Part shown: positions 1-64,000 of the stretch, piece by piece
Position numbering within the stretch: the first letter of the stretch is position 1
Layout of the letters: each line of letters begins with the position of its first letter
Source: Flavobacterium croceum DSM 17960
GTDB taxonomy: Bacteria; Bacteroidota; Bacteroidia; Flavobacteriales; Flavobacteriaceae
Reading direction: 5' to 3'
Length of the DNA: 64,000 nt
Assembly (NCBI RefSeq): GCF_002917885.1
Contig: NZ_PQNY01000009.1
Location: forward strand, 1 to 64,000
Made by a program: the position numbers and the translations under genes
Notes under the pieces: generated by a model
The model's database searches: none
The model's input: the letters and a program-made list of their open reading frames with translations, nothing else
Told to the model about the DNA's origin: nothing

Positions 1-342
1 TAAATATTTTATGTTGATTAATTCTTCTTTAATCACACACTCCTAAAAGTGTTGAAACTACAAAACTAATACCTTTACAACTAGTCAAACCTTTGACCCT
101 AAAGATAATAAACGGGCGAAGCAAACAATATTTGACCAATTAAAAATATTTTTCAAGTTGAGCTCTCAAGAAATAGCTCTCAAATTAACTACTTAAATAA
201 CGCATTTTCGGCTTTGATTGAATGCATTTTTGTTGAGAAAAAAACTTCTTTAAAAATAATCTTGTCAATACTAAACAATTAATACTTTTCAGTAATTTTA
301 ACGAAATAAACGATTCGTAAGGACAAAATAACGTTAAAAACA
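1..342. other. AT-rich stretch without a recognisable gene
   Basis: No open frame of convincing length and no familiar motif is visible on either strand. The only clear structure nearby is the hairpin at 343-380. The window edge cuts whatever lies to the left. Confidence 0.5.
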
Positions 343-380
343 CGCAAAAAAAATACCTCAAGCACGGTACTACTTGAGGT
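343..380 (-). terminator. Rho-independent terminator downstream of the 436-720 gene
   Basis: Inverted repeat ACCTCAAG (355-362) and CTTGAGGT (373-380). On the minus strand the second arm is followed by a run of eight T, so it terminates leftward transcription, consistent with ending the small gene at 436-720. Confidence 0.75.
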
Positions 381-435
381 TTTACTCTAAAAATTAGTTC
401 AAAAAAAAGGAAATTTCAGCTTGAATTTGTAACAC

Positions 436-720
436 CTAAGTCAAGTAATAAAACACGTGTTTTTTTGTGTAGGCAAAATCAAAATTCGGTTTTTGGTAAT
501 GGCGGTTGTATGGTGTTGCTTGTGGAATAGTGTTGCCTTGCAAACATACACCTGTATTAAAATTGCCTAAGAAAAAATGATTTACCATGTGGTTTTGCTC
601 TGGCTTATTGTTACTCATAAAATCGAGTAAAGCATTGGCAATGGCTACCACACAAAACGTAAAGTATGCTACAACATACTGACGCATATTTTTGATAAAA
701 AGTGTAAAAGGAACCGTCAT
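436..720 (-). CDS. Small hypothetical protein with one N-terminal hydrophobic segment
   Basis: A 94-residue protein I do not recognise. Residues about 5-34 are hydrophobic and aromatic and could form a membrane segment or signal anchor. The rest is polar, rich in Asn, His, Tyr and Phe. A good terminator lies just downstream, and a near-consensus AACCTTTG -7 box (minus strand, 781-788) lies about 60 bases upstream, so it is probably a real single-gene transcript. No function can be inferred. Confidence 0.5.
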   Translation of the reverse strand: MTVPFTLFIKNMRQYVVAYFTFCVVAIANALLDFMSNNKPEQNHMVNHFFLGNFNTGVCLQGNTIPQATPYNRHYQKPNFDFAYTKKHVFYYLT

Positions 721-980
721 TTTTTTTCTTTTTAATACTTTAGTCTATTAACTTTATGCTTATTTGTTTACCACTGATTACAAAGGTTTTTAAACCTGAA
801 CTTTTAAATGAATAGTTCAAACTGTTTTCGTGCATAATCTTTACATTGTTTGTCTATTAAGCAATTACAAAGTTTGGATTTTTGCATCAATAATAAAAGT
901 TAAACTTATTCACAATTAGCCCATTTTTTTAACAAAGTAGGAGAGATGTTACGAATTTCAGCATCTTACTCTTTAGTATA
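721..980. other. Intergenic region left of the repeat array
   Basis: AT-rich, with no credible gene. The right part ends in a degenerate half-copy of the palindromic repeat (a GAATTTCAGCATCT-like stretch near 955-966) that leads into the array at 985-1641. Confidence 0.45.
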
Positions 981-984
981 TTAA

Positions 985-1641
985 GATGCCGAAATAAATT
1001 CGGCATGACAAGCGATGCGTTTTTCACTTTGATTGTAGATTAGTTTATGTTGTCATTCCGAACCCTTGCTGTCATGCTGAACTCATGCTGTTATACTGAA
1101 CTCGTGCTGTCATGCTGAACTCGTTTCAGCATCTACAGATTTTTGAGTTGCCGAAATAAATTCGGCATGACAAGCGATGCTTTTTTACTTTGATTGTGGA
1201 TTAGTTTATGCTGTCATGCTGAACTCGTTTCAGCATCTATGGTTTGGTTTGTATTCTACTGTTTTGAGTTGCCGAAATGAATTCGGCATGACAAGCGAGT
1301 AGGGTATGCGTGCTGTTTGTCATTCCGAACTCGTTTCGGAATCTATGGTTTGTTGAGATGCCGAAATGAATTCGGCATGACAATCGAGTAGAGTATACGT
1401 GCTGTTATGCCAAACCCTTGCTGTCATGCTGAACTCATGCTGTCATTCCGAACTCGTTTCGGAATCTATAGTTTGTTTTGTATTCTATTGTTTTGAGATG
1501 CCGAAATGAATTCGGCATGACAAGCGTTGTGTTTTTCACTTTGATTGTAGATTAGTTTATGTTGTCATTCCGAACTCGTTTCGGAATCTATGGTTTGGTT
1601 TGTATTCTACTGTTTTGAGTTGCCGAAATGAATTCGGCATG
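985..1641. repeat. Array of BIME/REP-like palindromic repeats in both orientations
   Basis: Forward copies (about 27 bases each, starting TGTCAT and ending ATCT) lie at 1108-1134, 1212-1238, 1318-1344, 1441-1467 and 1563-1589. Truncated copies lie at about 1050-1110 and 1405-1440. Inverted copies (core GCCGAA, five-base loop, TTCGGC) lie at about 985-1014, 1148-1176, 1269-1297, 1356-1386, 1497-1526 and 1620-1641. Stems occur in three versions: TCCGAA with TTCGGA, GCTGAA with TTCAGC, and GCCGAA with TTCGGC. The changes are compensatory, so the hairpin is what is conserved. Linkers are also repeated, for example the GTTTGTATTCTA-type linker before copies at 1269, 1497 and 1620. No transposase gene is nearby. 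Confidence 0.9.
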
Positions 1642-1643
1642 AG

Positions 1644-1680
1644 AATAAAGAGGCTTTTTAGAAAGCCTCTTTATTGTCAA
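1644..1680 (-). terminator. Strong terminator downstream of clpB
   Basis: A perfect 14-base-pair stem (arms 1644-1657 and 1662-1675) with a four-base loop. The stem is A/T-rich at both ends, so it could work in either direction. Its position 17 bases past the clpB stop codon fits clpB. Confidence 0.8.
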
Positions 1681-1691
1681 TTATTTACAAT

Positions 1692-4283
1692 TTATTCTTG
1701 ATTGCGAAAAACCAATTTTCCGTCAAAACTATCAAGCAATATTATACTATCGGTTTTTATACTACCTGCCAATATTTCTTTACTCAACTGGTTTAGTACT
1801 TCGCGCTGAATAACTCTTTTTACTGGGCGAGCGCCAAACTCGGCATCAAAACCTTTGGTAACCAAATAATCTACAGCTTCTGGAGTAGCATCCATAGTAA
1901 TGTGTTGTTGAGCCAACATTTTGGTTACTTGTTTAAGCTGTAAGCTCACTATTTGTTTAATATTATCTTGCGAAAGTGGTGTAAACATCACAATCTCATC
2001 GATACGGTTTATAAACTCGGGGCGAACCGTTTGTTTAAGCAAACCTAATACTTCTGCTTTTGCTGCCTCGGCGGCAGCTTCTACAGAACCTTTTATGTTT
2101 TCAAATTTATCTTGTATAATGTGGCTACCCATGTTGGAAGTCATAATGATAATTGTATTTTTAAAATCGGCTAAACGCCCTTTGTTATCTGTGAGTCGTC
2201 CTTCGTCTAGCACTTGCAGTAAGATGTTAAACGTATCGGGGTGTGCTTTTTCAATTTCGTCTAGAAGTACCACACTGTATGGTTTTCTTCGTACAGCTTC
2301 TGTTAATTGTCCCCCTTCGTCATAACCTACATAGCCTGGAGGCGCACCTACCAAACGGCTTACACTATGGCGCTCTTGGTATTCACTCATATCGATACGG
2401 GTAATGGCATTTTCATCGTCAAACAAATACTCGGCCAAGGCTTTTGCTAGTTCTGTTTTACCAACCCCTGTAGTACCTAAAAACAAGAACGAACCAATAG
2501 GTTTTTTTACATCTTGCAATCCGGCACGGCTACGGCGTACAGCATCGCTTATAGCTTGTATTGCTTCTTCTTGACCTACTACGCGCTTGTGTAGTTCGAG
2601 TTCTAGTTTTAATAGTTTTTCGCGCTCGCTTTGGAGCATTTTTGTAACCGGAATCCCTGTCCATTTAGCAACTACTTCTGCAATATCATCGTGGGTAACT
2701 TCTTCTTTTATAAGCGATTCTCCTTCTTGATTTTCGACCAATTGGTGTTGCAATGCATCGAGTTTTTCTTGTGCTTCTTTTATTTTACCATATCTTATTT
2801 CGGCCACTTTACCATAATCGCCTTCGCGCTCGGCACGCTCGGCTTCGAGTTTAAAATCTTCAATTTGTTGTTTTACGCTTTGAATACTTTCTACCACTTC
2901 TTTTTCTGATTTCCATTTGGCAAAAATCTCATTACGCTCTTCTTTTAAATTGGCTAAATCTAACCCTAACGATTTTAATTTGGTTTCGTCTTGCTCGCGT
3001 TTTATAGCTTCAATTTCTATTTCGAGTTGCATAATTTTTCTATCCAAAACATCGAGTTCTTCTGGTTTTGAATTGATTTCCATGCGCAATTTTGAAGCCG
3101 CCTCATCCATTAAATCAATGGCTTTATCGGGTAAAAAACGGTTGGTAATGTAGCGTTGCGAAAGCTCTACAGCAGCAATTATGGCATCGTCTTTAATGCG
3201 CACTTTGTGGTGTGTTTCGTATTTTTCTTTAATACCTCTTAGTATAGAAATGGCACTTTCTGTATCGGGTTCGTCGATATTTACTTTTTGAAAACGACGC
3301 TCTAGCGCTTTATCTTTTTCGAAATATTTTTGATATTCATCTAGAGTTGTAGCCCCTATAGCACGTAGTTCTCCGCGCGCCAAAGCAGGTTTCAAAATGT
3401 TAGCCGCATCCATAGCGCCTTCGCCACCGCCTGCACCCACAAGCGTGTGAATTTCATCGATAAATAGCACAATATCACCTTCGGCCGAAGTTACTTCTTT
3501 TACAACCGATTTTAATCTTTCTTCAAATTCACCTTTGTATTTTGCACCTGCTATAAGGGCGCCCATATCGAGCGAAAAAACAATTTTATCTTTTAAGTTT
3601 TCGGGCACATCGCCGTCTACAATTCGATGCGCCAAACCTTCGGCAATAGCTGTTTTACCTACACCTGGTTCGCCAATAAGCATAGGGTTGTTTTTGGTTC
3701 TTCGGGTAAGAATTTGCAATACTCTGCGTATTTCTTCATCACGACCAATTACAGGGTCTAGTTTGCCTGTACGAGCCAATTCGTTTAGATTTTTGGCGTA
3801 TTTATTTAGAGCATTGTAGGTTTCTTCTACAGATGCCGAAGTAACACGTTCGCCTTTGCGCAATTCATTAATCGCTGCTTCTAGAGCTTTTTCGGTTACG
3901 CCTTGGTCTTTAAGTATTTGCGCTACTTTACTTTTTGATTTGAAAATGGCAAGCAAAATATGTTCGATAGAAATGTATTCATCGTTCATTTTTTTGGCTA
4001 TGATGCCTGCTTCTGTCAATGTAGAACCAGCCTCACGAGAGAGCATAATATCGCCTCCCGATACTTTTGGAAAACTTTGAATTGTGCTTTCTAAAATTTG
4101 TTGAAACAAATTTACATTCACGTTTAATTTTTTGAGTATAAATGGTGTAACATTTTCGTCTACTTCCATAATACCCTTAAAAATATGTTCATTTTCCAGT
4201 TGTTGCTGTCCGTTGGTTTGTGCAATTTGCTGTGCTTGTTGCAAAGCCTCTTGCGATTTGATGGTTAAGTTTTTTAAGTTCAT
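1692..4283 (-). CDS. clpB: ATP-dependent disaggregase chaperone ClpB
   Basis: 863 residues, the usual ClpB length. It resolubilises aggregated proteins together with DnaK/DnaJ in the cytoplasm. The N-terminal Clp repeat domain spans about 1-150. The first AAA+ domain has Walker A GEPGVGKT near residue 205 and Walker B VLFIDEIH. The charged coiled-coil middle domain spans about 410-530. The second AAA+ domain has GTTGVGKT near 600 and [13 protein letters not shown]. The middle domain separates it from ClpA/ClpC. A rare Shine-Dalgarno-like AAAGGAG precedes the start by about 11 bases. Two copies of an 11-base motif lie upstream (see 4375-4427) and may be its heat-shock control. Confidence 0.97.
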
Positions 4284-4374
4284 AATTGTATTTTCTCCTT
4301 TTGTGTTGTTGTGCTAAACACTTTGAAAGTGTCATTACTACTTTGGACAATTTATGTTCCAATCTACTTTTTAA

Positions 4375-4427
4375 GACAAAATGACCACAAAACATAGTTT
4401 TTAAAGCACGAAACAAGACAAAATGAC
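4375..4427 (-). promoter_or_regulatory. Paired direct repeat upstream of clpB, candidate operator
   Basis: The 11-base sequence GACAAAATGAC occurs at 4375-4385 and again at 4417-4427. The copies are exactly 42 bases apart, about four helical turns, on the same face of the DNA and 92-144 bases upstream of the clpB start. Read on the minus strand each is GTCATTTTGTC. Spacing and position suggest a regulator site. The CIRCE element is not present. The regulator is unknown. Confidence 0.4.
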
Positions 4428-4663
4428 ATACTGTTGGGTTGGATTTCATGTAGAATGAAGCAAATAAAATACTTGTAAGTGTACAACTTATTATGGATTA
4501 AAAAAGGAAATCAATTTAGTAGCGTAAATTTTGTAACCTGTGGCAACAACTTAAATATACTAAACTTTTAAATTCTTAGGGTTTAACAATCATTTATTGG
4601 CTAACTATATTGTATAAGAAAAAGATAACTTACTTTTACAAAAACAAGTAAAATATTCAAAAA

Positions 4664-5008
4664 ATGAATTGGAACAACATTACTGAAGAACATGATCTCG
4701 AAAATATTATTGAACAATCGCACAAAAAGCCATGTTTGATTTTTAAGCACAGCACCCGTTGTATTATTAGTAAAATGGCTTTAAAAACATTTGAAAGTGA
4801 GTTTGATTTAGAACCCTATGTTGAGCCGTATTTTTTAGATTTATTAGCCTATCGAAGCCTATCAAACGCTATAGCCGAAAAGTTTGAAGTACAACACCAA
4901 TCACCACAATTCATACTTATAAAAGAAGGGAAGGCTGTTTTTGACGCTTCGCATGAAAATATCAGTGTAGAGTCAATTAAAAAATATATTACTAGCACAG
5001 CGCTGTAA
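4664..5008 (+). CDS. ytxJ: YtxJ-like bacillithiol-system monothiol protein
   Basis: 114 residues with a thioredoxin-like layout. An N-terminal strand and helix are followed by FKHSTRCIIS, in which Cys is the single conserved thiol of the YtxJ (DUF2847) family, and then by a cis-Pro-like QSPQFILI segment. Family members occur in organisms that make bacillithiol and are thought to act as bacilliredoxin-like proteins in the cytoplasm. It is transcribed divergently from clpB, as expected for a stress gene, but nothing else ties the two together. Confidence 0.85.
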   Translation: MNWNNITEEHDLENIIEQSHKKPCLIFKHSTRCIISKMALKTFESEFDLEPYVEPYFLDLLAYRSLSNAIAEKFEVQHQSPQFILIKEGKAVFDASHENISVESIKKYITSTAL

Positions 5009-5117
5009 AAGATAAGATTTTACTTATAATTCTTTAACAAGGGTATGTTTATACACTTGAAATGGTTGTTTTTAAAACAAAAAACTTTAAAATTTAACGC
5101 TTTTGATTAAAAAATGT

Positions 5118-5125
5118 TAAATTTG
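5118..5125 (+). promoter_or_regulatory. Bacteroidota -7 box upstream of the DUF1800/DUF1501 operon
   Basis: TAAATTTG matches the TAnnTTTG box and lies 26 bases before the ATG at 5151. Confidence 0.65.
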
Positions 5126-5150
5126 GTACACTATGTAAAATTATTTTGAC

Positions 5151-7001
5151 ATGAACCAGCCAAAATACAACCGAAGAAAACTATTTACTAACTTAGTAAA
5201 TAAAGAGCAAAATAGCTTGCAAAAAGGCGACCCTCTTTTTGAAAAATATTCTAGAAAAGACTACACAAAAGGACGTAAGTACCAATCGGCCAAGTCGATA
5301 GATTCTGTTACCAATTCTAATGCTAAAGACAGTAACGTATTGCGAGTAAACCCTGTTACTTCTGGGCTTGCACCCTATACAGGCCCTTGGACTACTGCAG
5401 AAGTATTGCATTTATTGAGAAGAACAGGATATGGGTATAAAAAATCCCATTTGGATATGTTGCTTACTATGAATGTATCGCAAGCGGTAGACAAAGTTTT
5501 AACGATAGACGCCACGGTTCCTTCGCCTCCTGTAAATTACTACCAAAATACATTTGCTGACGAAAACAACCTTCCTTATGGTTCTTCTTGGGTAAATGAT
5601 GCTTTTACGGGCTCTATTGGGGGTACTTCAAACTATTACCGATGGCAAGGTTTAAAACGATGGTGCTTAGGGCTTGGGCTTAATCATGATATTTCTATTC
5701 GAGAAAAAATGACTTGGTTTTGGTATCATTTTATTCCGGTAGATTTTAATGCCATATACCAATCGGCCAATTCTTACTGTGGGAATAATTCTGCAAGAAT
5801 AAGTTATACTTATATTAAATTGTTTCGAGATAATGCTCTGGGCAATTTTAAAACATTGATAAGACAAATGGCAACGCACCCAGCTATGATGTTTTATTTG
5901 AACAATCAGGCAAATTCGAGTAGTGCGCCAGATGAAAATTTTGCTCGAGAAATTATGGAACTTTTTACATTGGGGAAAGATCCGCTAAGCCAATATACTG
6001 AACAAGATGTTATTGAGGCTGCAAAAGTACTTTCGGGGTGGCGCGTTCAAAATTTGAATACAGCAACACCGCAAACCAATTTTGTTTCTAGTTTGCACAA
6101 TACAAGTACAAAGCAATTCTCGTCGTTTTTCAACAATACAACGATTACCAATACAGGTGCTACCGAGTTGGATACCTTTATTACTATGCTATTTTCTAAA
6201 ACTCAAGTAGTATCAGAATATATATGTAGAAGAATTTACCGCTATTTTGTGTATTATGATATTGACCAAAATATAGAAACCAATATTATAACACCATTGG
6301 CACAAACTTTTGTAGCAAACAATTGGAATATCAAACCTGTTTTGGAACAGCTTTTTAAAAGTGAACATTTTTATGATATGGCCAATAGAGGAGTGTATAT
6401 TAAGTCTCCTCTAGATTTAGTGATTGGTACAATGCGTACTTTTAACCTAAACCACAATGTATCTGACCAAACAAACTACCAAGCACAGTATCAACTTTGG
6501 GCTACCTTAACCGATGGTTATTTAACACAAATGGAACAAGTAATGGGAAAAGTACCCAGTGTATCGGGTTGGCAAGCTTTTTACCAAAATCCGTCTTTTC
6601 ATGAGTATTGGATAAACTCAAATACTACGCAAAGACGTTTTGCCTATATTAGTGCTATATTTAATGGGTTTAACTCAACCTCAAATGGATTAACAACAAG
6701 AATAGAAGTAGATTTAATGGCTTTTGTACAACAATTTTCGTACGCTACGTGTGCCAATCCAAATTTGCTTATCGATGAGTGTATCAAATATTTATTACCT
6801 ATAGATTTGAGTGCTACACAAAAAGAAACCATTAAATTACAAACCTTACTTACAGGACAAACCACAGATAGTTATTGGACAAACGCTTGGAATAACTATG
6901 TAGGATCGCCAACCAATACATCGTATGTGAGTATTGTAAAATCGAGATTAAAAAGTTTATTAGTAACCATTTGCCAGTATGCAGAATTTCAATTAATGTA
7001 A
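5151..7001 (+). CDS. DUF1800 domain-containing secreted protein
   Basis: 616 residues. The family motif is visible in FAREIMELFTLGKD (around residue 265). The N-terminus carries NRRKLFTNLV, resembling the twin-arginine pair of partner proteins, without a strong hydrophobic core. DUF1800 proteins are almost always encoded beside DUF1501 proteins. Here the DUF1501 start is two bases after this stop, so the two are one operon. The biochemical role is not established. Family members are usually considered exported. Confidence 0.88.
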   Translation: MNQPKYNRRKLFTNLVNKEQNSLQKGDPLFEKYSRKDYTKGRKYQSAKSIDSVTNSNAKDSNVLRVNPVTSGLAPYTGPWTTAEVLHLLRRTGYGYKKSHLDMLLTMNVSQAVDKVLTIDATVPSPPVNYYQNTFADENNLPYGSSWVNDAFTGSIGGTSNYYRWQGLKRWCLGLGLNHDISIREKMTWFWYHFIPVDFNAIYQSANSYCGNNSARISYTYIKLFRDNALGNFKTLIRQMATHPAMMFYLNNQANSSSAPDENFAREIMELFTLGKDPLSQYTEQDVIEAAKVLSGWRVQNLNTATPQTNFVSSLHNTSTKQFSSFFNNTTITNTGATELDTFITMLFSKTQVVSEYICRRIYRYFVYYDIDQNIETNIITPLAQTFVANNWNIKPVLEQLFKSEHFYDMANRGVYIKSPLDLVIGTMRTFNLNHNVSDQTNYQAQYQLWATLTDGYLTQMEQVMGKVPSVSGWQAFYQNPSFHEYWINSNTTQRRFAYISAIFNGFNSTSNGLTTRIEVDLMAFVQQFSYATCANPNLLIDECIKYLLPIDLSATQKETIKLQTLLTGQTTDSYWTNAWNNYVGSPTNTSYVSIVKSRLKSLLVTICQYAEFQLM

Positions 7002-7003
7002 AG

Positions 7004-8623
7004 ATGAAAAGAAGAGATTTTATAAAAGCAAGTTCTTTGGCAGCAGCTCCTATTATTTTAAATGGTGTACCTGTAATGGCATCATCTGCAATAGAAAGTT
7101 CTGCTCTAGAAAAAATGGCCAATGCTGCCGTAGGTTGTGGTAAAATATTGGTTATTATTCAGCAAAATGGGGGTAATGATGGTTTAAATACAGTATTCCC
7201 ACTCGATAAATGGAGTAATTTGCAAAATGCACGTTCTAATATATTAATGAATGAAAGCTCGGTTTTAACCTTAAACAATAATGCCACTACAGGATTACAC
7301 CCAGCCATGACAGGCTTGAAAAATTTATATGATAACGGAAAAATGATGATTGTACAAGGTGTATCTTATCCAAATCCTAGTTTTAGTCATTTTAGAGCTA
7401 CAGATATTTGGTTTACAGCCTCCAATAGCAATCAATATTTAGAAAATGGTTGGATAGGCAGAGCTTTAGAAACCATTTATCCCGACTATCCCAATGCGTA
7501 CCCTAGTGCAGATATGCCAGATCCTTTGGCTATACAAATTGGTTCTACATTGCCTTTTTCTTTGCAAGGAACCAATATTAATATGGGGTATTGTGTGCCT
7601 AGCCCAAGTAGTTTACTCAATGTAGTAAATGGTATTACAGACCCTGCTCCAGATTCTGACTACGGAAAAGAACTAACCTTTTTAAGGTTGATGAAAGACC
7701 AAAGTAACGTGTATAGAGAAGGCATACAAACGGCTTACAATGTAGCTCAATCGCAAGCAGCAGTGTATCCAACAGGAAATTCACTTGCCGATCAATTAAA
7801 AATAGTGGCACGACTTATAAACGGAGGATTGCAAACTCCTATTTATATTGTAAATCATCCAAATACTCACGATAGCCATGAACATCAAGTAGATGAAAAT
7901 GACAGAACCATAGGTACCCATGCAAACAATTTAGGAATACTTTCTCAGGCAGTAAGCGCATTTCAAGAAGATTTGGGCTATATGGGTAAAGAACATTTGG
8001 TTACAGGAATGACCTTTAGCGAATTCGGACGACGCATAAAAAGCAATGCTAGTTTTGGTACCGATCATGGATCTGCAGCACCTGTACTGTTTTTTGGAGC
8101 TGCGCTAAACACAAGTCCTGCTGCGGTTGCCAACACTGCATATCCTGTACCAGGCATGATAGGAACCTCGCCAAACTTACCTTTAAACGCTACGGTAAAC
8201 GATCAAGTACCTATGCAATTTGACTTTAGGCAAATTTATACTGCTATTATGCAAGATTGGTTGTGCATGACAGAAACTCAAGCTGCAGATGTATTGGGAG
8301 GAACTTTTGTAAAACTACCTATTTTTAATACTACAGTGCTAAGTAGTACAAACTTTGATGACCCTCAAAATGATTTTATATCTGTTTATCCAAATCCGGT
8401 GCGTATAAACGGTACATTAACAGTACAGTTTAAAGACAGTATTGCTGCACATGTATTGATTACTATATATAGTGTAAACGGAAGTTTAGTATATACCGCG
8501 CCTCATAAAGTAGAACAAAATTTTGTAGAAATTCCCATAAACTCATTGGCTCCAAATGCCTTATATATACTTGAAGTAAATTACAATAATCAGCAGTTTT
8601 ACAAAAAAATTGTAACACAATAA
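7004..8623 (+). CDS. DUF1501 family protein with Tat signal and T9SS sorting domain
   Basis: 539 residues from the ATG at 7004. An upstream in-frame TTG at 6971 would extend into the previous gene and break the signal. The N-terminus KRRDFIKASSLAAAPII is a twin-arginine signal. The body has sulfatase/alkaline-phosphatase-like metal-site features typical of DUF1501 (NGGNDGLN near residue 52, HSHEHQVDEND-like segment, GTDHGSA near 350). The last about 80 residues, beginning SVYPNPV, are a type IX secretion type A sorting domain. A signal for the inner membrane and one for the outer membrane on the same chain implies final delivery to the cell surface or medium. Confidence 0.9.
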   Translation: MKRRDFIKASSLAAAPIILNGVPVMASSAIESSALEKMANAAVGCGKILVIIQQNGGNDGLNTVFPLDKWSNLQNARSNILMNESSVLTLNNNATTGLHPAMTGLKNLYDNGKMMIVQGVSYPNPSFSHFRATDIWFTASNSNQYLENGWIGRALETIYPDYPNAYPSADMPDPLAIQIGSTLPFSLQGTNINMGYCVPSPSSLLNVVNGITDPAPDSDYGKELTFLRLMKDQSNVYREGIQTAYNVAQSQAAVYPTGNSLADQLKIVARLINGGLQTPIYIVNHPNTHDSHEHQVDENDRTIGTHANNLGILSQAVSAFQEDLGYMGKEHLVTGMTFSEFGRRIKSNASFGTDHGSAAPVLFFGAALNTSPAAVANTAYPVPGMIGTSPNLPLNATVNDQVPMQFDFRQIYTAIMQDWLCMTETQAADVLGGTFVKLPIFNTTVLSSTNFDDPQNDFISVYPNPVRINGTLTVQFKDSIAAHVLITIYSVNGSLVYTAPHKVEQNFVEIPINSLAPNALYILEVNYNNQQFYKKIVTQ

Positions 8624-8627
8624 AAAC

Positions 8628-8657
8628 AAAGCCAACCAAATAAAAGGTTGGCTTTTT
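8628..8657 (+). terminator. Terminator after the DUF1800/DUF1501 operon
   Basis: Ten-base-pair stem AAAGCCAACC (8628-8637) and GGTTGGCTTT (8646-8655), followed by T residues. Confidence 0.85.
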
Positions 8658-8717
8658 TAGTAATTATGCTAGGAATAAAAAATAATAATTTCCGATATTT
8701 GCCTTTTAATATAATAC

Positions 8718-8906
8718 ATGAATATGGGAATGAATAAAAATACAGTTTTAGGTTGGGCCACTTTTATAATGATACTTATGGGAATTATTCTTATAGGTCT
8801 TGGAGTTTTTAGATACGATGATGTAGCAGGCTGGGGTTTTGGCGCAGTAGGAGTAGGTTTTTTGGCTAATGCATGGGTTTTTAGTTCTCTAAAAGGTAGG
8901 GTGTAA
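8718..8906 (+). CDS. Small membrane protein, CAL67264 family-like
   Basis: 62 residues with two hydrophobic segments (about 10-30 and 38-55) separated by FRYDDVAGWGF. I recall this pattern from a short, conserved Flavobacteriaceae membrane protein family named after locus CAL67264. The start could be the ATG at 8718 or the one at 8730, where homologues usually begin (MNKNTVLGW). A near-consensus GATATTTG box precedes it. Its stop overlaps the next start by one base, so it leads the RNase/barstar operon. Function unknown. Confidence 0.75.
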   Translation: MNMGMNKNTVLGWATFIMILMGIILIGLGVFRYDDVAGWGFGAVGVGFLANAWVFSSLKGRV

Positions 8907-9397
8907 TGCAAAACAACAAAAACCATTTAGTTATTCTTATTACAGCTATTGTACTAAGTTTTTTCTTAGGATTTAAGGCTGGAACGTTTTACGAAAATAC
9001 AAGTTCTAGCAGTACTGCTACGCTAAATTCTAAAACCGAAACAGTACCAGCGTCTAGGGAGCATGAAGATTTTAAAACAAGAGAGCAAAAACCAGAGGTA
9101 ACTTATACTCAAGAGCAAAACAACAATGCTATACCCGAAAAAGTATATACCGTTTTAAAATACATTCGAGAGCATAATGAAGCTCCAGAAGGTTATGTAG
9201 GTGGCAGAACTTTTTCGAATAGAGAGCGAATATTGCCTCAATTTGATGACAATCATCAAAAAATAAAATACCAAGAATGGGATGTAAACCCAAAAGAGCA
9301 TGGCAAAAATAGAGGCGTAGAGCGATTGGTAACGTCAAGCAAAAAAGCCTATTACACCAACAACCATTATAAATCTTTTCAAGAAGTTTATGAATAA
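8906..9397 (+). CDS. Secreted or anchored barnase-like ribonuclease
   Basis: 163 residues. Residues about 8-25 form a hydrophobic signal or anchor, followed by a Ser/Thr-rich linker and the guanyl-specific RNase N1/T1 (barnase) domain from about 80. The catalytic layout is visible: Glu in YQEWDVNP (barnase Glu73), Arg in the following NRGVERLV segment, and His in YYTNNHYKSF (barnase His102). The fold cleaves RNA after G. The next gene, overlapping by 8 bases, encodes a barstar-type inhibitor, so this is an RNase with its own immunity protein. It may serve in nutrient scavenging or competition. Confidence 0.9.
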   Translation: MQNNKNHLVILITAIVLSFFLGFKAGTFYENTSSSSTATLNSKTETVPASREHEDFKTREQKPEVTYTQEQNNNAIPEKVYTVLKYIREHNEAPEGYVGGRTFSNRERILPQFDDNHQKIKYQEWDVNPKEHGKNRGVERLVTSSKKAYYTNNHYKSFQEVYE

Positions 9398-9686
9398 AGA
9401 TACCATCAAACAAGCACTACTGTTGAATGGAGCTAAATGTAACACCAAACAAGAGTTGTTTTCTTATTTTGCAAGTAAATTGGACTTTCCTGATTATTTT
9501 GGAAATAATTGGGATGCTTTTGAAGAAATTATCAACGATATTTCGTATAAAAATGTAGTAATCTTTTACAACTTGGAGCAATGTTTACCAAACGATACAG
9601 AAAACAAAACAATACTATTTGATATATTAAACCAATACAATCAAGATAATAAAATCGTTTTTTATTATTTAAATTCAGCATTTTAA
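9390..9686 (+). CDS. Barstar-family ribonuclease inhibitor
   Basis: 98 residues matching barstar in length and pattern: an N-terminal strand, a helix with YFASKLDFPDYFGNNWDAF, where barstar has its FPxYYGxNLDAL signature, then DisY-type acidic segment and a C-terminal strand ending VFYYLNSAF. It should bind the RNase active site in the cytoplasm and block it. The start lies inside the end of the RNase gene (8-base overlap), which favours co-translation of toxin and inhibitor. Confidence 0.92.
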   Translation: MNKDTIKQALLLNGAKCNTKQELFSYFASKLDFPDYFGNNWDAFEEIINDISYKNVVIFYNLEQCLPNDTENKTILFDILNQYNQDNKIVFYYLNSAF

Positions 9687-9699
9687 AAACAATAAAATT

Positions 9700-11394
9700 A
9701 TGTCAGACGATAAGAAAGTAATATTTTCAATGTCTAGAGTAAGTAAAACTTATTCTAGCTCAAACAAACAAGTACTTAAAGATATTTACCTAAGCTTTTT
9801 TTATGGAGCAAAAATAGGTATACTAGGGCTCAACGGTTCTGGTAAATCATCATTATTAAAAATTATTGCAGGGGTTGATAAAAACTACCAAGGCGATGTT
9901 GTTTTTGCACCAGGCTACACTGTAGGCTACTTAGAACAAGAACCCCAATTGGACGAAAACAAAACAGTTATAGAAGTTGTTCGCGAAGGCGTATCGGAAA
10001 TTGTCGCGATACTAGACGAATTCAATAAAATTAACGATATGTTTGGGTTGCCAGAAGTGTATGAAGATGCCGATAAAATGCAAAAACTGATGGATAGACA
10101 AGCAGAACTACAAGATAAAATAGATGCTGCTGGGGCTTGGGAACTCGATACAAAACTCGAAATAGCAATGGACGCTTTGCGTACACCAGAAGGCGATACA
10201 CCAATAAAAGTATTATCGGGTGGAGAAAAACGTAGAGTAGCACTTTGCCGTTTATTACTACAACAACCCGATGTATTATTGCTCGATGAGCCTACAAACC
10301 ACCTAGATGCCGAGTCGGTACTATGGCTTGAGCAACATTTACAGCAATATGCTGGAACTGTAATTGCAGTAACCCATGATAGATATTTTCTTGATAATGT
10401 AGCAGGCTGGATATTGGAGCTAGATAGAGGAGAAGGTATACCTTGGAAAGGAAATTATTCGTCATGGTTGGATCAAAAAGGAAAAAGACTTGACCTAGAA
10501 GAAAAAGTAGCTTCAAAAAGAAGAAAAACTTTAGAAAGAGAGTTAGACTGGGTGCGTCAAGGCGCTAAAGGAAGACAAACAAAACAAAAAGCACGTTTAC
10601 AGAATTACGATAAATTACTGAATGAAGATCAAAAAGCACTCGACGAAAAATTAGAAATCTATATTCCAAATGGCCCACGCTTGGGAACCAATGTTATAGA
10701 AGCAAAAAATGTATCGAAAGCTTTTGGAGATAAAATTTTGTACGAAGATTTAAACTTTACACTACCTCAAGCAGGAATTGTAGGAATAATAGGCCCTAAT
10801 GGAGCGGGTAAATCGACTATTTTTAGAATGATTATGGGAGAAGAAAACCCAGATTCGGGAAGTTTTTCGATAGGAGATACCGTAAAAATTGCGTATGTAG
10901 ACCAAACACACGCCAACATTGATCCCGAAAAATCGATTTGGGAAAACTTTTGCGATGGTCAAGAGTTAATTATGATGGGAGGCAGACAAGTAAACTCTCG
11001 TGCTTATTTATCGAGATTTAATTTTGGAGGTAGCGATCAAAATAAAAAAGTAGCCACACTTTCGGGAGGTGAACGAAACAGGCTTCATTTGGCAATGACC
11101 TTAAAAGAAGAAGGTAATGTTTTACTTCTAGATGAGCCTACCAACGACCTAGATATCAATACACTAAGAGCTCTAGAAGAAGGTTTGGAAAACTTTGCGG
11201 GTTGTGCTGTTATTATTTCTCACGATAGATGGTTTCTAGACAGAATATGTACACATATCTTAGCTTTTGAAGGCGACTCTCAAGTATATTTCTTTGAAGG
11301 TGGATTTAGTGATTATGAAGATAACAAAAGAAAAAGACTTGGTGTAGATTTAACTCCGAAAAGAATTAAATACAAAAAACTAATAAGAAGTTAA
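9700..11394 (+). CDS. ettA: ABC-F translation factor EttA
   Basis: 564 residues, the length of EttA. There are two ABC domains without membrane segments. The first has GLNGSGKSS, signature LSGGEKRRVAL and DEPTNHLD. The second has GPNGAGKST, LSGGERNRLHL and DEPTNDLD. Between them lies a basic linker rich in Lys/Arg (about 265-305), the P-site tRNA interaction motif region. EttA binds the ribosomal E site and gates the first elongation step according to ADP/ATP ratio. It starts 13 bases after barstar and ends at its own terminator. Confidence 0.95.
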   Translation: MSDDKKVIFSMSRVSKTYSSSNKQVLKDIYLSFFYGAKIGILGLNGSGKSSLLKIIAGVDKNYQGDVVFAPGYTVGYLEQEPQLDENKTVIEVVREGVSEIVAILDEFNKINDMFGLPEVYEDADKMQKLMDRQAELQDKIDAAGAWELDTKLEIAMDALRTPEGDTPIKVLSGGEKRRVALCRLLLQQPDVLLLDEPTNHLDAESVLWLEQHLQQYAGTVIAVTHDRYFLDNVAGWILELDRGEGIPWKGNYSSWLDQKGKRLDLEEKVASKRRKTLERELDWVRQGAKGRQTKQKARLQNYDKLLNEDQKALDEKLEIYIPNGPRLGTNVIEAKNVSKAFGDKILYEDLNFTLPQAGIVGIIGPNGAGKSTIFRMIMGEENPDSGSFSIGDTVKIAYVDQTHANIDPEKSIWENFCDGQELIMMGGRQVNSRAYLSRFNFGGSDQNKKVATLSGGERNRLHLAMTLKEEGNVLLLDEPTNDLDINTLRALEEGLENFAGCAVIISHDRWFLDRICTHILAFEGDSQVYFFEGGFSDYEDNKRKRLGVDLTPKRIKYKKLIRS

Positions 11395-11401
11395 TTTTTT
11401 T

Positions 11402-11437
11402 AAATCTCGGTTAATTTTTAATCGAGATTTTTTATTT
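11402..11437 (+). terminator. Terminator after ettA
   Basis: Stem AAATCTCG (11402-11409) and CGAGATTT (11423-11430), followed by a T-rich run. Confidence 0.75.
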
Positions 11438-11455
11438 TTAACCAATAAAAAAAGT

Positions 11456-13657
11456 TTGAAGCCACACTACATTTTAAAAATTTGTATTTTTTTATTCTGT
11501 CTTTTTGTTCATGGGCAAAAAGAAGATAAAACCTTGCGGAAAAATACGATTGATAATCTCAATAAATCGGTTAAATATTTTAATAGTTTCAATGTAGAAA
11601 AATCTTTAAAACACGCCAGAATTGCTCTTGATGGTGCTTACAAATTAAAAGATCATTCACTTACAGCAAAATCGTATAATATTATTGCTGTTAATTTTGA
11701 TGAATTTGGCGAAGTAAGTAAAAGCATTGTGTACTTTAAAAAATTTTTAGAATATGCAGAATTAGCCAAGAACGATACTTTAATGGATTGGGCTAATAAT
11801 AATCTAGGCAATGTATACTATCATAAAATAAAAGATTATAAAACAAGTGTAAGTTATTATTTAAAAGGGCTTTCTTATTCAAAAAAAATTAATGATCGTT
11901 TTGAAGTTCTTTTTTCGGAGTTAAATTTATGTGCTGCTTATTTCAAATTAAAAGAATTTGACAAAGGGTTACAATGTCTTAAAAACACACAAACAACTGT
12001 AAAAGAAACCCGAGATATACAACCCAAAGTTGCCTATAATACGTTGTACGGTATATATTGTAGTTATAAAGGTAATGCTGTTTTGGCTGAAAGCTATTTT
12101 AAAGAAGCAGAAAAAATTTGCTTGGCAAACGATATAGAAATTATTAGAGCAGATTTGGCCGAACTGTACTTAACCATGTATGAACATTTTGAAAGAAATA
12201 ATCAGTTTGAAAAAGCACTCATTTATTTCAAAAAAAATACTGAGTTACTTGAACAGCTTCATAATAAAGAAAGAAAACAAAGTTTTGCAAAAGCAGCAAA
12301 TCAAATCGAGTTTAAAGAGTTAGAAAAACAAATCAATGTTATTGAAAGTGAAAAAAACAAACAATCTAAAGATTTAAAAAATTCTAGAATTATTACACTA
12401 TTGTTTGCTCTAATACTACTTTTTTTAATATTGCTTTTGTACTCCCAATACAAAAACATCAGATATAGAGAACAAAAAAACAAAGAGTTAAGCCAAGCCA
12501 ATCAAGAGCTTAAAGAGGCCAAAGAGAAAGCCGAAATAGCATCAAATTTAAAAACGCAGTTTGTTTCTACAATAAGTCATGAATTACGAACACCTCTTTA
12601 TGGTGTGGTAGGAATTACAGATATTTTGATAGATGAGCATAAAGAATTAGCCCAAAACCAACATCTTAATGCCTTAAAATTTTCAGCAAAATACTTACTG
12701 TCTTTGGTAAATGATTTGTTGCAAATGAACAAAATTGAAGAGAATAAAGTAGAGCTTGAAAAAGTACCCTTTCATTTGCAATATGAACTGAATGAAATAG
12801 TAGAATCTTTACAGTTTATCGCCATTAGAAATAGTAATAAATTACATTACGAAATAGATACTCAAATTCCGAAAATGCTTGTGGGAGACAAACTTCGCCT
12901 TTCTCAAATTTTTATTAATTTGGTAAGTAATGCTTTAAAATTTACCAAAAACGGAACTGTATTTGTAAAGGCTACACTTTTAGAAAAAACAGAAGAAACC
13001 TGTAAAATTAAATTTTATGTTATCGATACAGGTGCAGGAATTTCTAAAGAAAATCAGCATAAAATTTTCGATAAATTTGTACAGCTAGACCGTAAAAGTG
13101 GCGATTATCAAGGCACAGGGCTAGGGTTAAGTATCGTAAAAAAATTATTGGAATTATTTAACAGTAAAATAGAATTGGAAAGCGAATTAAACCAAGGAAC
13201 TACATTTCATTTTGACATTTCTTTTGAAATAGATAAAAATTTTCAAAACAATCCTACAAACATAGACGAAATGCCTATTAAAATAAATTCGAATTATAAA
13301 ATATTAGTAGTTGAAGACAATAAAATAAATAGAATTGTTACTAAAAAAATATTAGATTCAGGTAATATAGAAAGTGTTATTGTAGAAGATGGCTATATTG
13401 CTCTAGATATTCTTGATTATGAAAACTTTGATGCTATACTTATGGATATTAATATGCCTCTTATAGATGGTTATGAAACCACCAAAATGATTCGTAAAAA
13501 AGGTATCAAAACACCTGTAATTGCTCTTACAGCATACGATCGATCTGAAATTTTAGAAAAAGTAAATTTATCGGGTATGAACGAAGTGTTGATGAAACCT
13601 TTTGAGGTTCAAAATCTTTACAAAATATTAAATAAATACAATACCCAACAAAACTAG
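11456..13657 (+). CDS. Hybrid sensor histidine kinase with periplasmic TPR domain
   Basis: 733 residues. A signal peptide (IFLFCLFVHGQ) is followed by tetratricopeptide-like helices (about 25-280), a membrane segment (about 312-332), a short coiled coil, HisKA with the H-box STISHELRTPL, an ATPase domain (SNALKF N-box, DTGAGIS, GTGLGLSIV), and a C-terminal receiver domain (VVEDN, phospho-acceptor Asp in AILMDINMP, Lys in LMKPF). It autophosphorylates and passes phosphate to its own receiver. The start is TTG at 11456: the signal peptide begins directly after it and no ATG lies upstream in frame. The ligand is unknown. Confidence 0.93.
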   Translation: MKPHYILKICIFLFCLFVHGQKEDKTLRKNTIDNLNKSVKYFNSFNVEKSLKHARIALDGAYKLKDHSLTAKSYNIIAVNFDEFGEVSKSIVYFKKFLEYAELAKNDTLMDWANNNLGNVYYHKIKDYKTSVSYYLKGLSYSKKINDRFEVLFSELNLCAAYFKLKEFDKGLQCLKNTQTTVKETRDIQPKVAYNTLYGIYCSYKGNAVLAESYFKEAEKICLANDIEIIRADLAELYLTMYEHFERNNQFEKALIYFKKNTELLEQLHNKERKQSFAKAANQIEFKELEKQINVIESEKNKQSKDLKNSRIITLLFALILLFLILLLYSQYKNIRYREQKNKELSQANQELKEAKEKAEIASNLKTQFVSTISHELRTPLYGVVGITDILIDEHKELAQNQHLNALKFSAKYLLSLVNDLLQMNKIEENKVELEKVPFHLQYELNEIVESLQFIAIRNSNKLHYEIDTQIPKMLVGDKLRLSQIFINLVSNALKFTKNGTVFVKATLLEKTEETCKIKFYVIDTGAGISKENQHKIFDKFVQLDRKSGDYQGTGLGLSIVKKLLELFNSKIELESELNQGTTFHFDISFEIDKNFQNNPTNIDEMPIKINSNYKILVVEDNKINRIVTKKILDSGNIESVIVEDGYIALDILDYENFDAILMDINMPLIDGYETTKMIRKKGIKTPVIALTAYDRSEILEKVNLSGMNEVLMKPFEVQNLYKILNKYNTQQN

Positions 13658-13981
13658 TTATCTAAACATATCCATACCTGGTATAGAAGGCATACCTTCT
13701 TTTGCTACTGCTGCAAGTTCTGTTTCGCTTATTTTTTCTGCACGATCTAAAGCTTTATTTAACGTAGTAATTAAGTAATCTTCGAGCATTTCTTTATCTT
13801 GCAATAAACGATCATCTATAGTGATATTTTTAATCGTTCTCGATGCTGTAACCGTTATTTGCACGAGATTATCATGACTATTTTCATCAATTAATACTGT
13901 ATGCAAACGGTTTTTGGTATCTTCAATTTTTTGTTGGGCTTCTTTTAACTTACCCATCATACCCATAATATCTCCAAACAT
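13658..13981 (-). CDS. ybaB: YbaB/EbfC nucleoid-associated protein
   Basis: 107 residues, typical for the family. The N-terminal Met/Gly-rich start ([20 protein letters not shown]) leads into the helix and the sheet segment. Members form dimers that bind DNA, and in many bacteria sit beside dnaX/recR. Here dnaX is 19 kb away. The gene converges on the histidine kinase with no gap at the stop codons. A TATTTTTG box lies 17-24 bases upstream. Confidence 0.93.
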
Positions 13982-13997
13982 AGTTAAATTTTTTTTG

Positions 13998-14005
13998 CAA
14001 AAATA
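13998..14005 (-). promoter_or_regulatory. -7 box for ybaB
   Basis: Minus-strand TATTTTTG ends 17 bases before the ybaB ATG. Confidence 0.6.
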
Positions 14006-14068
14006 TTAAATAATGATTCATTTATACAGCTTGTATACAAAAAGAATTATTTCGTCGATTTTTTGCGC

Positions 14069-14076
14069 TATTTTTG
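14069..14076 (+). promoter_or_regulatory. -7 box for the oligopeptidase B gene
   Basis: TATTTTTG ends 30 bases before the ATG at 14106. Confidence 0.6.
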
Positions 14077-14105
14077 TTTTTTAAATACATATTAATACAT
14101 ACAGA

Positions 14106-16160
14106 ATGACAAAAATAGAACCACCTATTGCAAAAATAGTTCCTCAAGTTTTTGAAAACCACGGCAACCAACGCATTGACAATTATTATTGGCTTAATGA
14201 TAGAGAAAATCCAGAAGTTATTGCCTACCTTAATCAAGAAAATGAGTATTATAAACAAGCTACACAACATACCAAACCACTACAAGAAGCTTTATTTGAA
14301 GAGCTTAAATCGAGAATTAAAGAAGACGATACTTCTGTACCTTATTTTTACAACCAGTATTGGTATATTACCCGCTATGAAAAAGGAAAAAATTATCCTG
14401 TATATGCTAGAAAATACCTTACGCTAGATGCTCCCGAAGAAATATTATTTGATTGTAATGTGCTAGCAGAAGGGCACAATTATTTTCATTTAACAGGATT
14501 AAATATTTCTGAAGATAACCAATGGGTAAGTTTTGGTATTGATACCGTTTCGCGAAGAAATTATACCATACAAATAAAAAATTTAACAACAGGAGAAATT
14601 CTGCCTACAAAAATAGAAAACACTACAGGTGGCGCTACTTGGGCTAGCGATAATAAAACTTTGTTTTATACAAGAAAAGATTCAAAAACACTTAGAGCCG
14701 ATAAAATATACAAACACAAATTGCATAACGATGTAAGTACCGATGTATTGGTGTATTTTGAAGAAGATGATACTTTTTCGGTAGGTGTATATAAAACAAA
14801 ATCAAAAAAATACATTTGCATTTCTTCCTACAGCACCTTAACAAGCGAGTACCGATTGGTTTTGTCAAAAACACCCGACGAACCTTTTACTATTTTTCAA
14901 GAAAGAATACGAGGTCTCGAATATTCTTTCTCGCATTATGAGAATAATTTTTATATTCTTACCAATAAAGATGAGGCTACAAATTTTAAAATAATGATTA
15001 CTCCAGAGAATCAAACTTCTGTAGAAAACTGGAAAGATTTTGTACCTCATAGAGAAGATACCTTACTAGAAGATATCGATATTTTTAAAAACTATTTTGT
15101 AATTTCAGAACGCAACAATGGTTTGCACAAAATATACATAAAACCTTGGGAAGGAGAAGCTTATTATTTACCTTTTAACTCCGAAACTTACACAGCATAT
15201 ACCACTACCAATATAGACTTTGATACCGAAATACTACGATACGGGTACCAATCTATGGCAACGCCAAATTCTATTATAGATTTTAATATGCGTACCCAAG
15301 AAAAAACCATTCTTAAAGAACAAGAAGTTTTGGGCGGAAAATTTAGTAAAGAAAACTATATTGAAGAGCGCATTTGGGCTACAGCAACAGATGGTATTCA
15401 AGTTCCAATGTCGTTAGTGTATAGAAAAGATGTGAAAAAAGATAGTACAAATCCATTTTTAATGTATGCCTACGGTTCGTACGGTCATTCTACAGATCCT
15501 TATTTTTCTACTTCTAGATTAAGTTTACTAGATCGAGGCTTTATATTTGCCATAGCACACGTAAGAGGTGGTGAAGATTTAGGAAGACAATGGTATGAAG
15601 ATGGTAAATTACTCAAGAAAAAAAATACGTTTACCGATTTTATAGATTGTTGTAAACATGTTATCAACCAAAAATATACATCACCAAATCATTTGTATGC
15701 CGAAGGAGGTTCGGCAGGAGGATTGCTCATGGGAGCTATTATAAATATGACACCAAATTTGTTTAACGGAATTATTGCACAAGTGCCTTTTGTAGATGTA
15801 ATCAATACCATGCTCGACGATACCATACCGCTTACTACAGGTGAGTATGACGAATGGGGAAATCCAAACGACAAAGAATATTATGATTATATGATGTCTT
15901 ATTCCCCATACGATAATGTTACAGCGCAAGAGTATCCTAATATGTACGTTTCTACAGGATTACATGATTCGCAAGTACAATATTGGGAACCTGCAAAATG
16001 GGTAGCCAAACTCCGAAAATTCAAAACCAACGCTACAGTACTGTATTTAGATACCGATATGGATGCAGGACACGGTGGAGCTTCCGGACGATTTGAAGCC
16101 TTAAAAGAAGTGGCAAAAGAGTATGCTTTTTTATTAGATTTAGAAAAAATTACAAAATAG
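14106..16160 (+). CDS. ptrB: Oligopeptidase B (S9 family serine peptidase)
   Basis: 684 residues: an N-terminal beta-propeller (about 70-405) and a C-terminal alpha/beta hydrolase. The catalytic Ser is in GGSAGGLL (about 530), Asp in GLHDSQV (about 620) and His in DAGHGGASGRF (about 655). Members cut short peptides after Arg/Lys in the cytoplasm. No signal peptide is present, in agreement with this. Length and the HVRGGEDLGRQWYEDGK segment are characteristic of protease II. Confidence 0.93.
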   Translation: MTKIEPPIAKIVPQVFENHGNQRIDNYYWLNDRENPEVIAYLNQENEYYKQATQHTKPLQEALFEELKSRIKEDDTSVPYFYNQYWYITRYEKGKNYPVYARKYLTLDAPEEILFDCNVLAEGHNYFHLTGLNISEDNQWVSFGIDTVSRRNYTIQIKNLTTGEILPTKIENTTGGATWASDNKTLFYTRKDSKTLRADKIYKHKLHNDVSTDVLVYFEEDDTFSVGVYKTKSKKYICISSYSTLTSEYRLVLSKTPDEPFTIFQERIRGLEYSFSHYENNFYILTNKDEATNFKIMITPENQTSVENWKDFVPHREDTLLEDIDIFKNYFVISERNNGLHKIYIKPWEGEAYYLPFNSETYTAYTTTNIDFDTEILRYGYQSMATPNSIIDFNMRTQEKTILKEQEVLGGKFSKENYIEERIWATATDGIQVPMSLVYRKDVKKDSTNPFLMYAYGSYGHSTDPYFSTSRLSLLDRGFIFAIAHVRGGEDLGRQWYEDGKLLKKKNTFTDFIDCCKHVINQKYTSPNHLYAEGGSAGGLLMGAIINMTPNLFNGIIAQVPFVDVINTMLDDTIPLTTGEYDEWGNPNDKEYYDYMMSYSPYDNVTAQEYPNMYVSTGLHDSQVQYWEPAKWVAKLRKFKTNATVLYLDTDMDAGHGGASGRFEALKEVAKEYAFLLDLEKITK

Positions 16161-16175
16161 TTTCCAAAAAAATAT

Positions 16176-16183
16176 TAAATTTG
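16176..16183 (+). promoter_or_regulatory. -7 box for the cysteine synthase-like gene
   Basis: TAAATTTG lies 50 bases before the ATG at 16234. Confidence 0.6.
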
Positions 16184-16233
16184 CACGTTTGATTGCGTTA
16201 TAAATAACGCTCTCCGATTAATTTTAATCACTT

Positions 16234-17274
16234 ATGAAAGAAGAAATTAAGGCTTATAATAATATCCTTGACCTTATAGGAAACACCCCACTTATAAGCA
16301 TTGCAAAAATAGCAAATACATTACCTGGTAACTATTTTGCAAAAGTAGAAGCTTTTAACCCTGGACATTCTTCAAAAGATAGAATTGCACTTTATATTAT
16401 AGAAGAAGCCGAGCGTTTAGGTATTTTAAAACCAGGCGATACCATAATAGAAACCACATCTGGAAATACTGGATTTAGTGTTGCTATGGTTAGTATTATA
16501 AAAGGATATGATTGTATTTTGGCGGTTACTTCTAAATCTTCAAAAGATAAAATAGAAATGTTAAGCGCTATGGGAGCTAAAGTATATGTTTGTCCTGCCA
16601 ATGTCTCTGCAGACGATGAACGTTCTTACTACTCGGTTGCAAAACGATTACACGAAGAAACAAAAGGATCAATCTACATTAATCAGTATTTTAATCAACT
16701 TAATATTGAGGCACATTACAGAACAACAGGGCCAGAAATTTGGGAACAAACCAATGGAAAAATTACACACTTAATAGCTTGTAGTGGTACTGGAGGTACA
16801 ATTTCTGGAACTGCCAAATTTTTAAAAGAACAAAATCCTAACGTAAAAGTAATTGGTGTAGATGCCTACGGATCTGTATTAAAAAAATACCACGAAACCA
16901 AAGAGTTTGATACCAACGAAATTTATCCTTATAGAATAGAAGGAATGGGTAAAAACCTTATTCCAACAGCTACAGATTTTGATGTTATAGACAAATTTGT
17001 AAAAGTTACCGATGAAGAAAGTGCTCATGCAGCGAGAGAAATTGCTCGCACTGAAGGCTTATTTGTAGGCTATACTTCGGGGGCAGCATTACAAGCAGTA
17101 AAACAATTAGCCGAAGAAGGCGAATTCACATCAAATAGTAATGTTGTTATCATTTTTCCAGATCATGGTTCTCGATATATGAGTAAAATATATAGTGATG
17201 AATGGATGAGCGAACAAGGCTTTTTTGATAGTGTAAATGTAGAAGATTCTCAAAAAATAGAGTTTATTAAATAA
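16234..17274 (+). CDS. PLP-dependent cysteine synthase / cystathionine beta-synthase-like enzyme
   Basis: 346 residues of fold type II. IGNTPL opens the catalytic domain. The PLP-binding Lys is in HSSKDRIA (about 48). TTSGNTG binds the substrate carboxylate and [10 protein letters not shown] binds the cofactor phosphate. There is no C-terminal CBS pair. The sequence reads closer to the cystathionine beta-synthase/O-acetylserine sulfhydrylase mixed group than to CysK, so the exact substrate (serine, O-acetylserine or O-phosphoserine) is not decided. It is a single transcription unit with its own promoter box and terminator. Confidence 0.85.
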
Positions 17275-17297
17275 ACCCCTATTATTACTATAGTTTT

Positions 17298-17333
17298 AAA
17301 CCGTTAAACCCAATTTGTTTAACGGTTTTTTAT
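17298..17333 (+). terminator. Terminator after the cysteine synthase-like gene
   Basis: Twelve-base-pair stem AAACCGTTAAAC (17298-17309) and GTTTAACGGTTT (17317-17328), followed by T residues. Confidence 0.85.
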
Positions 17334-17412
17334 TTTTGATAATTTATCAAAAACTTAATTTTAAGCAAAGAAATAAAACTGTACTTTAGTAGTACAAATA
17401 ATTACAGTAGTC

Positions 17413-18780
17413 ATGCCACTAAACAAAATAATTTTAGGCTCTGAAGAATGGTGCTCTTTTCCCGAATTACAAATACCGGCTATAAAAGCACGCGTAGATT
17501 CTGGCGCCAAAACATCGGCATTGCATGCTATTAATATTGCTCCATTTATTAAAGATGGTGAAAACTGGGTTAAGTTTGATATCAATCCGATACAAAAAAA
17601 TTTAAAAACCGTTATTCACTGCGAGGCTTTATTAGTAGGCAAACGAGTAGTAAAAAGCTCAAGTGGTTTTAGAGAACAACGGTATGTTATTCAAACGAAT
17701 TTGAATATTGCCAATAATACTTGGAAAATAGAAGTAACACTTACTAATAGAGACTCTATGGGTTTTAGAATGCTATTGGGTAGAGAAGCAATGAGTGGTA
17801 GAGTTTTGGTAGACCCTGAGCAAAAATATTTATTAGGAGAAACCTCTACCGAAAGTTTAAAATCTATATACAAAGCAAGCGATATAGCCAAAACAGGTTT
17901 AAAAATAGGAGTTTTGGCAAGTAACCCAGAACTCTATAGCAATAAGCGCATTATGGAAGCAGGGGAAATGCGAGGCCATGAAATGCATTTTTTAAATATT
18001 AAAGAATGTTACATGAAACTCGATGCCGATAAGCCCGAAATACATTATAGAGGCGGTAAAATTCTTGAAAATTTTGATGCGGTAATACCTAGAATTAGAC
18101 CAAGCATGACTTTTTATGGTTGCGCACTTACCAGACAATTTGAAGCCATGAAAGTATTTTGTTTGAATTCAGCCGCAGCAATAACGCAATCGAGAGACAA
18201 GTTATTTTCTCTACAACTATTACTTCGACACGGTGTAGATATACCTACTACAGGTTTTGCAAATTCTCCTTTAGATACAGACGATTTAATAAAAATGGTA
18301 GGAGGCACGCCACTCATTGTTAAATTATTAGAAGGTACTCAAGGAAAAGGTGTGGTGTTGGCAGAGACAAAAAAAGCAGCCGAATCGGTTATTAATGCTT
18401 TTAAAAGCTTGAATGCAAATATTTTAGTTCAAGAGTTTATAAAAGAAGCTAATGGTAAAGATTTAAGACTCTTTGTAATAGATGGAAAAGTAGTAGCAGC
18501 AATGCAACGTGAAGCTGCTCCTGGAGAATTTAGAGCAAATATTCACATGGGAGGCACTGCCTCTGTAGTAAAAGTAACAGCCGAAGAAAAAAAGATTGCC
18601 GTAAGAGCAGCCAAAGCCATGGACTTGAGAGTTGCTGGTGTAGATATTATTCGTTCATCGAAAGGGCCTTTGTTATTAGAAGTAAATTCATCTCCAGGCT
18701 TAGAAGGTATAGAGGGCGCAACAAATAAAGATATTGCTGGCGAAATGATAAAAGCAATCGAAAAAAGTATTAAAAAATAG
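17413..18780 (+). CDS. rimK: Fusion of RimB-like zinc-protease-type domain and RimK-like glutamate ligase
   Basis: 455 residues. Residues about 1-142 are the RimB/DUF785 retropepsin-like domain, with Asp in [14 protein letters not shown] and the LLGREAM segment. Residues about 160-455 are an ATP-grasp RimK ligase, with [13 protein letters not shown], the [11 protein letters not shown] glycine loop, [14 protein letters not shown] and [12 protein letters not shown]. RimK adds Glu residues to ribosomal protein S6 and RimB-type proteins are its partners in other bacteria, so the fusion joins both in one chain. A palindrome (TGTACT, five bases, AGTACA) lies about 20 bases before the start. Confidence 0.9.
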
Positions 18781-18784
18781 TACG

Positions 18785-19297
18785 ATGAACGCTTATCTTG
18801 ATATCGTTATTAGAAGTGTTGCCGTATACTTATTTATGCTTATTGCGTTGAGAATTTTTGGTAAAAAAGAACTTTCTCAACTTAATTCGGCCGATGTTAT
18901 ATTAATTTTATTGATTAGTAATGCTGTTCAAAACGCAATGGTTGGCCCAAACACGACACTTTCTGGAGGTGTTGTAGCGGCTTTGGCTTTGTTTTGTATT
19001 AATTTTCTAATAAAAAAAATAATGTCTAGATCTCGATTTGTTAAAGAACTAGTACAAGAAAAGCCCGAAATATTAATACACAACGGAATAATAGAATTTA
19101 AAACGTTGTCAAAACTAGGCATCACGTCAGATGAACTTCAAGAAGCTATGCGTGAGCATGGTGTTGAACATTACAACGAGGTAAAACTTGCCATGATGGA
19201 AATAGACGGAAATATTAGTATAATTTCTGGGAATGAAGCCGTGAAACAAACCTATCATAAAAGAAAAATCCATAAAAGCCTTGTGCAACAAGGATAA
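18785..19297 (+). CDS. DUF421 (YetF-like) membrane protein
   Basis: 170 residues. Three hydrophobic segments in the first about 80 residues (LFMLIALRIFGKKELSQLN is the family signature) are followed by a soluble C-terminal domain (about 85-160). It begins four bases after the rimK stop and so shares its transcript. The function of the family is unknown. Its stop codon abuts a small repeat element at 19297-19439. Confidence 0.9.
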   Translation: MNAYLDIVIRSVAVYLFMLIALRIFGKKELSQLNSADVILILLISNAVQNAMVGPNTTLSGGVVAALALFCINFLIKKIMSRSRFVKELVQEKPEILIHNGIIEFKTLSKLGITSDELQEAMREHGVEHYNEVKLAMMEIDGNISIISGNEAVKQTYHKRKIHKSLVQQG

Positions 19298-19439
19298 AAA
19301 AAGGGGCTGTCCAAAAAGTCTGATTATTGTCTTTCCAAATTAATTTCGGAATCTAATAATAGTTGATAATCAAATATTTATAGAAGCTGAAAACAAGTTC
19401 AGCTTGACAAGATTGTACTTTTTAGACAACCTCTTTTTT
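19297..19439. repeat. MITE-like element between converging genes
   Basis: Imperfect 23-base terminal inverted repeats (19297-19319 and 19417-19439, 20 of 23 positions matching) enclose about 97 bases. The interior holds two degenerate members of the palindromic family seen at 985-1641 (around 19333-19352 and 19384-19410, the latter AGCTGAA, eight bases, TTCAGCT). No coding capacity. Lying between two converging genes it may also act as a bidirectional terminator, since both arms end in A or T runs. Confidence 0.65.
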
Positions 19440-19458
19440 ATGATTTGAATCTATATAA

Positions 19459-20565
19459 TTACAAACCCAAATTTGTTTTTGTTTTCTTTACTAAAGCATC
19501 TTTACACATTAAAACAGAAATACTTTTTAAGCGAATGTAAGCTACACTCATATACACATAACCTTCTTTTCCAGATTTGGTTCCCCAAGAATTTTTTACT
19601 TTGTAGTATATTTTTCCGTTTTGATCTTTTACTTTTCCTACTATATGCATTAAATGATCATCTTGTGTAGATAAATTTTCAAACTCTTGTTGGCGGAGGT
19701 CTGGAGTAATATTTTTCTCTGGTTTTATTTCTGTTAAAATAAGCGTATTATCGGTATCATGTTCTGGTATTACGGCCAAACCAAATCTACCAGAAAATGT
19801 AGGCTCGCTTACATCACAATCCAAAGCAATTGTATATCCGTTATCTATTGCATTATCAATATTTTGTGTGTATTCATCTAAAGTAATATTGTAAAATAAA
19901 CCATTAGAAAAATTATCTGGAATATCCAACAAAAAAGGCTTATTGTATTCAAAATTTGTAAACGAAGACAAGGTTACATAATTGTGTAAATCTAGCTTAG
20001 TACTTTCTAAAAATGTTTTAGGAGTATATTTTTTGCCTTCATAAGTAAAATCGGTTGGATTTTTACCCATATATACATCCAAAACGGCGTTCACAGCATC
20101 TTTCCATTGCGGAGAAAGTTTCTTTCCAGGATTGGATACATATGTTTTTAGCATAGATTCTAAAACAGCAACCATTTCGGCATGGTTATATTTACCTTCA
20201 AGCTTATTTCCTTCGTAAACATTCTCGGGTACAATACCAAAATCGCGAGCACTATTTATTACATCATGAGCCAAAGCGCCTTCACCAAACTGTGCTTTGC
20301 CTTGACGCATAATATAGTTCCAAGCTTTCTTAGGGTAAGTATTTCTTACATTATACATTTCAGACAAATCGATTTGTTTGCCTGTAGTTCGTATAATTTC
20401 TGCTTCTAAAAATGAAGTTGTTGAAAAACTCCAACAAGTACCAGTATTGTCTTGAGAAATCACTGGAGTACTTGTAATGTCTTTAACTGTTTGAAATTGA
20501 TACGTTTGGGCATACATTGCAGTACCTAAACAAAGTAAAAAACAGCTTAAAATGTTTTTTTTCAT
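19459..20565 (-). CDS. Exported C1-family (bleomycin hydrolase-like) cysteine peptidase
   Basis: 368 residues with an N-terminal signal peptide ending in AMYAQ. The catalytic Cys is in QDNTGTCWSFS (about 48), His in DDHLMHIVG (about 312) and Asn in KNSWGTKSG (about 333). The arrangement and the SEMYNVRN segment match the aminopeptidase C/bleomycin hydrolase branch of papain-like enzymes. Cytoplasmic PepC lacks a signal, so this is an exported relative, placed in the periplasm or outside. No T9SS domain is seen. Confidence 0.88.
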   Translation of the reverse strand: MKKNILSCFLLCLGTAMYAQTYQFQTVKDITSTPVISQDNTGTCWSFSTTSFLEAEIIRTTGKQIDLSEMYNVRNTYPKKAWNYIMRQGKAQFGEGALAHDVINSARDFGIVPENVYEGNKLEGKYNHAEMVAVLESMLKTYVSNPGKKLSPQWKDAVNAVLDVYMGKNPTDFTYEGKKYTPKTFLESTKLDLHNYVTLSSFTNFEYNKPFLLDIPDNFSNGLFYNITLDEYTQNIDNAIDNGYTIALDCDVSEPTFSGRFGLAVIPEHDTDNTLILTEIKPEKNITPDLRQQEFENLSTQDDHLMHIVGKVKDQNGKIYYKVKNSWGTKSGKEGYVYMSVAYIRLKSISVLMCKDALVKKTKTNLGL

Positions 20566-20645
20566 AGTTAATAAGTTTTATTTCTTGATGAGAAAAATTA
20601 ATTTAATTTTACGCTAAAATAATACTTTTTAATTCTTGATAACAA

Positions 20646-21485
20646 ATGAGTAACATAAATTGGCAAACCGTTAAAGAATTTGACGATATCACCTATAAAA
20701 AATGTAATGGCGTAGCTCGTATCGCTTTTAATAGACCCGATGTGAGAAATGCTTTTCGTCCAAAAACCACATCAGAACTTTTACAAGCTTTTCACGATGC
20801 TCATGAAGACACATCAATAGGTGTTGTGCTACTTTCTGCCGAAGGCCCTTCGACCAAAGATGGTATTTGGAGTTTTTGTAGCGGTGGCGATCAAAAAGCA
20901 AGAGGGCATCAAGGATATGTTGGAGAAGATGGTTATCATAGACTGAATATACTAGAAGTGCAACGTCTTATTCGTTTTATGCCCAAAGCAGTAATTGCGG
21001 TAGTGCCTGGCTGGGCTGTAGGTGGAGGACATAGTTTGCATGTAGTGTGCGATTTAACTCTAGCGAGTAAAGAACACGCTATTTTTAAACAAACAGATGC
21101 CGATGTAACAAGCTTTGACGGCGGATATGGCTCTGCGTATTTAGCGAAAATGGTTGGACAGAAAAAAGCCAGAGAAATTTTCTTTTTAGGCCGAAATTAT
21201 TCGGCTCAAGAAGCTTACGAAATGGGTATGGTAAATGCTGTAATCCCTCACGATGAACTAGAAGACACAGCGTACGAATGGGCTCAAGAAATACTAGCAA
21301 AATCGCCAACATCCATAAAAATGCTAAAATTCGCTATGAATTTAACCGACGACGGAATGGTTGGACAACAAGTTTTTGCTGGCGAAGCAACACGACTTGC
21401 GTATATGACAGATGAAGCCAAAGAAGGTAGAAATGCCTTTTTAGAAAAACGAAAACCAAATTTTGAAAAGAAATATATCCCTTAA
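20646..21485 (+). CDS. menB: 1,4-dihydroxy-2-naphthoyl-CoA synthase
   Basis: 279 residues of the crotonase superfamily, with the typical MenB signatures SGGDQKARG, GWAVGGGHSLH (oxyanion hole and bicarbonate-site region), TDADVTSFDGGYGSA and the C-terminal RKPNF. It cyclises o-succinylbenzoyl-CoA in menaquinone synthesis. It opens a plus-strand run with menA and menC, separated by genes of other families. Confidence 0.97.
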   Translation: MSNINWQTVKEFDDITYKKCNGVARIAFNRPDVRNAFRPKTTSELLQAFHDAHEDTSIGVVLLSAEGPSTKDGIWSFCSGGDQKARGHQGYVGEDGYHRLNILEVQRLIRFMPKAVIAVVPGWAVGGGHSLHVVCDLTLASKEHAIFKQTDADVTSFDGGYGSAYLAKMVGQKKAREIFFLGRNYSAQEAYEMGMVNAVIPHDELEDTAYEWAQEILAKSPTSIKMLKFAMNLTDDGMVGQQVFAGEATRLAYMTDEAKEGRNAFLEKRKPNFEKKYIP

Positions 21486-21511
21486 TATTCATATTTATTA
21501 ATTTTTATACA

Positions 21512-22114
21512 ATGGTGAAAATCAATTTATTTTTAGCACTCTATTTTTCGTGTTTGTGTACCCTTTATTCTCAAAATAAAATTGGACTCTCTACATCTTT
21601 GCATTATTCGGGCATTATAAGAAATAGCAACGTTTTGAGTGATGACTTTAATTCTTTTTTAGGAATAGATATAAACTACGAAATACCTTCTAAAAATGAA
21701 GCTTTAAATTTTTACGCAGGCTTTTGTGGTGATTTTTATTTGGGAAGAGCCAAAGAAAAATCATTAACAAAGTTAGATACTGAAAACTCTTTTTTATGGA
21801 ATCCATATGGTAAAATAAGTTATTTTGTATTACCAAAAAAAATGCAATTGGGATTAGCAATTGGATATGCAAAACTACATAAAAGCATGAAAGTTAATCA
21901 ATGGATTCCTACTTTATACGATCCAAGTGATCCTTTAATAAACTATTCTTCTGTTAGAAATTTAGAGTTTGATTATAGCTCAATATCAATTTCACCAGAA
22001 GTAAAAATGTTTATTAAAAAAGATTTATTTACTCAAGTAAATTACAGATATATTCCATTTGGGGATAATATAAATTTTCACACTCTTAATTTAGGATTGG
22101 GGTACCATTTTTAG
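21512..22114 (+). CDS. Hypothetical outer-membrane beta-barrel-like protein
   Basis: 200 residues. A signal peptide (LFLALYFSCLCTLYSQ) is followed by alternating hydrophobic/polar strands (GISTSLHYSG-type, LNFYAGFCGDFYLG, LGLAIGYAKLH) and the closing strand LNLGLGYHF with terminal Phe, the usual end of an outer-membrane barrel. It sits between menB and menA, 26 bases after menB, and so is probably co-transcribed, but nothing shows a role in menaquinone synthesis. Confidence 0.7.
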   Translation: MVKINLFLALYFSCLCTLYSQNKIGLSTSLHYSGIIRNSNVLSDDFNSFLGIDINYEIPSKNEALNFYAGFCGDFYLGRAKEKSLTKLDTENSFLWNPYGKISYFVLPKKMQLGLAIGYAKLHKSMKVNQWIPTLYDPSDPLINYSSVRNLEFDYSSISISPEVKMFIKKDLFTQVNYRYIPFGDNINFHTLNLGLGYHF

Positions 22115-22142
22115 TATAAACAAAAAACTAAAACATAATAAT

Positions 22143-23129
22143 ATGAGAAGATGGATTGAAGCGGCACGAGTGAGAACATTACCTTTATCTGTGTCTGGAA
22201 TATTGGTAGGTAGTTTTTTTGCTATGTCGGGGCCAGAAAAAAATTGGAAAGTTTTGCTACTTGCATTATCAACTACTATTGGTTTGCAAATACTATCCAA
22301 TTTTGCAAATGACTACGGCGATGGCGTAAAAGGAACCGACAATGACGATAGAGTAGGGCCAAAAAGAGCTATTCAATCTGGAGCTATTACACCCGAGTCG
22401 ATGAAATTTGCGATGTTTATAACAGGATTTCTTACCCTAGTATCGGCTATGTCGCTTATTTATGTATCGTTCAAAGGTAAATATTTGTGGTATTCTATAT
22501 TGTTTTTTGTTCTAGGCATACTTGCCATAGCATCGGCAATACGATATACTATTGGTAAAAACCCTTATGGATATAGAGGTTACGGAGATGTTTTTGTATT
22601 TATTTTCTTCGGATTTGTAAGTACCATTGGTATTTCATTTATGATTTTAAAAGAAATCGAACCCGTATTGTTCTTGCCTGCAACGGCTATTGGTTTTTTA
22701 AGTGTTGGCGTATTAAATTTAAACAATATGCGAGATGTTGCATCAGATAAAAAATCGGGCAAAAACACACTAGTGGTTCAAAATGGCATTGAATGGGCAA
22801 GAAAATATCATTTCTTTCTCATTATTTCTGCTATGGTGCTCTTGTTTGTATTTGCAGTGTTATTTGATTGGTATTTTGATGCAGACCCAGAACAGTTTAA
22901 TATAGACAATTATTTCTTTTTAATATTTTATGTTTTGTTGTTCAAACACTTAAAAGTGGTAAAAAATAATACCAATTCAAAACTATTTGACCCCGAATTG
23001 AAAAAAGTAGCCATTGCCACTTTTTTAATTTCGCTTACAATCTCTTTGCAAATGATTTATCTTTTTTCAGATTACGGACTCTATTTGTTAGAATTAACCC
23101 TAGATAAAGTTCAAAATCTTTTCAGTTAA
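22143..23129 (+). CDS. menA: 1,4-dihydroxy-2-naphthoate polyprenyltransferase
   Basis: 328 residues with about eight membrane segments. The first aspartate-rich motif is NDYGDGVKGTDNDDR (about 59-73) and the second is NNMRDVASDKKSGK (about 195-208). Both bind Mg-prenyl diphosphate. The enzyme attaches the isoprenoid tail in the inner membrane to make demethylmenaquinone. Confidence 0.96.
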   Translation: MRRWIEAARVRTLPLSVSGILVGSFFAMSGPEKNWKVLLLALSTTIGLQILSNFANDYGDGVKGTDNDDRVGPKRAIQSGAITPESMKFAMFITGFLTLVSAMSLIYVSFKGKYLWYSILFFVLGILAIASAIRYTIGKNPYGYRGYGDVFVFIFFGFVSTIGISFMILKEIEPVLFLPATAIGFLSVGVLNLNNMRDVASDKKSGKNTLVVQNGIEWARKYHFFLIISAMVLLFVFAVLFDWYFDADPEQFNIDNYFFLIFYVLLFKHLKVVKNNTNSKLFDPELKKVAIATFLISLTISLQMIYLFSDYGLYLLELTLDKVQNLFS

Positions 23130-23145
23130 TATTAAATTTTAAAAG

Positions 23146-23823
23146 ATGAAAATTACATTTTACGGCCATGCTTGTATAGGTATTGAACTATCTGGCAAAT
23201 CAATATTGATAGACCCATTTATTTCTGCAAATCCTAAAGCATCTCATATAGACATCAATAGCATTAAGGCAGACTATATTTTGATTACTCATGCGCATCA
23301 AGATCATATACTCGATGTAGAAGCCATTGCAAAAAGAACAAATGCAGTAATTGTTTCAAATTATGAAATTGCCGTACATTTTGGTAACAAAGGGTTTGCA
23401 TACCATCCTATGAATCATGGAGGTAGTTGGAATTTTGATTTTGGAAAATTAAAATACGTAAACGCTATTCATACAAGTTCTTTTCCAGACGGCACTTATG
23501 GCGGACAACCTGGTGGATTTGTTATAGAAGGAGAACACAAAAATATTTACATTGCTGGCGATACGGCTTTGCATCAAGACATGAAACTTATTCCGTTACG
23601 CACACAGCTCGATTTAGCCGTTTTGCCTATTGGAAGTAATTTTACTATGGATGTAGACGATGCTATTATTGCTTCAGATTTTTTGCAATGTGAAAAAATT
23701 TTAGGCTACCATTATGATACTTTCGGATATATTGAAATTGATAAAAGCAATGCCAAAAAGAAATTTTTTGATGCAGAAAAAGACCTTATGCTTTTAGAAA
23801 TTGGAGATAGTATTTTTATCTAA
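23146..23823 (+). CDS. UPF0173 metallo-beta-lactamase-fold hydrolase
   Basis: 225 residues. The metal-binding motif HAHQDH is at about 46-51, followed by His in MNHGG, Asp in IAGDTAL and a C-terminal GYHYDT histidine. This is the YtkL/UPF0173 family of metal-dependent hydrolases. The substrate is unknown. It is 16 bases after menA in the same operon, a neighbourship seen often in Flavobacteriia, which hints at a housekeeping function around the men pathway. Confidence 0.88.
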   Translation: MKITFYGHACIGIELSGKSILIDPFISANPKASHIDINSIKADYILITHAHQDHILDVEAIAKRTNAVIVSNYEIAVHFGNKGFAYHPMNHGGSWNFDFGKLKYVNAIHTSSFPDGTYGGQPGGFVIEGEHKNIYIAGDTALHQDMKLIPLRTQLDLAVLPIGSNFTMDVDDAIIASDFLQCEKILGYHYDTFGYIEIDKSNAKKKFFDAEKDLMLLEIGDSIFI

Positions 23824-23851
23824 TCTCCCACAAATAATGATACATCTTACT

Positions 23852-25039
23852 ATGAAAAAAATAAGTTTAATAGCTCTATTGCTCATTAACACACTGTTTT
23901 TTGCTCAAAATAAATTAGGCTATTGGGACAATGTTCGCATTACCAACGAAACTATTTCTTTACGTGCTGGAGAAAAAAAATACATTAAAACAGCTCCATT
24001 TCCAGAAGGAACTACCGAAGTTGTTTTTAGAATCACTCTACTCGACGATAATCAAAAAATATCGTCAAGTTTAGTCTCATTGCTCAAAGCCATTCCCGAT
24101 CCAAGTGGTATAAGTCAAGGTTCGGCTGGTGCGGTTTTTTTAGTATCGACCATTGCAGGTGACGACACTTGTAAATTTGGGGTTTTTACCACTGAAACAG
24201 ATGCTAAAAATTTTGTAAAAACAGGTAATTTTACCAATGCCTGCTATACACAAGACAAGCCTGTAAATAAAGATGCTAAACTACTTTCTTCTCAATCGAA
24301 TTGCAAAATCGATTCTGTTTCGCAACTCTATTTTGCATTTGAAAGCAATAATTGGGTGATGAGTGAAAAAGTTTTACTTGAAGTAGTGCCTTGGGTAGAC
24401 AATAAACTCAGTTCGGGTTGGACAAATACACGTAAAAATGAGTTGATAGAAGTTTTGAAAAAAGTAGATTTTTACAATTCTCTACAAAAAAAAGAAGAGT
24501 TTGTGTACCAATCTTTGCAAAGCATTACAAAACAGTATACTTATGCCGAATATTCAAAACTACTTGATGTAGAAAAAAAAGTTATTCTGCAAAACGTATT
24601 TGATAGTAGTTTGCAAACCACCGGCGAGGTCGATAAATACTACACTATAATTCGTAGTAAGGCTAATGCCTTGTTTAATAAAGGAAAAATTGACGAAGCT
24701 ATAGCACTTATTCAAAATGATATTTTTACTAAAAAAAGGAATAAAGCTATAGACTATTATACACTTGCTAAATATTTTATCATACAAAAAAAGTTCGACA
24801 AAGTAGCAACGCTTCTCGAACCTGTACAAGATTCTAAAGAAGTAGAAATTCAATTGGCTTTGGCGCATTTTTATATGTTTACTAATAAAATTAACGAGGC
24901 TAAAGAAATCCATAAAGCATTCAAAACCTTTTCGTTTGTAGATACTACTTGGGCAATACAAACTCAAAAAGATTTACAACTTTTTGAAAAATGTGGTTTA
25001 CCCTCAGACAATTTTAAAAAAATATGTAACATTTTTTAG
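23852..25039 (+). CDS. Exported TPR-like protein of unknown function
   Basis: 395 residues from the ATG at 23852, where a signal peptide (ISLIALLLINTLFFAQ) begins. A TTG-initiated frame from 23801 would overlap menA's neighbour and hide the signal. Residues about 20-190 are mostly beta with DDTCKFGVF and FTNACYT cysteines. Residues about 240-390 are helical, with tetratricopeptide-like pairs (ANALFNKGKIDEAIALI). Located 28 bases after the hydrolase gene and six before menC, so inside the men operon, but no role can be assigned. Confidence 0.75.
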   Translation: MKKISLIALLLINTLFFAQNKLGYWDNVRITNETISLRAGEKKYIKTAPFPEGTTEVVFRITLLDDNQKISSSLVSLLKAIPDPSGISQGSAGAVFLVSTIAGDDTCKFGVFTTETDAKNFVKTGNFTNACYTQDKPVNKDAKLLSSQSNCKIDSVSQLYFAFESNNWVMSEKVLLEVVPWVDNKLSSGWTNTRKNELIEVLKKVDFYNSLQKKEEFVYQSLQSITKQYTYAEYSKLLDVEKKVILQNVFDSSLQTTGEVDKYYTIIRSKANALFNKGKIDEAIALIQNDIFTKKRNKAIDYYTLAKYFIIQKKFDKVATLLEPVQDSKEVEIQLALAHFYMFTNKINEAKEIHKAFKTFSFVDTTWAIQTQKDLQLFEKCGLPSDNFKKICNIF

Positions 25040-25045
25040 AATAGT

Positions 25046-26104
25046 ATGAATTGTAAAGCAAGATATTTTAAATACATATTGCATTTCAAAAAAGCATCGG
25101 GTACATCTAGAGGCATACTTACCGAAAAAGAAACTTGGTTTTTAGTACTAGAGCAAGGCGGTAAAAAAGGAATAGGCGAGTGTGCCATTTTAAGAGGATT
25201 AAGTGTAGATGATAGACCCGATTATGAAGAAAAACTAAAATGGGTTTGCCAAGATATCGCACTAGGAAAAGATTATTTACTGAATAATTTGCAGGATTTT
25301 CCGTCTATTCAGTTTGGTGTTGAAACCGCTTTTTTGTCATTAGAATCTACAAATACGTTCGAATTATTTCCTTCAAATTTTACAAAAAACACCGATTCGA
25401 TCAATATAAATGGCTTGGTTTGGATGGGAGATAAAAGCTTTATGCAAGATCAAATTGAAGAAAAGTTAGAACAAGGTTTTAGTTGCATTAAACTTAAAAT
25501 AGGCGCTATACATTTTGAAAAAGAATTAGCACTTGTAGAATTTATACGAAATAAATTTAGTTCTGATATTATTGAAATTAGAGTTGATGCCAACGGGGCT
25601 TTTACCACAACTGAAGCTTTAGATAAACTCACTATACTTTCACAATATCAATTACATAGCATAGAACAACCTATAAAAGCAGGAAACGCAATAGCAATGC
25701 AAAAACTATGCAGCGTATCTCCATTGCCTATTGCACTAGACGAAGAACTGATAGGTGTGTTTACCAAGGAACAAAAAGAAAATTTACTACAAACAATTAA
25801 CCCACAATACATTATTTTAAAACCAAGTTTAGTAGGAGGGTTTGCAGGTACCTCACAATGGATTACTTTGGCAGAGCAATACAAAATAGGTTGGTGGATA
25901 ACCTCTGCATTAGAATCTAATATTGGGCTTAATGCTATTGCACAATTTACTTATTTGCAAAATAACAAAATGCCTCAAGGCTTAGGTACAGGTGCATTGT
26001 ATACAAACAATATAAATTCGCCTCTTGAAGTACACAATGGAAAATTGTGGTATACTCAAAATGATTGGCAAGATTTTAGCAATTTTATTGATTCAATAAC
26101 CTAA
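25046..26104 (+). CDS. menC: o-Succinylbenzoate synthase
   Basis: 352 residues of the enolase superfamily. The KxK catalytic lysine is in CIKLKIG (about 150). Metal ligands are in RVDANGAF, SIEQPI and ALDEELI. The second catalytic lysine is in YIILKPSLVGG. The enzyme dehydrates SHCHC to o-succinylbenzoate in the menaquinone pathway. Its last 20 bases overlap the end of the converging gpx gene. Confidence 0.95.
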   Translation: MNCKARYFKYILHFKKASGTSRGILTEKETWFLVLEQGGKKGIGECAILRGLSVDDRPDYEEKLKWVCQDIALGKDYLLNNLQDFPSIQFGVETAFLSLESTNTFELFPSNFTKNTDSININGLVWMGDKSFMQDQIEEKLEQGFSCIKLKIGAIHFEKELALVEFIRNKFSSDIIEIRVDANGAFTTTEALDKLTILSQYQLHSIEQPIKAGNAIAMQKLCSVSPLPIALDEELIGVFTKEQKENLLQTINPQYIILKPSLVGGFAGTSQWITLAEQYKIGWWITSALESNIGLNAIAQFTYLQNNKMPQGLGTGALYTNNINSPLEVHNGKLWYTQNDWQDFSNFIDSIT

Positions 26105-26567
26105 TAATATCTTTTTCAATATTTTTGGGTTTTGTGTAAGATGCGTAACGTTTAATTGGTGTGCCGTTTTTGTCAATTAAAAATTTTGTAAAATTCCATT
26201 TTATCTTACTTCCCCAAAAACCTGATAATTTAGACTTTAAATAGCGGTATACATTGTGTGTGTTTGTGCCATTAACCTCAATTTTTTCAAACATTTGAAA
26301 TGTAACACCATAATTTAGTAAGCAACCGCTTTTAATTGCTTGATTTGTATTGGGTTCTTGATTTCCAAATTGATTACATGGAAAACCCAATATTTCTAAA
26401 CCTTGATTCTGATATTTTTTATACAACAATTCTAAGCCTTCATATTGCGGTGTAAAACCACATTTGCTGGCTGTATTAACAATTAAAACAACTTTGTTTT
26501 TATATCGGTCAAAAGTAATCGTTTCTCCTTGTATTGTTTTTGCAGATAGTTTGTAAAATTCACTCAT
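26085..26567 (-). CDS. Glutathione peroxidase-family thiol peroxidase
   Basis: 160 residues from the ATG at 26567. The longer frame starting at 26603 reaches into mazG. The peroxidatic Cys is in NTASKCGFTPQY, Gln in FPCNQFGNQEP and Trp in KWNFTKFLI, completing the Cys-Gln-Trp site. As in most bacterial members it probably uses thioredoxin. Four bases separate it from mazG upstream, so the two are one transcript. Confidence 0.93.
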   Translation of the reverse strand: MSEFYKLSAKTIQGETITFDRYKNKVVLIVNTASKCGFTPQYEGLELLYKKYQNQGLEILGFPCNQFGNQEPNTNQAIKSGCLLNYGVTFQMFEKIEVNGTNTHNVYRYLKSKLSGFWGSKIKWNFTKFLIDKNGTPIKRYASYTKPKNIEKDIIRLLNQ

Positions 26568-26571
26568 ATTA

Positions 26572-27345
26572 TTAAAGTTTTTTTGCTTCTTCCCAAAATA
26601 CATCCATTTCGGCGAGTGTCATTTCGGCTAACGATTTACCTGATTCTACAGCTTTTGTTTCCAAATATTGAAAGCGTTTTATAAATTTTTTGTTGGTGCG
26701 TTCCAGAGCATCTTCTGGATTTATTTTCAAAAAACGCGCATAGTTAATTAGCGAAAATAACACATCTCCAAATTCGGCTTCTATTTTATCAATATTGCTT
26801 GTTTTTACTTCTTCTTGTAATTCTTGTAATTCTTCTTGAACTTTTTCCCAAACTTGTTGTGGTTCTTCCCAATCAAAACCAACACCTTTAACTTTATCTT
26901 GAATGCGGCTTGCTTTTACCAATGCTGGTAAACTTTTCGGAACGCCTTCCAAAACTGATTTTTTACCTTCTTTAAGCTTTATTTTTTCCCAATTTTGTTT
27001 TACTTCTTCCTCATTGGCAACAATAACATCTCCATAAATATGCGGATGCCTTGTAATAAGTTTATCACAAATTCCGTTAGCCACATCAGCAATATCAAAG
27101 CTTTGGGTTTCACTTCCTATTTTAGCATAAAACACAATATGTAAAAGTAAATCGCCGAGTTCTTTTTTTATTTCTTCTAAATTATTGTCTAGTATAGCGT
27201 CGCCGAGTTCGTATGTTTCTTCAATGGTTAAATGCCTTAAACTTTCGAGTGTTTGTTTTTTATCCCACGGACATTTTTCTCGTAAATCGTTCATAATATC
27301 AAGTAATCTTGAAAATGCTTCTAGTTGTTGTTGGCGGCTGTGCAT
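26572..27345 (-). CDS. mazG: Nucleoside triphosphate pyrophosphohydrolase MazG
   Basis: 257 residues with two MazG-type helical domains. The first has the EEKCPWD-like start (REKCPWDKKQT), EETYELGDAI and ELGDLLLHIVF metal-binding Glu/Asp. The second has EEVKTSNIDKIEAEFGDVLFSLINYAR. Members hydrolyse NTPs to NMP and pyrophosphate and limit (p)ppGpp or non-canonical nucleotides. A second, single-domain MazG-like protein is encoded at 62021-62407. Confidence 0.95.
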   Translation of the reverse strand: MHSRQQQLEAFSRLLDIMNDLREKCPWDKKQTLESLRHLTIEETYELGDAILDNNLEEIKKELGDLLLHIVFYAKIGSETQSFDIADVANGICDKLITRHPHIYGDVIVANEEEVKQNWEKIKLKEGKKSVLEGVPKSLPALVKASRIQDKVKGVGFDWEEPQQVWEKVQEELQELQEEVKTSNIDKIEAEFGDVLFSLINYARFLKINPEDALERTNKKFIKRFQYLETKAVESGKSLAEMTLAEMDVFWEEAKKL

Positions 27346-27401
27346 AGTAGTGTATTTTTGAAATAAAAAAATCCTGCTTTAAAAACAGGATTCAAATATA
27401 A

Positions 27402-27875
27402 TTATTCTTTTTTGGTTGTTTTTTTCTTTTTTTCTTTTACTTCTTCAACCACTTGTTCTTTTATGCTCTCGGCATTTTCTACTTTGGGCTCTTCTTTTGA
27501 AACTAAACCTTTAGATTGTAAAATATTATACCAATTTAGTGCTTTTTTTATATCAGATGCATACACTCTATCTTCGTCATAATCGGGAACTACTTCTTTA
27601 AAATAAGCAGCCAACTTTGCGTTGTCTTCTTTGGTAGATAGGGCAGGGCCTTCGTTTTCTTTTACTGCAATAGCTCTAAAAATTTCAACCAATGGTTTTT
27701 CTTCTGTGTAAGTATACATCGAAATTTCTGAAAGTAAACTTACATTGCTTCTCATACCCACCGTAATTTTTTTACCGTCTGTTAAAGATTCTGCTACAAA
27801 GCCAGTACGCGTTTGTAATTTTAGTTCATATAAACCGGGTTTTCCCGAAATAGCTAATATTTTATCAATATTCAT
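27402..27875 (-). CDS. DUF5606-family protein
   Basis: 157 residues. IDKILAISGKPGLYEL at the N-terminus is the family start. The conserved part runs to about residue 120, and a Lys/Glu-rich tail (about 125-157) ends KKKTTKKE. It is restricted to Bacteroidota as far as I recall, function unknown, and probably cytoplasmic. It has its own TATATTTG box and is followed by mazG after 56 bases. Confidence 0.85.
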   Translation of the reverse strand: MNIDKILAISGKPGLYELKLQTRTGFVAESLTDGKKITVGMRSNVSLLSEISMYTYTEEKPLVEIFRAIAVKENEGPALSTKEDNAKLAAYFKEVVPDYDEDRVYASDIKKALNWYNILQSKGLVSKEEPKVENAESIKEQVVEEVKEKKKKTTKKE

Positions 27876-27898
27876 TATTATTTATTTTTAATGGGTCG

Positions 27899-27906
27899 CA
27901 AATATA
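27899..27906 (-). promoter_or_regulatory. -7 box for the DUF5606 gene
   Basis: Minus-strand TATATTTG, 24 bases before the ATG. Confidence 0.6.
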
Positions 27907-27967
27907 TTTTTTTAAATACAAAAAAACGAAATTTTAATGGGTATTTTTCTTTAAAAAAATGAAATAA

Positions 27968-28555
27968 TTACCTTCCTTTTTTGTTGTAGTATTTCATTCG
28001 GTAATCAGGAGAGCATTTACCTTCCATAATGTTGTTTAATTTTTTCTTAATTAACGTTTTACGTAAAGAAGAAATTTTATCTATAAATAATATGCCTTCT
28101 ATATGGTCGTATTCGTGTTGAATTACACGAGCTCTTAAGCCATCATACTCTTCGGTATGTTTCTTAAAATTTTCATCGTAATACTCTATTGTAATTTTCT
28201 CGTTTCTGCTCACATCTTCACGAACATCAGGAATGCTTAAACAGCCTTCATTAAAAGACCACATAGTACCTTCTTCTTTAAGTATTTTAGCATTTATAAA
28301 TACTTTTTTAAAACCTTTTAATGTTTCTGCTTCTTCTTTAGAAATGTCGTCGCTATCGCTAAAAGGATCAGTATCAACTACAAACAAACGTATTGCAAGA
28401 CCTATTTGAGGTGCAGCAAGACCTACGCCATAGGCATTGTACATCGTTTCATACATGTTTTGTATTAATTCCTTTAGATTTGTATAATCTTCAGATATAT
28501 TTTCGCCTACTTTTCGTAACACGGGATCTCCGTAACCAACAATGGGTAAAATCAT
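27968..28555 (-). CDS. def: Peptide deformylase
   Basis: 195 residues. The three catalytic motifs are GVGLAAPQIGL (about 43), EGCLSIPD (Cys metal ligand, about 107) and QHEYDHIEG (two His ligands and catalytic Glu, about 146). It removes the formyl group from new proteins. A TATCTTTG box lies in the 25 bases between mqo and def, so def has its own promoter despite the tight spacing. Confidence 0.97.
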   Translation of the reverse strand: MILPIVGYGDPVLRKVGENISEDYTNLKELIQNMYETMYNAYGVGLAAPQIGLAIRLFVVDTDPFSDSDDISKEEAETLKGFKKVFINAKILKEEGTMWSFNEGCLSIPDVREDVSRNEKITIEYYDENFKKHTEEYDGLRARVIQHEYDHIEGILFIDKISSLRKTLIKKKLNNIMEGKCSPDYRMKYYNKKGR

Positions 28556-28572
28556 ATTGTAAAAAATTTTGG

Positions 28573-28580
28573 CAAAGATA
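28573..28580 (-). promoter_or_regulatory. -7 box for def
   Basis: Minus-strand TATCTTTG, squeezed between the mqo stop and the def start. Confidence 0.6.
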
Positions 28581-30062
28581 CTAAACTAATTTGAGTGTTT
28601 GCGATGTGTATTTTCTTATTTTTTGAACCAACTCTTTATCGTTTTGTAGAGATGATGCATAACTAGGTATCATTTCTAGAAGTTTTTGTTGCCATGCTAC
28701 CGAATTTATTTGTGAAGGAAAACATTTTTGTAAAACTTCAAGCATAATAGAAACTGCTGTAGAGGCACCTGGAGATGCTCCAAGTAATACAGCCAAAGAA
28801 CCATCGGCTGTGTTAATTACTTCTGTGCCAAATTCTAATACGCCTACACCGTTTTTATCTTCTTTAATAACTTGTACTCTTTGTCCTGCTTCTTCTAAAA
28901 CCCAATCGTTAAATTGAGCCGACGGAACATACTCAAGCAAACTCTCAAAACGTTCTTCGGGGGTTTGTATTACCTGATCTATTAAGTATTTTGTAAGAGG
29001 TATATTATGCCAACCTGCTGATAACATAGGTCTTATATTATCAATTTTAATAGATTTTAGTAAATCCAAGTATGAGCCGTGTTTTAAAAATTTTGTAGTA
29101 AAACCAGCGTAAGGACCAAATAGCAACTCTTTTTTACCATTAATAATACGGCTATCTATATGAGGTACAGACATGGGAGGGGAGCCCACTGTAGCTTTTC
29201 CGTATACTTTGGCATGATGTTTTTCTATAACCTCTTGGTTGGTGCAACGTAACCATTGACCACTCACAGGAAATCCGCCATAACCTTCTCCTTCGGGTAT
29301 ATTTGCTTTTTCTAATAAATGTATTGAGGCTCCACCAGCACCTATAAATACAAAGTTGGTTTGTACTATTTTTTCAGAATCTTCAAGAGCATCGTATACT
29401 GTTACTTCCCACAAACCACTGTCTAGCTTCTTTAAATTGGTTACTTTATGATTAAAATGTATAGAAACATCTTTTTGTTTTTGCAAATAACCAAACATCT
29501 CTCGAGTAAGCGTACCAAAATTCACATCGGTACCTATAGCCATTTTTGTAGCTGCTACAGGTTCTTGTGGTTCTCTATTTTGCATAACCAAAGGCATCCA
29601 CGAATTTATCACATTTGTATTATTTGAAAATTCCATACCTTCAAACAATACATTTTTTGTAAGTGCTTTATATCTTTTTTCTAGAAAAGAAACATTATTC
29701 TCACCCCAAACAAAACTACAATGAGGAACTTTGTTTATAAATTGTTGAGGGTTACAAATTAAATTTTTAGATACCAAATAGCTCCAAAACTGTTTTGAAA
29801 CTTCAAATTGCTCGGCAATTTTAAATGCTTTAGAAACATCAATAGAACCCTCAACCTTTTCGGGAGTGTAGTTTAGTTCACAAAAGGCCGAATGCCCTGT
29901 ACCTGCATTATTCCAAGCGTCGGAACTTTCGGTTGCTGCAACATCCATCTTTTCAAAAACAGCTATTTTATAGTCTTTATTTAGGTTTTTTAAAAAAGTT
30001 CCTAATGTAGCACTCATAATTCCTGCTCCAATAAGTACAATATCGGTAGTTTGCTTTGTCAT
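28581..30062 (-). CDS. mqo: Malate:quinone oxidoreductase
   Basis: 493 residues. The N-terminal FAD-binding motif is VLIGAGIMSATLG. Further signatures of Mqo are NNAGTGHSAFCELNYTP, the GPYAGFTTKFL segment and GASPGASTAVSIML near the C-terminus. It oxidises malate at the inner face of the membrane and passes electrons to the quinone pool, here menaquinone. It lies nine bases after ruvX. Confidence 0.97.
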   Translation of the reverse strand: MTKQTTDIVLIGAGIMSATLGTFLKNLNKDYKIAVFEKMDVAATESSDAWNNAGTGHSAFCELNYTPEKVEGSIDVSKAFKIAEQFEVSKQFWSYLVSKNLICNPQQFINKVPHCSFVWGENNVSFLEKRYKALTKNVLFEGMEFSNNTNVINSWMPLVMQNREPQEPVAATKMAIGTDVNFGTLTREMFGYLQKQKDVSIHFNHKVTNLKKLDSGLWEVTVYDALEDSEKIVQTNFVFIGAGGASIHLLEKANIPEGEGYGGFPVSGQWLRCTNQEVIEKHHAKVYGKATVGSPPMSVPHIDSRIINGKKELLFGPYAGFTTKFLKHGSYLDLLKSIKIDNIRPMLSAGWHNIPLTKYLIDQVIQTPEERFESLLEYVPSAQFNDWVLEEAGQRVQVIKEDKNGVGVLEFGTEVINTADGSLAVLLGASPGASTAVSIMLEVLQKCFPSQINSVAWQQKLLEMIPSYASSLQNDKELVQKIRKYTSQTLKLV

Positions 30063-30071
30063 AATTTTGAA

Positions 30072-30485
30072 TTATAGTTTACGAGCCAGATAGTCTTGAA
30101 GTAATATAGTTGCCGAAATTTCATCAATTAAAGCTTTATTTTGACGTTGTTTTTTTTTTAAACCACTATCAATCATGGTTTTAAAAGCAAGCTTTGATGT
30201 AAACCGTTCGTCTACCCTAATTATAGGAGTAGTAGGGAATTGCAATTCAAATTGAGCACAAAATTTATCTATTTTATCAGCGCTTTGCGAAGGTTGCCCG
30301 TTCATTTGTTTGGGTTCACCTACCAAAATTTTTTCAACTTTTTCTTTTTGTAAATAATCGTTTAAAAAAGTAAACAAATCTTCGGTAGCAACCGTTGTAA
30401 GCCCAGATGCAATAATCTGAAAATCATCTGTTACAGCAATTCCTGTGCGTTTTTCTCCATAATCTATCGCAAGTATTCTTGACAT
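30072..30485 (-). CDS. ruvX: Putative pre-16S rRNA nuclease / Holliday junction resolvase YqgF
   Basis: 137 residues from the ATG at 30485. RILAIDYGEKRTGIAVTD is the RNase H-fold first strand with the first catalytic Asp. VGEPKQMNGQ and RVDERFTS follow, then IDEISATILLQDYL with the last Asp/Glu. The family processes the 5' end of 16S rRNA. A TATATTTG box is 16 bases upstream. Confidence 0.95.
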   Translation of the reverse strand: MSRILAIDYGEKRTGIAVTDDFQIIASGLTTVATEDLFTFLNDYLQKEKVEKILVGEPKQMNGQPSQSADKIDKFCAQFELQFPTTPIIRVDERFTSKLAFKTMIDSGLKKKQRQNKALIDEISATILLQDYLARKL

Positions 30486-30500
30486 CTTGTTTTTTATTTG

Positions 30501-30508
30501 CAAATATA
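30501..30508 (-). promoter_or_regulatory. -7 box for ruvX-mqo
   Basis: Minus-strand TATATTTG, 15 bases before the ruvX ATG. Confidence 0.6.
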
Positions 30509-30553
30509 GCTAAGATAGCATGGAAACATACATTTGATTGTGCCGTTGCTATT

Positions 30554-30561
30554 TATTTTTG
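30554..30561 (+). promoter_or_regulatory. -7 box for DUF3822-rsmD
   Basis: TATTTTTG, 29 bases before the ATG at 30591. Divergent from the ruvX promoter about 50 bases away. Confidence 0.6.
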
Positions 30562-30590
30562 TAAGTTTGCACATATTGTATCTACAAAAA

Positions 30591-31394
30591 ATGCAAAATA
30601 TAACTCAAAAAACCTATAGAAGACTTAGTTTATTGGTTTCCTTACGAGGATTATCATTTTGCTGTTTTGATACCATTTCGAGCAAACCGATCTTCTATAA
30701 AGAGTTAAAAATAAAGCCTATACACCCCAATCAACCCTTAGAAAATATTTTGGAAGAAGTTTTTAATGAAAATCCAGAATTGCATTCTAAGTACGACGAA
30801 GTAACTGTATTACATCACAATAGCTTAAATACTTTTGTGCCTATTTCGCTTTTTGATGAAGATTTTTTGGGAAGCTATTTGCAATACAACACGAAAGTAT
30901 TTGAAACCGATTTTTTTACGTTTGATGAAATGCCTATGTATGACATGAATAATGTATACATTCCGTATGTTCATGTCAATAATTTTTTTATCGATAAATA
31001 TGGAAGTTTTGAATACAAGCACGCTTCTACAATATTGGTAGATCGATTACTAAAGTTTTCAAAAAATAGATTTGATAAAACAATGTTTGTTCATGTACAA
31101 GAAAAACATTTGGATATTGTTGTTGTTGAAAATCAAAAAGTAATACTTTACAATACTTTTGAGTATAAAACCCCCGAAGATTTTATCTATTTTATTTTAT
31201 TTACAGCCGAACAATTGCAATTGAATCCTGAAGAATTTGATTTAGAATTTTTAGGAAAAATAAAAGAAACCGATGCAACCTATGCCATAACTTATAAATA
31301 TGTGCGAAATGTTACTTTTATGGAAGTGCCTACTTTAAATTATGCTTTGGGAGAAGAAGAACACAGAGAACATTATATATTGTTACATTCATGA
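30591..31394 (+). CDS. DUF3822 family protein
   Basis: 267 residues from the ATG at 30591. The region further upstream contains the promoter box, so the longer frame is not used. The sequence reads as an actin-like/ASKHA-type duplicated fold: RRLSLLVSLRGLSFCCFD at the start, a central TMFVHVQEKHLDIVVVE repeat, and FLGKIKETDATYAI. The family is Bacteroidota-specific and almost always sits before rsmD. Here it overlaps rsmD by four bases (ATGA). Function unknown. Confidence 0.85.
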   Translation: MQNITQKTYRRLSLLVSLRGLSFCCFDTISSKPIFYKELKIKPIHPNQPLENILEEVFNENPELHSKYDEVTVLHHNSLNTFVPISLFDEDFLGSYLQYNTKVFETDFFTFDEMPMYDMNNVYIPYVHVNNFFIDKYGSFEYKHASTILVDRLLKFSKNRFDKTMFVHVQEKHLDIVVVENQKVILYNTFEYKTPEDFIYFILFTAEQLQLNPEEFDLEFLGKIKETDATYAITYKYVRNVTFMEVPTLNYALGEEEHREHYILLHS

Positions 31395-31945
31395 GAATAA
31401 TTTCAGGAAAATATAAAGCTCGTAGAATAAATCCGCCGAAAAACTTACCTGTACGTCCTACAACCGACATGAGTAAAGAATCTTTATTCAATATCTTAAA
31501 CAATTATTTTAACTTTAATGAATTGTCAGTATTAGACCTTTTTTCAGGCACTGGAAATATAAGTTATGAGTTTGCTTCTAGAGGTTCAAGCCCTATTGTT
31601 TGTGTAGATGGAAATGCAAATTGTGTAAATTTTATAAAAAAAACGACAAAAGAGTTCGATTTTGACATCACAAGTATACATAATGATGTTTTTAAATTCT
31701 TAGAAAAACATACGGGTTGTTACGATTTAATATTTGCCGATCCACCGTATGATATGCCGCAGAAAGATTTTGAGTTTTTGGTACTTCAAATATTTGAAAA
31801 ACAGTTACTACAACCCGAAGGTATGCTTATTGTTGAACATTCCAAACACACACCAATAGATCATTTACCCCATTTTTCGTTTGATAAAAAATATGGAGCG
31901 TCAATATTTTCTTTTTTTGAAATAGAAAACAATGATCTAGAATAA
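31391..31945 (+). CDS. rsmD: 16S rRNA (guanine966-N2)-methyltransferase
   Basis: 184 residues. MRIISGKYKARRI starts the family. RPTTDMSKESLFNIL, the SAM-binding LDLFSGTGNISYE and the catalytic motif ADPPYD (N6/N2-amine methylase type) are all present. It methylates G966 of 16S rRNA. Translationally coupled to DUF3822. Confidence 0.95.
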   Translation: MRIISGKYKARRINPPKNLPVRPTTDMSKESLFNILNNYFNFNELSVLDLFSGTGNISYEFASRGSSPIVCVDGNANCVNFIKKTTKEFDFDITSIHNDVFKFLEKHTGCYDLIFADPPYDMPQKDFEFLVLQIFEKQLLQPEGMLIVEHSKHTPIDHLPHFSFDKKYGASIFSFFEIENNDLE

Positions 31946-31956
31946 GAATTATAAAA

Positions 31957-32282
31957 AAGCAGACCTATAAGCCGGATTCTGTACTTTTTATTACCTAAAA
32001 AGCCCTTATCATTTATCTAGACTATTTGTTGCCAAATAGCTCTATCTGCCTACCCCTCAGCAACGAGCGAGCAACCCTTAACTGCTGATATACATGGCAT
32101 TTCACCGCATAGAGTTTACCTGATTTCACTACAGCCGAACTGTACATTCTTTCTGTTGCACTTGTCCTAATAAAATTTTAATACTAAAACTTTACCGACG
32201 GGTGTTACCCGCTATACTGCTCTATGGTGTCCAGACTTTCCTCTGATTCTTAAAAGAACCAGCGATAAGGCGGTCTGCTTGG
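31957..32282 (-). ncRNA. rnpB: RNase P RNA, bacterial class A
   Basis: Minus-strand transcript. The 5' end AAGCAGACCG pairs with the 3' end CGGCTTATAGGTCTGC (P1/P4 region). The conserved GAGGAAAGTC core is at about 32239-32248 and the conserved ACAGAAA and GGTAAACTC-type blocks follow. About 325 bases, as expected. It cuts the 5' leader of tRNA precursors. A TACCTTTG promoter box abuts the 5' end. Confidence 0.95.
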
Positions 32283-32290
32283 CAAAGGTA
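32283..32290 (-). promoter_or_regulatory. -7 box for rnpB
   Basis: Minus-strand TACCTTTG ends a few bases before the first base of the RNA. Confidence 0.7.
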
Positions 32291-32364
32291 GTTTAAAAGT
32301 TTGAAACTTTACGAAGTTTGGAATTTGATTATTTAACAACTATATTTGCTATTCAATTTTTGCT

Positions 32365-33447
32365 ATGGAACAATTTGTAGTATCGGCTCGTAAATACCGC
32401 CCACAAACCTTTAAAGATGTTGTAGGGCAACAAGCTATTACCAATACATTACTAAATGCCATAGAAAGTAATCATCTCGCTCAAGCGTTGTTGTTTACAG
32501 GCCCTAGAGGCGTGGGTAAAACCACTTGTGCTCGTATACTTGCCCGAAAAATCAATCAACCTGGCTATGATGATCCAAATGAAGATTTTGCATTTAATGT
32601 TTTTGAACTCGATGCGGCTTCAAACAACTCTGTAGACGATATTAGAAACTTAATAGACCAAGTGCGTATACCACCACAAACAGGTCAATATAAAGTATAT
32701 ATCATAGACGAGGTACACATGCTATCTACTGCTGCTTTCAATGCTTTTTTAAAAACGCTCGAAGAGCCACCAAAACATGCAATATTTATACTTGCAACGA
32801 CCGAAAAACACAAAATAATTCCAACGATACTTTCGCGTTGTCAAATATTTGATTTTAAGAGAATTACTGTTAAAGATGCCAAAGAGCATTTGGCAGAAGT
32901 AGCCAAAAGTCAAGGTATAACTTTTGAAGATGATGCTTTGCATATCATAGCCCAAAAGGCAGACGGAGCCATGCGAGATGCTTTATCTATTTTTGATAGA
33001 GTAGTGTCGTATTGTGGTAAAAACCTAACACGCCAAGCTGTTACAGAAAACCTTAATGTTCTTGATTACGAAACGTATTTAACCGTAACTCAATATATTT
33101 TAGAAAATGACATTCCGAATATTTTAGTAACTTACAATACTATTTTATCAAAAGGTTTTGATGGGCATCATTTTATATCAGGCTTAGCAAGTCATTTTAG
33201 AGATTTATTAGTGTGTAAAAATCCTGCAACATTAACACTGCTAGAGGCTGGAGAGCAAGCGCAAAAAATGTACGGAGAGCAAGCGCAAAAAACATCTCAA
33301 GAATTTTTGCTTCAAGCTATTGAAATTGCTAATGATTGTGATTTAAAATACAAAGTTTCTCAAAATCAAAGGTTATTGGTCGAATTAACACTTATGCAAT
33401 TGTGCTCTATCGGTTTAGATGGAGAAAAAAAAAAGCTAAGTTTATAA
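32365..33447 (+). CDS. dnaX: DNA polymerase III subunit gamma/tau, zero-frame product (gamma-like)
   Basis: 360 residues. The AAA+ clamp-loader ATPase shows Walker A GPRGVGKTT (about 46), Walker B YIIDEVHML, sensor 1 in LATTEKHKI, the SRCQIFDF arginine-finger segment, then the domain III helices. The four-cysteine zinc module after Walker A is missing: the chain passes from LARKINQPGYDDPNEDF directly to NVFELDAASNN. The frame ends five codons after a run of ten A (33425-33434), just where the tau extension should follow. The -1 frame stays open to 34061 and continues in a sensible way, giving a 565-residue product. Confidence 0.92.
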   Translation: MEQFVVSARKYRPQTFKDVVGQQAITNTLLNAIESNHLAQALLFTGPRGVGKTTCARILARKINQPGYDDPNEDFAFNVFELDAASNNSVDDIRNLIDQVRIPPQTGQYKVYIIDEVHMLSTAAFNAFLKTLEEPPKHAIFILATTEKHKIIPTILSRCQIFDFKRITVKDAKEHLAEVAKSQGITFEDDALHIIAQKADGAMRDALSIFDRVVSYCGKNLTRQAVTENLNVLDYETYLTVTQYILENDIPNILVTYNTILSKGFDGHHFISGLASHFRDLLVCKNPATLTLLEAGEQAQKMYGEQAQKTSQEFLLQAIEIANDCDLKYKVSQNQRLLVELTLMQLCSIGLDGEKKKLSL

Positions 33448-34061
33448 TTTCGCCTACCTATTTTAAAAACAATTCTTTTTCTATTACTGAACAAAAAAAT
33501 AATGACACTTCAAGCAAAACTGTAGCATCAAATAATCCTGTTCAAAATATTGAAAAACAAGAAAATAAAACTGAGTTAAAAGTTTCCATTCTTGAAAATC
33601 AACCAAAAATTTCTTCTTTATCATTATCAAGTATAAAAGCAAAAAAAGAATTACTTGAAAAACAAAAAAGTTTAGTTAAAGACGACGTTCATCTCCCTAC
33701 AGAACATTTTACAGAAACCCAAATGCTAGAACAATGGTTTAAATATGCCGATAGACTAGGGGATAAGGGGCATAAAATAATGGAGTCTTTAATGCGTATT
33801 GAAGAACCAATTTTGGAGGGTTTTAAAATACTACATACTTTACCAAACGACAGTAGTAAACTCGATTTTGACAAAGAAAAACATGAGCTTTTAGGCTACC
33901 TTAGAGGTAAATTACACAACCACGAAATAACAATAGAAACCATTGTAAATGAGACTTTAGATGCTAAAAAAACATTTACGCCTTTGGATAAATTTAATAG
34001 ATTGAACGAAATAAACCCTAACTTGGAGTTACTGAAAAAAATGTTTGATTTAGATTTCTAA
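33435..34061 (+). CDS. dnaX: DnaX tau-specific C-terminal region, in the -1 frame
   Basis: 208 residues plus stop, reached only if one extra A is read in the A10 run, joining GEKKK to AKFIISPTYFKN. It starts with a charged, Ser/Lys/Asn-rich linker (to about 80 residues) followed by a compact part containing WFKYADRLGDKGHKI and LRGKLHNHEITIE. This resembles tau tails of Bacteroidota DnaX, which bind the polymerase. There is no independent start codon at a reasonable place. A -1 shift could come from RNA polymerase slippage on A10, from ribosomal frameshifting, or from a sequencing or real one-base deletion. Confidence 0.75.
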   Translation, partial: AKFIISPTYFKNNSFSITEQKNNDTSSKTVASNNPVQNIEKQENKTELKVSILENQPKISSLSLSSIKAKKELLEKQKSLVKDDVHLPTEHFTETQMLEQWFKYADRLGDKGHKIMESLMRIEEPILEGFKILHTLPNDSSKLDFDKEKHELLGYLRGKLHNHEITIETIVNETLDAKKTFTPLDKFNRLNEINPNLELLKKMFDLDF

Positions 34062-34155
34062 AAAAAATGATATTTACAAAGTGTAAAAGCTCTAAAATCT
34101 GTAAAAGTTAAGAGTAAAAATAGTGTTGGTGTTTTCCTACACTTCAAATATTTTC

Positions 34156-34163
34156 TATATTTG
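34156..34163 (+). promoter_or_regulatory. -7 box for fabG
   Basis: TATATTTG, 79 bases before the ATG, leaving a leader of about 70 bases. Confidence 0.6.
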
Positions 34164-34242
34164 GCAAAGAAAAAAAACAATATTCAATAGAAACATTAAT
34201 AATTAGTAACGTGTTTTTATCCTAAATTATAAATAGTAAAAA

Positions 34243-34989
34243 ATGAAATTATTAGAAGGAAAAGTAGCTATAATTACAGGAGCTAGTAGAGGAATTGGAA
34301 GCGGAATAGCAAGAGTTTTTGCACAACATGGAGCTCATGTTGCTTTTACATACAGCTCATCGGCAGAATCTGCTTTGGCATTAGAAACCGAATTAAACCA
34401 ACTTGGAGTTAAAGCAAAAGGATACCAATCGAATGCGGCTGTATTTGATGAAGCACAAAAATTAGTAGACGATGTCATGGCCGAATTTGGAACTATTGAC
34501 ATACTTATAAACAACGCCGGAATTACCAAAGACAATTTACTTATGCGCATGAGCGAAGAAGATTTTGATAAAGTTATAGAAATTAACTTAAAATCTGTAT
34601 TCAATATGACCAAAGCGGTTCAAAAAATCATGCTAAAAAACCGCAAAGGTTCTATAGTAAACATGAGTAGTGTAGTAGGGGTTAAAGGTAATGCTGGTCA
34701 GGCAAATTATGCAGCTTCCAAAGCGGGTATGATTGGCTTTACCAAGTCTATAGCTTTAGAATTAGGCTCTCGAAACATACGTTGCAATGCTATTGCACCA
34801 GGTTTTATAGAAACAGAAATGACTGCCAAACTTAATGAAGACGTGGTACAAGGTTGGCGCGATGCCATTCCTTTAAAAAGAGGCGGAACTCCAGAAGATG
34901 TAGCAAACGCTTGCTTATTTTTATCATCAGATTTAAGCGCTTATGTAACAGGGCAAGTCCTTAATGTAGATGGCGGTATGCTAACCTAA
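34243..34989 (+). CDS. fabG: 3-oxoacyl-ACP reductase
   Basis: 248 residues, short-chain dehydrogenase fold. NADP-binding TGASRGIGSGIA, NNAGITKDNLLMRM, catalytic Ser in NMSSVVG, YAASKAG with Tyr and Lys, and the C-terminal VTGQVLNVDGGM. It performs the first reduction step of fatty-acid elongation. It stands alone, followed by the repeated hairpin element at 35003-35091. Confidence 0.95.
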   Translation: MKLLEGKVAIITGASRGIGSGIARVFAQHGAHVAFTYSSSAESALALETELNQLGVKAKGYQSNAAVFDEAQKLVDDVMAEFGTIDILINNAGITKDNLLMRMSEEDFDKVIEINLKSVFNMTKAVQKIMLKNRKGSIVNMSSVVGVKGNAGQANYAASKAGMIGFTKSIALELGSRNIRCNAIAPGFIETEMTAKLNEDVVQGWRDAIPLKRGGTPEDVANACLFLSSDLSAYVTGQVLNVDGGMLT

Positions 34990-35002
34990 TAATTATTTGA
35001 AG

Positions 35003-35091
35003 CTTTTCCTGCTATCCGTTACAATCTTTTCAACTCTTTTTGCAAGAGTTGAAAAGGATTTTCACTACTATCAGGGCTATAATAACCGTTT
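35003..35091 (-). repeat. Dispersed Flavobacteriia-type structured element
   Basis: Read on the minus strand: AGCCCTGATAGTAGTGAAAA and ATCC, then a hairpin (TTTTCAACTCT, loop, AGAGTTGAAAA), then GATTGTAACGGATAGCAGG and AAAAGCTTC. I recall elements with these flanking blocks (AGCCC-GAT...GGAAATCC, hairpin, AAAGATTG-AACGGATAGCAGGA) as recurrent in Flavobacterium genomes. The strong central stem may also act as the terminator of fabG. Its biological role is not known to me. Confidence 0.65.
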
Positions 35092-35136
35092 TTTTAACAT
35101 TAAATAGTTGTAACAAATACAAGTATATTTTTTAAG

Positions 35137-37173
35137 ATGCCAACAAACACCATTCTATTAATACTACTTTCAGTACTAGTTGCTGGTGGTTTATCTTATA
35201 TTCAATATTTTTATAAAAATAAAAATAGTGCAACACATACTAAGATAGTAGCGGCTTTACGTTTTGTTTCTATATTTGGTCTTTTATTGCTATTGATTAA
35301 TCCTATTATTAGTAAAAATACGTTTGAAGATACCAAAACACCACTTGCCGTAGTACTCGATAATTCGGCTTCTATAAAAGATTTAAAAGCCAATATCGAT
35401 GCGCAAAAAGTATTTGAACAACTTATTTCTAATAAAGATTTACAAGAAAAATACACTATTCAACCTTATCTTTTTGACAAAGAAGTCGTTGCATACACCG
35501 ATAATGATACATTACAATTTAATGGAAAACAATCTAATATTGGTAAAGTAGCCAAAACACTCGGAAGTATCAATAAAAACACATTATATCCTACAGTACT
35601 AATTACAGATGGTAACCAAACCGAAGGCGAAGATTATACCTTTGCATTTCCAACTACTCATAAAGTTTATCCTGTGGTTGTAGGAGATACCACCCAATAT
35701 TTAGACTTAAAAATTACGCAGGTAAACGCAAACAAATATGCTTTCTTAAAAAATAAATTTCCAGTAGAAGTATTCTTGCAATACAATGGAACAAAACCAA
35801 TAACAGCCAATTTTAGTATCATTGCAAATGGCACTACTGTAAATAAGTCGAGTGTTTCTTTTTCATCTACAAAAAAATCGGAAGTTTTACAGGTACTATT
35901 ACCGGCCGAAAAAATTGGATTACAAGTTTATACCGCTAAAATAGAATCAAATACAACCGAAAAAAATCTTTACAACAACACCAAGCGTTTTGCTGTTGAA
36001 GTTATCGATCAGCGTACAGAAATTGCAATCATATCGAGCATAAATCACCCCGATATTGGTGCACTTAAAAGAAGTATAGAAACCAATGCGCAACGCAAAG
36101 TTACACTAGGCAGTCCAAATCAAATTACAGATTTGTCTAAATTTAATGTGCTTGTTTTGTATCAGCCCAATGCCGATTTTAGAAAAATATACGAAGCTAA
36201 TAAAAGCTTAAAAATCAACACCTTTACAATAACAGGCTTAGCTACCGACTTTAATTTTTTAAATCAACAACAAAATACAATTAATTTTAAAATGTCTTCT
36301 CAAAAAGAAGACTATCTTGCGGTATTTGACACTAATTTTAATTTATTTGCACCCGAAAATATTGGTTTTGAAACCTTTCCACCTTTAGAAAATCCATTTG
36401 GAGCATTTGTATTACAAGACAATGTAAGTGTTTTGTTAAAATCTAAAATTAGAAATGTAGAAACCGAAGATCCGTTGCTGTGTTTTACAGAAAATTTAGG
36501 GAAAAGAAATGCTTTTTTACTTGGAGAAAATTCATGGAAATGGCGAGCTAAATCTTTTGTGAACAAAAATTCATTTGAAATCTACGACCAATTTATAGAC
36601 AAAACAATACAATTTTTAGCTTCGAATGACGCCAAGAAAAATTTGATTGTAAGCCATGAACGTTTTTATAATAGTGGAGAACCTGTAGAGATAACGGCTC
36701 AATTTTTTAATAAAAACTACGAATTTGACGAAAAAGCAAGGCTTTCTATTGTTGTAACGAATAAAAAGACAAAACAGTCAAAAACCTACGATTTATTAAA
36801 ATCTACTAATAGTTATAAAGTAAATTTAGACGGATTGTTGGCAGGTACGTATTCTTTTACAGTAAAAGAACTTAATTCAAACACCAGTTACACCAGCGGT
36901 TTTGAAATATTAGATTTTGATATTGAAAAACAATTTGTAAATGCAGATTTGGCAAAACTAAAGCAACTTGCAGCCCAAACTTCAGGTAAAACTTTTACAA
37001 AAAATCAAGTTGAAGCTTTAATAAAACAATTACTTAATGCCAATGAATATCAGACAATTCAAAAAGCCATTCACAAAAAAACACCACTTATAGAATGGTA
37101 TTGGTTGCTTATCATTATTGCTTTATCACTCGCAACTGAATGGTTTTTAAGAAAATGGAATGGCTTATTGTGA
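35137..37173 (+). CDS. vWA-like membrane protein
   Basis: 678 residues. Membrane segments at about 5-25 and 37-58, then a von Willebrand A-like domain with a metal-site pattern DNSAS in AVVLDNSASIKD (about 74) and LITDGNQTEGED (about 154), several beta-sandwich-like regions, and a last membrane segment at about 655-672. Such proteins in Bacteroidota often accompany BatA/BatB or MoxR, but no such neighbour is here. Probably anchored at the inner membrane with a large periplasmic part. Function not known. Confidence 0.75.
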   Translation: MPTNTILLILLSVLVAGGLSYIQYFYKNKNSATHTKIVAALRFVSIFGLLLLLINPIISKNTFEDTKTPLAVVLDNSASIKDLKANIDAQKVFEQLISNKDLQEKYTIQPYLFDKEVVAYTDNDTLQFNGKQSNIGKVAKTLGSINKNTLYPTVLITDGNQTEGEDYTFAFPTTHKVYPVVVGDTTQYLDLKITQVNANKYAFLKNKFPVEVFLQYNGTKPITANFSIIANGTTVNKSSVSFSSTKKSEVLQVLLPAEKIGLQVYTAKIESNTTEKNLYNNTKRFAVEVIDQRTEIAIISSINHPDIGALKRSIETNAQRKVTLGSPNQITDLSKFNVLVLYQPNADFRKIYEANKSLKINTFTITGLATDFNFLNQQQNTINFKMSSQKEDYLAVFDTNFNLFAPENIGFETFPPLENPFGAFVLQDNVSVLLKSKIRNVETEDPLLCFTENLGKRNAFLLGENSWKWRAKSFVNKNSFEIYDQFIDKTIQFLASNDAKKNLIVSHERFYNSGEPVEITAQFFNKNYEFDEKARLSIVVTNKKTKQSKTYDLLKSTNSYKVNLDGLLAGTYSFTVKELNSNTSYTSGFEILDFDIEKQFVNADLAKLKQLAAQTSGKTFTKNQVEALIKQLLNANEYQTIQKAIHKKTPLIEWYWLLIIIALSLATEWFLRKWNGLL

Positions 37174-37191
37174 TTTTAACATGAACAAATA

Positions 37192-38229
37192 TTACTCGCT
37201 ATTTAATTTAGCTTTTATAAAATCGGTTACTAAATAGCCTATTAATTTTCCAGTTAAATGTTTGTTGGTTTCATGATCTAAACTTGGAGCGCCCTCGCAT
37301 ATATGAAGATAGGCTACGTTTTCAGATTTTCCAAAAAAGTAAACAAATCGTCGTAATTCTTCTATAGAAAACCCACTCGGAGTCATAGCACTTGTAGGTA
37401 TAAAAGGTATAGAATCTAAATCTATTTCTAACCCAAATGTAGATTTGGAAACAAATTGAAATGCGGTTTCCATTTGGTTTACAAAAGTTTTCTCTTCACG
37501 AATTTTTATTTCGTCATACGTGTTGTACAAAACTCTTTCTTGCAATTTATTCAATTGTTTCAATACACTTTTTGATGTATAACTTTCGTGCAATCCAAAT
37601 ATAAAATAACGTTGTAAAAAGCCCTCTTCAAAAGCATACGAAAATCCATTACCGCTATGTCTACCTTCTAAAATTCTAAAATCAGAGTGCGCATCAAAAT
37701 TAATAGCATTAATAGGTTTTCCTTTTGCAAGAGCTGTTCCTTTAATGTTTCCGTAAGCATTGTTGTGGCCACCTCCAATAATTATAGGGGTTTTTCCTGT
37801 ACTAATTATGGTAGAAATAACGTGAACCACTTCTTTATCAATTTCAGAAACCAAAGCACTCATTATAACTCGATCTTCAGTAGACTTAAAATCAAGATTT
37901 TCCATAGCTTGCATCTGCTTTTCTACATCTATTTTTCCTAATATAACCAAGCTATAGCCTTTACAAAATCGATTATGCTGAATATTAGCAATACTTTGTA
38001 GCGCTGTTTCCCAAGCAGTATGAGCACCTCTTCTACCAAAATTTGCTCTTACACCTATATCTTCTGGAATTCCTACAAGAACAAAAGGAGCTTCTGAATT
38101 TTGTAAAAACGATACCACGTCATGTTGAGGAGGAATTACTTGTATTTGCTCTCCAAACTTTACTTCTCCACATCTATAATTGGTAATTTGAGCCAAATCT
38201 GAAGTGGTAAAACGAATTATATTTTCCAT
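37192..38229 (-). CDS. hutG: Formimidoylglutamase-like ureohydrolase
   Basis: 345 residues. Mn-binding motifs of the arginase superfamily: GGGHNNAYGN (about 152), NFDAHSDFR (about 177) and EIDLDSIP (about 270). The length and spacing fit the Bacteroidota formimidoylglutamase/arginase group better than agmatinase. No other histidine-degradation gene is nearby, so the substrate remains open. Converges on the vWA gene. Confidence 0.8.
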   Translation of the reverse strand: MENIIRFTTSDLAQITNYRCGEVKFGEQIQVIPPQHDVVSFLQNSEAPFVLVGIPEDIGVRANFGRRGAHTAWETALQSIANIQHNRFCKGYSLVILGKIDVEKQMQAMENLDFKSTEDRVIMSALVSEIDKEVVHVISTIISTGKTPIIIGGGHNNAYGNIKGTALAKGKPINAINFDAHSDFRILEGRHSGNGFSYAFEEGFLQRYFIFGLHESYTSKSVLKQLNKLQERVLYNTYDEIKIREEKTFVNQMETAFQFVSKSTFGLEIDLDSIPFIPTSAMTPSGFSIEELRRFVYFFGKSENVAYLHICEGAPSLDHETNKHLTGKLIGYLVTDFIKAKLNSE

Positions 38230-38246
38230 ATAGAAATACTAACAGT

Positions 38247-38254
38247 CAAAAATA
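38247..38254 (-). promoter_or_regulatory. -7 box for hutG
   Basis: Minus-strand TATTTTTG, 17 bases before the hutG ATG. Confidence 0.55.
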
Positions 38255-38294
38255 ATATATTTTAAAATAATACGTTATTGTTGAAACCATTTTT

Positions 38295-38302
38295 TATTTT
38301 TG
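38295..38302 (+). promoter_or_regulatory. -7 box for the coiled-coil protein
   Basis: TATTTTTG, 15 bases before the ATG at 38318. Confidence 0.6.
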
Positions 38303-38317
38303 TTAAAATTTTTAATC

Positions 38318-39205
38318 ATGGAATCTAATACTAAAAAAGAAAATCTATACAAAGCGATTATAGCTATTTTATCTATTTTACTGGTATGCAGTATAGTATA
38401 TATTATTAAATTATCTAATGACTCTAATGAATTAACATCTGAAGTTTCACATATTAAGTCAGAAAAAGAACAATTGCTTGCCGATTTACAGAAGACAAAA
38501 GAACAATACGACAATGCCATTGCACAAAATACCACGATGACAGATGAGCTTGAAGCTGAACGAAATAAGGTAGTGGAATTGATGGAAAAAATAAAAAAAG
38601 CAGAAGGGGATAGCACTACTTTAAAAAAATATAAGTCTGATTATGCCGTTTTGCAAACCAAGATGAAATCTTTGATAAAAGAAGTAGAAACGCTTAAATC
38701 GCAAAACAATAAATTAACAACAGATCTAGACAGTACTAAAGTAATTTTGCGAGAAGCAAAAGAATATAATCAAGTGCTAACAAGCAAAAATGATGAGTTA
38801 AACAAAACTGTAGAAAAAGGCTCTAAATTATCTATACTAAATTTGACATCTGCAGCATACAAACAACGTTCGTCAGGAAAACAAATTGCTACCGAAAAAG
38901 CTAGAAAAGCCGATTTACTTAAAATAAGTTTTACGATTGCCGAAAATGCTATAGCAAAAGCGGGAGACAAAATGTATTATGTACAAATTATTGATGCAAA
39001 AAATAATGTACTTGGCGAAAAAACTACGGTTAATTTTGGAGATAAATCTTTAACGTATAGTTTTACAACTATGGTACAATATGAAAACAAAACAGTTCAA
39101 GTAATAAAAGATTTAACAGGAAATGAATTTGCACCAGGTAATTATTTTGTAAATGTGTTTGATAAAACAGAATTATTAGCAAAATCAAGTTTTGTACTAA
39201 AATAA
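38318..39205 (+). CDS. Membrane-anchored coiled-coil protein
   Basis: 295 residues from the ATG at 38318. A short polar head is followed by a membrane segment (about 13-31, IIAILSILLVCSIVYIIKL), a long heptad-rich coiled coil (about 35-165) and a compact beta-rich C-terminal domain (about 180-295) that starts ILNLTSAAYKQRSSGK and ends AKSSFVLK. It probably sits in the inner membrane with the coiled coil in the periplasm. I know similar Flavobacteriaceae proteins but no function. Confidence 0.75.
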   Translation: MESNTKKENLYKAIIAILSILLVCSIVYIIKLSNDSNELTSEVSHIKSEKEQLLADLQKTKEQYDNAIAQNTTMTDELEAERNKVVELMEKIKKAEGDSTTLKKYKSDYAVLQTKMKSLIKEVETLKSQNNKLTTDLDSTKVILREAKEYNQVLTSKNDELNKTVEKGSKLSILNLTSAAYKQRSSGKQIATEKARKADLLKISFTIAENAIAKAGDKMYYVQIIDAKNNVLGEKTTVNFGDKSLTYSFTTMVQYENKTVQVIKDLTGNEFAPGNYFVNVFDKTELLAKSSFVLK

Positions 39206-39227
39206 CATATTTAATTCAAAAATATAG

Positions 39228-39258
39228 ATGGAGTCTTGAATAAGACTCCATTTTTTTA
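39228..39258 (+). terminator. Terminator after the coiled-coil gene
   Basis: Stem ATGGAGTCTT (39228-39237) and AAGACTCCAT (39242-39251), followed by seven T. Confidence 0.9.
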
Positions 39259-39313
39259 TATACCTATGAGTTTAGTATTAATAAGGATTGTTGTATAAAA
39301 TATAGATACATTC

Positions 39314-39341
39314 TTGAACTATAATTTATAGTATGTAAATC
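39314..39341. other. Left dif-like attachment site of the prophage
   Basis: XerC-type arm TTGAACTATAA, six-base centre TTTATA, XerD-type arm GTATGTAAATC. It matches the right-hand site in 24 of 28 positions, including 13 consecutive bases across the centre, and the E. coli dif in 16 of 28 by eye. It lies just outside the phage gene block. Confidence 0.8.
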
Positions 39342-39441
39342 AGCACTTTTAAAGGGCTTTACTTAAAGTAATACTTTAATTAACAGGCATTAAGCGTAAA
39401 AAAATTTAACTTTTTTTTACAGAATACAAGAAAATTTGATT

Positions 39442-39449
39442 TATATTTG
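39442..39449 (+). promoter_or_regulatory. -7 box in front of the prophage small RNA/origin region
   Basis: TATATTTG on the plus strand, opposite to the phage genes, five bases before the first hairpin at 39454. Confidence 0.45.
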
Positions 39450-39453
39450 TCCT

Positions 39454-39516
39454 GCATTCTGATGCAATAACCTGCGAGGTGGTTCCAACACCGTTTGAGC
39501 AGGTTTTTCTTTTTTT
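39454..39516 (+). ncRNA. Candidate structured small RNA or replication-origin region
   Basis: Consecutive foldable parts on the plus strand: hairpin GCAT/ATGC (39454-39465); long stem AACCTGC (39469-39475) with GCAGGTT (39499-39505) enclosing hairpin GGTG/CACC (39478-39492); then a T-rich tract. With the preceding promoter box this looks like a short transcript of about 60 bases ending at a terminator. Part of it is repeated at 39883-39916. In the excised circle this region would lie directly between the last late gene and rep, a natural place for a rolling-circle origin. The two readings are not exclusive. Confidence 0.45.
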
Positions 39517-39769
39517 ATACCCAGTTCGGTTTTACACGTCCACGGGTTTGATAGTTCGGTTTACTGTCTATGAAATCACCATTTTGATAATAACACAGGG
39601 GTAGACGTGAACGCCGTACATAAACAAGTATATAATCCCAATCGATTTTTTGATTTTTGAGCCAAGTTACATAAGCATAAATACTATGTACATACTCTGT
39701 AAAAAGTCGTTTTTCTCGGTCTTTGAAGACTGTAACCGAATAATCGTTTTTGTTTTTGAAATCACTCAT
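39515..39769 (-). CDS. Prophage hypothetical protein (84 residues, basic)
   Basis: 84 residues, rich in Lys, Arg, Tyr and Trp, without a membrane segment. The motif WLKNQKIDWDYILVYVRRSRL is amphipathic. It lies alone between two duplicated non-coding segments and downstream of a terminator, so it has its own leader. It could be a nucleic-acid-binding protein judging only from charge. No family recognised. Confidence 0.6.
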   Translation of the reverse strand: MSDFKNKNDYSVTVFKDREKRLFTEYVHSIYAYVTWLKNQKIDWDYILVYVRRSRLPLCYYQNGDFIDSKPNYQTRGRVKPNWV

Positions 39770-39774
39770 TTTAC

Positions 39775-39971
39775 TTTTTTGTTAGAGATAAAAAAAAATA
39801 AAATGCTCATTAACAATATAAAAGCCTCTGCCCTACTCGATAGTAGGAGAGAGGCTACATAATTTATACGCAAGTTTCTTGAGCATTCTGATTACTTTAG
39901 AGGTGGTTCCAACACCTGCATCAAAATTCAACATTCATAACATTGTTTTTTGTTAGAGATAAAAAAAAATA
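39775..39971. repeat. Duplicated leader and hairpin blocks flanking the 84-residue gene
   Basis: A 26-base sequence is identical at 39775-39800 and 39946-39971 (T6, GTTAGAGAT, A9, TA in plus orientation). Each lies at the 5' side of a minus-strand start region. A second block pair, GCATTCTGAT followed by GAGGTGGTTCCAACACC, occurs at 39454-39492 and 39883-39916, with spacers of 12 and 7 bases. The order block-gene-leader-block-leader suggests that a gene with its flanks was once duplicated and one gene copy was lost. Confidence 0.75.
39819..39857 (-). terminator. Terminator inside the prophage
   Basis: Two-part stem: AGCCTCT (39823-39829) with AGAGGCT (39850-39856) and CCTACT (39832-39837) with AGTAGG (39842-39847). 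The minus-strand exit is T-rich. It separates the main late operon from the 84-residue gene. Confidence 0.75.
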
Positions 39972-39982
39972 TTAACAAAGTT

Positions 39983-40333
39983 TTAAACACTCATAAAAAA
40001 CAAGTCTGAACTCTTGCGCATATCTCCGTCCTGTATGAAATCCATACCGATATGGAGGTAACCCCGTGTCATAAAAAAACGTTCTTTTTCGGATAGGTTA
40101 GAAGCCATTGCGAGAATGTCCTGCACGTCCATATTCTTAAAAAACACTTTCAAAATGAAATAATTTTGCTCTGATTTACTGTACACAAAACCTGCATTAT
40201 TACTCTCTAAATAGAGCAGGGGTAAGACCTCTAATTTTCGGTTATCATTCAATACAATGATAAACGGGGTATCTTCTTTGTAAAACTTACGCCATTCCTC
40301 GTATAAACGAATGACAATATAGGGCTTTATCAT
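39983..40333 (-). CDS. Prophage hypothetical protein (116 residues)
   Basis: 116 residues, soluble, beta-rich N-terminal half (YIVIRLYEEWRKF, PFIIVLNDNRKLEVLPLLYL) and helical C-terminal half (MDVQDILAMASNLSEKERFF). It overlaps the upstream 172-residue gene by four bases, so the two are translationally coupled and are probably partners in the virion or in assembly. No family recognised. Confidence 0.65.
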   Translation of the reverse strand: MIKPYIVIRLYEEWRKFYKEDTPFIIVLNDNRKLEVLPLLYLESNNAGFVYSKSEQNYFILKVFFKNMDVQDILAMASNLSEKERFFMTRGYLHIGMDFIQDGDMRKSSDLFFMSV

Positions 40334-40848
40334 ATGCTTAAGTATTTACGCACTCGTTTTAATTCCGCTTCGTCCAATAGTTTCAAAACGTCATCTTTTA
40401 AACTGCGTGAGTTCGTGTATATGCTGTAATACAACTGCTCCAATTTCTTGAAGTTCTTACGTTGATAAATTAACGTATCAGCCACAGCTTTATCGTTTTC
40501 CGTCCAACCTCTTGGATCTAACCAATCATACCAATTATTGGCATCGCTGTATTTAGTTCCAAGATTATGCGCTAATGATTTTGCAGCCGCTTGGATATCC
40601 GTACGGGTTGTAATTTCATCGGCTTTTTTCTGTGCTACAATTGGATTTTGATTTTCCGTAAAACTCTTATCCTTATCGAGTTCGGTACGTTGGTCTTTAT
40701 TGAGTTGTAACTGCTTCCTAACGAAACGAAACAAAGGGAAAAAGACAATAATACCAGTGATAAGCCAAGCCCACATTTTCCAATTGTTTAAACGCCAAAA
40801 CCTATTTGGGTCTTGACGTTTTTTGGGTGTAGGTTTCTTTCTGTACAT
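40330..40848 (-). CDS. Prophage protein with one membrane segment (172 residues)
   Basis: 172 residues. The basic head (YRKKPTPKKRQDPNRFWR) precedes a single membrane segment (about 27-46, MWAWLITGIIVFFPLFRFV). The rest is charged and helical with DPRGWTENDKAVADTLIYQR. The arrangement suggests a type II or N-in membrane protein of the virion or of the lysis apparatus. Not recognised. Confidence 0.65.
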   Translation of the reverse strand: MYRKKPTPKKRQDPNRFWRLNNWKMWAWLITGIIVFFPLFRFVRKQLQLNKDQRTELDKDKSFTENQNPIVAQKKADEITTRTDIQAAAKSLAHNLGTKYSDANNWYDWLDPRGWTENDKAVADTLIYQRKNFKKLEQLYYSIYTNSRSLKDDVLKLLDEAELKRVRKYLSI

Positions 40849-40850
40849 AA

Positions 40851-40958
40851 TTACTGTTTTTTGAATTTTCTGTACAAGATTACTGCGCCTGTGATACTCA
40901 CAATAGCGACTAAACCAACGATGATTTTCTTTTTATGGGTAGTCCAAAATTCTTTCAT
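40851..40958 (-). CDS. Very small prophage membrane protein (35 residues)
   Basis: 35 residues: MKEFWTTHKKK, then a membrane segment IIVGLVAIVSITGAVILY, then RKFKKQ. It ends three bases before the start of the 172-residue gene and starts 14 bases before the transglycosylase-like gene's stop side, fitting the tight packing of the operon. Positive charges on both sides of one membrane helix are typical of small virion membrane proteins of membrane-containing phages. Confidence 0.65.
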   Translation of the reverse strand: MKEFWTTHKKKIIVGLVAIVSITGAVILYRKFKKQ

Positions 40959-40971
40959 AATTTCAAATAAT

Positions 40972-41460
40972 TTAAAGTTTGCTAAAAAAAAAAGATGAAG
41001 TAACAACTTCAAGCGAAGGCGTACTTACATTGCCTAACATTCCGATTGCTTTTTTGAGGTCGCTATCGGTAACCTCTGTATGAGCATTGCCAAGTTCTAC
41101 CTTGATGATTGCACGTCCTAAAAGCATTAGGAACGCTCCGTTTATCTTCGATAGTTTTTGGTTGGGTTGCACTCCAACAGACTTTGCTACTTTGTTGATG
41201 TACGCTGTAGTATCATTTTCGTGCGGAGGTGCATACTCATTAATCAACTTGGTTACTGTATCTTTACCTTTGTTGATGTCGTTAATGAGGTCTTTGTACA
41301 TTGCTCTTAAGCCCCAATAAATGTTTTCAAATTGCTCGAAATTCTTATCGGTAGACTTTAAGATTTTTCCCTGCCAAGCGATATTTGTTTTTACCAAATT
41401 GCCAGGATTATTGTTTCGTAAACCTCTAACTTTGTGATTGTTCAAAAACGATTTAGGCAT
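40972..41460 (-). CDS. Transglycosylase/lysozyme-like virion protein
   Basis: 162 residues from the ATG at 41460, which overlaps the stop of the preceding 44-residue gene. The longer frame starting at 41520 would lie inside that gene. The segment VRGLRNNNPGNLVKT, then WQGK, FEQFENIYWGLRAMYKDL, INEYAPPHENDTTAYINKVAKSVGV is characteristic of peptidoglycan-hydrolase-like structural proteins of phages (RNNNPGN family). It would open the cell wall for entry or exit. A C-terminal hydrophobic patch may bind a membrane. Confidence 0.8.
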   Translation of the reverse strand: MPKSFLNNHKVRGLRNNNPGNLVKTNIAWQGKILKSTDKNFEQFENIYWGLRAMYKDLINDINKGKDTVTKLINEYAPPHENDTTAYINKVAKSVGVQPNQKLSKINGAFLMLLGRAIIKVELGNAHTEVTDSDLKKAIGMLGNVSTPSLEVVTSSFFFSKL

Positions 41461-41587
41461 TTTCTTTGTCTTTTTTGCTTTCAACCGCTTCAAACTTCTC
41501 AATTGCATAACCGATAACATCGATTATAACTGTGATATAAGCCCCGTATTTGATAACCATACGTAAGCCGTTTAAAAATCCTTTCAT
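41453..41587 (-). CDS. Very small prophage membrane protein (44 residues)
   Basis: 44 residues beginning MKGFLNGLRMVIKYG, with a membrane segment (about 13-29, KYGAYITVIIDVIGYAI) and a charged tail EKFEAVESKKDKENA. Its stop overlaps the ATG of the transglycosylase-like gene. Immediately upstream is a terminator, so it begins a new segment of the operon. A holin-like role is possible from its size and place but not shown. Confidence 0.6.
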   Translation of the reverse strand: MKGFLNGLRMVIKYGAYITVIIDVIGYAIEKFEAVESKKDKENA

Positions 41588-41600
41588 TGTCTTAAAAGTT

Positions 41601-41625
41601 TAAAAAAAGCCCTAAAAAGGGCTTT
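41601..41625 (-). terminator. Terminator or attenuator within the late operon
   Basis: Stem AAAGCCC (41606-41612) with GGGCTTT (41619-41625), followed on the minus strand by a T run. It lies between the 67-residue and 44-residue genes. Since genes continue downstream without a clear promoter, it probably lowers rather than stops transcription. Confidence 0.7.
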
Positions 41626-41630
41626 AGGTT

Positions 41631-41834
41631 CTACATTGATGAATGACGTTTTTTGGCATCGACTTTGGTAATCTTTACCCATTGGTCAACTCCGTCAGAG
41701 CTTCCTCCCGGTTCAATCTTGTAAAGTTTTCCACCAAGTTCGGCATATCCAACAGGATAACCGTTTTTATTGTTCTTACAAGCGACATTTTGGTACGGTT
41801 GACCAAATCTATCAGTTTTGATGTTTTTTGACAT
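41631..41834 (-). CDS. Prophage hypothetical protein (67 residues)
   Basis: 67 residues, soluble and basic, Gly-rich (YPVGYAELGGKLYKIEPGGSSDGVDQW). A short beta-barrel or wedge-like fold is likely. It overlaps the end of the 76-residue gene by 23 bases. Candidate minor structural protein. No family recognised. Confidence 0.6.
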   Translation of the reverse strand: MSKNIKTDRFGQPYQNVACKNNKNGYPVGYAELGGKLYKIEPGGSSDGVDQWVKITKVDAKKRHSSM

Positions 41835-42042
41835 TTTCGATTTCGTTTAATTGTTCGACTTCTTTTTTTACTTCCGTTGTTTCCTCTGATTTAGGCTTTT
41901 TAAACATTTTCCAAATGGTAGCGACACCAATTGCAACCTGTATTAAAAATTTTCCAATTTCTAAAATCGGAACACCATCAGCAGGAACTTGGGAGACACC
42001 TTGCACCGCTAGAATGCCTCCCGTACCTATGAGCGCTTTCAT
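41812..42042 (-). CDS. Prophage membrane protein (76 residues)
   Basis: 76 residues with a glycine-rich N-terminus (LIGTGGILAVQGVSQVP), one membrane segment (about 28-46, IGKFLIQVAIGVATIWKMF) and a charged tail. The profile is like that of small membrane proteins in the internal membrane of icosahedral phages. Not recognised as a family. Confidence 0.65.
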   Translation of the reverse strand: MKALIGTGGILAVQGVSQVPADGVPILEIGKFLIQVAIGVATIWKMFKKPKSEETTEVKKEVEQLNEIENVKKHQN

Positions 42043-42057
42043 ACGTGTACCTTGCGG

Positions 42058-42513
42058 TTATCTACGACGGTAACCTTGACGTTTAGGTCGTAGAACACGA
42101 ACGAAAAGAACCACTACAGTAGTCGCTCCAAGTACTGCTCCAACTAATTTTAACCAATTGCGTTTAAACCACGCATTTGTTGTACTCTCTACAAGTGTAG
42201 CTCCTGCTTCGCCTGCTTTAGTAGAACCTGCCAATACTTGACCTGCTCCCGAAAGTGCTCCACCTGCTGCACCTGTTAATATTTCCCCGATATTCGGGTT
42301 TTTAGACTTCATTTGAGCCTCGTATGCTTGGGCTTCTGCCACAGCTTGTGCTTCCTGCTCACGTTCCATTTTCTTTTGCTCGTGTTGAGCAGAAAGACCT
42401 GAAACAATACCGCTCGGGTCAACCATTGAGCCAACTTTTACCAAACTTTTGAAGTTGATATTTTTCTTGGCAAACTTCTTAATGCCTTGACCGATTTTTT
42501 TAAAAAATCCCAT
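42058..42513 (-). CDS. Prophage minor structural or membrane protein (151 residues)
   Basis: 151 residues: basic amphipathic head (FFKKIGQGIKKFAKKNINFK), Gln/Glu/Ala-rich helix (about 45-70), glycine-alanine-rich stretch (GAAGGALSGAGQVLAGS) and a C-terminal membrane segment (about 120-142) followed by RPKRQGYRRR. This arrangement recalls pilot or DNA-delivery proteins of small icosahedral phages. It lies 14 bases after the candidate capsid gene. Confidence 0.65.
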   Translation of the reverse strand: MGFFKKIGQGIKKFAKKNINFKSLVKVGSMVDPSGIVSGLSAQHEQKKMEREQEAQAVAEAQAYEAQMKSKNPNIGEILTGAAGGALSGAGQVLAGSTKAGEAGATLVESTTNAWFKRNWLKLVGAVLGATTVVVLFVRVLRPKRQGYRRR

Positions 42514-42527
42514 AGTAATAGTAGGTT

Positions 42528-43274
42528 TTAGTTAAACAGTTTCATGTCCTCATCATGACGCATCAAGATGTTTACAAGCACGTTGCCTGTTTTCTTTACA
42601 GTCATTCTGTTGACACCTTTTAAAGGCAATTGAATAATACCCACGAAAGAAGACATTACCTGTCCGTTTTTCTTCACATAAGCAACGGGGTCGTTGTCGT
42701 GTGATAAGGCTCTTAATTCTCTACGTGAGTAGTTGCAAGTTTGACCATTGTCAAAATGGTACTGAATTTCAGTAATATTGTCATTATCTTCAATAACTGC
42801 AATATCATAACTGCGAGTGTTCACGTCATTGATTGGCGTTTCTGCGGATAGGATTTTTTCCTCGTAAGTGTAAATTTCTTTACTCTCATCAGGTTCCTCA
42901 ACTCCGTCAACTAAATAAACTTTAGTTGCATCAAGGTCAGCCAATTCAATTTTAACTTTGTCGTTGTTCTCTAGCTTGATTGCTCCGTGTTCGCATAATT
43001 CAATTACGCAAACAGTCTCAAATGCTTCGCCAACGTTTGCACGGAAGTGCGTAACCGCATCATCACCATAAGTTGCACAAGCAATAAATCTCTTAAGATT
43101 TACCAAACCTTTAGTGATTTCGATGTTGTTATGTCCGTTGCGTTCAACGTACAAACGAATTTTTTCGTTATTCAAAGCATCAAAATCAACGTTCGAGTAA
43201 ATGATAATAGAACCGATTGCCTTTTCAACCTGTGCCTTTGCGCTTACTTGGTTGTTCGTTCTTAAAATTTCCAT
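42528..43274 (-). CDS. Candidate major capsid protein of the prophage
   Basis: 248 residues, acidic, almost entirely predicted beta strands with few helices, no signal or membrane segment. The parts VSAKAQVEKAIGSIIIY, IRLYVERNGHNNIEI and LPLKGVNRMTVKKTGNVLVNIL look like alternating strands of a jelly-roll type protein. Size is close to that of double-jelly-roll capsid proteins of PM2-like phages (about 270 residues). It is the longest gene of the late block and directly follows the late promoter. Capsid identity is inference from place, size and composition. Confidence 0.55.
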   Translation of the reverse strand: MEILRTNNQVSAKAQVEKAIGSIIIYSNVDFDALNNEKIRLYVERNGHNNIEITKGLVNLKRFIACATYGDDAVTHFRANVGEAFETVCVIELCEHGAIKLENNDKVKIELADLDATKVYLVDGVEEPDESKEIYTYEEKILSAETPINDVNTRSYDIAVIEDNDNITEIQYHFDNGQTCNYSRRELRALSHDNDPVAYVKKNGQVMSSFVGIIQLPLKGVNRMTVKKTGNVLVNILMRHDEDMKLFN

Positions 43275-43301
43275 TTGTGATACATTGTTTTAATTATGGC
43301 A

Positions 43302-43309
43302 CAAATATT
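43302..43309 (-). promoter_or_regulatory. Candidate late promoter of the prophage
   Basis: Minus-strand AATATTTG (one mismatch to TAnnTTTG), 28-35 bases before the candidate capsid ATG and just after the terminator at 43321-43348. Confidence 0.5.
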
Positions 43310-43320
43310 GGGTTAAACGA

Positions 43321-43348
43321 AAAAGGCTTCTCTGAAAGAAACCTTTTT
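43321..43348 (-). terminator. Terminator between early and late prophage genes
   Basis: Imperfect stem AAAAGG-TTC with GAA-CCTTTT on the minus strand, followed by T residues. It separates rep, the methylase-like gene and the small regulator from the structural genes. Confidence 0.6.
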
Positions 43349-43371
43349 AAACCATTTTAAACCAAATAAGA

Positions 43372-43539
43372 CTATTTTTGTATATTAAAATATCGCTTGA
43401 AGTGGCAAAATAGAACAAACTTCACGTTATACTCGGTCTGAATGTCCTTCTTAATTGATTTAGCCCTTGTTTCGGAGCATTCAAGCAACGTTTGTAGGTC
43501 TTTTAATGATAATACTCTAAATTCTGAAATTATAGCCAT
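43372..43539 (-). CDS. Small helix-turn-helix-like prophage protein
   Basis: 55 residues from the ATG at 43539 (a longer 68-residue form from 43578 is possible). SLKDLQTLLECSETRAKSIKKDI reads as helix-turn-helix, followed by a basic beta hairpin-like end VKFVLFCHFKRYFNIQK. Its position at the end of the early block, before the late promoter, fits a transcription regulator of the phage. Confidence 0.55.
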   Translation of the reverse strand: MAIISEFRVLSLKDLQTLLECSETRAKSIKKDIQTEYNVKFVLFCHFKRYFNIQK

Positions 43540-43641
43540 AATGAACGATTTTTTAGGGTTACTTTGGGGGTACTGCAATACCCCCTTTTTTGATTACTTT
43601 TTTAAACTGCTCGGTCAACAAATTTGTAGACAAAAGGCGGG

Positions 43642-44184
43642 CTATCCATACCCCGCCACAGGCATTTTTATACGTCGAACAATTTCAGCTAAAAACATAC
43701 ACAGATCTGTGGTAGTTTCTGAACGTTGTTTGGGTGTCAAATTTTGAAATTTTCTATTAATATCCCGGTTGAAACTATAATCGGGTAAATCTTTCATTTT
43801 AATACCTACAATGTATAACATTGTTCGTTTTTGAGTATAATAACCAAACCAACTTTGGTCAATACAAATAGTGAAACCTCCGTACTCGTCATAAGTACCT
43901 GGCTTAACAACTTGCTTTTCTTTCCAAAGTAAACTATCGGCAGGATGTTCTAAAACACCTCCGTTTCTTCTAACCAGATCGAGTGCAAAATATGCTAATT
44001 GTTTTTCGCTATCAGGTGCGCAGCTTAAACCTCGTAATCTTGAAAATTTACGACAAGGAGGGTGCGCAATTACCGCGCTTGAACCTGTATAATTCAAAGC
44101 GTTTCTTTTCTCATCATAACAATCAAAAAAATCTAATTTTTTATAGTTTGAACGTGGATGTACAAACAACACAGGTATTACCAT
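43642..44184 (-). CDS. Cytosine-methylase-like prophage protein
   Basis: 180 residues. The segment VIAHPPCRKFSRLRGLS has the PPC pattern of C5-cytosine methylases (motif IV), and GGVLEHPADSLLW resembles the ENV/EHP motif. The SAM-binding glycine motif is not obvious: the N-terminus is LFVHPRSNYKKLDFFDC. I recall a family of phage proteins with AHPPCR..RLR and GGVLEHPAxSxLW, of unproven activity. It overlaps the rep stop by seven bases, so it is co-expressed with the replication protein. A role in protecting replicating DNA is possible. Confidence 0.6.
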   Translation of the reverse strand: MVIPVLFVHPRSNYKKLDFFDCYDEKRNALNYTGSSAVIAHPPCRKFSRLRGLSCAPDSEKQLAYFALDLVRRNGGVLEHPADSLLWKEKQVVKPGTYDEYGGFTICIDQSWFGYYTQKRTMLYIVGIKMKDLPDYSFNRDINRKFQNLTPKQRSETTTDLCMFLAEIVRRIKMPVAGYG

Positions 44185-45305
44185 ATTTCAAGCATTTTAA
44201 TAAATTGGTTAGACAATGAATTTTCTTTTAATTTGTTTTCCATATAATTTTCGGTAAATGTTATATCCATAAGTTGTTCTATTTTCTTTTTTGTTCGGCT
44301 TCGGGTACGCTTACAATCAATCAATTTAAGCGGATAGAGTAGGGCTACTTTATCACAACCTTTCTGTACTAATTCAAACATATAATAACTAATAAGTTTA
44401 TCCATAGGCGATAAATCTGAAGAAACGGAAAACTCACGTTTTTCATAGTAATATTTTAACTGCACATTACAAATCGTATCAAGTTCGATTTGAGAAAGCG
44501 TAAACAAATCGTTAACAGTCTGTAGTTTTTCAACGCTTGTAACGTGCTTTTTAAGTACATTATCTTTGTGTTTGGCGTTCTTAATAGTCATTTCTTTACG
44601 AATGATATTATCAATTTTTAAACCTTGTTTAATCTGTGGAAAAATGAACGCATTATAAAATTCTGTAGAGTTATTAATCAACTCAAATGCTTTGTTATAG
44701 AATTTTACAAACGGATTGCCAATACTTGCAGTTTCACGTTTTGAAAAAGTCAAACCGAAATTGTCATCAACACGCATATTTTCACGCTTTGGGAATATTT
44801 CTACAAGATGCTTTTTAGATTGCTTTACCATATGGTGAAGCATAACTAAAGCAGATTTATAAGCATTAAACTCTAAATGATAATTAACGCATAAATCAAT
44901 ATCATTAACAGTTGATTGCAAAAAAGTATCAACTGTAATTTCAATAATTCCGTGCGAGTTTATGAAGTTTACAACATCAGTAACATTGTCTTTATTTAGA
45001 CCTTGAAAATATTTGTATTTGAGCATTTTAGTAGATACAGTAATACAAATCATTTCTTTAGTTTCTTTAGTTTTTGGATGTGTCCAAACAACTTTTGAAA
45101 AACGAAATTTTATTCCGTCAGTTTCTAAATATACAGGTCTTGGATTGTGCAACTCGTCAATTATTTCTGCTGTATCATCGTAAAAAACTTTGTAAGGAGT
45201 TACGAGTTTATAATCTTTTACGATAATTTTGTCCAATTCGACAAATACGGTCATCGAATCTATAGACGCTTTATTTAGTGGTATGTCAAATATATTTTGT
45301 AACAT
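44178..45305 (-). CDS. Candidate rolling-circle replication initiator
   Basis: 375 residues from the ATG at 45305 (TTG at 45317 is an in-frame alternative). N-terminal beta-rich part (SIDSMTVFVELDKIIV), a segment with VNDIDLCVNYHLEF, the characteristic FVKFYNKAFEL with candidate catalytic Tyr, IIRKEMTIKNAKH, and a helical, basic C-terminus with RTRSRTKKKIEQL. This layout resembles Rep proteins of filamentous and other small ssDNA phages (gpII/Rep_trans type). It is the first gene after the right dif site and the largest of the element. Confidence 0.7.
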   Translation of the reverse strand: MLQNIFDIPLNKASIDSMTVFVELDKIIVKDYKLVTPYKVFYDDTAEIIDELHNPRPVYLETDGIKFRFSKVVWTHPKTKETKEMICITVSTKMLKYKYFQGLNKDNVTDVVNFINSHGIIEITVDTFLQSTVNDIDLCVNYHLEFNAYKSALVMLHHMVKQSKKHLVEIFPKRENMRVDDNFGLTFSKRETASIGNPFVKFYNKAFELINNSTEFYNAFIFPQIKQGLKIDNIIRKEMTIKNAKHKDNVLKKHVTSVEKLQTVNDLFTLSQIELDTICNVQLKYYYEKREFSVSSDLSPMDKLISYYMFELVQKGCDKVALLYPLKLIDCKRTRSRTKKKIEQLMDITFTENYMENKLKENSLSNQFIKMLEIW

Positions 45306-45334
45306 TCTGATAATCAATTTGTTATAAAATACGC

Positions 45335-45362
45335 TTGCACTATAATTTATATTATGTAAAAT
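45335..45362. other. Right dif-like attachment site of the prophage
   Basis: XerC-type arm TTGCACTATAA, centre TTTATA, XerD-type arm TTATGTAAAAT. The XerD arm matches the E. coli arm in 10 of 11 bases and the whole site matches in 19 of 28, by eye. The better of the two sites; the rep start is about 30 bases away. Confidence 0.85.
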
Positions 45363-45373
45363 AGAAAATTGGA

Positions 45374-45398
45374 GTTTTATAATGCATAATTATAAAAC
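45374..45398 (-). terminator. Palindrome after the endonuclease gene
   Basis: Stem GTTTTATAAT (45374-45383) with ATTATAAAAC (45389-45398). It is AT-rich and lies seven bases past the stop of the minus-strand nuclease gene, so a weak terminator is plausible. Confidence 0.5.
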
Positions 45399-45405
45399 GT
45401 ACTCT

Positions 45406-47385
45406 CTATTGCTTAATAAATTTAATTCGTGAGGCTGATTGATTTTTTTGAGAATAGATATTCAACAAATAAATGCCTGCTTTTAAATCATCAACAGAAA
45501 TACTAGTGCAAATATTAGTTTCAACAGATTTTAGTATTTGGCCCACAGTATTGACCATTTCAATTTTTGAAATCAAATCACAGTTATTTACCGTAATGAA
45601 ATTACCACTTGGATTTGGATAAACAAAAAATGCTTCTTTATCTAAACCATTTATTTGATTTGTAGCCAATGAATTATTCCAAATATCACCAAAATGAATT
45701 CCCCAAATATAATCGGCTAAGTTTGGTAAATCTATAAAAGGATTTCTGTTGTGTTGCCATGTGTAGATATAGTTATTTCTATTCATTTCAAAATCATCTC
45801 TCGGATCGAGAGTATTCCAATTTAACAATGTAGACAAATCACCTATTTGCCCTATGTTTTCTGCTGGATTTCCATTTACAACACTTAATCCATTATATCT
45901 AATAGCCATATAAAAAATGGCACGAGCAACATCGCCTTTCCAACTATTTACTGTAGTACTTGGCCCGTTGTAATCAACGCCATAGTTTCGATTATTTCTA
46001 GAAGAGTTTTCTTGCCCATCTACTGCTCTCATATGATGAGCATCTGTAAGCCCTGCCCCTATATCATTTGCATTACTAGCTTGCCAAACATTAATTCCAT
46101 CGGCAGATGTATTGTATAAATCGCCATAATTGCCTCTTGATTGACAAAATATATGCTCTCTATTCCATTTCCCAATAATACTATTTCCTGTTTGTTGATC
46201 TAGTTTTGATCGTGGCTCTTCTGTATAAATTAGCCAAACTTGGTTATTATTCGCAGGATTTTGATCGGCATTTTTTAATATTTCCCAAACATCTCCATAA
46301 CTATGAGCTCTAACTTGGCTTGGATTTGCTATAATATTTTGTATAGCTTGCTTTAAAGCATTTCCTGAAAGCCCGTTTAACGAATCATAGTAACCATTTG
46401 GAATCGTAGGTGTAACATTTCCATAGGTAGGATTGGCAGGAGTTCCAAAATTTGAAACTAAATAATTGACATCTAAAACCCTAATAATGATATTATTGTT
46501 GTATAAACTAAACCCCGTTGGAATGTTTGAAATTACTATTTTTAACTCTTTATCTCCATCATTTACCAAATCATTTACAACATTAATGGTTGCGCTTGCA
46601 CTATTCGTTCCCGCAGTTATAGTGGCTGTACAACTACCTAAATAGTCTGATGTGGTAAAATTTCCATTAGTAATTGTAAAATCTAAAGTGGTATTTTGTG
46701 TTACATTTGAAGTTGTAGTAAAAGTTACCACCAAATTATCTCCTTCATTCACTATATTTCCATTTACGCTAGTAGAAATATAGTTAAGCACTACTCCACT
46801 CCCATCGTTGTTTGCTCCAGGCGTAGGAGTTGCTAATTCGTAACTACCGTCGTTTTTTCTTTGAATAGACTTAGAAACTGTAGTTGTTTGATTTTCATAG
46901 ATGCATGTAGTGGTATTTAAAGCAGTCATTAAAGCTGTTGGGCAAACTGTTGTAGAATTGGTATATCCCAAACTATGAATTAATCCGTTGCTATGTGCTA
47001 CAGTACCCGTTGGAAAATCAGAGGCGTTACCCTGATATAAAGCAACGGCATCGGGACCATTTTGTAATGTTGCACTCGGAAAAATAATAGCAGGCGTTGG
47101 AGAAACTTGAGCATTACCAAAATGAATAATTCCATTAATATCTGTACTATAGGTATCCAAATCTATGGCATAATAGCTAATATTAGACAAACCATTGGTA
47201 GCCCCATTAAAAAAAACTAAAACATAGCCATCTAAAGACATATTTGGCGTACTAGATTTAAGTTCTATAAATTCTAAATTGTCTGTACTAGGCGTATCAG
47301 CGTCCAATTCATTGATTACAATCTGACCAAGACTGCTCCAACTCATAAGTAGAGTAAAGAATATATAAAGTGCGGTATTCTTCAT
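45406..47385 (-). CDS. T9SS-secreted endonuclease I family nuclease
   Basis: 659 residues from the ATG at 47385, where the signal peptide (LYIFFTLLMSWSSLGQ) starts. Then a lamin-tail-like domain (INELDADTP...FIELKS, about 20-180), a Calx-beta-like domain (about 200-305), the endonuclease I domain (about 330-590) with WNREHIFCQSRG and DAHHMRAVDGQENSSRNN, and a type A T9SS sorting domain (from VYPNPSG, last about 75 residues). It would degrade extracellular DNA. Located beside a phage attachment site, but with its own promoter and native architecture it is a host gene. Confidence 0.9.
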   Translation of the reverse strand: MKNTALYIFFTLLMSWSSLGQIVINELDADTPSTDNLEFIELKSSTPNMSLDGYVLVFFNGATNGLSNISYYAIDLDTYSTDINGIIHFGNAQVSPTPAIIFPSATLQNGPDAVALYQGNASDFPTGTVAHSNGLIHSLGYTNSTTVCPTALMTALNTTTCIYENQTTTVSKSIQRKNDGSYELATPTPGANNDGSGVVLNYISTSVNGNIVNEGDNLVVTFTTTSNVTQNTTLDFTITNGNFTTSDYLGSCTATITAGTNSASATINVVNDLVNDGDKELKIVISNIPTGFSLYNNNIIIRVLDVNYLVSNFGTPANPTYGNVTPTIPNGYYDSLNGLSGNALKQAIQNIIANPSQVRAHSYGDVWEILKNADQNPANNNQVWLIYTEEPRSKLDQQTGNSIIGKWNREHIFCQSRGNYGDLYNTSADGINVWQASNANDIGAGLTDAHHMRAVDGQENSSRNNRNYGVDYNGPSTTVNSWKGDVARAIFYMAIRYNGLSVVNGNPAENIGQIGDLSTLLNWNTLDPRDDFEMNRNNYIYTWQHNRNPFIDLPNLADYIWGIHFGDIWNNSLATNQINGLDKEAFFVYPNPSGNFITVNNCDLISKIEMVNTVGQILKSVETNICTSISVDDLKAGIYLLNIYSQKNQSASRIKFIKQ

Positions 47386-47400
47386 TTGCAAAATTTTTAA

Positions 47401-47408
47401 CAAAGATA
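47401..47408 (-). promoter_or_regulatory. -7 box for the endonuclease gene
   Basis: Minus-strand TATCTTTG, 15 bases before the ATG at 47385. Confidence 0.6.
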
Positions 47409-47495
47409 CTATTTCGATGAATAATATATTTTCTAAAAGTTATCAAAAAAATAAAGAGTTATTAACATTTTTTTTAATTTTTGTGGTATTTATAA

Positions 47496-47503
47496 TATAT
47501 TTG
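47496..47503 (+). promoter_or_regulatory. -7 box for LUD-cdsA-psd operon
   Basis: TATATTTG, 40 bases before the ATG at 47544. Confidence 0.6.
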
Positions 47504-47543
47504 AAAGTTTAAAATCTGTTTTCAGAACAGAAAACATTATTTT

Positions 47544-48143
47544 ATGAGTTTATTTAGAAAAATTTTCGGCACTCCTTCTGATGATTCTGAAGAAGAAAAA
47601 CAGAGCGAATACTATACCCCAAAGCCATCTAATTTACCTGTAGATGAGTTATTTACCATTAATTTTAAAAAAAATGGTGGTAAATTTATTTATTGTGAAG
47701 ATTTAGTCGAAGTTCGAGAACAATTTGAATTTATTCTCGAAGAAAATGATTGGTTTGAGGGCGAAGTTTTATGCTTTGAATCGAAACTTTTTAGCTTATT
47801 AGACGAAAACAAACTTTTATATCAAAATCCTAGCAAGCCCAATTTTTTTCTTGCTTCTTGCGAAAATCTTATTGCTGATGAAGGTTCAATACTTTTTTCT
47901 TCTTCACAAATAAAACAGTATAAACCTAATGAGCTACCCGATAATATTGTGATTTTGGCAACAACAAGCCAGATTATAGAGTCTAAAAGTGACGGATTGA
48001 GAATGATTAAGAAAAAATATGAAAAAGAATATCCTTCAAATATTACTACAATAAAATACTTTGAAAAAGTTAAAGAAGAAGATTTTTTAACTTATGGTAG
48101 TTGCACTAAAAATCTATATTTACTGCTTTTAGAAGATTTATAA
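47544..48143 (+). CDS. LUD-domain protein
   Basis: 199 residues, acidic. The domain shows FLASCENLIADEGSILFSSSQ, the LUD (LutB/LutC/DUF162) core where similar proteins have AEAGTIV, and NIVILATTSQI. Without the iron-sulfur cysteines of LutB it is LutC-like. No lut genes are adjacent. It begins an operon with cdsA and psd (one base gap to cdsA). Members of this kind in Flavobacteriia keep this place next to cdsA. Function unproven. Confidence 0.8.
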   Translation: MSLFRKIFGTPSDDSEEEKQSEYYTPKPSNLPVDELFTINFKKNGGKFIYCEDLVEVREQFEFILEENDWFEGEVLCFESKLFSLLDENKLLYQNPSKPNFFLASCENLIADEGSILFSSSQIKQYKPNELPDNIVILATTSQIIESKSDGLRMIKKKYEKEYPSNITTIKYFEKVKEEDFLTYGSCTKNLYLLLLEDL

Positions 48144-48144
48144 A

Positions 48145-49026
48145 ATGAATGAGACTCTAAAAAGAGCCCTATCGGGAGCAGTATACATTGTTCTTTTATT
48201 GTTTTGTATAATATATTCCAAAGAGAGTTTTTTTATCCTTTTTGGATTATTTATGCTTGTAGCATGTTATGAGTTTAGTAAATTGGTACACATAAATACC
48301 TATTTATCTTTAGTACTCGGTTTAGTTTTTTATTCTAGCATTATAGGTTTGGTGTTCTATCCAAAGTTTATCGAACATTTATTAAGTACAAAAATAGTAC
48401 TCAACATTAATTTAGTATACAATATCTTACTGGCATTTACTCTTGTCATTTCTATTCGATGCATCTTTTTTTTATTTTGCGATTCTGAAAAACAAATATC
48501 CGTTTTTTCCAAATATCTGTTTTTATTAGGTTACATAATTTTACCATTCTTATTTATTACTAAAATTTCATTTGGAGAGAAAAATTACAATAACAAAATT
48601 ATTATTGGACTATTTATATTAATTTGGACAAATGATACTTTTGCTTATTTAGTAGGAAAAAATTTTGGAAAACATAAATTATTAGAGAAAATTTCACCTA
48701 AAAAAACCATTGAAGGTTTTGCAGGAGGCGTTTTATTTGCCATGTTAGCCGCTGCCCTACTTTCAAAATTTTATATCAAGCCCAACCCTTCGTTCCAAAA
48801 TACATCATATCTAATTTGGATTTTTATAGCTCTTATTGCTGGAGTTGTAGGTACTATTGGCGACTTAATTGAATCTAAATTTAAAAGGTTGGCAGGTGTA
48901 AAAGATAGCGGAAGCATTATGCCTGGACACGGAGGCATATTAGACCGCTTGGATAGTATTATATTTGTAGCACCTTTTATATATTTGTTTTACCAAATCT
49001 TATATTATATATCAAACTATGCTTAG
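48145..49026 (+). CDS. cdsA: Phosphatidate cytidylyltransferase
   Basis: 293 residues with about eight membrane segments. The C-terminal signature is DSGSIMPGHGGILDRLDSI. It makes CDP-diacylglycerol for phospholipid synthesis in the inner membrane. It overlaps psd by eight bases. Confidence 0.95.
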   Translation: MNETLKRALSGAVYIVLLLFCIIYSKESFFILFGLFMLVACYEFSKLVHINTYLSLVLGLVFYSSIIGLVFYPKFIEHLLSTKIVLNINLVYNILLAFTLVISIRCIFFLFCDSEKQISVFSKYLFLLGYIILPFLFITKISFGEKNYNNKIIIGLFILIWTNDTFAYLVGKNFGKHKLLEKISPKKTIEGFAGGVLFAMLAAALLSKFYIKPNPSFQNTSYLIWIFIALIAGVVGTIGDLIESKFKRLAGVKDSGSIMPGHGGILDRLDSIIFVAPFIYLFYQILYYISNYA

Positions 49027-49693
49027 AATTAAATGGCTTTCTTTTCATGAAGAAGGAGCAAAAATTATCTTAATAGCTACTTTTATTGCTGTTGCTATTA
49101 TTATGGGAGTACATTATATTGTAGAAACCCCTATATGGCTTGTAAAAACAATACAAATAGCAGCATTGCTCATGCTTATTATGGTTTTACAATTTTTTAG
49201 AAACCCTGCAAGACCACTTACCCCCAACGATAAATACATAACAGCTCCAGTAGATGGAAAAGTTGTTGTAATTGAAGAAGTTGAAGAACCTGAATATTTT
49301 AAAGATAAAAGACTACAAGTATCTATATTTATGTCGCCTATTAATGTACATGTTACTCGATATGCTACAAGCGGAAAGGTAAAATATAGTAAATACCATC
49401 CTGGTAAATATCTAGTAGCTTGGCATCCAAAAGCTAGTACCGAAAATGAAAGAACAACTATTGTAGTAGAGAACACTAACTTTGGAGAAGTTATGTATAG
49501 ACAAATTGCGGGCGCTCTAGCAAAACGTATTGTAAACTATGCTAAAGAAGGAACTTTTGTGAAGCAAGGTGCTGATGCTGGTTTTATAAAATTTGGTTCT
49601 AGAGTTGATATTTACTTACCTTTGGGAACCGAAATTAATGTGAAAATTGGAGAAAAAGCAGTAGGCAACAAAACTATTATTGCAACAAAATAA
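49019..49693 (+). CDS. psd: Phosphatidylserine decarboxylase proenzyme
   Basis: 224 residues of the short (archaetidylserine-type) group. Two membrane segments lie at about 14-52, then FFRNPARPLT, INVHVTRYATSG and the self-cleavage site GSRVDIYLP with Gly-Ser near residue 190. It makes phosphatidylethanolamine, following the CDP-DAG produced by CdsA. Confidence 0.93.
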   Translation: MLRIKWLSFHEEGAKIILIATFIAVAIIMGVHYIVETPIWLVKTIQIAALLMLIMVLQFFRNPARPLTPNDKYITAPVDGKVVVIEEVEEPEYFKDKRLQVSIFMSPINVHVTRYATSGKVKYSKYHPGKYLVAWHPKASTENERTTIVVENTNFGEVMYRQIAGALAKRIVNYAKEGTFVKQGADAGFIKFGSRVDIYLPLGTEINVKIGEKAVGNKTIIATK

Positions 49694-49694
49694 T

Positions 49695-49973
49695 ATGAAT
49701 AGCGAACTGGATATAAGGTTTCAAAAAGCCGTTGAATTGGCAAATACAATGTCGCAAAGTAATTTGCCTCAAGATATTCAATTGCGCCTTTATGCTAGTT
49801 ACAAACAAGCAATATCTGGTACAACACATCCAAAAACCAATTATTTAAATTATTTAGATTTACGAAGCGCTTTTAAGATGAATGCTTGGTTACAAATAAG
49901 TCATTTATCGCAAGATGAAGCAAAAGAAATGTATATAAGTTTAATAAACGAATGTAACAATACATCAATTTAA
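49695..49973 (+). CDS. Acyl-CoA-binding protein
   Basis: 92 residues from the ATG at 49695 (a TTG at 49680 lies inside psd). Four-helix pattern: LDIRFQKAVELANTM, LPQDIQLRLYASYKQAISGTT, where family members have LKLYGLYKQATVGD, and AWLQISHLSQDEAKEMYI. It binds long-chain acyl-CoA. Its position after psd fits a role in lipid supply. Bacterial copies are common in Bacteroidota. Confidence 0.88.
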   Translation: MNSELDIRFQKAVELANTMSQSNLPQDIQLRLYASYKQAISGTTHPKTNYLNYLDLRSAFKMNAWLQISHLSQDEAKEMYISLINECNNTSI

Positions 49974-49985
49974 TTACGTTTTGCA

Positions 49986-50765
49986 ATGATGAAGAAAACA
50001 TTTACATATTTATTGGTTTGCACAACACAATTATTTATTTTTTCTTGTAAGGATAAAAAACTAACCGAAGTTACAGTAGAAGTTCCATTGCCCGAAAATC
50101 AAGAAAAAGTGATTACGCAAAGTAGCCCAAAAGATGTCAAGGCAACCGAAGGTTATTTTCAATTATATACACTTCCTTTTGAATACAATGCTTTAGCTCC
50201 CCATATTGATTCGCAAACCATGGAGAATCATTATTCTAAACACTATTTAACATACACCAACAATACCAATAAGTTACTTGCCGATGTAGAAGATAAATCG
50301 TTATCTGTAGAAGATTTATTAAAAAAATTGGATCTTACAAGTATAGATTTACGAAATAATTTAGGTGGATACTACAACCATACGTTATTTTTTGAGATAT
50401 TATCACCCAAAGCTTCCGAAAAACCAACAGACACTTTAATGGGAGCTATCCATGCCACATTTGGTGATTTTGATAATTTTAAGAAAGAATTTTCAACAGC
50501 CGCAGAAAAACAATTTGGTTCTGGTTGGGCATGGTTGGTTGTTGATAAAGAAGGTAAGTTACAAATTACTACGAGTCAAAATCAAGACAATCCGTTAATG
50601 CCAAAACAACCCATTCAAGGAACACCTGTACTATGTATTGATGTTTGGGAACATGCTTATTACTTATCATATCAATACAAACGACGTAAATATATTGATG
50701 CATTTTTTAATTGTATAGATTGGAAAAAAGTACAAGAAAAATATGAAAACGCTATTAAAAAATAG
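49986..50765 (+). CDS. sodA: Fe/Mn superoxide dismutase with lipoprotein signal
   Basis: 259 residues, longer than cytoplasmic SOD because of a signal peptide with lipobox (LFIFSC, Cys about 22) and a linker of about 35 residues. The SOD part starts YFQLYTLPF. Metal ligands are in SKHYLTY, YYNHTLFF, and IDVWEHAYY (Asp and His). FGSGWAWLV is characteristic. The lipid anchor places the enzyme in the periplasm or outer membrane, where it removes external superoxide. Metal choice cannot be read. Confidence 0.92.
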   Translation: MMKKTFTYLLVCTTQLFIFSCKDKKLTEVTVEVPLPENQEKVITQSSPKDVKATEGYFQLYTLPFEYNALAPHIDSQTMENHYSKHYLTYTNNTNKLLADVEDKSLSVEDLLKKLDLTSIDLRNNLGGYYNHTLFFEILSPKASEKPTDTLMGAIHATFGDFDNFKKEFSTAAEKQFGSGWAWLVVDKEGKLQITTSQNQDNPLMPKQPIQGTPVLCIDVWEHAYYLSYQYKRRKYIDAFFNCIDWKKVQEKYENAIKK

Positions 50766-50776
50766 CGTTTTTATTT
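50746..50776 (+). terminator. Terminator after the SOD gene
   Basis: Stem AAAACGCTATT (50746-50756) with AATAGCGTTTT (50761-50771), followed by T. The stop codon lies inside the stem, and the stop of the converging bcp gene abuts it. Confidence 0.85.
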
Positions 50777-51223
50777 TAATATTTGTCGAGTGTGTTCTTT
50801 TGTTTTTACATCGGTAATAATATCCTCTAGTATTCCTTGTTCATTTATTATAAATGTTGTTCTGTGAATACCGTCAAATTCTCTTCCCATAAACTTTTTT
50901 GGTCCCCAAACTTTATAAGCCATAATTACACTTTTATCAACATCTGCCAATAAAGGGAAGGGCAAATTATTTTTTTCTGCGAACTTTAATTGTGCCTTTT
51001 CAGTATCGGCACTTACTCCCAATACCACATAATTTTGAGCGAGAAAACGTTCGTAATTATCTCGTAAATCGCAAGCTTCTGTCGTGCAACCAGGAGTACT
51101 TGCTTTTGGGTAAAAAAACAAAACCACTTTTTTTCCAGCATAATCTGCCAATTTGTGGGTTTTCCCATTTTGATCTAAAGCAACAAAATCGGGTGCTTTA
51201 TCTCCTATTTTTAACGTAGTCAT
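50771..51223 (-). CDS. bcp: Thioredoxin-dependent thiol peroxidase Bcp
   Basis: 150 residues from the ATG at 51223 (a longer frame from 51268 runs through the promoter region). Peroxidatic Cys in YPKASTPGCTTEACDLRD, with the second Cys five residues later (atypical 2-Cys layout), and VWGPKKFMGREFDGIHRTTF. It reduces peroxides with thioredoxin. Confidence 0.95.
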   Translation of the reverse strand: MTTLKIGDKAPDFVALDQNGKTHKLADYAGKKVVLFFYPKASTPGCTTEACDLRDNYERFLAQNYVVLGVSADTEKAQLKFAEKNNLPFPLLADVDKSVIMAYKVWGPKKFMGREFDGIHRTTFIINEQGILEDIITDVKTKEHTRQILK

Positions 51224-51292
51224 ATCTATAATTTTATTTATAATATTATTTTTGCTTAAATATACCATTTATTGTTTTCAAAATAACTAAAA

Positions 51293-51955
51293 ATGACAAA
51301 AAAGGAACGTGCAACATTTGTTATAAATACGTTAAATTCATTATACCCCGAAGTGCCTATACCTTTGGATCACAAAGATGCTTACACACTTTTAATCGCT
51401 GTACTATTATCGGCTCAATGTACTGATGCGCGTGTGAATACGATAACTCCTCTCCTATTTTCTAAGGCTGACAATCCGTATGATATGGTGAAAATGTCTG
51501 TAGAAGAAATTGAAAAAATCATCAAACCTTGTGGCTTATCTCCAATGAAATCTAAAGGCATTTTTGGTTTATCGCATATACTTATTGATAAATACAATGG
51601 TAAGGTGCCTCAATCTTTTGAAGCCTTAGAAGCCTTACCTGCTGTAGGGCACAAAACGGCAAGTGTAGTAATGAGTCAAGCTTTTGGTGTCCCTGCATTT
51701 CCTGTAGATACGCATATACATAGATTACTGTATCGATGGAATTTATCCAACGGAAAATCGGTACAACAAACCGAAAAAGATGCTAAAAATATCTTCCCTG
51801 AATATCTTTGGAATATACTTCATCTTCAAATTATTTATTATGGAAGAGAATATTCGCCTGCTCGAGGCTGGAATTTAGAAAACGATATTATTACAAAAAC
51901 TATAGGAAGAAAATCTGTTCTAAATGAGTTTTATAAAAACAAAACATCTCGATAA
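51293..51955 (+). CDS. nth: Endonuclease III-like DNA glycosylase without the iron-sulfur cluster
   Basis: 220 residues. The helix-hairpin-helix LPAVGHKTASVVMSQ includes the catalytic Lys, and FPVDTHIHRLLYRW has the catalytic Asp. The C-terminal four-cysteine loop that holds [4Fe-4S] in E. coli Nth is absent: the region reads LQIIYYGREYSPARGWNLENDIITKTIG. It removes oxidised pyrimidines. I recall cluster-free Nth in other Flavobacteriaceae. Confidence 0.92.
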   Translation: MTKKERATFVINTLNSLYPEVPIPLDHKDAYTLLIAVLLSAQCTDARVNTITPLLFSKADNPYDMVKMSVEEIEKIIKPCGLSPMKSKGIFGLSHILIDKYNGKVPQSFEALEALPAVGHKTASVVMSQAFGVPAFPVDTHIHRLLYRWNLSNGKSVQQTEKDAKNIFPEYLWNILHLQIIYYGREYSPARGWNLENDIITKTIGRKSVLNEFYKNKTSR

Positions 51956-51981
51956 CAACAAAGGTATCGAGATGTTTTTTA
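51941..51981. terminator. Bidirectional terminator between nth and the 47-residue gene
   Basis: Fourteen-base-pair stem AAAACATCTCGATA (51941-51954) with TATCGAGATGTTTT (51965-51978). The nth stop codon lies in the left arm, and the stop of the minus-strand small gene adjoins the right arm. Confidence 0.85.
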
Positions 51982-52122
51982 GTTCACAATAGTTTCTAGT
52001 TTCATGTTGCCTATCGTAATTACTTTCAAGGCTTTAGAATAATTAAGTATGAAATTTATTGTTTCTTTTTTGGGTAACATTTTGGTTTTAATTACCAGTT
52101 TTCTAGAGTAAAGTTTTGCCAT
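51979..52122 (-). CDS. Small conserved-looking protein (47 residues)
   Basis: 47 residues starting MAKLYSRKLVIKTKM, containing LPKKETINFILNYSKALKV and ending KLETIVN. Basic head, amphipathic helix, short beta end. I recall very similar short proteins near sigma factor genes in Flavobacteriia. It lies 48 bases downstream of the sigma factor gene and ends at a terminator, so it could be co-transcribed. Function unknown. Confidence 0.6.
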   Translation of the reverse strand: MAKLYSRKLVIKTKMLPKKETINFILNYSKALKVITIGNMKLETIVN

Positions 52123-52170
52123 ATATTGCTTTGTTTTACTAAATAACGAACAATATATAGTATTATTGTA

Positions 52171-52758
52171 CTACACCGATAAATTAATTTTATTTTTTTC
52201 TATCGTTTTTCTCAAATTCAACAAAGCATAACGCATTCTGCCCAATGCAGTATTGATGCTAACACCTGTTGCTTCTGCAATTTCATTAAAACTCATATCT
52301 TGATAAATACGCATAACCAGTACTTCGCGTTGGTCGTTTGGTAAATCGCTTACAAGTTTTTGTAAATCAGACTCTATGATGTTTTGAATAAGTTTACTCT
52401 CTACATTATCTGAATCATCTTTAATATAAGCAAATACAGAAAATTCATCATTATCTCTTACCATTGACATTTTATTATTTCTTCTAAAATAGTCTATAAC
52501 CAAGTTGTGTGCAATGCGCATAACCCATGGCAAAAATTTGCCTTCTTCGTTGTAAGAATTACTTTTTAAAGTTTTAATCACTTTAATAAAAGTGTCTTGA
52601 AAAATATCATCTGCAATATCTCTATCGGCTATTTTAGAATAGATAAAATTATAAATTTTTGATTGATGTCTATTAATGAGTAAAGCCAAAGCATTTTCAT
52701 CGCCAGCAATATAATTTTTTACCAATAAAGCGTCTGGGGTTTGATAAGAAGTAGCCAT
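52171..52758 (-). CDS. RNA polymerase sigma factor (ECF-like, region 2 and 4)
   Basis: 195 residues. Region 2: INRHQSKIYNFIYSKIADRD, DIFQDTFIKVIKTL, FLPWVMRIAHNLVIDYFRR. Region 4: LPNDQREVLVMRIYQDMSF, EIAEATGVSINTALGRMRYAL. There is no anti-sigma gene next to it. The closely related gene in Flavobacteriaceae is widely conserved. Promoter box at 52852-52859. Confidence 0.92.
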   Translation of the reverse strand: MATSYQTPDALLVKNYIAGDENALALLINRHQSKIYNFIYSKIADRDIADDIFQDTFIKVIKTLKSNSYNEEGKFLPWVMRIAHNLVIDYFRRNNKMSMVRDNDEFSVFAYIKDDSDNVESKLIQNIIESDLQKLVSDLPNDQREVLVMRIYQDMSFNEIAEATGVSINTALGRMRYALLNLRKTIEKNKINLSV

Positions 52759-52851
52759 AAAATTACTTTTTAAGAAATGAATAAGTCGTTAAATATCTTT
52801 AAAAAGTAAATTTTTATCTTATAGGCTATGCGTTTTTGTTATAATTATTGC

Positions 52852-52859
52852 CAAATATA
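52852..52859 (-). promoter_or_regulatory. -7 box for the sigma factor gene
   Basis: Minus-strand TATATTTG, 93 bases before the ATG, leaving a long leader. Confidence 0.5.
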
Positions 52860-52976
52860 AATTAATAATTTGTTAAAATGCAAATAAAAACTAAAAAATT
52901 AACACATCAAGCACAATATTTTGTAGTAAACCACTTTATTTCTATCATTTCAATTAAATAAGTAATAGATTTCTAT

Positions 52977-53429
52977 TTATCTTCTTGGAGGTTTTGGTGC
53001 GAGCATTTTAGTAGCTTCAAGTATAATAGTGTCAAATTTTTGCTTTTGACTGGCATTACATATAGCGCGTATTTGTTTAAAATGATTGAATGTAGAAAGT
53101 TCTTCTTTTCTTTTTATCTCTAGAATTTTATTGAGTTTATTGGCAATAAGAATAGAATCTGTTTGATTTGCTTTTAACAAGCTAAAATAGTCGTCGTGAG
53201 CTTTTCTATTTTCGATTCTTAATTGTTCTTGCTCGGTTCTATGTATATATATTAAATTTTCCAACTGTTCTTTTTGATGATTATTGAGCATAAGTTCGTG
53301 TTCAAAATAATCTGCTAATTTGTGCTTAGGGTCTTGATTATTACTTCCTAAAAAAACATAATACAACGTAGTTGCATTGATAACTACGAGTACTATTAAT
53401 ACTATTTTGTAAAATTTATTAGCTTCCAT
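52977..53429 (-). CDS. Spy/CpxP-like periplasmic protein
   Basis: 150 residues. N-terminal membrane anchor (about 8-26, KIVLIVLVVINATTLYYVF), then helical and charged: LNNHQKEQLENLIYIHRTE, RKAHDDYFSLLKAN, FNHFKQIRAICNASQKQKFD. This resembles the two LTxxQ-type repeats of Spy/CpxP periplasmic chaperones and metal-stress sensors. It is the third gene of the operon after the sigma factor and the 88-residue membrane protein, with gaps of three bases. Confidence 0.75.
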   Translation of the reverse strand: MEANKFYKIVLIVLVVINATTLYYVFLGSNNQDPKHKLADYFEHELMLNNHQKEQLENLIYIHRTEQEQLRIENRKAHDDYFSLLKANQTDSILIANKLNKILEIKRKEELSTFNHFKQIRAICNASQKQKFDTIILEATKMLAPKPPRR

Positions 53430-53432
53430 AGT

Positions 53433-53699
53433 TTATTGATTGTTTAAATAGTTTTCATAAATACCTTTTACAGCGTCGCTATTTTTTGAATTTTGAATTT
53501 TTTGTATACAAATCAAATTCAATGTAATAAGTATCAAAATTGTGGCTGCCATTTTTAGTATTTCACTTTTGCCAATACTATTTTTTTTTGTGTAGTATAA
53601 CCCATAAAGTGTTTGCCTGTCATTTTGAGTAAACTCAACAGAATTTATAGTATCTGATAGTTTATAAATGCTTTCTATCCAAATTTCTTTATTTTCCAT
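53433..53699 (-). CDS. Putative anti-sigma-like membrane protein (88 residues)
   Basis: 88 residues: a helical cytoplasmic part (about 1-45), a membrane segment (about 49-64, MAATILILITLNLICIQ) and a short outer tail. The order sigma, membrane protein, Spy-like protein is the usual layout of an ECF sigma factor with its membrane-bound regulator. The zinc-binding HxxxCxxC motif of classic anti-sigmas is absent. Start three bases after the sigma stop. Confidence 0.65.
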   Translation of the reverse strand: MENKEIWIESIYKLSDTINSVEFTQNDRQTLYGLYYTKKNSIGKSEILKMAATILILITLNLICIQKIQNSKNSDAVKGIYENYLNNQ

Positions 53700-53702
53700 A
53701 TT

Positions 53703-54281
53703 CTAAGAATTATAATCTTTATAATAATCTGCTAATATTTTTTTTAAATTTTGCTTGGCTCTAAATAGTAAGGCTTCTACAGAAGACAAAGTTGTTTGCA
53801 TAATTTGTGCAACTTCTACATAACTTTGCTGTTCTATTTTGTGCAATAAAAATGCGGTTTTTTGTTGTTCTGGTAATTGATGTATTGCTTTAAATAAAAT
53901 GACTTTTTGTTCTTGATTTTCAATATTTTCGTTAGCTGTAAAAGAACTTTTTATTTGATTTTCTTTCCATTCATAATTAGTAGTACTAATTGATATTGTA
54001 GCGCCATTACGCTTTTTTCTTGTATGATAACGTATATATTCTAAACACTTATTTACTGTAATTCTATAAATCCAAGTGGATAAGCTCGACTTTTTATCAA
54101 ATTTATGAATGTTGGTATATATTGCTATAAACACCTCTTGCATAGCATCTTGCACATCATCTTCATGTTGCAAATAATGATAGCACATATTTTTTACTTT
54201 GACCCCATAGGTATCTACCAACCAAATGTATGCCTTTTGGTCTCCAGAAATAAGTAATGCTATTTGCTCTAGTTCTTTCAC
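53703..54281 (-). CDS. ECF RNA polymerase sigma factor
   Basis: 192 residues. Region 2: NMCYHYLQHEDDVQDAMQEVF, LSTWIYRITVNKCLEYIRY. Region 4: LPEQQKTAFLLHKIEQQSY, EVAQIMQTTLSSVEALLFRAK. It heads a three-gene operon with an anti-sigma-like and a Spy/CpxP-like protein, so it probably reacts to envelope stress or metal stress. Confidence 0.9.
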   Translation of the reverse strand: MKELEQIALLISGDQKAYIWLVDTYGVKVKNMCYHYLQHEDDVQDAMQEVFIAIYTNIHKFDKKSSLSTWIYRITVNKCLEYIRYHTRKKRNGATISISTTNYEWKENQIKSSFTANENIENQEQKVILFKAIHQLPEQQKTAFLLHKIEQQSYVEVAQIMQTTLSSVEALLFRAKQNLKKILADYYKDYNS

Positions 54282-54373
54282 TATATTTATTTAGACGACA
54301 ATGATATAAAAAACTTTTGGTAGAATAATTTTTTGTGCAGCAACAGAAGTAATCAAATACAATTTTAAATGAT

Positions 54374-54381
54374 TAAATTTG
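54374..54381 (+). promoter_or_regulatory. -7 box for uvrA
   Basis: TAAATTTG, 20 bases before the ATG at 54401. This spacing favours 54401 over the TTG at 54392 as start. Confidence 0.65.
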
Positions 54382-54400
54382 CAAAAATTAATTGCAAACC

Positions 54401-57199
54401 ATGATTTCTACAGATATCTCTCAGCTTGATCCAAAGAAAAATATTTTAATAAAAGGAGCTCAAATTCACAATTTAAAAAATTTGGATGTAGCCATACCGA
54501 GAAATCAAATGGTTGTTATTACAGGGCTTTCTGGATCTGGAAAATCATCGTTAGCGTTTGACACTTTGTATGCAGAAGGACAACGTCGCTATGTAGAAAG
54601 TCTATCTAGTTACGCCCGCCAATTTTTGGGCAGGCTCGATAAGCCTAAGGTAGATTATATTAAAGGTATTGCTCCTGCTATTGCTATTGAACAAAAAGTC
54701 AATTCTACCAATGCTCGTTCTACCGTAGGTACTTCTACAGAAATTTACGATTATTTAAAACTTTTGTTTGCTCGTATTGGTAAAACGTATTCTCCTGTAT
54801 CGGGCAAAGAAGTAAAAAAACACACCGTTACTGATGTAGTAAATGCAGTAAAACAATTAGAAGAAAATAGCAAATGGTTATTGCTTGCCCCTATTCATCT
54901 TGAAGAAGGCAGAAAAATAGAAGATAAGTTACAAGTATTGCTTCAACAAGGTTTTGCTCGAATACTTATTGATAATAAAACTGTACGACTTGATGAGTTT
55001 TTATCAGACAAAAATGCGTTGAAAGTTTCTAAAAATTATAACCTTATTGTAGATCGTATTGTTGTAAAAACTGATGAAGAATTTTATAACCGACTTGCTG
55101 ATGCGGTTCAAACTGCATTCTACGAGGGCAAAGGAATGTGTTATTTACAATCTGTAGACACACAAGAGCGTATCGATTTTAATACCAATTTCACGTTAGA
55201 TGGACTGTCTTTTTTAGAGCCAAACATTCATTTATTTAGTTTTAATAATCCTTATGGTGCTTGTCCTACTTGCGATGGCTACGGAAATATAATAGGTATA
55301 GATGAAGATTTGGTAATACCCAATACGGCACTATCTATTTATGATAATGCGGTATTTCCTTGGCGAGGCGATAGCATGAGTTGGTATCGTGATCAATTGG
55401 TTAATAATGCCTACAAATTTGATTTTCCTATTCATAAACCTTATTTTGAACTTACCGAAAGTCAAAAAAGCCTTATTTGGAAAGGTAACAAATATTTTGT
55501 TGGGCTTGATGACTTTTTTAAAGAGCTTGAAGAAAAAAACTATAAAATTCAAAATAGAGTATTGTTATCGCGCTACAGAGGCAAAACCAAATGTCCAACT
55601 TGTAGAGGTACTCGATTACGAAACGAAACAAATAATATTAAAATAGGTGGCAAAACGATTACAGATTTGGTGATAATGCCTATTAAAAATCTTATCTCTT
55701 TTTTCAAAGAATTAAAATTATCAGATTACGATTTTAATGTTTCAAAACGTTTACTATTAGAAATAAATAATAGATTACTTTTTTTACAAAATGTAGGTTT
55801 AGAATACCTTACATTAAATCGAAACTCGGCTAGTTTATCTGGAGGAGAATCCCAACGAATAAATTTGGCTACATCGTTGGGTAGTAGTTTGGTAGGTTCC
55901 ATGTATATACTAGATGAGCCCAGTATTGGTCTTCATCCAAAAGATACAGAAAAACTTATTCAAGTATTAAAAGACCTTAAACAATTAGGAAATACCGTTA
56001 TAGTAGTTGAGCATGATGAAGATATTATGAAAGCTGCAGATATGATTATAGATATTGGTCCTGAGGCAGGCTCATTGGGTGGTGAATTGGTTGCACAAGG
56101 AACTTTTAGTGAATTGTTAAAGTCTAACTCTTTGACGGCTAAATACCTTAATGGAACAAGTGAAATTTCAGTACCTACGAAAAGAAGAGTATCAAAAAAT
56201 AGCATCAAAATTATTGGCGCACGTGAAAACAATTTAAAGAATATTGATGTTACTTTTCCGTTAGAATCTCTAACCGTAATTACAGGTGTTTCGGGTAGTG
56301 GAAAAAGTACTTTGGTAAAAAAAATACTCTACCCTGCTCTACAAAAAAAACTAACAGGTATAGGAGAAAAAGCAGGTCAATTTACAGCGTTAGAAGGAAG
56401 TTTTTCACACATTCAGCATGTAGAATATGTAGACCAAAATCCTATAGGTAAAAGTTCTCGCTCAAATCCTGTAACTTATATTAAAGCTTATGATGATATT
56501 CGGGATTTATTTTCAAAACAAAAATTATCAAAAATAAGAGGCTACCAACCCAAACATTTTTCGTTTAATGTAGATGGAGGTCGTTGTGAAACTTGTAAGG
56601 GCGATGGTGTAATTAATGTAGAAATGGTTTTTATGGCCGATGTTGAATTGCCTTGCGAAACCTGTGGAGGAAAACGCTTTAAAAAAGAAATTCTCGAAGT
56701 ACTTTTTGAAGGAAAAAGTATTGATGATATTTTAAAAATGACAATTGAAGAAGCATTAGCATTTTTTGAAAAACATAAACAAACAAAAATTATCCAGAAA
56801 CTTCAGCCTTTGCATGACGTTGGCTTGAGCTATGTTCAATTAGGGCAGTCATCTTCTACATTATCTGGTGGTGAAGCACAACGAATTAAATTGGCTTCGT
56901 TTTTGGTAAAAGGAACAACCAAAGATAAAACACTCTTTATTTTTGATGAGCCTACTACAGGTTTGCATTTTCATGATATTAATAAATTATTAAAATCTTT
57001 TGATGCTCTTATAGACAAAGGACATTCTATTATAGTTATTGAGCACAATTTAGATTTAATAAAATGTGCCGACTACATTATTGATTTAGGCCCAGAAGGT
57101 GGAGAAAACGGAGGTTGTTTGTTGGCAAGCGGTACCCCAGAACAAATTGTAAAGAACAAAAAATCTATAATTGCGCCTTATTTAAAAGAAAAGTTGTAA
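54401..57199 (+). CDS. uvrA: Excinuclease ABC subunit A
   Basis: 932 residues from the ATG at 54401. Two ABC modules: Walker A GLSGSGKSSL and GVSGSGKSTL, signatures LSGGESQRINLA and LSGGEAQRIKLA, Walker B ILDEPSIGLHP and IFDEPTTGLHF. Zinc modules CPTCDGYG, CPTCRGTR and CETCKGDG, CETCGGKR are complete. It detects DNA damage with UvrB. No LexA-type box was seen upstream. Confidence 0.97.
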   Translation: MISTDISQLDPKKNILIKGAQIHNLKNLDVAIPRNQMVVITGLSGSGKSSLAFDTLYAEGQRRYVESLSSYARQFLGRLDKPKVDYIKGIAPAIAIEQKVNSTNARSTVGTSTEIYDYLKLLFARIGKTYSPVSGKEVKKHTVTDVVNAVKQLEENSKWLLLAPIHLEEGRKIEDKLQVLLQQGFARILIDNKTVRLDEFLSDKNALKVSKNYNLIVDRIVVKTDEEFYNRLADAVQTAFYEGKGMCYLQSVDTQERIDFNTNFTLDGLSFLEPNIHLFSFNNPYGACPTCDGYGNIIGIDEDLVIPNTALSIYDNAVFPWRGDSMSWYRDQLVNNAYKFDFPIHKPYFELTESQKSLIWKGNKYFVGLDDFFKELEEKNYKIQNRVLLSRYRGKTKCPTCRGTRLRNETNNIKIGGKTITDLVIMPIKNLISFFKELKLSDYDFNVSKRLLLEINNRLLFLQNVGLEYLTLNRNSASLSGGESQRINLATSLGSSLVGSMYILDEPSIGLHPKDTEKLIQVLKDLKQLGNTVIVVEHDEDIMKAADMIIDIGPEAGSLGGELVAQGTFSELLKSNSLTAKYLNGTSEISVPTKRRVSKNSIKIIGARENNLKNIDVTFPLESLTVITGVSGSGKSTLVKKILYPALQKKLTGIGEKAGQFTALEGSFSHIQHVEYVDQNPIGKSSRSNPVTYIKAYDDIRDLFSKQKLSKIRGYQPKHFSFNVDGGRCETCKGDGVINVEMVFMADVELPCETCGGKRFKKEILEVLFEGKSIDDILKMTIEEALAFFEKHKQTKIIQKLQPLHDVGLSYVQLGQSSSTLSGGEAQRIKLASFLVKGTTKDKTLFIFDEPTTGLHFHDINKLLKSFDALIDKGHSIIVIEHNLDLIKCADYIIDLGPEGGENGGCLLASGTPEQIVKNKKSIIAPYLKEKL

Positions 57200-57205
57200 G
57201 CGTTT

Positions 57206-59119
57206 TTAAGTTGATTTTGCTAATTTACTATTCTTGTATCCAAAGTTAAAATAAATAATTAAGCCAATAAGTAACCAAGCAAAAAAGTAAATCCAGTTCC
57301 AAATAGTAAGTTGTGCCATCATATACAAACAACTTATCAATCCTAATAACGGTATTAATGATAAGTTTTGTTTCCAAGACCAAATTACTAATCCAATTAG
57401 TGAGATAAGAAAAATCCACATAGGAATTTTATGTTTAAACAATGCAAATCCAGATTCAAAAATTTTATTTTCGTCTAAAGGAGCTTTTGTAATTACACTT
57501 TCGTAAGTTTCATTATCTACCAATTTACTCAAAAGCATTTCCATATCATCAAGCGTATTTTTTTCTTGAGGAACCAAATAACTATGTAGCGCTTTAATTT
57601 CGCTTTCATTCAAATTATTGATTATTTCAGATGGTGTTCGCACTTGTTTCTCATTGCTAATAAAGGCGTAAGTTTCTTTTTTAAAATAAGTAAAAGAAAC
57701 CAAAACCCCTACTAACAAAGCAACGGGCAATATATATTTTGAGTTTATGTAAGGAGTTTTAAATTTACCTCTAGGAATATTGGGTTTATTTTGCAAAACC
57801 AAAACGCCAGCACATACCAATACAAAAGCAAAAAGTGTACCTATACTACACAAGTCTGTTACCATAGTAAGGTTTAAAAACAATGCCGGTACTGCCACTA
57901 CAAACCCTGTTACAATCGTAGCATAAGAAGGCGTTTTGTACTTTGGATGTACTCTAGCATAGCGTTTGGGCAATAATCCATCTCTACTCATACTCATCCA
58001 AATACGAGGTTGTCCCATTTGAAAAACAAGTAACACACTTGCCATAGCTACAACAGCACTTACAGCTATAATTCCAGACATCCATTTTAAGTTTAATTTA
58101 TCAAATACAAAAGCTAATGGATCGCCCACATTCAAATCTGAATATTTTACCATACCTGTTAGTACCAAAGCAATAATAACATACAAAACAGTACAAATTA
58201 TTATTGCCCACATCATACCTTTGGGTAAATCACGTTGTGGGTTTTTACATTCTTCGGCTGTGGTTGAAATAGCGTCAAAACCAATATAAGCAAAGAAAAC
58301 TGCTGATACTCCTTTTAATATACCACCTACTCCATTTGGGGCAAATGGGTGCCAGTTATCAACATCAACATAAAAAATCCCCACGGCTATAACCAGTAAT
58401 ATAATACAAAGCTTTACAACAACCATTAGATTACTTGCATTTCGAGATTCTTTCATGCCTCTATAGACCAAATAAGTAATAATAATAATGATTAACAAAG
58501 CTGGTAAATCGGCTACAAAATGAAACGCACCCATTTGAGGCGAAGTTGTCCATGCAGTATATGCAAATTGTAAACTTTCGGGTAAATTGGCAAAGGTTTT
58601 ACCGCTATTCATAAGTGCTGTAGCTTCTTTAAAGCCGTTTGAAGCGGTTAAATAATCCATTTGAACCCATTGTGGTAAATGAATACCACCGCTTTCTAGC
58701 AATCCTGTAAAATAATCGCTCCAAGAAATCGCTACCGTAATATTTCCGATGGCATATTCCATAATTAATGCCCAACCAATAATCCAAGCTATAATTTCGC
58801 CAAAAGCAACGTATGAATACGTATAGGCACTACCCGAAACAGGAACCATAGATGCAAATTCTGCATAAGCAAATGCCGCAAAACTACATGCAATAGCTGT
58901 AAAAATAAACAAGAAAATAACCGCAGGCCCGCCATCGGCACTTGCCTTACCTATAGTACTAAAAATTCCTGCGCCAATAATAGCAGCAATTCCAAAGGCT
59001 GTTAAATCTTTGGATGTAAGATGTTTTCCTAGAGCTTGATGCCCGTCGGAATCATTTTTAGAAACTTGATTTAATATATCCTGAACAGTCTTTTTTCTAA
59101 ATAGGTTGGAAAAATTCAT
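57206..59119 (-). CDS. APC-superfamily amino-acid permease
   Basis: 637 residues with 14 or so hydrophobic segments. GIAAIIGAGIFSTIGKA is the substrate-binding first helix, with FFAYIGFDAISTTAEECKNP in the middle. It resembles cationic amino acid transporters (CAT/YfnA). A polar insert of about 75 residues (about 478-555) lies between two helices near the C-terminus, with Glu- and Asn-rich helices. The substrate is not known. Terminates against uvrA; own TATATTTG box upstream. Confidence 0.9.
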   Translation of the reverse strand: MNFSNLFRKKTVQDILNQVSKNDSDGHQALGKHLTSKDLTAFGIAAIIGAGIFSTIGKASADGGPAVIFLFIFTAIACSFAAFAYAEFASMVPVSGSAYTYSYVAFGEIIAWIIGWALIMEYAIGNITVAISWSDYFTGLLESGGIHLPQWVQMDYLTASNGFKEATALMNSGKTFANLPESLQFAYTAWTTSPQMGAFHFVADLPALLIIIIITYLVYRGMKESRNASNLMVVVKLCIILLVIAVGIFYVDVDNWHPFAPNGVGGILKGVSAVFFAYIGFDAISTTAEECKNPQRDLPKGMMWAIIICTVLYVIIALVLTGMVKYSDLNVGDPLAFVFDKLNLKWMSGIIAVSAVVAMASVLLVFQMGQPRIWMSMSRDGLLPKRYARVHPKYKTPSYATIVTGFVVAVPALFLNLTMVTDLCSIGTLFAFVLVCAGVLVLQNKPNIPRGKFKTPYINSKYILPVALLVGVLVSFTYFKKETYAFISNEKQVRTPSEIINNLNESEIKALHSYLVPQEKNTLDDMEMLLSKLVDNETYESVITKAPLDENKIFESGFALFKHKIPMWIFLISLIGLVIWSWKQNLSLIPLLGLISCLYMMAQLTIWNWIYFFAWLLIGLIIYFNFGYKNSKLAKST

Positions 59120-59143
59120 TGAATTTTAATTTTACTTCAAAAA

Positions 59144-59151
59144 CAAATATA
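59144..59151 (-). promoter_or_regulatory. -7 box for the permease gene
   Basis: Minus-strand TATATTTG, 24 bases before the ATG. Confidence 0.6.
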
Positions 59152-59257
59152 GTGTTTGTTTTTTATAAATTTTGAAAGTTTTATTTTTAATAAGCATAAT
59201 CTATACTAAAATAAATTTATATAATTAAAAATAATAGCTAAAACACCAATTCTGCGC

Positions 59258-59265
59258 TACCTTTG
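59258..59265 (+). promoter_or_regulatory. -7 box for the peroxiredoxin operon
   Basis: TACCTTTG, 33 bases before the ATG at 59299. Confidence 0.65.
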
Positions 59266-59298
59266 TAGTATTAAAAATAATAACTTAAACTAATAAAT

Positions 59299-59934
59299 AT
59301 GGCTTTAGTAGGAAAAAAATTCCCAAACATTACTGTTGATGCAATCTCTTTTATGGGAGATAATTTAAGAATTAATGTGCTTGAAGAAGCAACAAAAAAC
59401 AACAAAAAAGTATTATTGTTTTGGTATCCAAAAGATTTTACGTTTGTATGCCCAACAGAATTGCATGCTTTTCAAGCTGCATTACAAGAATTTGAATCAA
59501 GAAACACTATGGTTATTGGTGCTTCTTGCGACACAAACGAAGTACACTTTGCATGGTTAAACACTCCAAAAAATGCAGGAGGAATAGAAGGTGTTACCTA
59601 TCCAATTTTGGCAGATACAACTCGTAATTTGTCGGCTGCATTGGATATTCTAGACTCAGAATGGGTTTATGACGAGGCTATGAATGATGAAATTTTAGAA
59701 GGATCTAATGTAACATTTAGAGCAACTTATCTAATTGATGAAACTGGAAAAATATTCCACGAAAGCGTAAATGATATGCCTCTTGGTAGAAATGTACAAG
59801 AATATTTACGTTTGATTGATGCGTACACACACGTACAAACAAACGGTGAAGTTTGTCCGGCAAACTGGGAAAAAGGTAAAGATGCTATGAATGCTGATAG
59901 AAATAGTACAGCTTCTTACTTAGCTTCGCACTAA
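59299..59934 (+). CDS. Typical 2-Cys peroxiredoxin (AhpC/Prx1 type)
   Basis: 211 residues. Peroxidatic Cys in DFTFVCPTELHAF (about 51). Resolving Cys in GEVCPANWEKGKDAM (about 170). C-terminal helix tail ends TASYLASH. It reduces peroxides, most likely using the thioredoxin-like protein encoded next. First gene of a set with a thioredoxin and a DUF6952 protein. Confidence 0.95.
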   Translation: MALVGKKFPNITVDAISFMGDNLRINVLEEATKNNKKVLLFWYPKDFTFVCPTELHAFQAALQEFESRNTMVIGASCDTNEVHFAWLNTPKNAGGIEGVTYPILADTTRNLSAALDILDSEWVYDEAMNDEILEGSNVTFRATYLIDETGKIFHESVNDMPLGRNVQEYLRLIDAYTHVQTNGEVCPANWEKGKDAMNADRNSTASYLASH

Positions 59935-59966
59935 TTCGATTCAAAAATTAATTATTATAACAAAAA

Positions 59967-60058
59967 TCAACTTCAATATCATTAATTAAAACACAAAAAG
60001 GTTTGTTTTATTTTTCAAATTTTTGCGTTGAAAATTTGAATTTTGAAATTGAAGTTGA
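59967..60058 (+). other. Long inverted repeat between peroxiredoxin and thioredoxin genes
   Basis: Outer arms CAACTTCAAT (59969-59978) and ATTGAAGTTG (60048-60057) enclose a further pair TTCAAATTTT and AAAATTTGAA. It could form one long AT-rich hairpin in the transcript and act as an attenuator or RNA-stability element that sets different levels for the two genes. Positions are approximate to a base or two. Confidence 0.5.
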
Positions 60059-60077
60059 ATTTTGAAATTTTAAAACT

Positions 60078-60386
60078 ATGTTTACAGAAATAGAAAAAGA
60101 CAATCTAGCAGAAATAGTGGCTCAAAACGAAGTTGTAGTAGTTCAATATGCTGCTTCATGGTGTGGTAATTGTCGTATTATGAAACCTAAATTTAAAGTT
60201 TTGGCAGCTCAACACGAAAATATTCCTTTTCTAATAGTTGATGCAGAACAGTTTCCAGAATCTAGAAAATTAGCCAAAGTAGACAATTTACCTACTTTTG
60301 CTACTTTTAAAAACGGAGTGTTGGTAAACCAAGCACAAACCAACAAAGCTGAAGTACTAACCGAATTGGTTAATGAAGTAGTTTAA
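60078..60386 (+). CDS. Thioredoxin family protein
   Basis: 102 residues of the thioredoxin fold. Active site ASWCGNCRIMKP has CGNC in place of CGPC. cis-Pro in DNLPTFATF. The Asn in the active site should make its redox potential differ from that of classical thioredoxin. Likely reductant for the peroxiredoxin encoded upstream. Confidence 0.93.
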   Translation: MFTEIEKDNLAEIVAQNEVVVVQYAASWCGNCRIMKPKFKVLAAQHENIPFLIVDAEQFPESRKLAKVDNLPTFATFKNGVLVNQAQTNKAEVLTELVNEVV

Positions 60387-60457
60387 ACACGCTGTATTTT
60401 AAGTATAAAGTTTATTTAAATACAAGAAAAAACTTATACTTTTATAAAAAATAAATT

Positions 60458-60715
60458 ATGAAACTACCCGTAATAAAACACCTTCAGCAATTTATAGAAA
60501 ATAATGATGCTGACTATTTGATAGAAACAATCGAGGTGCTGGAAAATCTTACTGAACTAGAATCGCTTAAAGAAGAAGAGTTAGACGTTATTGGAGAGCT
60601 TATTTCTAATATGTACGGCGCATTAGAAGTACACAAAATGATTAAGGAAGGTAAAGACAAAAAAACCGCTCTCAACGATTTTATGAAGCGTGTATTAGGT
60701 TCTATTGATAAATAA
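60458..60715 (+). CDS. DUF6952 family protein
   Basis: 85 residues, acidic, all helical: LPVIKHLQQFIENNDADYL, LTELESLKEEELDVIGELI, MYGALEVHKMIKEG. I recall this short family as a constant third partner of the Prx/Trx pair in Flavobacteriia. No cysteine is present, so it is no redox enzyme itself. Function unknown. Confidence 0.8.
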   Translation: MKLPVIKHLQQFIENNDADYLIETIEVLENLTELESLKEEELDVIGELISNMYGALEVHKMIKEGKDKKTALNDFMKRVLGSIDK

Positions 60716-60721
60716 ATTTTA

Positions 60722-60757
60722 AAATAAATTGAGATTTTCAGTCTCAATTTATTTTTA
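60722..60757 (+). terminator. Terminator after the peroxiredoxin operon
   Basis: Stem of about 13 base pairs, AAATAAATTGAGA (60722-60734) with TCTCAATTTATTT (60742-60754), followed by T. Confidence 0.85.
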
Positions 60758-60849
60758 TTGTAAAGTCTTATAGGTTGTCTATTAGGTACTTTACAACACT
60801 TCTCTTTTTATTTTCATATATCCAACATCAATATAATATTTTCAAAAAC

Positions 60850-61422
60850 ATGGATTTAGTATTTGCTTCGAACAATCAGAATAAAATTATTGAAATACAA
60901 AATTTAGTGCCTAAAAATTTTAAAATACTAAGTTTATCAGATATAGGTTGTTATGAAGATATTCCAGAAACTGGTTCTACAATAGAAGAAAATGCTTACC
61001 TAAAAGCAATTTACATAGCTAAAAAATATAATTTAAATTGTTTTGCAGACGATTCTGGGCTAGAAATAGAAGCGCTACATGGTGAACCCGGAGTATTTTC
61101 GGCTCGCTATGCTGGTATTCCAAAAAATGACCAAAATAACATAGATAAAGTTTTACAAAAATTGGAAAATATTCCCAATAGAAGTGCTAATTTTAAAACC
61201 GTTATTTGTTTAAATATTGATAATCAAATGCATTATTTTGAAGGAAAAGTATTTGGTACTATTATTTCTGAAATGCGTGGTACTAATGGCTTTGGTTACG
61301 ATCCAATATTTGTACCAGATAATTACAACAAAACGTTTGCAGAAATGTCATTAGAAGAAAAATCAAAAATAAGTCATCGAGCTATAGCAGTACAAAAACT
61401 TACGACTTTTTTACAAAAATAG
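60850..61422 (+). CDS. rdgB: XTP/dITP diphosphatase
   Basis: 190 residues from the ATG at 60850 (the longer frame starts in non-coding sequence). FASNNQNKIIEI at the start, ADDSGLEIEAL, GVFSARYAG, GTNGFGYDPIF and SHRAIAVQKL. It removes non-canonical purine nucleotides from the pool. The last 23 bases overlap the converging channel gene. Confidence 0.95.
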   Translation: MDLVFASNNQNKIIEIQNLVPKNFKILSLSDIGCYEDIPETGSTIEENAYLKAIYIAKKYNLNCFADDSGLEIEALHGEPGVFSARYAGIPKNDQNNIDKVLQKLENIPNRSANFKTVICLNIDNQMHYFEGKVFGTIISEMRGTNGFGYDPIFVPDNYNKTFAEMSLEEKSKISHRAIAVQKLTTFLQK

Positions 61423-62014
61423 TTCCTGCGGGTAAACTCCAGTTATACTTTACAGCAACAAGCCTAAATAATATAATAAAACCACTAGTACAGATATAAA
61501 GCATTTCTTTGGAAATAGAAGTTTTTTGAAGTAAAAAAAACAGAATACCACCTACAATACATAAAGTTGCATAAATTTCTTTGTGAAACAATACAGGAAT
61601 TTCATTGCATAATATATCGCGAATTACACCACCAAAACTAGCGGTTAATGTTCCTAAAACAATACATATCATAGGACTTAATTCATGCTGTAACCCTTTT
61701 TCTATACCAATAAGTGTAAAAACGCCTAAACCAATTGTATCAAACAAAAAAAGTGATTTTCTTAACTTATCCAAATAACGATTAAACAATATCGATAGAA
61801 AAAAACCTGCTGTAATGATATAAATATATTGGGTATGATGCATCCACCCTACTGGAGTTTGCCCAATTAGTATATCGCGCAGAGTTCCTCCACCCAAAGC
61901 TGTTACAAACGCTATAACATATACGCCAAACAAATCCATTTTTTTGTAAATGGCTGTAAGCGCTCCAGAAATTGCAAATACAAGAGTACCAATAATGTCT
62001 AGATATTCAAACAT
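61400..62014 (-). CDS. Trimeric intracellular cation channel (TRIC/UPF0126) family protein
   Basis: 204 residues with seven hydrophobic segments in two homologous halves. GGGTLRDILIG in the first half and FGGVIRDILCNEIP in the second are the paired family motifs. Bacterial TRIC proteins conduct K+ or other small cations, and some relatives are called YicG. Six bases after the MazG-like gene. Confidence 0.9.
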   Translation of the reverse strand: MFEYLDIIGTLVFAISGALTAIYKKMDLFGVYVIAFVTALGGGTLRDILIGQTPVGWMHHTQYIYIITAGFFLSILFNRYLDKLRKSLFLFDTIGLGVFTLIGIEKGLQHELSPMICIVLGTLTASFGGVIRDILCNEIPVLFHKEIYATLCIVGGILFFLLQKTSISKEMLYICTSGFIILFRLVAVKYNWSLPAGTIFVKKS

Positions 62015-62020
62015 GACATA

Positions 62021-62407
62021 TTATTTTTCTAAAATTGCTTTAATATTTGGTTTAAAGTAATTTGGGCCTTTTAAAACTTTACCATCTTCCCTATATATTG
62101 GCTTTCCATTTTCGTCCAGTTTACTCATATTACTACGCTGTATTTCGTCAAAAACTTCTTCTATTTTATGCTGTAACCCGTGCTCAATAATAGTGCCACA
62201 CAATATATACAATAAATCGCCCAAAGCATCTGCTACTTCTACCAAATCTCCATTGTGAGCAGCTTCTAAATATTCTTCGTTTTCTTCTTTTAATAATTCA
62301 TACCGAAGTTTTATTTTATCTAATCCAATTTTTGCTTTTGGAGTATTTTGATAGCCCAATTGATAGATTTCGTGGAATTTTTTTACTGCATTAAGTTGTT
62401 TTTCCAT
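62021..62407 (-). CDS. MazG-like nucleotide pyrophosphohydrolase
   Basis: 128 residues from the ATG at 62407. The helical core has ELLKEENEEYLEAAHNGD (EExxE metal site) and VADALGDLLYILCGT (ExxD-type second site). C-terminal part includes SNMSKLDENGKPIYREDGK, which marks the phage-type/HisE-like NTP-PPase subgroup. Substrate unknown. In operon with the channel gene. Confidence 0.88.
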   Translation of the reverse strand: MEKQLNAVKKFHEIYQLGYQNTPKAKIGLDKIKLRYELLKEENEEYLEAAHNGDLVEVADALGDLLYILCGTIIEHGLQHKIEEVFDEIQRSNMSKLDENGKPIYREDGKVLKGPNYFKPNIKAILEK

Positions 62408-62448
62408 AACATAGAGCATATATAAAGTTATATACTGCAAATATTAAC

Positions 62449-62456
62449 TATTTTTG
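62449..62456 (+). promoter_or_regulatory. -7 box for the 62-residue membrane protein
   Basis: TATTTTTG, 17 bases before the ATG at 62474. Confidence 0.6.
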
Positions 62457-62473
62457 CAAAAAATAAAGACAAA

Positions 62474-62662
62474 ATGTTTACTAAAGGACAAATTATTTTT
62501 GGCGTACTATTCTTTATAGCTTTTGTAGTAGCTATGATTTTTTCTTATAAAAAAGATAAAAATATGCATGTGATGTTTTATAAAGGAAATTATAAAGTAT
62601 TACTTGGTTTCATCGTATTTATTGTATTTTTATTTGCAATTAAAGTATTTTTAAAACATTAA
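62474..62662 (+). CDS. Small membrane protein (62 residues)
   Basis: 62 residues with two membrane segments (about 7-24 and 43-60) joined by a basic loop KKDKNMHVMFYKGNYK. I have seen such short proteins in Flavobacteriaceae, without function. It has its own promoter box. Confidence 0.7.
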   Translation: MFTKGQIIFGVLFFIAFVVAMIFSYKKDKNMHVMFYKGNYKVLLGFIVFIVFLFAIKVFLKH

Positions 62663-62712
62663 TTCTTTTTTTGTTAAAAAAAATATATTTTTACCACACA
62701 AAATACTATTTT

Positions 62713-63822
62713 ATGAGAATTATCAAATATTTGCTTTTAATGTTGCTCCTTTTTGCTATAGGACTTGCAGTATATATTGCTACGCAAAACGCTTCTTTTG
62801 ATGTACACGGCAGTAGATTGGTAAAATCTCAAAAAAATATTGTGTACGGATATTTAAATGATTATTCTCAATGGGAAAATTTTGTATCGTGGAATTCCAT
62901 AGAAAAACCTTTACAATTTACTATAAATAGCAAAACCGGAGGTATTGGTGCTCAATGTTCTTGGAAAGGAAAACATACAGGAAATGTTAAAACTATATAT
63001 GCCAAATTTAACGATTCTATTGCACAAACTATGGTAAACAACGAACAAAAATCGTTTGTTTCATGGAAAGTTAAAGATACTACTGGTGGAACTCTAGTAA
63101 TGTGGCATACAAAAGGTAAACTTGATTTTATGACCAAAGTTATCGCTTTTTTTAAAGGTGGTGTGAGTACCTCTGCAGGCGATGTTTTAGACGAATCTAT
63201 CATTAACTTAAATAGATTAATAGACAAAGAACTAAACACATTTTCAATAAATATAAAAGGCGTTGTTACTGTACCTGCTACTTTTTATATTAAAAAATCT
63301 ATGTTTTCGAGAGAGAAAGATATTCAAAAAAATATTCGTGTTTTATTACCTAAACTCGAACAATATTTCTCCAAAAATAATTTTACAGCAAACGGCAAAC
63401 CTTTTGTTCAATACACTAAGTTTGATAGAGAAAATGATATTATAGGATTGAATATTTGTATTCCCGTTAAAGACAGTATTGCAATTATGCCTGGTGGAGA
63501 AATAACCTCTGGCGAGCGTAAACCCTATCAAGCATTATCAGTTATACTAAAAGGCGATTATGCACATACACAAAAAGCATGGAATAAGGGTTATACATTT
63601 ATTGCAAAAAACAAATTAGTACGAAATGGCTCTGAACTCATTACAGAAGTATTCCAAAAAGGGAGAAAAGACACGAAAAACCCAGCAGATTGGGAAACAG
63701 AAATACTAATTCCGATATATACCAAAAAGAAAGTATATAGAAAACCTGTAGTTTCCGACTCTACCAAAGTAAGTATACCTACACCATCTGTATCAACACA
63801 AATACCAACAACTCCAAATTAA
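62713..63822 (+). CDS. SRPBCC-like and GyrI-like two-domain protein with membrane anchor
   Basis: 369 residues from the ATG at 62713 (a TTG-like longer frame from 62671 is unlikely). Membrane segment at about 5-23, SRPBCC-type domain (about 30-180; the WENFVSWNS segment is typical of polyketide-cyclase/START-like folds), then a GyrI-like small-molecule-binding domain (about 185-345) with FVQYTKFDRENDIIGLN and YFIxG-type acidic region. The tail is Pro/Thr-rich. It probably binds a small hydrophobic ligand at the inner membrane. Ligand unknown. Confidence 0.75.
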   Translation: MRIIKYLLLMLLLFAIGLAVYIATQNASFDVHGSRLVKSQKNIVYGYLNDYSQWENFVSWNSIEKPLQFTINSKTGGIGAQCSWKGKHTGNVKTIYAKFNDSIAQTMVNNEQKSFVSWKVKDTTGGTLVMWHTKGKLDFMTKVIAFFKGGVSTSAGDVLDESIINLNRLIDKELNTFSINIKGVVTVPATFYIKKSMFSREKDIQKNIRVLLPKLEQYFSKNNFTANGKPFVQYTKFDRENDIIGLNICIPVKDSIAIMPGGEITSGERKPYQALSVILKGDYAHTQKAWNKGYTFIAKNKLVRNGSELITEVFQKGRKDTKNPADWETEILIPIYTKKKVYRKPVVSDSTKVSIPTPSVSTQIPTTPN

Positions 63823-63872
63823 CAATTAAACCTTTTTACTCTTTAGTAGTCTAATATAAAAATACTATTGTT

Positions 63873-64000
63873 GGAAGATAAAGAGTTACTTCATTTATTA
63901 CGCAACGAGAAGACTCAAAATGAGGGCTTCAAATTTCTAGTGCAACAATACCAACGTAGTTTATATTATCATATCCGAACAATTGTTATCAATCATGATG
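63873..64000 (+). CDS. Sigma-70 family factor, 5' part only
   Basis: The frame starts at TTG 63873 (another TTG at 63870) and is open to the window edge: 42 codons reading EDKELLHLLRNEKTQNEGF, then KFLVQQYQRSLYYHIRTIV. This is region 2 of an ECF-type sigma factor. No ATG lies in frame upstream. The gene is truncated by the window, not broken. Confidence 0.75.

Follow-up and report, generated by a model that had tools for sequence, protein, structure and literature searches.

Within the 64,000-nucleotide stretch of Flavobacterium croceum DNA analysed here (the window), a block of 6021 bp bounded by two dif-type sites is, with high confidence, a phiCjT23-like prophage of an icosahedral phage, integrated at dif, presumably by way of the host XerC and XerD, and carrying no integrase of its own. 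The initial annotation had likewise proposed a dif-integrated, integrase-less icosahedral phage, a proposal supported by the dif sites, the lack of a recombinase and the homology of a double-jelly-roll capsid; it had also considered this an unusual combination, a view overtaken by the 57 putative dif-flanked phiCjT23-like Flavobacterium prophages published in 2022 (PMC9719478). That report, by Kejzar et al., describes phiCjT23 as an ssDNA phage with an inner lipid membrane and a structure determined by cryo-EM, gives its prophages dif at both ends and sizes of 6021-8407 bp, and proposes integration by XerC/XerD. The lower end of the published range is exactly the size of the block, which may already be among the 57. 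The lifestyle, that of a tailless phiCjT23-type prophage residing at host dif without its own integrase, is thus already in print, and the find, though genuine, is unremarkable within its group: one more genome confirming integrase-less tailless Flavobacterium phages at dif.

The bounding sites are direct repeats lying 6021 bp apart; they had been noticed before, with an identity of 24 of 28 bases that we correct to 25 of 28. The left site (attL, 39313-39340, + strand; CTTGAACTATAATTTATAGTATGTAAAT) reads as a chromosomal XerC arm and centre TTTATA followed by a phage-type XerD arm, GTATGTAAATC; the right site (attR, 45334-45361, + strand; CTTGCACTATAATTTATATTATGTAAAA) reads as a phage XerC arm and the same centre followed by a chromosomal XerD arm, TTATGTAAAAT, and would be the full dif present after integration. 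The latter arm agrees at 10 of 11 positions, as previously remarked, with the XerD arm of E. coli. In 60 Markov shuffles of a 12-kb region, an 18-nt core had no matches at zero or one mismatch, 0.017 per shuffle at two and 0.17 at three. A dif 22-mer, allowing at most one mismatch, was found in 144 of 198 genomes of the genus and exactly once in 141 of these (the exceptions being the own genome with three matches, and G086 and G156 with two each); 54 genomes had no match at this threshold. Because of this recurrence, predominantly as a single copy, the right site is, judged from sequence, the real dif of the genus. The earlier reservation, that these might not be Xer sites or that the real dif might lie elsewhere, did not hold for either site. 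With up to three mismatches the 22-mer had four matches in the whole own genome and its reversed control none. A candidate on another contig (C17:44117) was set aside as the true dif; its centre is TTTATC, and its contig bears plasmid- or phage-like genes, as judged by eye from gene names. Of 60 genomes, 45 (the own genome among them) retain the gene that flanks the block on the left. GC skew around dif in the window is noisy. An empty dif site with the flanks of the window was not found among the loci compared (mostly about 3 kb around dif), where flanking proteins matched only those of the window itself.

Thirteen tyrosine-recombinase matches occur in the own genome and none of them on the contig that contains the window (C9), in keeping with the initial statement that the block has no recombinase; the block thus displays a dif motif at both ends and no integrase, as phiCjT23-like prophages do. 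A host XerD is present (331.3 bits, above the cut-off of 329.6), as is a XerC-like protein scoring 298.5 bits, under its cut-off of 335.15. Arm exchange is visible in the sequences of relatives. Among 38 prophage loci examined, 31 were readable at both ends; in all 31, TTTATA forms the centre of both sites and TTATG occurs in just one of them, the phage-end XerD arm differing from dif in every case; this consistent departure is an addition to what PMC9719478 describes. One of the 31 (L107, in F. frigidimaris) is inserted the other way round with respect to dif. The free phiCjT23 genome has a matching site, AAATGAACTATAATTTATAGTATGATTTGCAG, one half of which forms each inner end in prophages such as that in G183.

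In the mechanism we propose, the phage genome would be a small circle, probably of ssDNA, with one dif-like attP; after infection, its double-stranded form would be recombined with chromosomal dif by host XerC and XerD, the exchange falling where the XerC arm and centre, common to both sites, give way to XerD arms that differ. Recombination would restore a complete dif on the right, next to Rep, and leave a phage-type site at the left end. The reaction is presumably reversible, and excision would be followed by rolling-circle replication from the phage Rep. The block's own copy would have been integrated through Xer catalysis of this kind, and may still be active.

The kinship of the block is set by its capsid gene (42528-43274, encoding 248 aa; this and all genes below are on the - strand), the double-jelly-roll product of which is homologous to the phiCjT23 capsid (P5). 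A tblastn search of phages returned 12 records, phiCjT23 being the best (33.5% identity, 2e-34) and the remaining 11 all coming from Cellulophaga phages; a capsid profile searched against PDB had the phiCjT23 capsid as its sole match (7zzz, E 3.8e-110). A scan of viral contigs with the capsid alignment gave two matches, of sizes 6478 and 6453, like those of Cellulophaga phages already in the set. Homologues of phiCjT23 gp06, gp09, gp10 and gp12, and of the unannotated ORF after its spike gene, occur together with the capsid in the same order as in phiCjT23, in a block whose size falls within the phiCjT23-like range of about 6.0-8.4 kb. Since the block is homologous to phiCjT23, its phage likely has an ssDNA genome and, likely too, an inner lipid membrane. 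It differs from phiCjT23 in its diverged capsid, another Rep lineage, an extra 180-aa gene, the lack of any gp07 homologue found in the window, and a gene of 116 aa at the position of the 283-aa spike gene.

Transcribed toward the left, the block begins with Rep, a predicted replication initiator (44178-45305; 375 aa from ATG), followed by the 180-aa gene, a 55-aa ORF and the capsid gene; the Rep-then-capsid order of phiCjT23-like prophages is therefore present, Rep being assigned by predicted fold. Its model, of moderate quality (pLDDT 68), resembles rolling-circle initiators of the Rep_trans type: it matches 4cij with a Foldseek E of 6.4e-05, yet with low TM-scores (0.24 and 0.32), and with a Z-score of 8.9 (200 residues, 4.5 A), followed by 4cwc (7.5) and 4cwe (7.1), the next unrelated row having 4.7. 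The Rep_trans family of Pfam is not among the seven families matched by any of six Rep members at E <=1. Compared with the Rep of phiCjT23, the protein has no BLAST match and a weak profile match (probability 7.6%). The 180-aa accessory protein (43642-44184; phrog_12600) is related to proteins of microviruses and of larger (tailed) phages, among them one annotated as a putative DNA methylase. Relatives of the 55-aa ORF (43372-43539) occur in four sister prophages, with a weak one in Pontimicrobium.

Beyond the capsid gene lie a 151-aa homologue of gp06 with a C-terminal hydrophobic segment (42058-42513), in which an AAA-type hint (Pfam AAA_18, E 0.2, under cut-off) was taken as chance; a 76-aa protein with a moderately hydrophobic stretch (41812-42042), related to proteins in three sister prophages; a soluble 67-aa protein (41631-41834) with a relative in UBA7663 only; and a hydrophobic 44-aa homologue of gp09 (41453-41587). 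The lysin (40972-41520; 162 or 182 aa), which contains RNNNPGN, is 47% identical to gp10, and its domain strongly matches PHROG endolysin (1.2e-37) and tape measure (3.6e-19) families. It is followed by a hydrophobic 35-aa peptide (40851-40958) in the place of gp11, to which it has no BLAST match; a 172-aa virion protein (40330-40848; phrog_19410) homologous to gp12; the 116-aa protein (39983-40333); and an 84-aa protein (39515-39769), homologue of the post-spike ORF. The RNNNPGN protein, small hydrophobic (membrane) proteins and capsid candidate listed by the initial annotation are all present. Its concern that the genes might match tailed-phage proteins applies to the lysin domain and the 180-aa gene; all else in the block, the capsid included, follows phiCjT23. 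A hairpin element, GAGGTGGTTCCAACACC, occurs on the + strand at 39476-39492, within a longer stem that precedes a T run, and in a second copy at 39900-39916; Rfam, applied to 8 kb, gave three matches, each under its gathering score and outside the element.

These gene assignments bear on two readings that would place the block in other phage groups. A CTXphi-type filamentous prophage (inovirus) would share integrase-less dif integration, a size near 6 kb and small membrane proteins, and Rep has structural matches to inovirus replication proteins (the best named one at 1.3e-06); but the capsid is a homologue of phiCjT23's, which is icosahedral and of double-jelly-roll type, a lysin is present, and no Zot family was matched in Pfam at E <=1 by the 10 of 13 ORFs scanned, as expected from the earlier remark that a Zot-type ATPase is lacking. 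The capsid homology refutes this reading, to which we attach almost no probability. Enterogokushoviruses have a microviral single-jelly-roll capsid and no lipid membrane. A gokushovirus-type microvirus prophage at dif could account for the 180-aa gene, which has relatives in two microvirus records, and would have a precedent in the enterogokushovirus prophages of enterobacteria, integrase-less ssDNA phages found by experiment to use XerC/XerD at dif, with a downstream dif that is more variable, chiefly in the spacer and XerD arm (PMC7062461). These share integrase-less dif use with the block but differ in capsid type, the block having a double-jelly-roll capsid of the phiCjT23/Obscuriviridae group and no microviral capsid family among its Pfam, PHROG or phage matches; a microvirus is refuted on the same grounds and is just as improbable.

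Within the phiCjT23-like prophages, the block falls in a separate clade of five rows (support 100/99). This sister clade, which has no isolate and extends the account in PMC9719478, has another Rep and the 116-aa spike-position gene; diverged and with a small gene set, it may help define a minimal double-jelly-roll ssDNA virus. Spike proteins of the phiCjT23 kind have a penton domain at the N terminus; the 116-aa protein is a candidate penton base without spike domain, the hhalign probabilities for penton/spike being 5.6% and 3.6% and the AlphaFold model (pLDDT 55) too poor for a fold search. The short gene might instead signal a decayed or domesticated remnant of a phiCjT23-like prophage, kept at dif and unable to make particles, and the missing gp07 homologue and a non-consensus first base in the left XerD arm could be read in the same way. 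Against this, the genes of the block are open reading frames, with no internal stop in that of the capsid; a spike-position gene of 104-125 aa is retained in three diverged sister prophages; and since each of the 31 prophages with two readable ends has a phage end unlike dif, this departure is not decay. We consider such a remnant unlikely.

Other tailless or filamentous phages offer partial parallels. In TLCphi of Vibrio cholerae, the XerD arm of attP is degenerate while its XerC arm and centre are retained, as in most phiCjT23-like prophages examined, and VGJphi of the same host integrates reversibly through a single dif-like site (PMC4246890); both differ in being filamentous or satellite phages. 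The NO16-type vibriophages (proposed Asemoviridae) are described as tailless and temperate with dif-like sites, XerCD use being proposed (PMC9966536); they are likened to the block by this description and differ as Vibrio phages placed in Tectiliviricetes.

The Obscuriviridae (Cellulophaga phages phi12:2, phi12a:1, phi18:4 and Omtje) have genomes of about 6.5 kb, a homologous capsid (aligned identity 30% for Omtje, 25% for phi12:2) and proteins related to those of 151 and 172 aa in the block. They differ in another Rep lineage and in a lysin annotated as glucosaminidase; at E 0.05 the block's lysin has no match to those of phi12:2 and Omtje and matches phiCjT23 gp10 instead. The account of phi18:4 in PMC11946311 describes no identifiable lysogeny genes and reports plaques with a turbid, temperate-like edge. 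Of the four genomes examined, three (phi18:4, phi12:2, phi12a:1) have a dif-type attP, which is degenerate in Omtje, and Pontimicrobium has an Obscuriviridae-like prophage bracketed by dif sites; these phages without known lysogeny genes may therefore be temperate, a suggestion going beyond PMC9719478. We advance tentatively, at somewhat short of an even chance, the joint proposal that Obscuriviridae and the phiCjT23 group belong to a single temperate, dif-using lineage across Flavobacteriaceae, in which phi18:4, phi12:2 and phi12a:1 would lysogenise by XerC/XerD, the XerD arm of every attP would be weakened and so set the balance of integration and loss, and the isolate-less clade of the block would build its vertex without a receptor spike. 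The dif-type attP itself offers a direct and cheap way to test cultivated Cellulophaga ssDNA phages for hidden lysogeny.

Direct repeats at 39313-39340 and 45334-45361, alike in 25 of 28 bases and spaced 6021 bp apart, bear out the initial annotation of two dif-like sites bracketing a block of about 6 kb. The left site (39313-39340) comprises XerC arm TTGAACTATAA, centre TTTATA and XerD arm GTATGTAAATC, and the right site (45334-45361) comprises TTGCACTATAA, TTTATA and TTATGTAAAAT. The 18-nt core was absent, at 0 or 1 mismatch, from 60 trials of shuffled sequence, and a 22-mer allowed up to 3 mismatches matched four times in the whole genome (2.95 Mb, 93 contigs), its reversed control not at all. 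At up to 1 mismatch the 22-mer is present in 144 of 198 Flavobacterium genomes (54 have no match), singly in all except this genome (three matches), G086 (two) and G156 (two); a slightly looser dif pattern occurs in 77 of 120 genomes of the family, each from a different genus. It had been allowed that the real dif might lie elsewhere; with the 22-mer single-copy in 141 of the 198 genus genomes, the right site is, judged by sequence, the dif. Among the loci compared (mostly about 3 kb around dif), none presented an empty site with the window's own context.

The block had also been described as lacking a recombinase, and none of the genome's 13 tyrosine recombinase matches lies on the window's contig. 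The host encodes a XerD (331.3 bits, above the cut-off) and a XerC-like protein whose best match is XerC at 298.5 bits, under the cut-off of 335.15. Two further dif-like sites were observed in this genome. One, with centre TTTATC (contig C17, 44117-44138, minus strand), has a 19-nt XerD side identical to that of the window's dif; by gene names read by eye its contig carries UmuC-like and plasmid-like replication genes, and the site may serve a plasmid-like element for dimer resolution or for integration. The other, with centre TTTGCA (contig C31, 6575-6600, plus strand), follows a tandem pair of tyrosine recombinase genes by about 300 bp; similar tandem pairs also occur on contigs C34 and C36.

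The likely position of the exchange is indicated by the free phiCjT23 genome, in which TATATCACAAATGAACTATAATTTATAGTATGATTTGCAGTATGTC spans the record start, and by a prophage in genome G183, one end of which reads TATATCACAAATGAACTATAATTTATATTATGTAAAATAG while the opposite end finishes in GAACTATAATTTATAGTATGATTTGCAGTATGTC. Comparison of the phage site (attP) with these ends places the crossover between a shared XerC arm plus centre and differing XerD arms, such that integration would rebuild a full dif at one prophage end. Because the window has the same layout, we infer its attP to be TTGCACTATAA-TTTATA-GTATGTAAATC. A degenerate XerD arm, seen in most of these prophages, is also known from TLCphi, for which PMC4246890 describes XerD acting first without FtsK. 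Since the window's phage-end XerD arm departs from dif at the first base alone within the first nine (3 of 11 in all), the site appears nearer to the reversible VGJphi type.

The combination, initially regarded as unusual, is of a kind already known: according to the portions available of Kejzar et al. 2022 (PMC9719478), phiCjT23 is temperate, 57 putative prophages of 6021-8407 bp carry dif at both ends, and integration by XerC/XerD was proposed. The window prophage may be among the 57, its 6021 bp equalling their lower bound. The same partial source notes that some prophages match Cellulophaga ssDNA phages, and PMC13269007 takes FLiP-, phiCjT23- and phi48:2-like sequences in Bacteroidota as a sign that prophages are prevalent.

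The capsid gene was detected in 17 of 199 genus genomes, this one counted (the match in G198 being partial, with internal stops), and in 3 of 299 genomes sampled across the family, namely this one and two of other genera; scanning named genomes by pattern yielded 35 loci, every title Flavobacteriales. End sites were examined in 38 loci (the window, L025, L080-L114 and L116), and both ends were readable in 31 of them; the other seven were L080, L082, L083, L084, L089, L103 and L116. In all 31 the centre is TTTATA at either end, one end carries TTATG, and the XerD arm of the opposite end starts with G in 28, A in three (L110, L111 and L112) and T in none, counts that are not independent because the rows are related and L110 and L111 seemingly near-identical. 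The distal site of L112, the weakest of the set with 4 mismatches to the 18-mer, was chosen over a different site picked by script. Outside the 31, L084 has distal arm TTAAATAAAAT, with first base T, while in L082 and L083 the centre reads TATACA and a convincing distal site is lacking. The intact dif lies at the Rep end in 30 of the 31; unlike these, the Flavobacterium frigidimaris prophage (L107, 5711-13593) is reversed relative to dif. The G323 prophage (L116) has a single attP-type site, at about 11890, just past which lie group II intron matches (12155-14310).

Comparable sites occur in Obscuriviridae phages of Cellulophaga. The 18-nt core (one N) is exact in phi12:2 and phi18:4, with 1 mismatch in phi12a:1 and 2 in Omtje, in the gap that follows gp10 or the equivalent gene; the dif-type attP lies on the minus strand, in a non-coding gap, at 5145 in phi12:2 and 5172 in both phi18:4 and phi12a:1. 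Among 200 shuffled versions of phi12:2 and as many of phi18:4 the core never arose exactly, and arose at no more than 0.005 per genome at 1 mismatch and 0.02 at 2, a rate that makes the Omtje site weak by itself. Their XerC arm GTACTATAA is also found in many dif sites of the family, and GTACTATAATTTATATTATGTNAA occurs without mismatch in 34 of 120 family genomes (our own count). In Pontimicrobium aquaticum, an Obscuriviridae-like prophage at about 4986-12816 (L114) lies between two dif-type sites 7830 bp apart. Three Omtje proteins, the glucosaminidase among them, have counterparts in it at 50-59% identity; its Rep, unlike that of Omtje, belongs to the window's lineage (31%). PMC11946311 describes phi18:4 as forming plaques with a turbid, temperate-like edge, losing infectivity in chloroform and having no identifiable lysogeny genes; dif and Xer were not found there as whole words, and searching PMC8776804 for 'dif site' and Xer, and PMC9239249 for dif, also gave nothing. 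A literature search, mostly at the level of titles and abstract starts, returned nothing linking Obscuriviridae to dif or Xer.

All phage genes of the block lie on the minus strand, and whether they match tailed-phage proteins, as had been considered, depends on the gene. The 248-aa capsid protein retrieved 12 phage records at E <=0.01, phiCjT23 (33.5% identity, 2e-34) and eleven from Cellulophaga phages. The 13-sequence alignment has 19 invariant columns, and its profile matched a single PDB entry, phiCjT23 capsid protein P5 (7zzz, 3.8e-110), which confirms the capsid candidate as a homologue. By blastp the block has homologues of phiCjT23 gp06, gp09, gp10, gp12 and an unannotated post-spike ORF, in conserved order, and gp07 has no match in the window. 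A resemblance to tailed phages holds for two genes of the block. The lysin, 47% identical to gp10, also strongly matches tailed-phage PHROG families (endolysin 1.2e-37, tape measure 3.6e-19), and the 180-aa protein (43642-44184, minus strand) has relatives in 13 phage records: two microviruses, Rhodobacter phage Ebor, Xanthomonas phage fSU1 and nine presumed tailed phages (36-79 kb). It is possibly the protein of roughly 200 aa that, according to PMC9239249, links microvirus families and Obscuriviridae. In a 24-row capsid tree, the window, the G133 prophage (L025), L080, L081 and L082 form a clade (support 100/99) excluded from that of phiCjT23, the root being placed at midpoint and the program warning of long branches meeting (window with L025; the five-row clade with others).

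The window's 116-aa protein is a candidate spike-position protein, assigned by position; proteins of 104-125 aa occupy that position in the prophages of G133, G156 (taken as bin_227, L081) and UBA7663 (L082), and the L080 sequence stops short of it. As a penton base it obtained hhalign probabilities of 5.6% and 3.6%, with a low-confidence model (pLDDT 55). The 375-aa Rep matched nothing among phages, no Rep family of Pfam and, by BLAST, not the Rep of phiCjT23; its assignment rests on predicted fold. The model (pLDDT 68) resembles rolling-circle initiators, matching 4cij (Foldseek 6.4e-05, the TM-scores being as low as 0.24 and 0.32; Z 8.9 across 200 residues at 4.5 A) and 4cwc (Z 7.5 across 208 residues at 5.6 A), the first unrelated row scoring 4.7. 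We take the initiators matched to be of the Rep_trans type.

A paired element, GAGGTGGTTCCAACACC, flanks an 84-aa ORF at 39476-39492 and 39900-39916 on the plus strand, opposite to the phage genes. Folded as ssDNA, copy 1 (z -3.7) becomes part of an extended stem that has a run of T, and copy 2 does not rise above shuffles (z 0.33). The G133 prophage carries the pair GAGGTAGTTCCAATACC, a compensatory change relative to the window's, and of 197 genus genomes two contain the exact element pattern, each solely within these prophages. The element may be an origin, a packaging signal or an antisense element.
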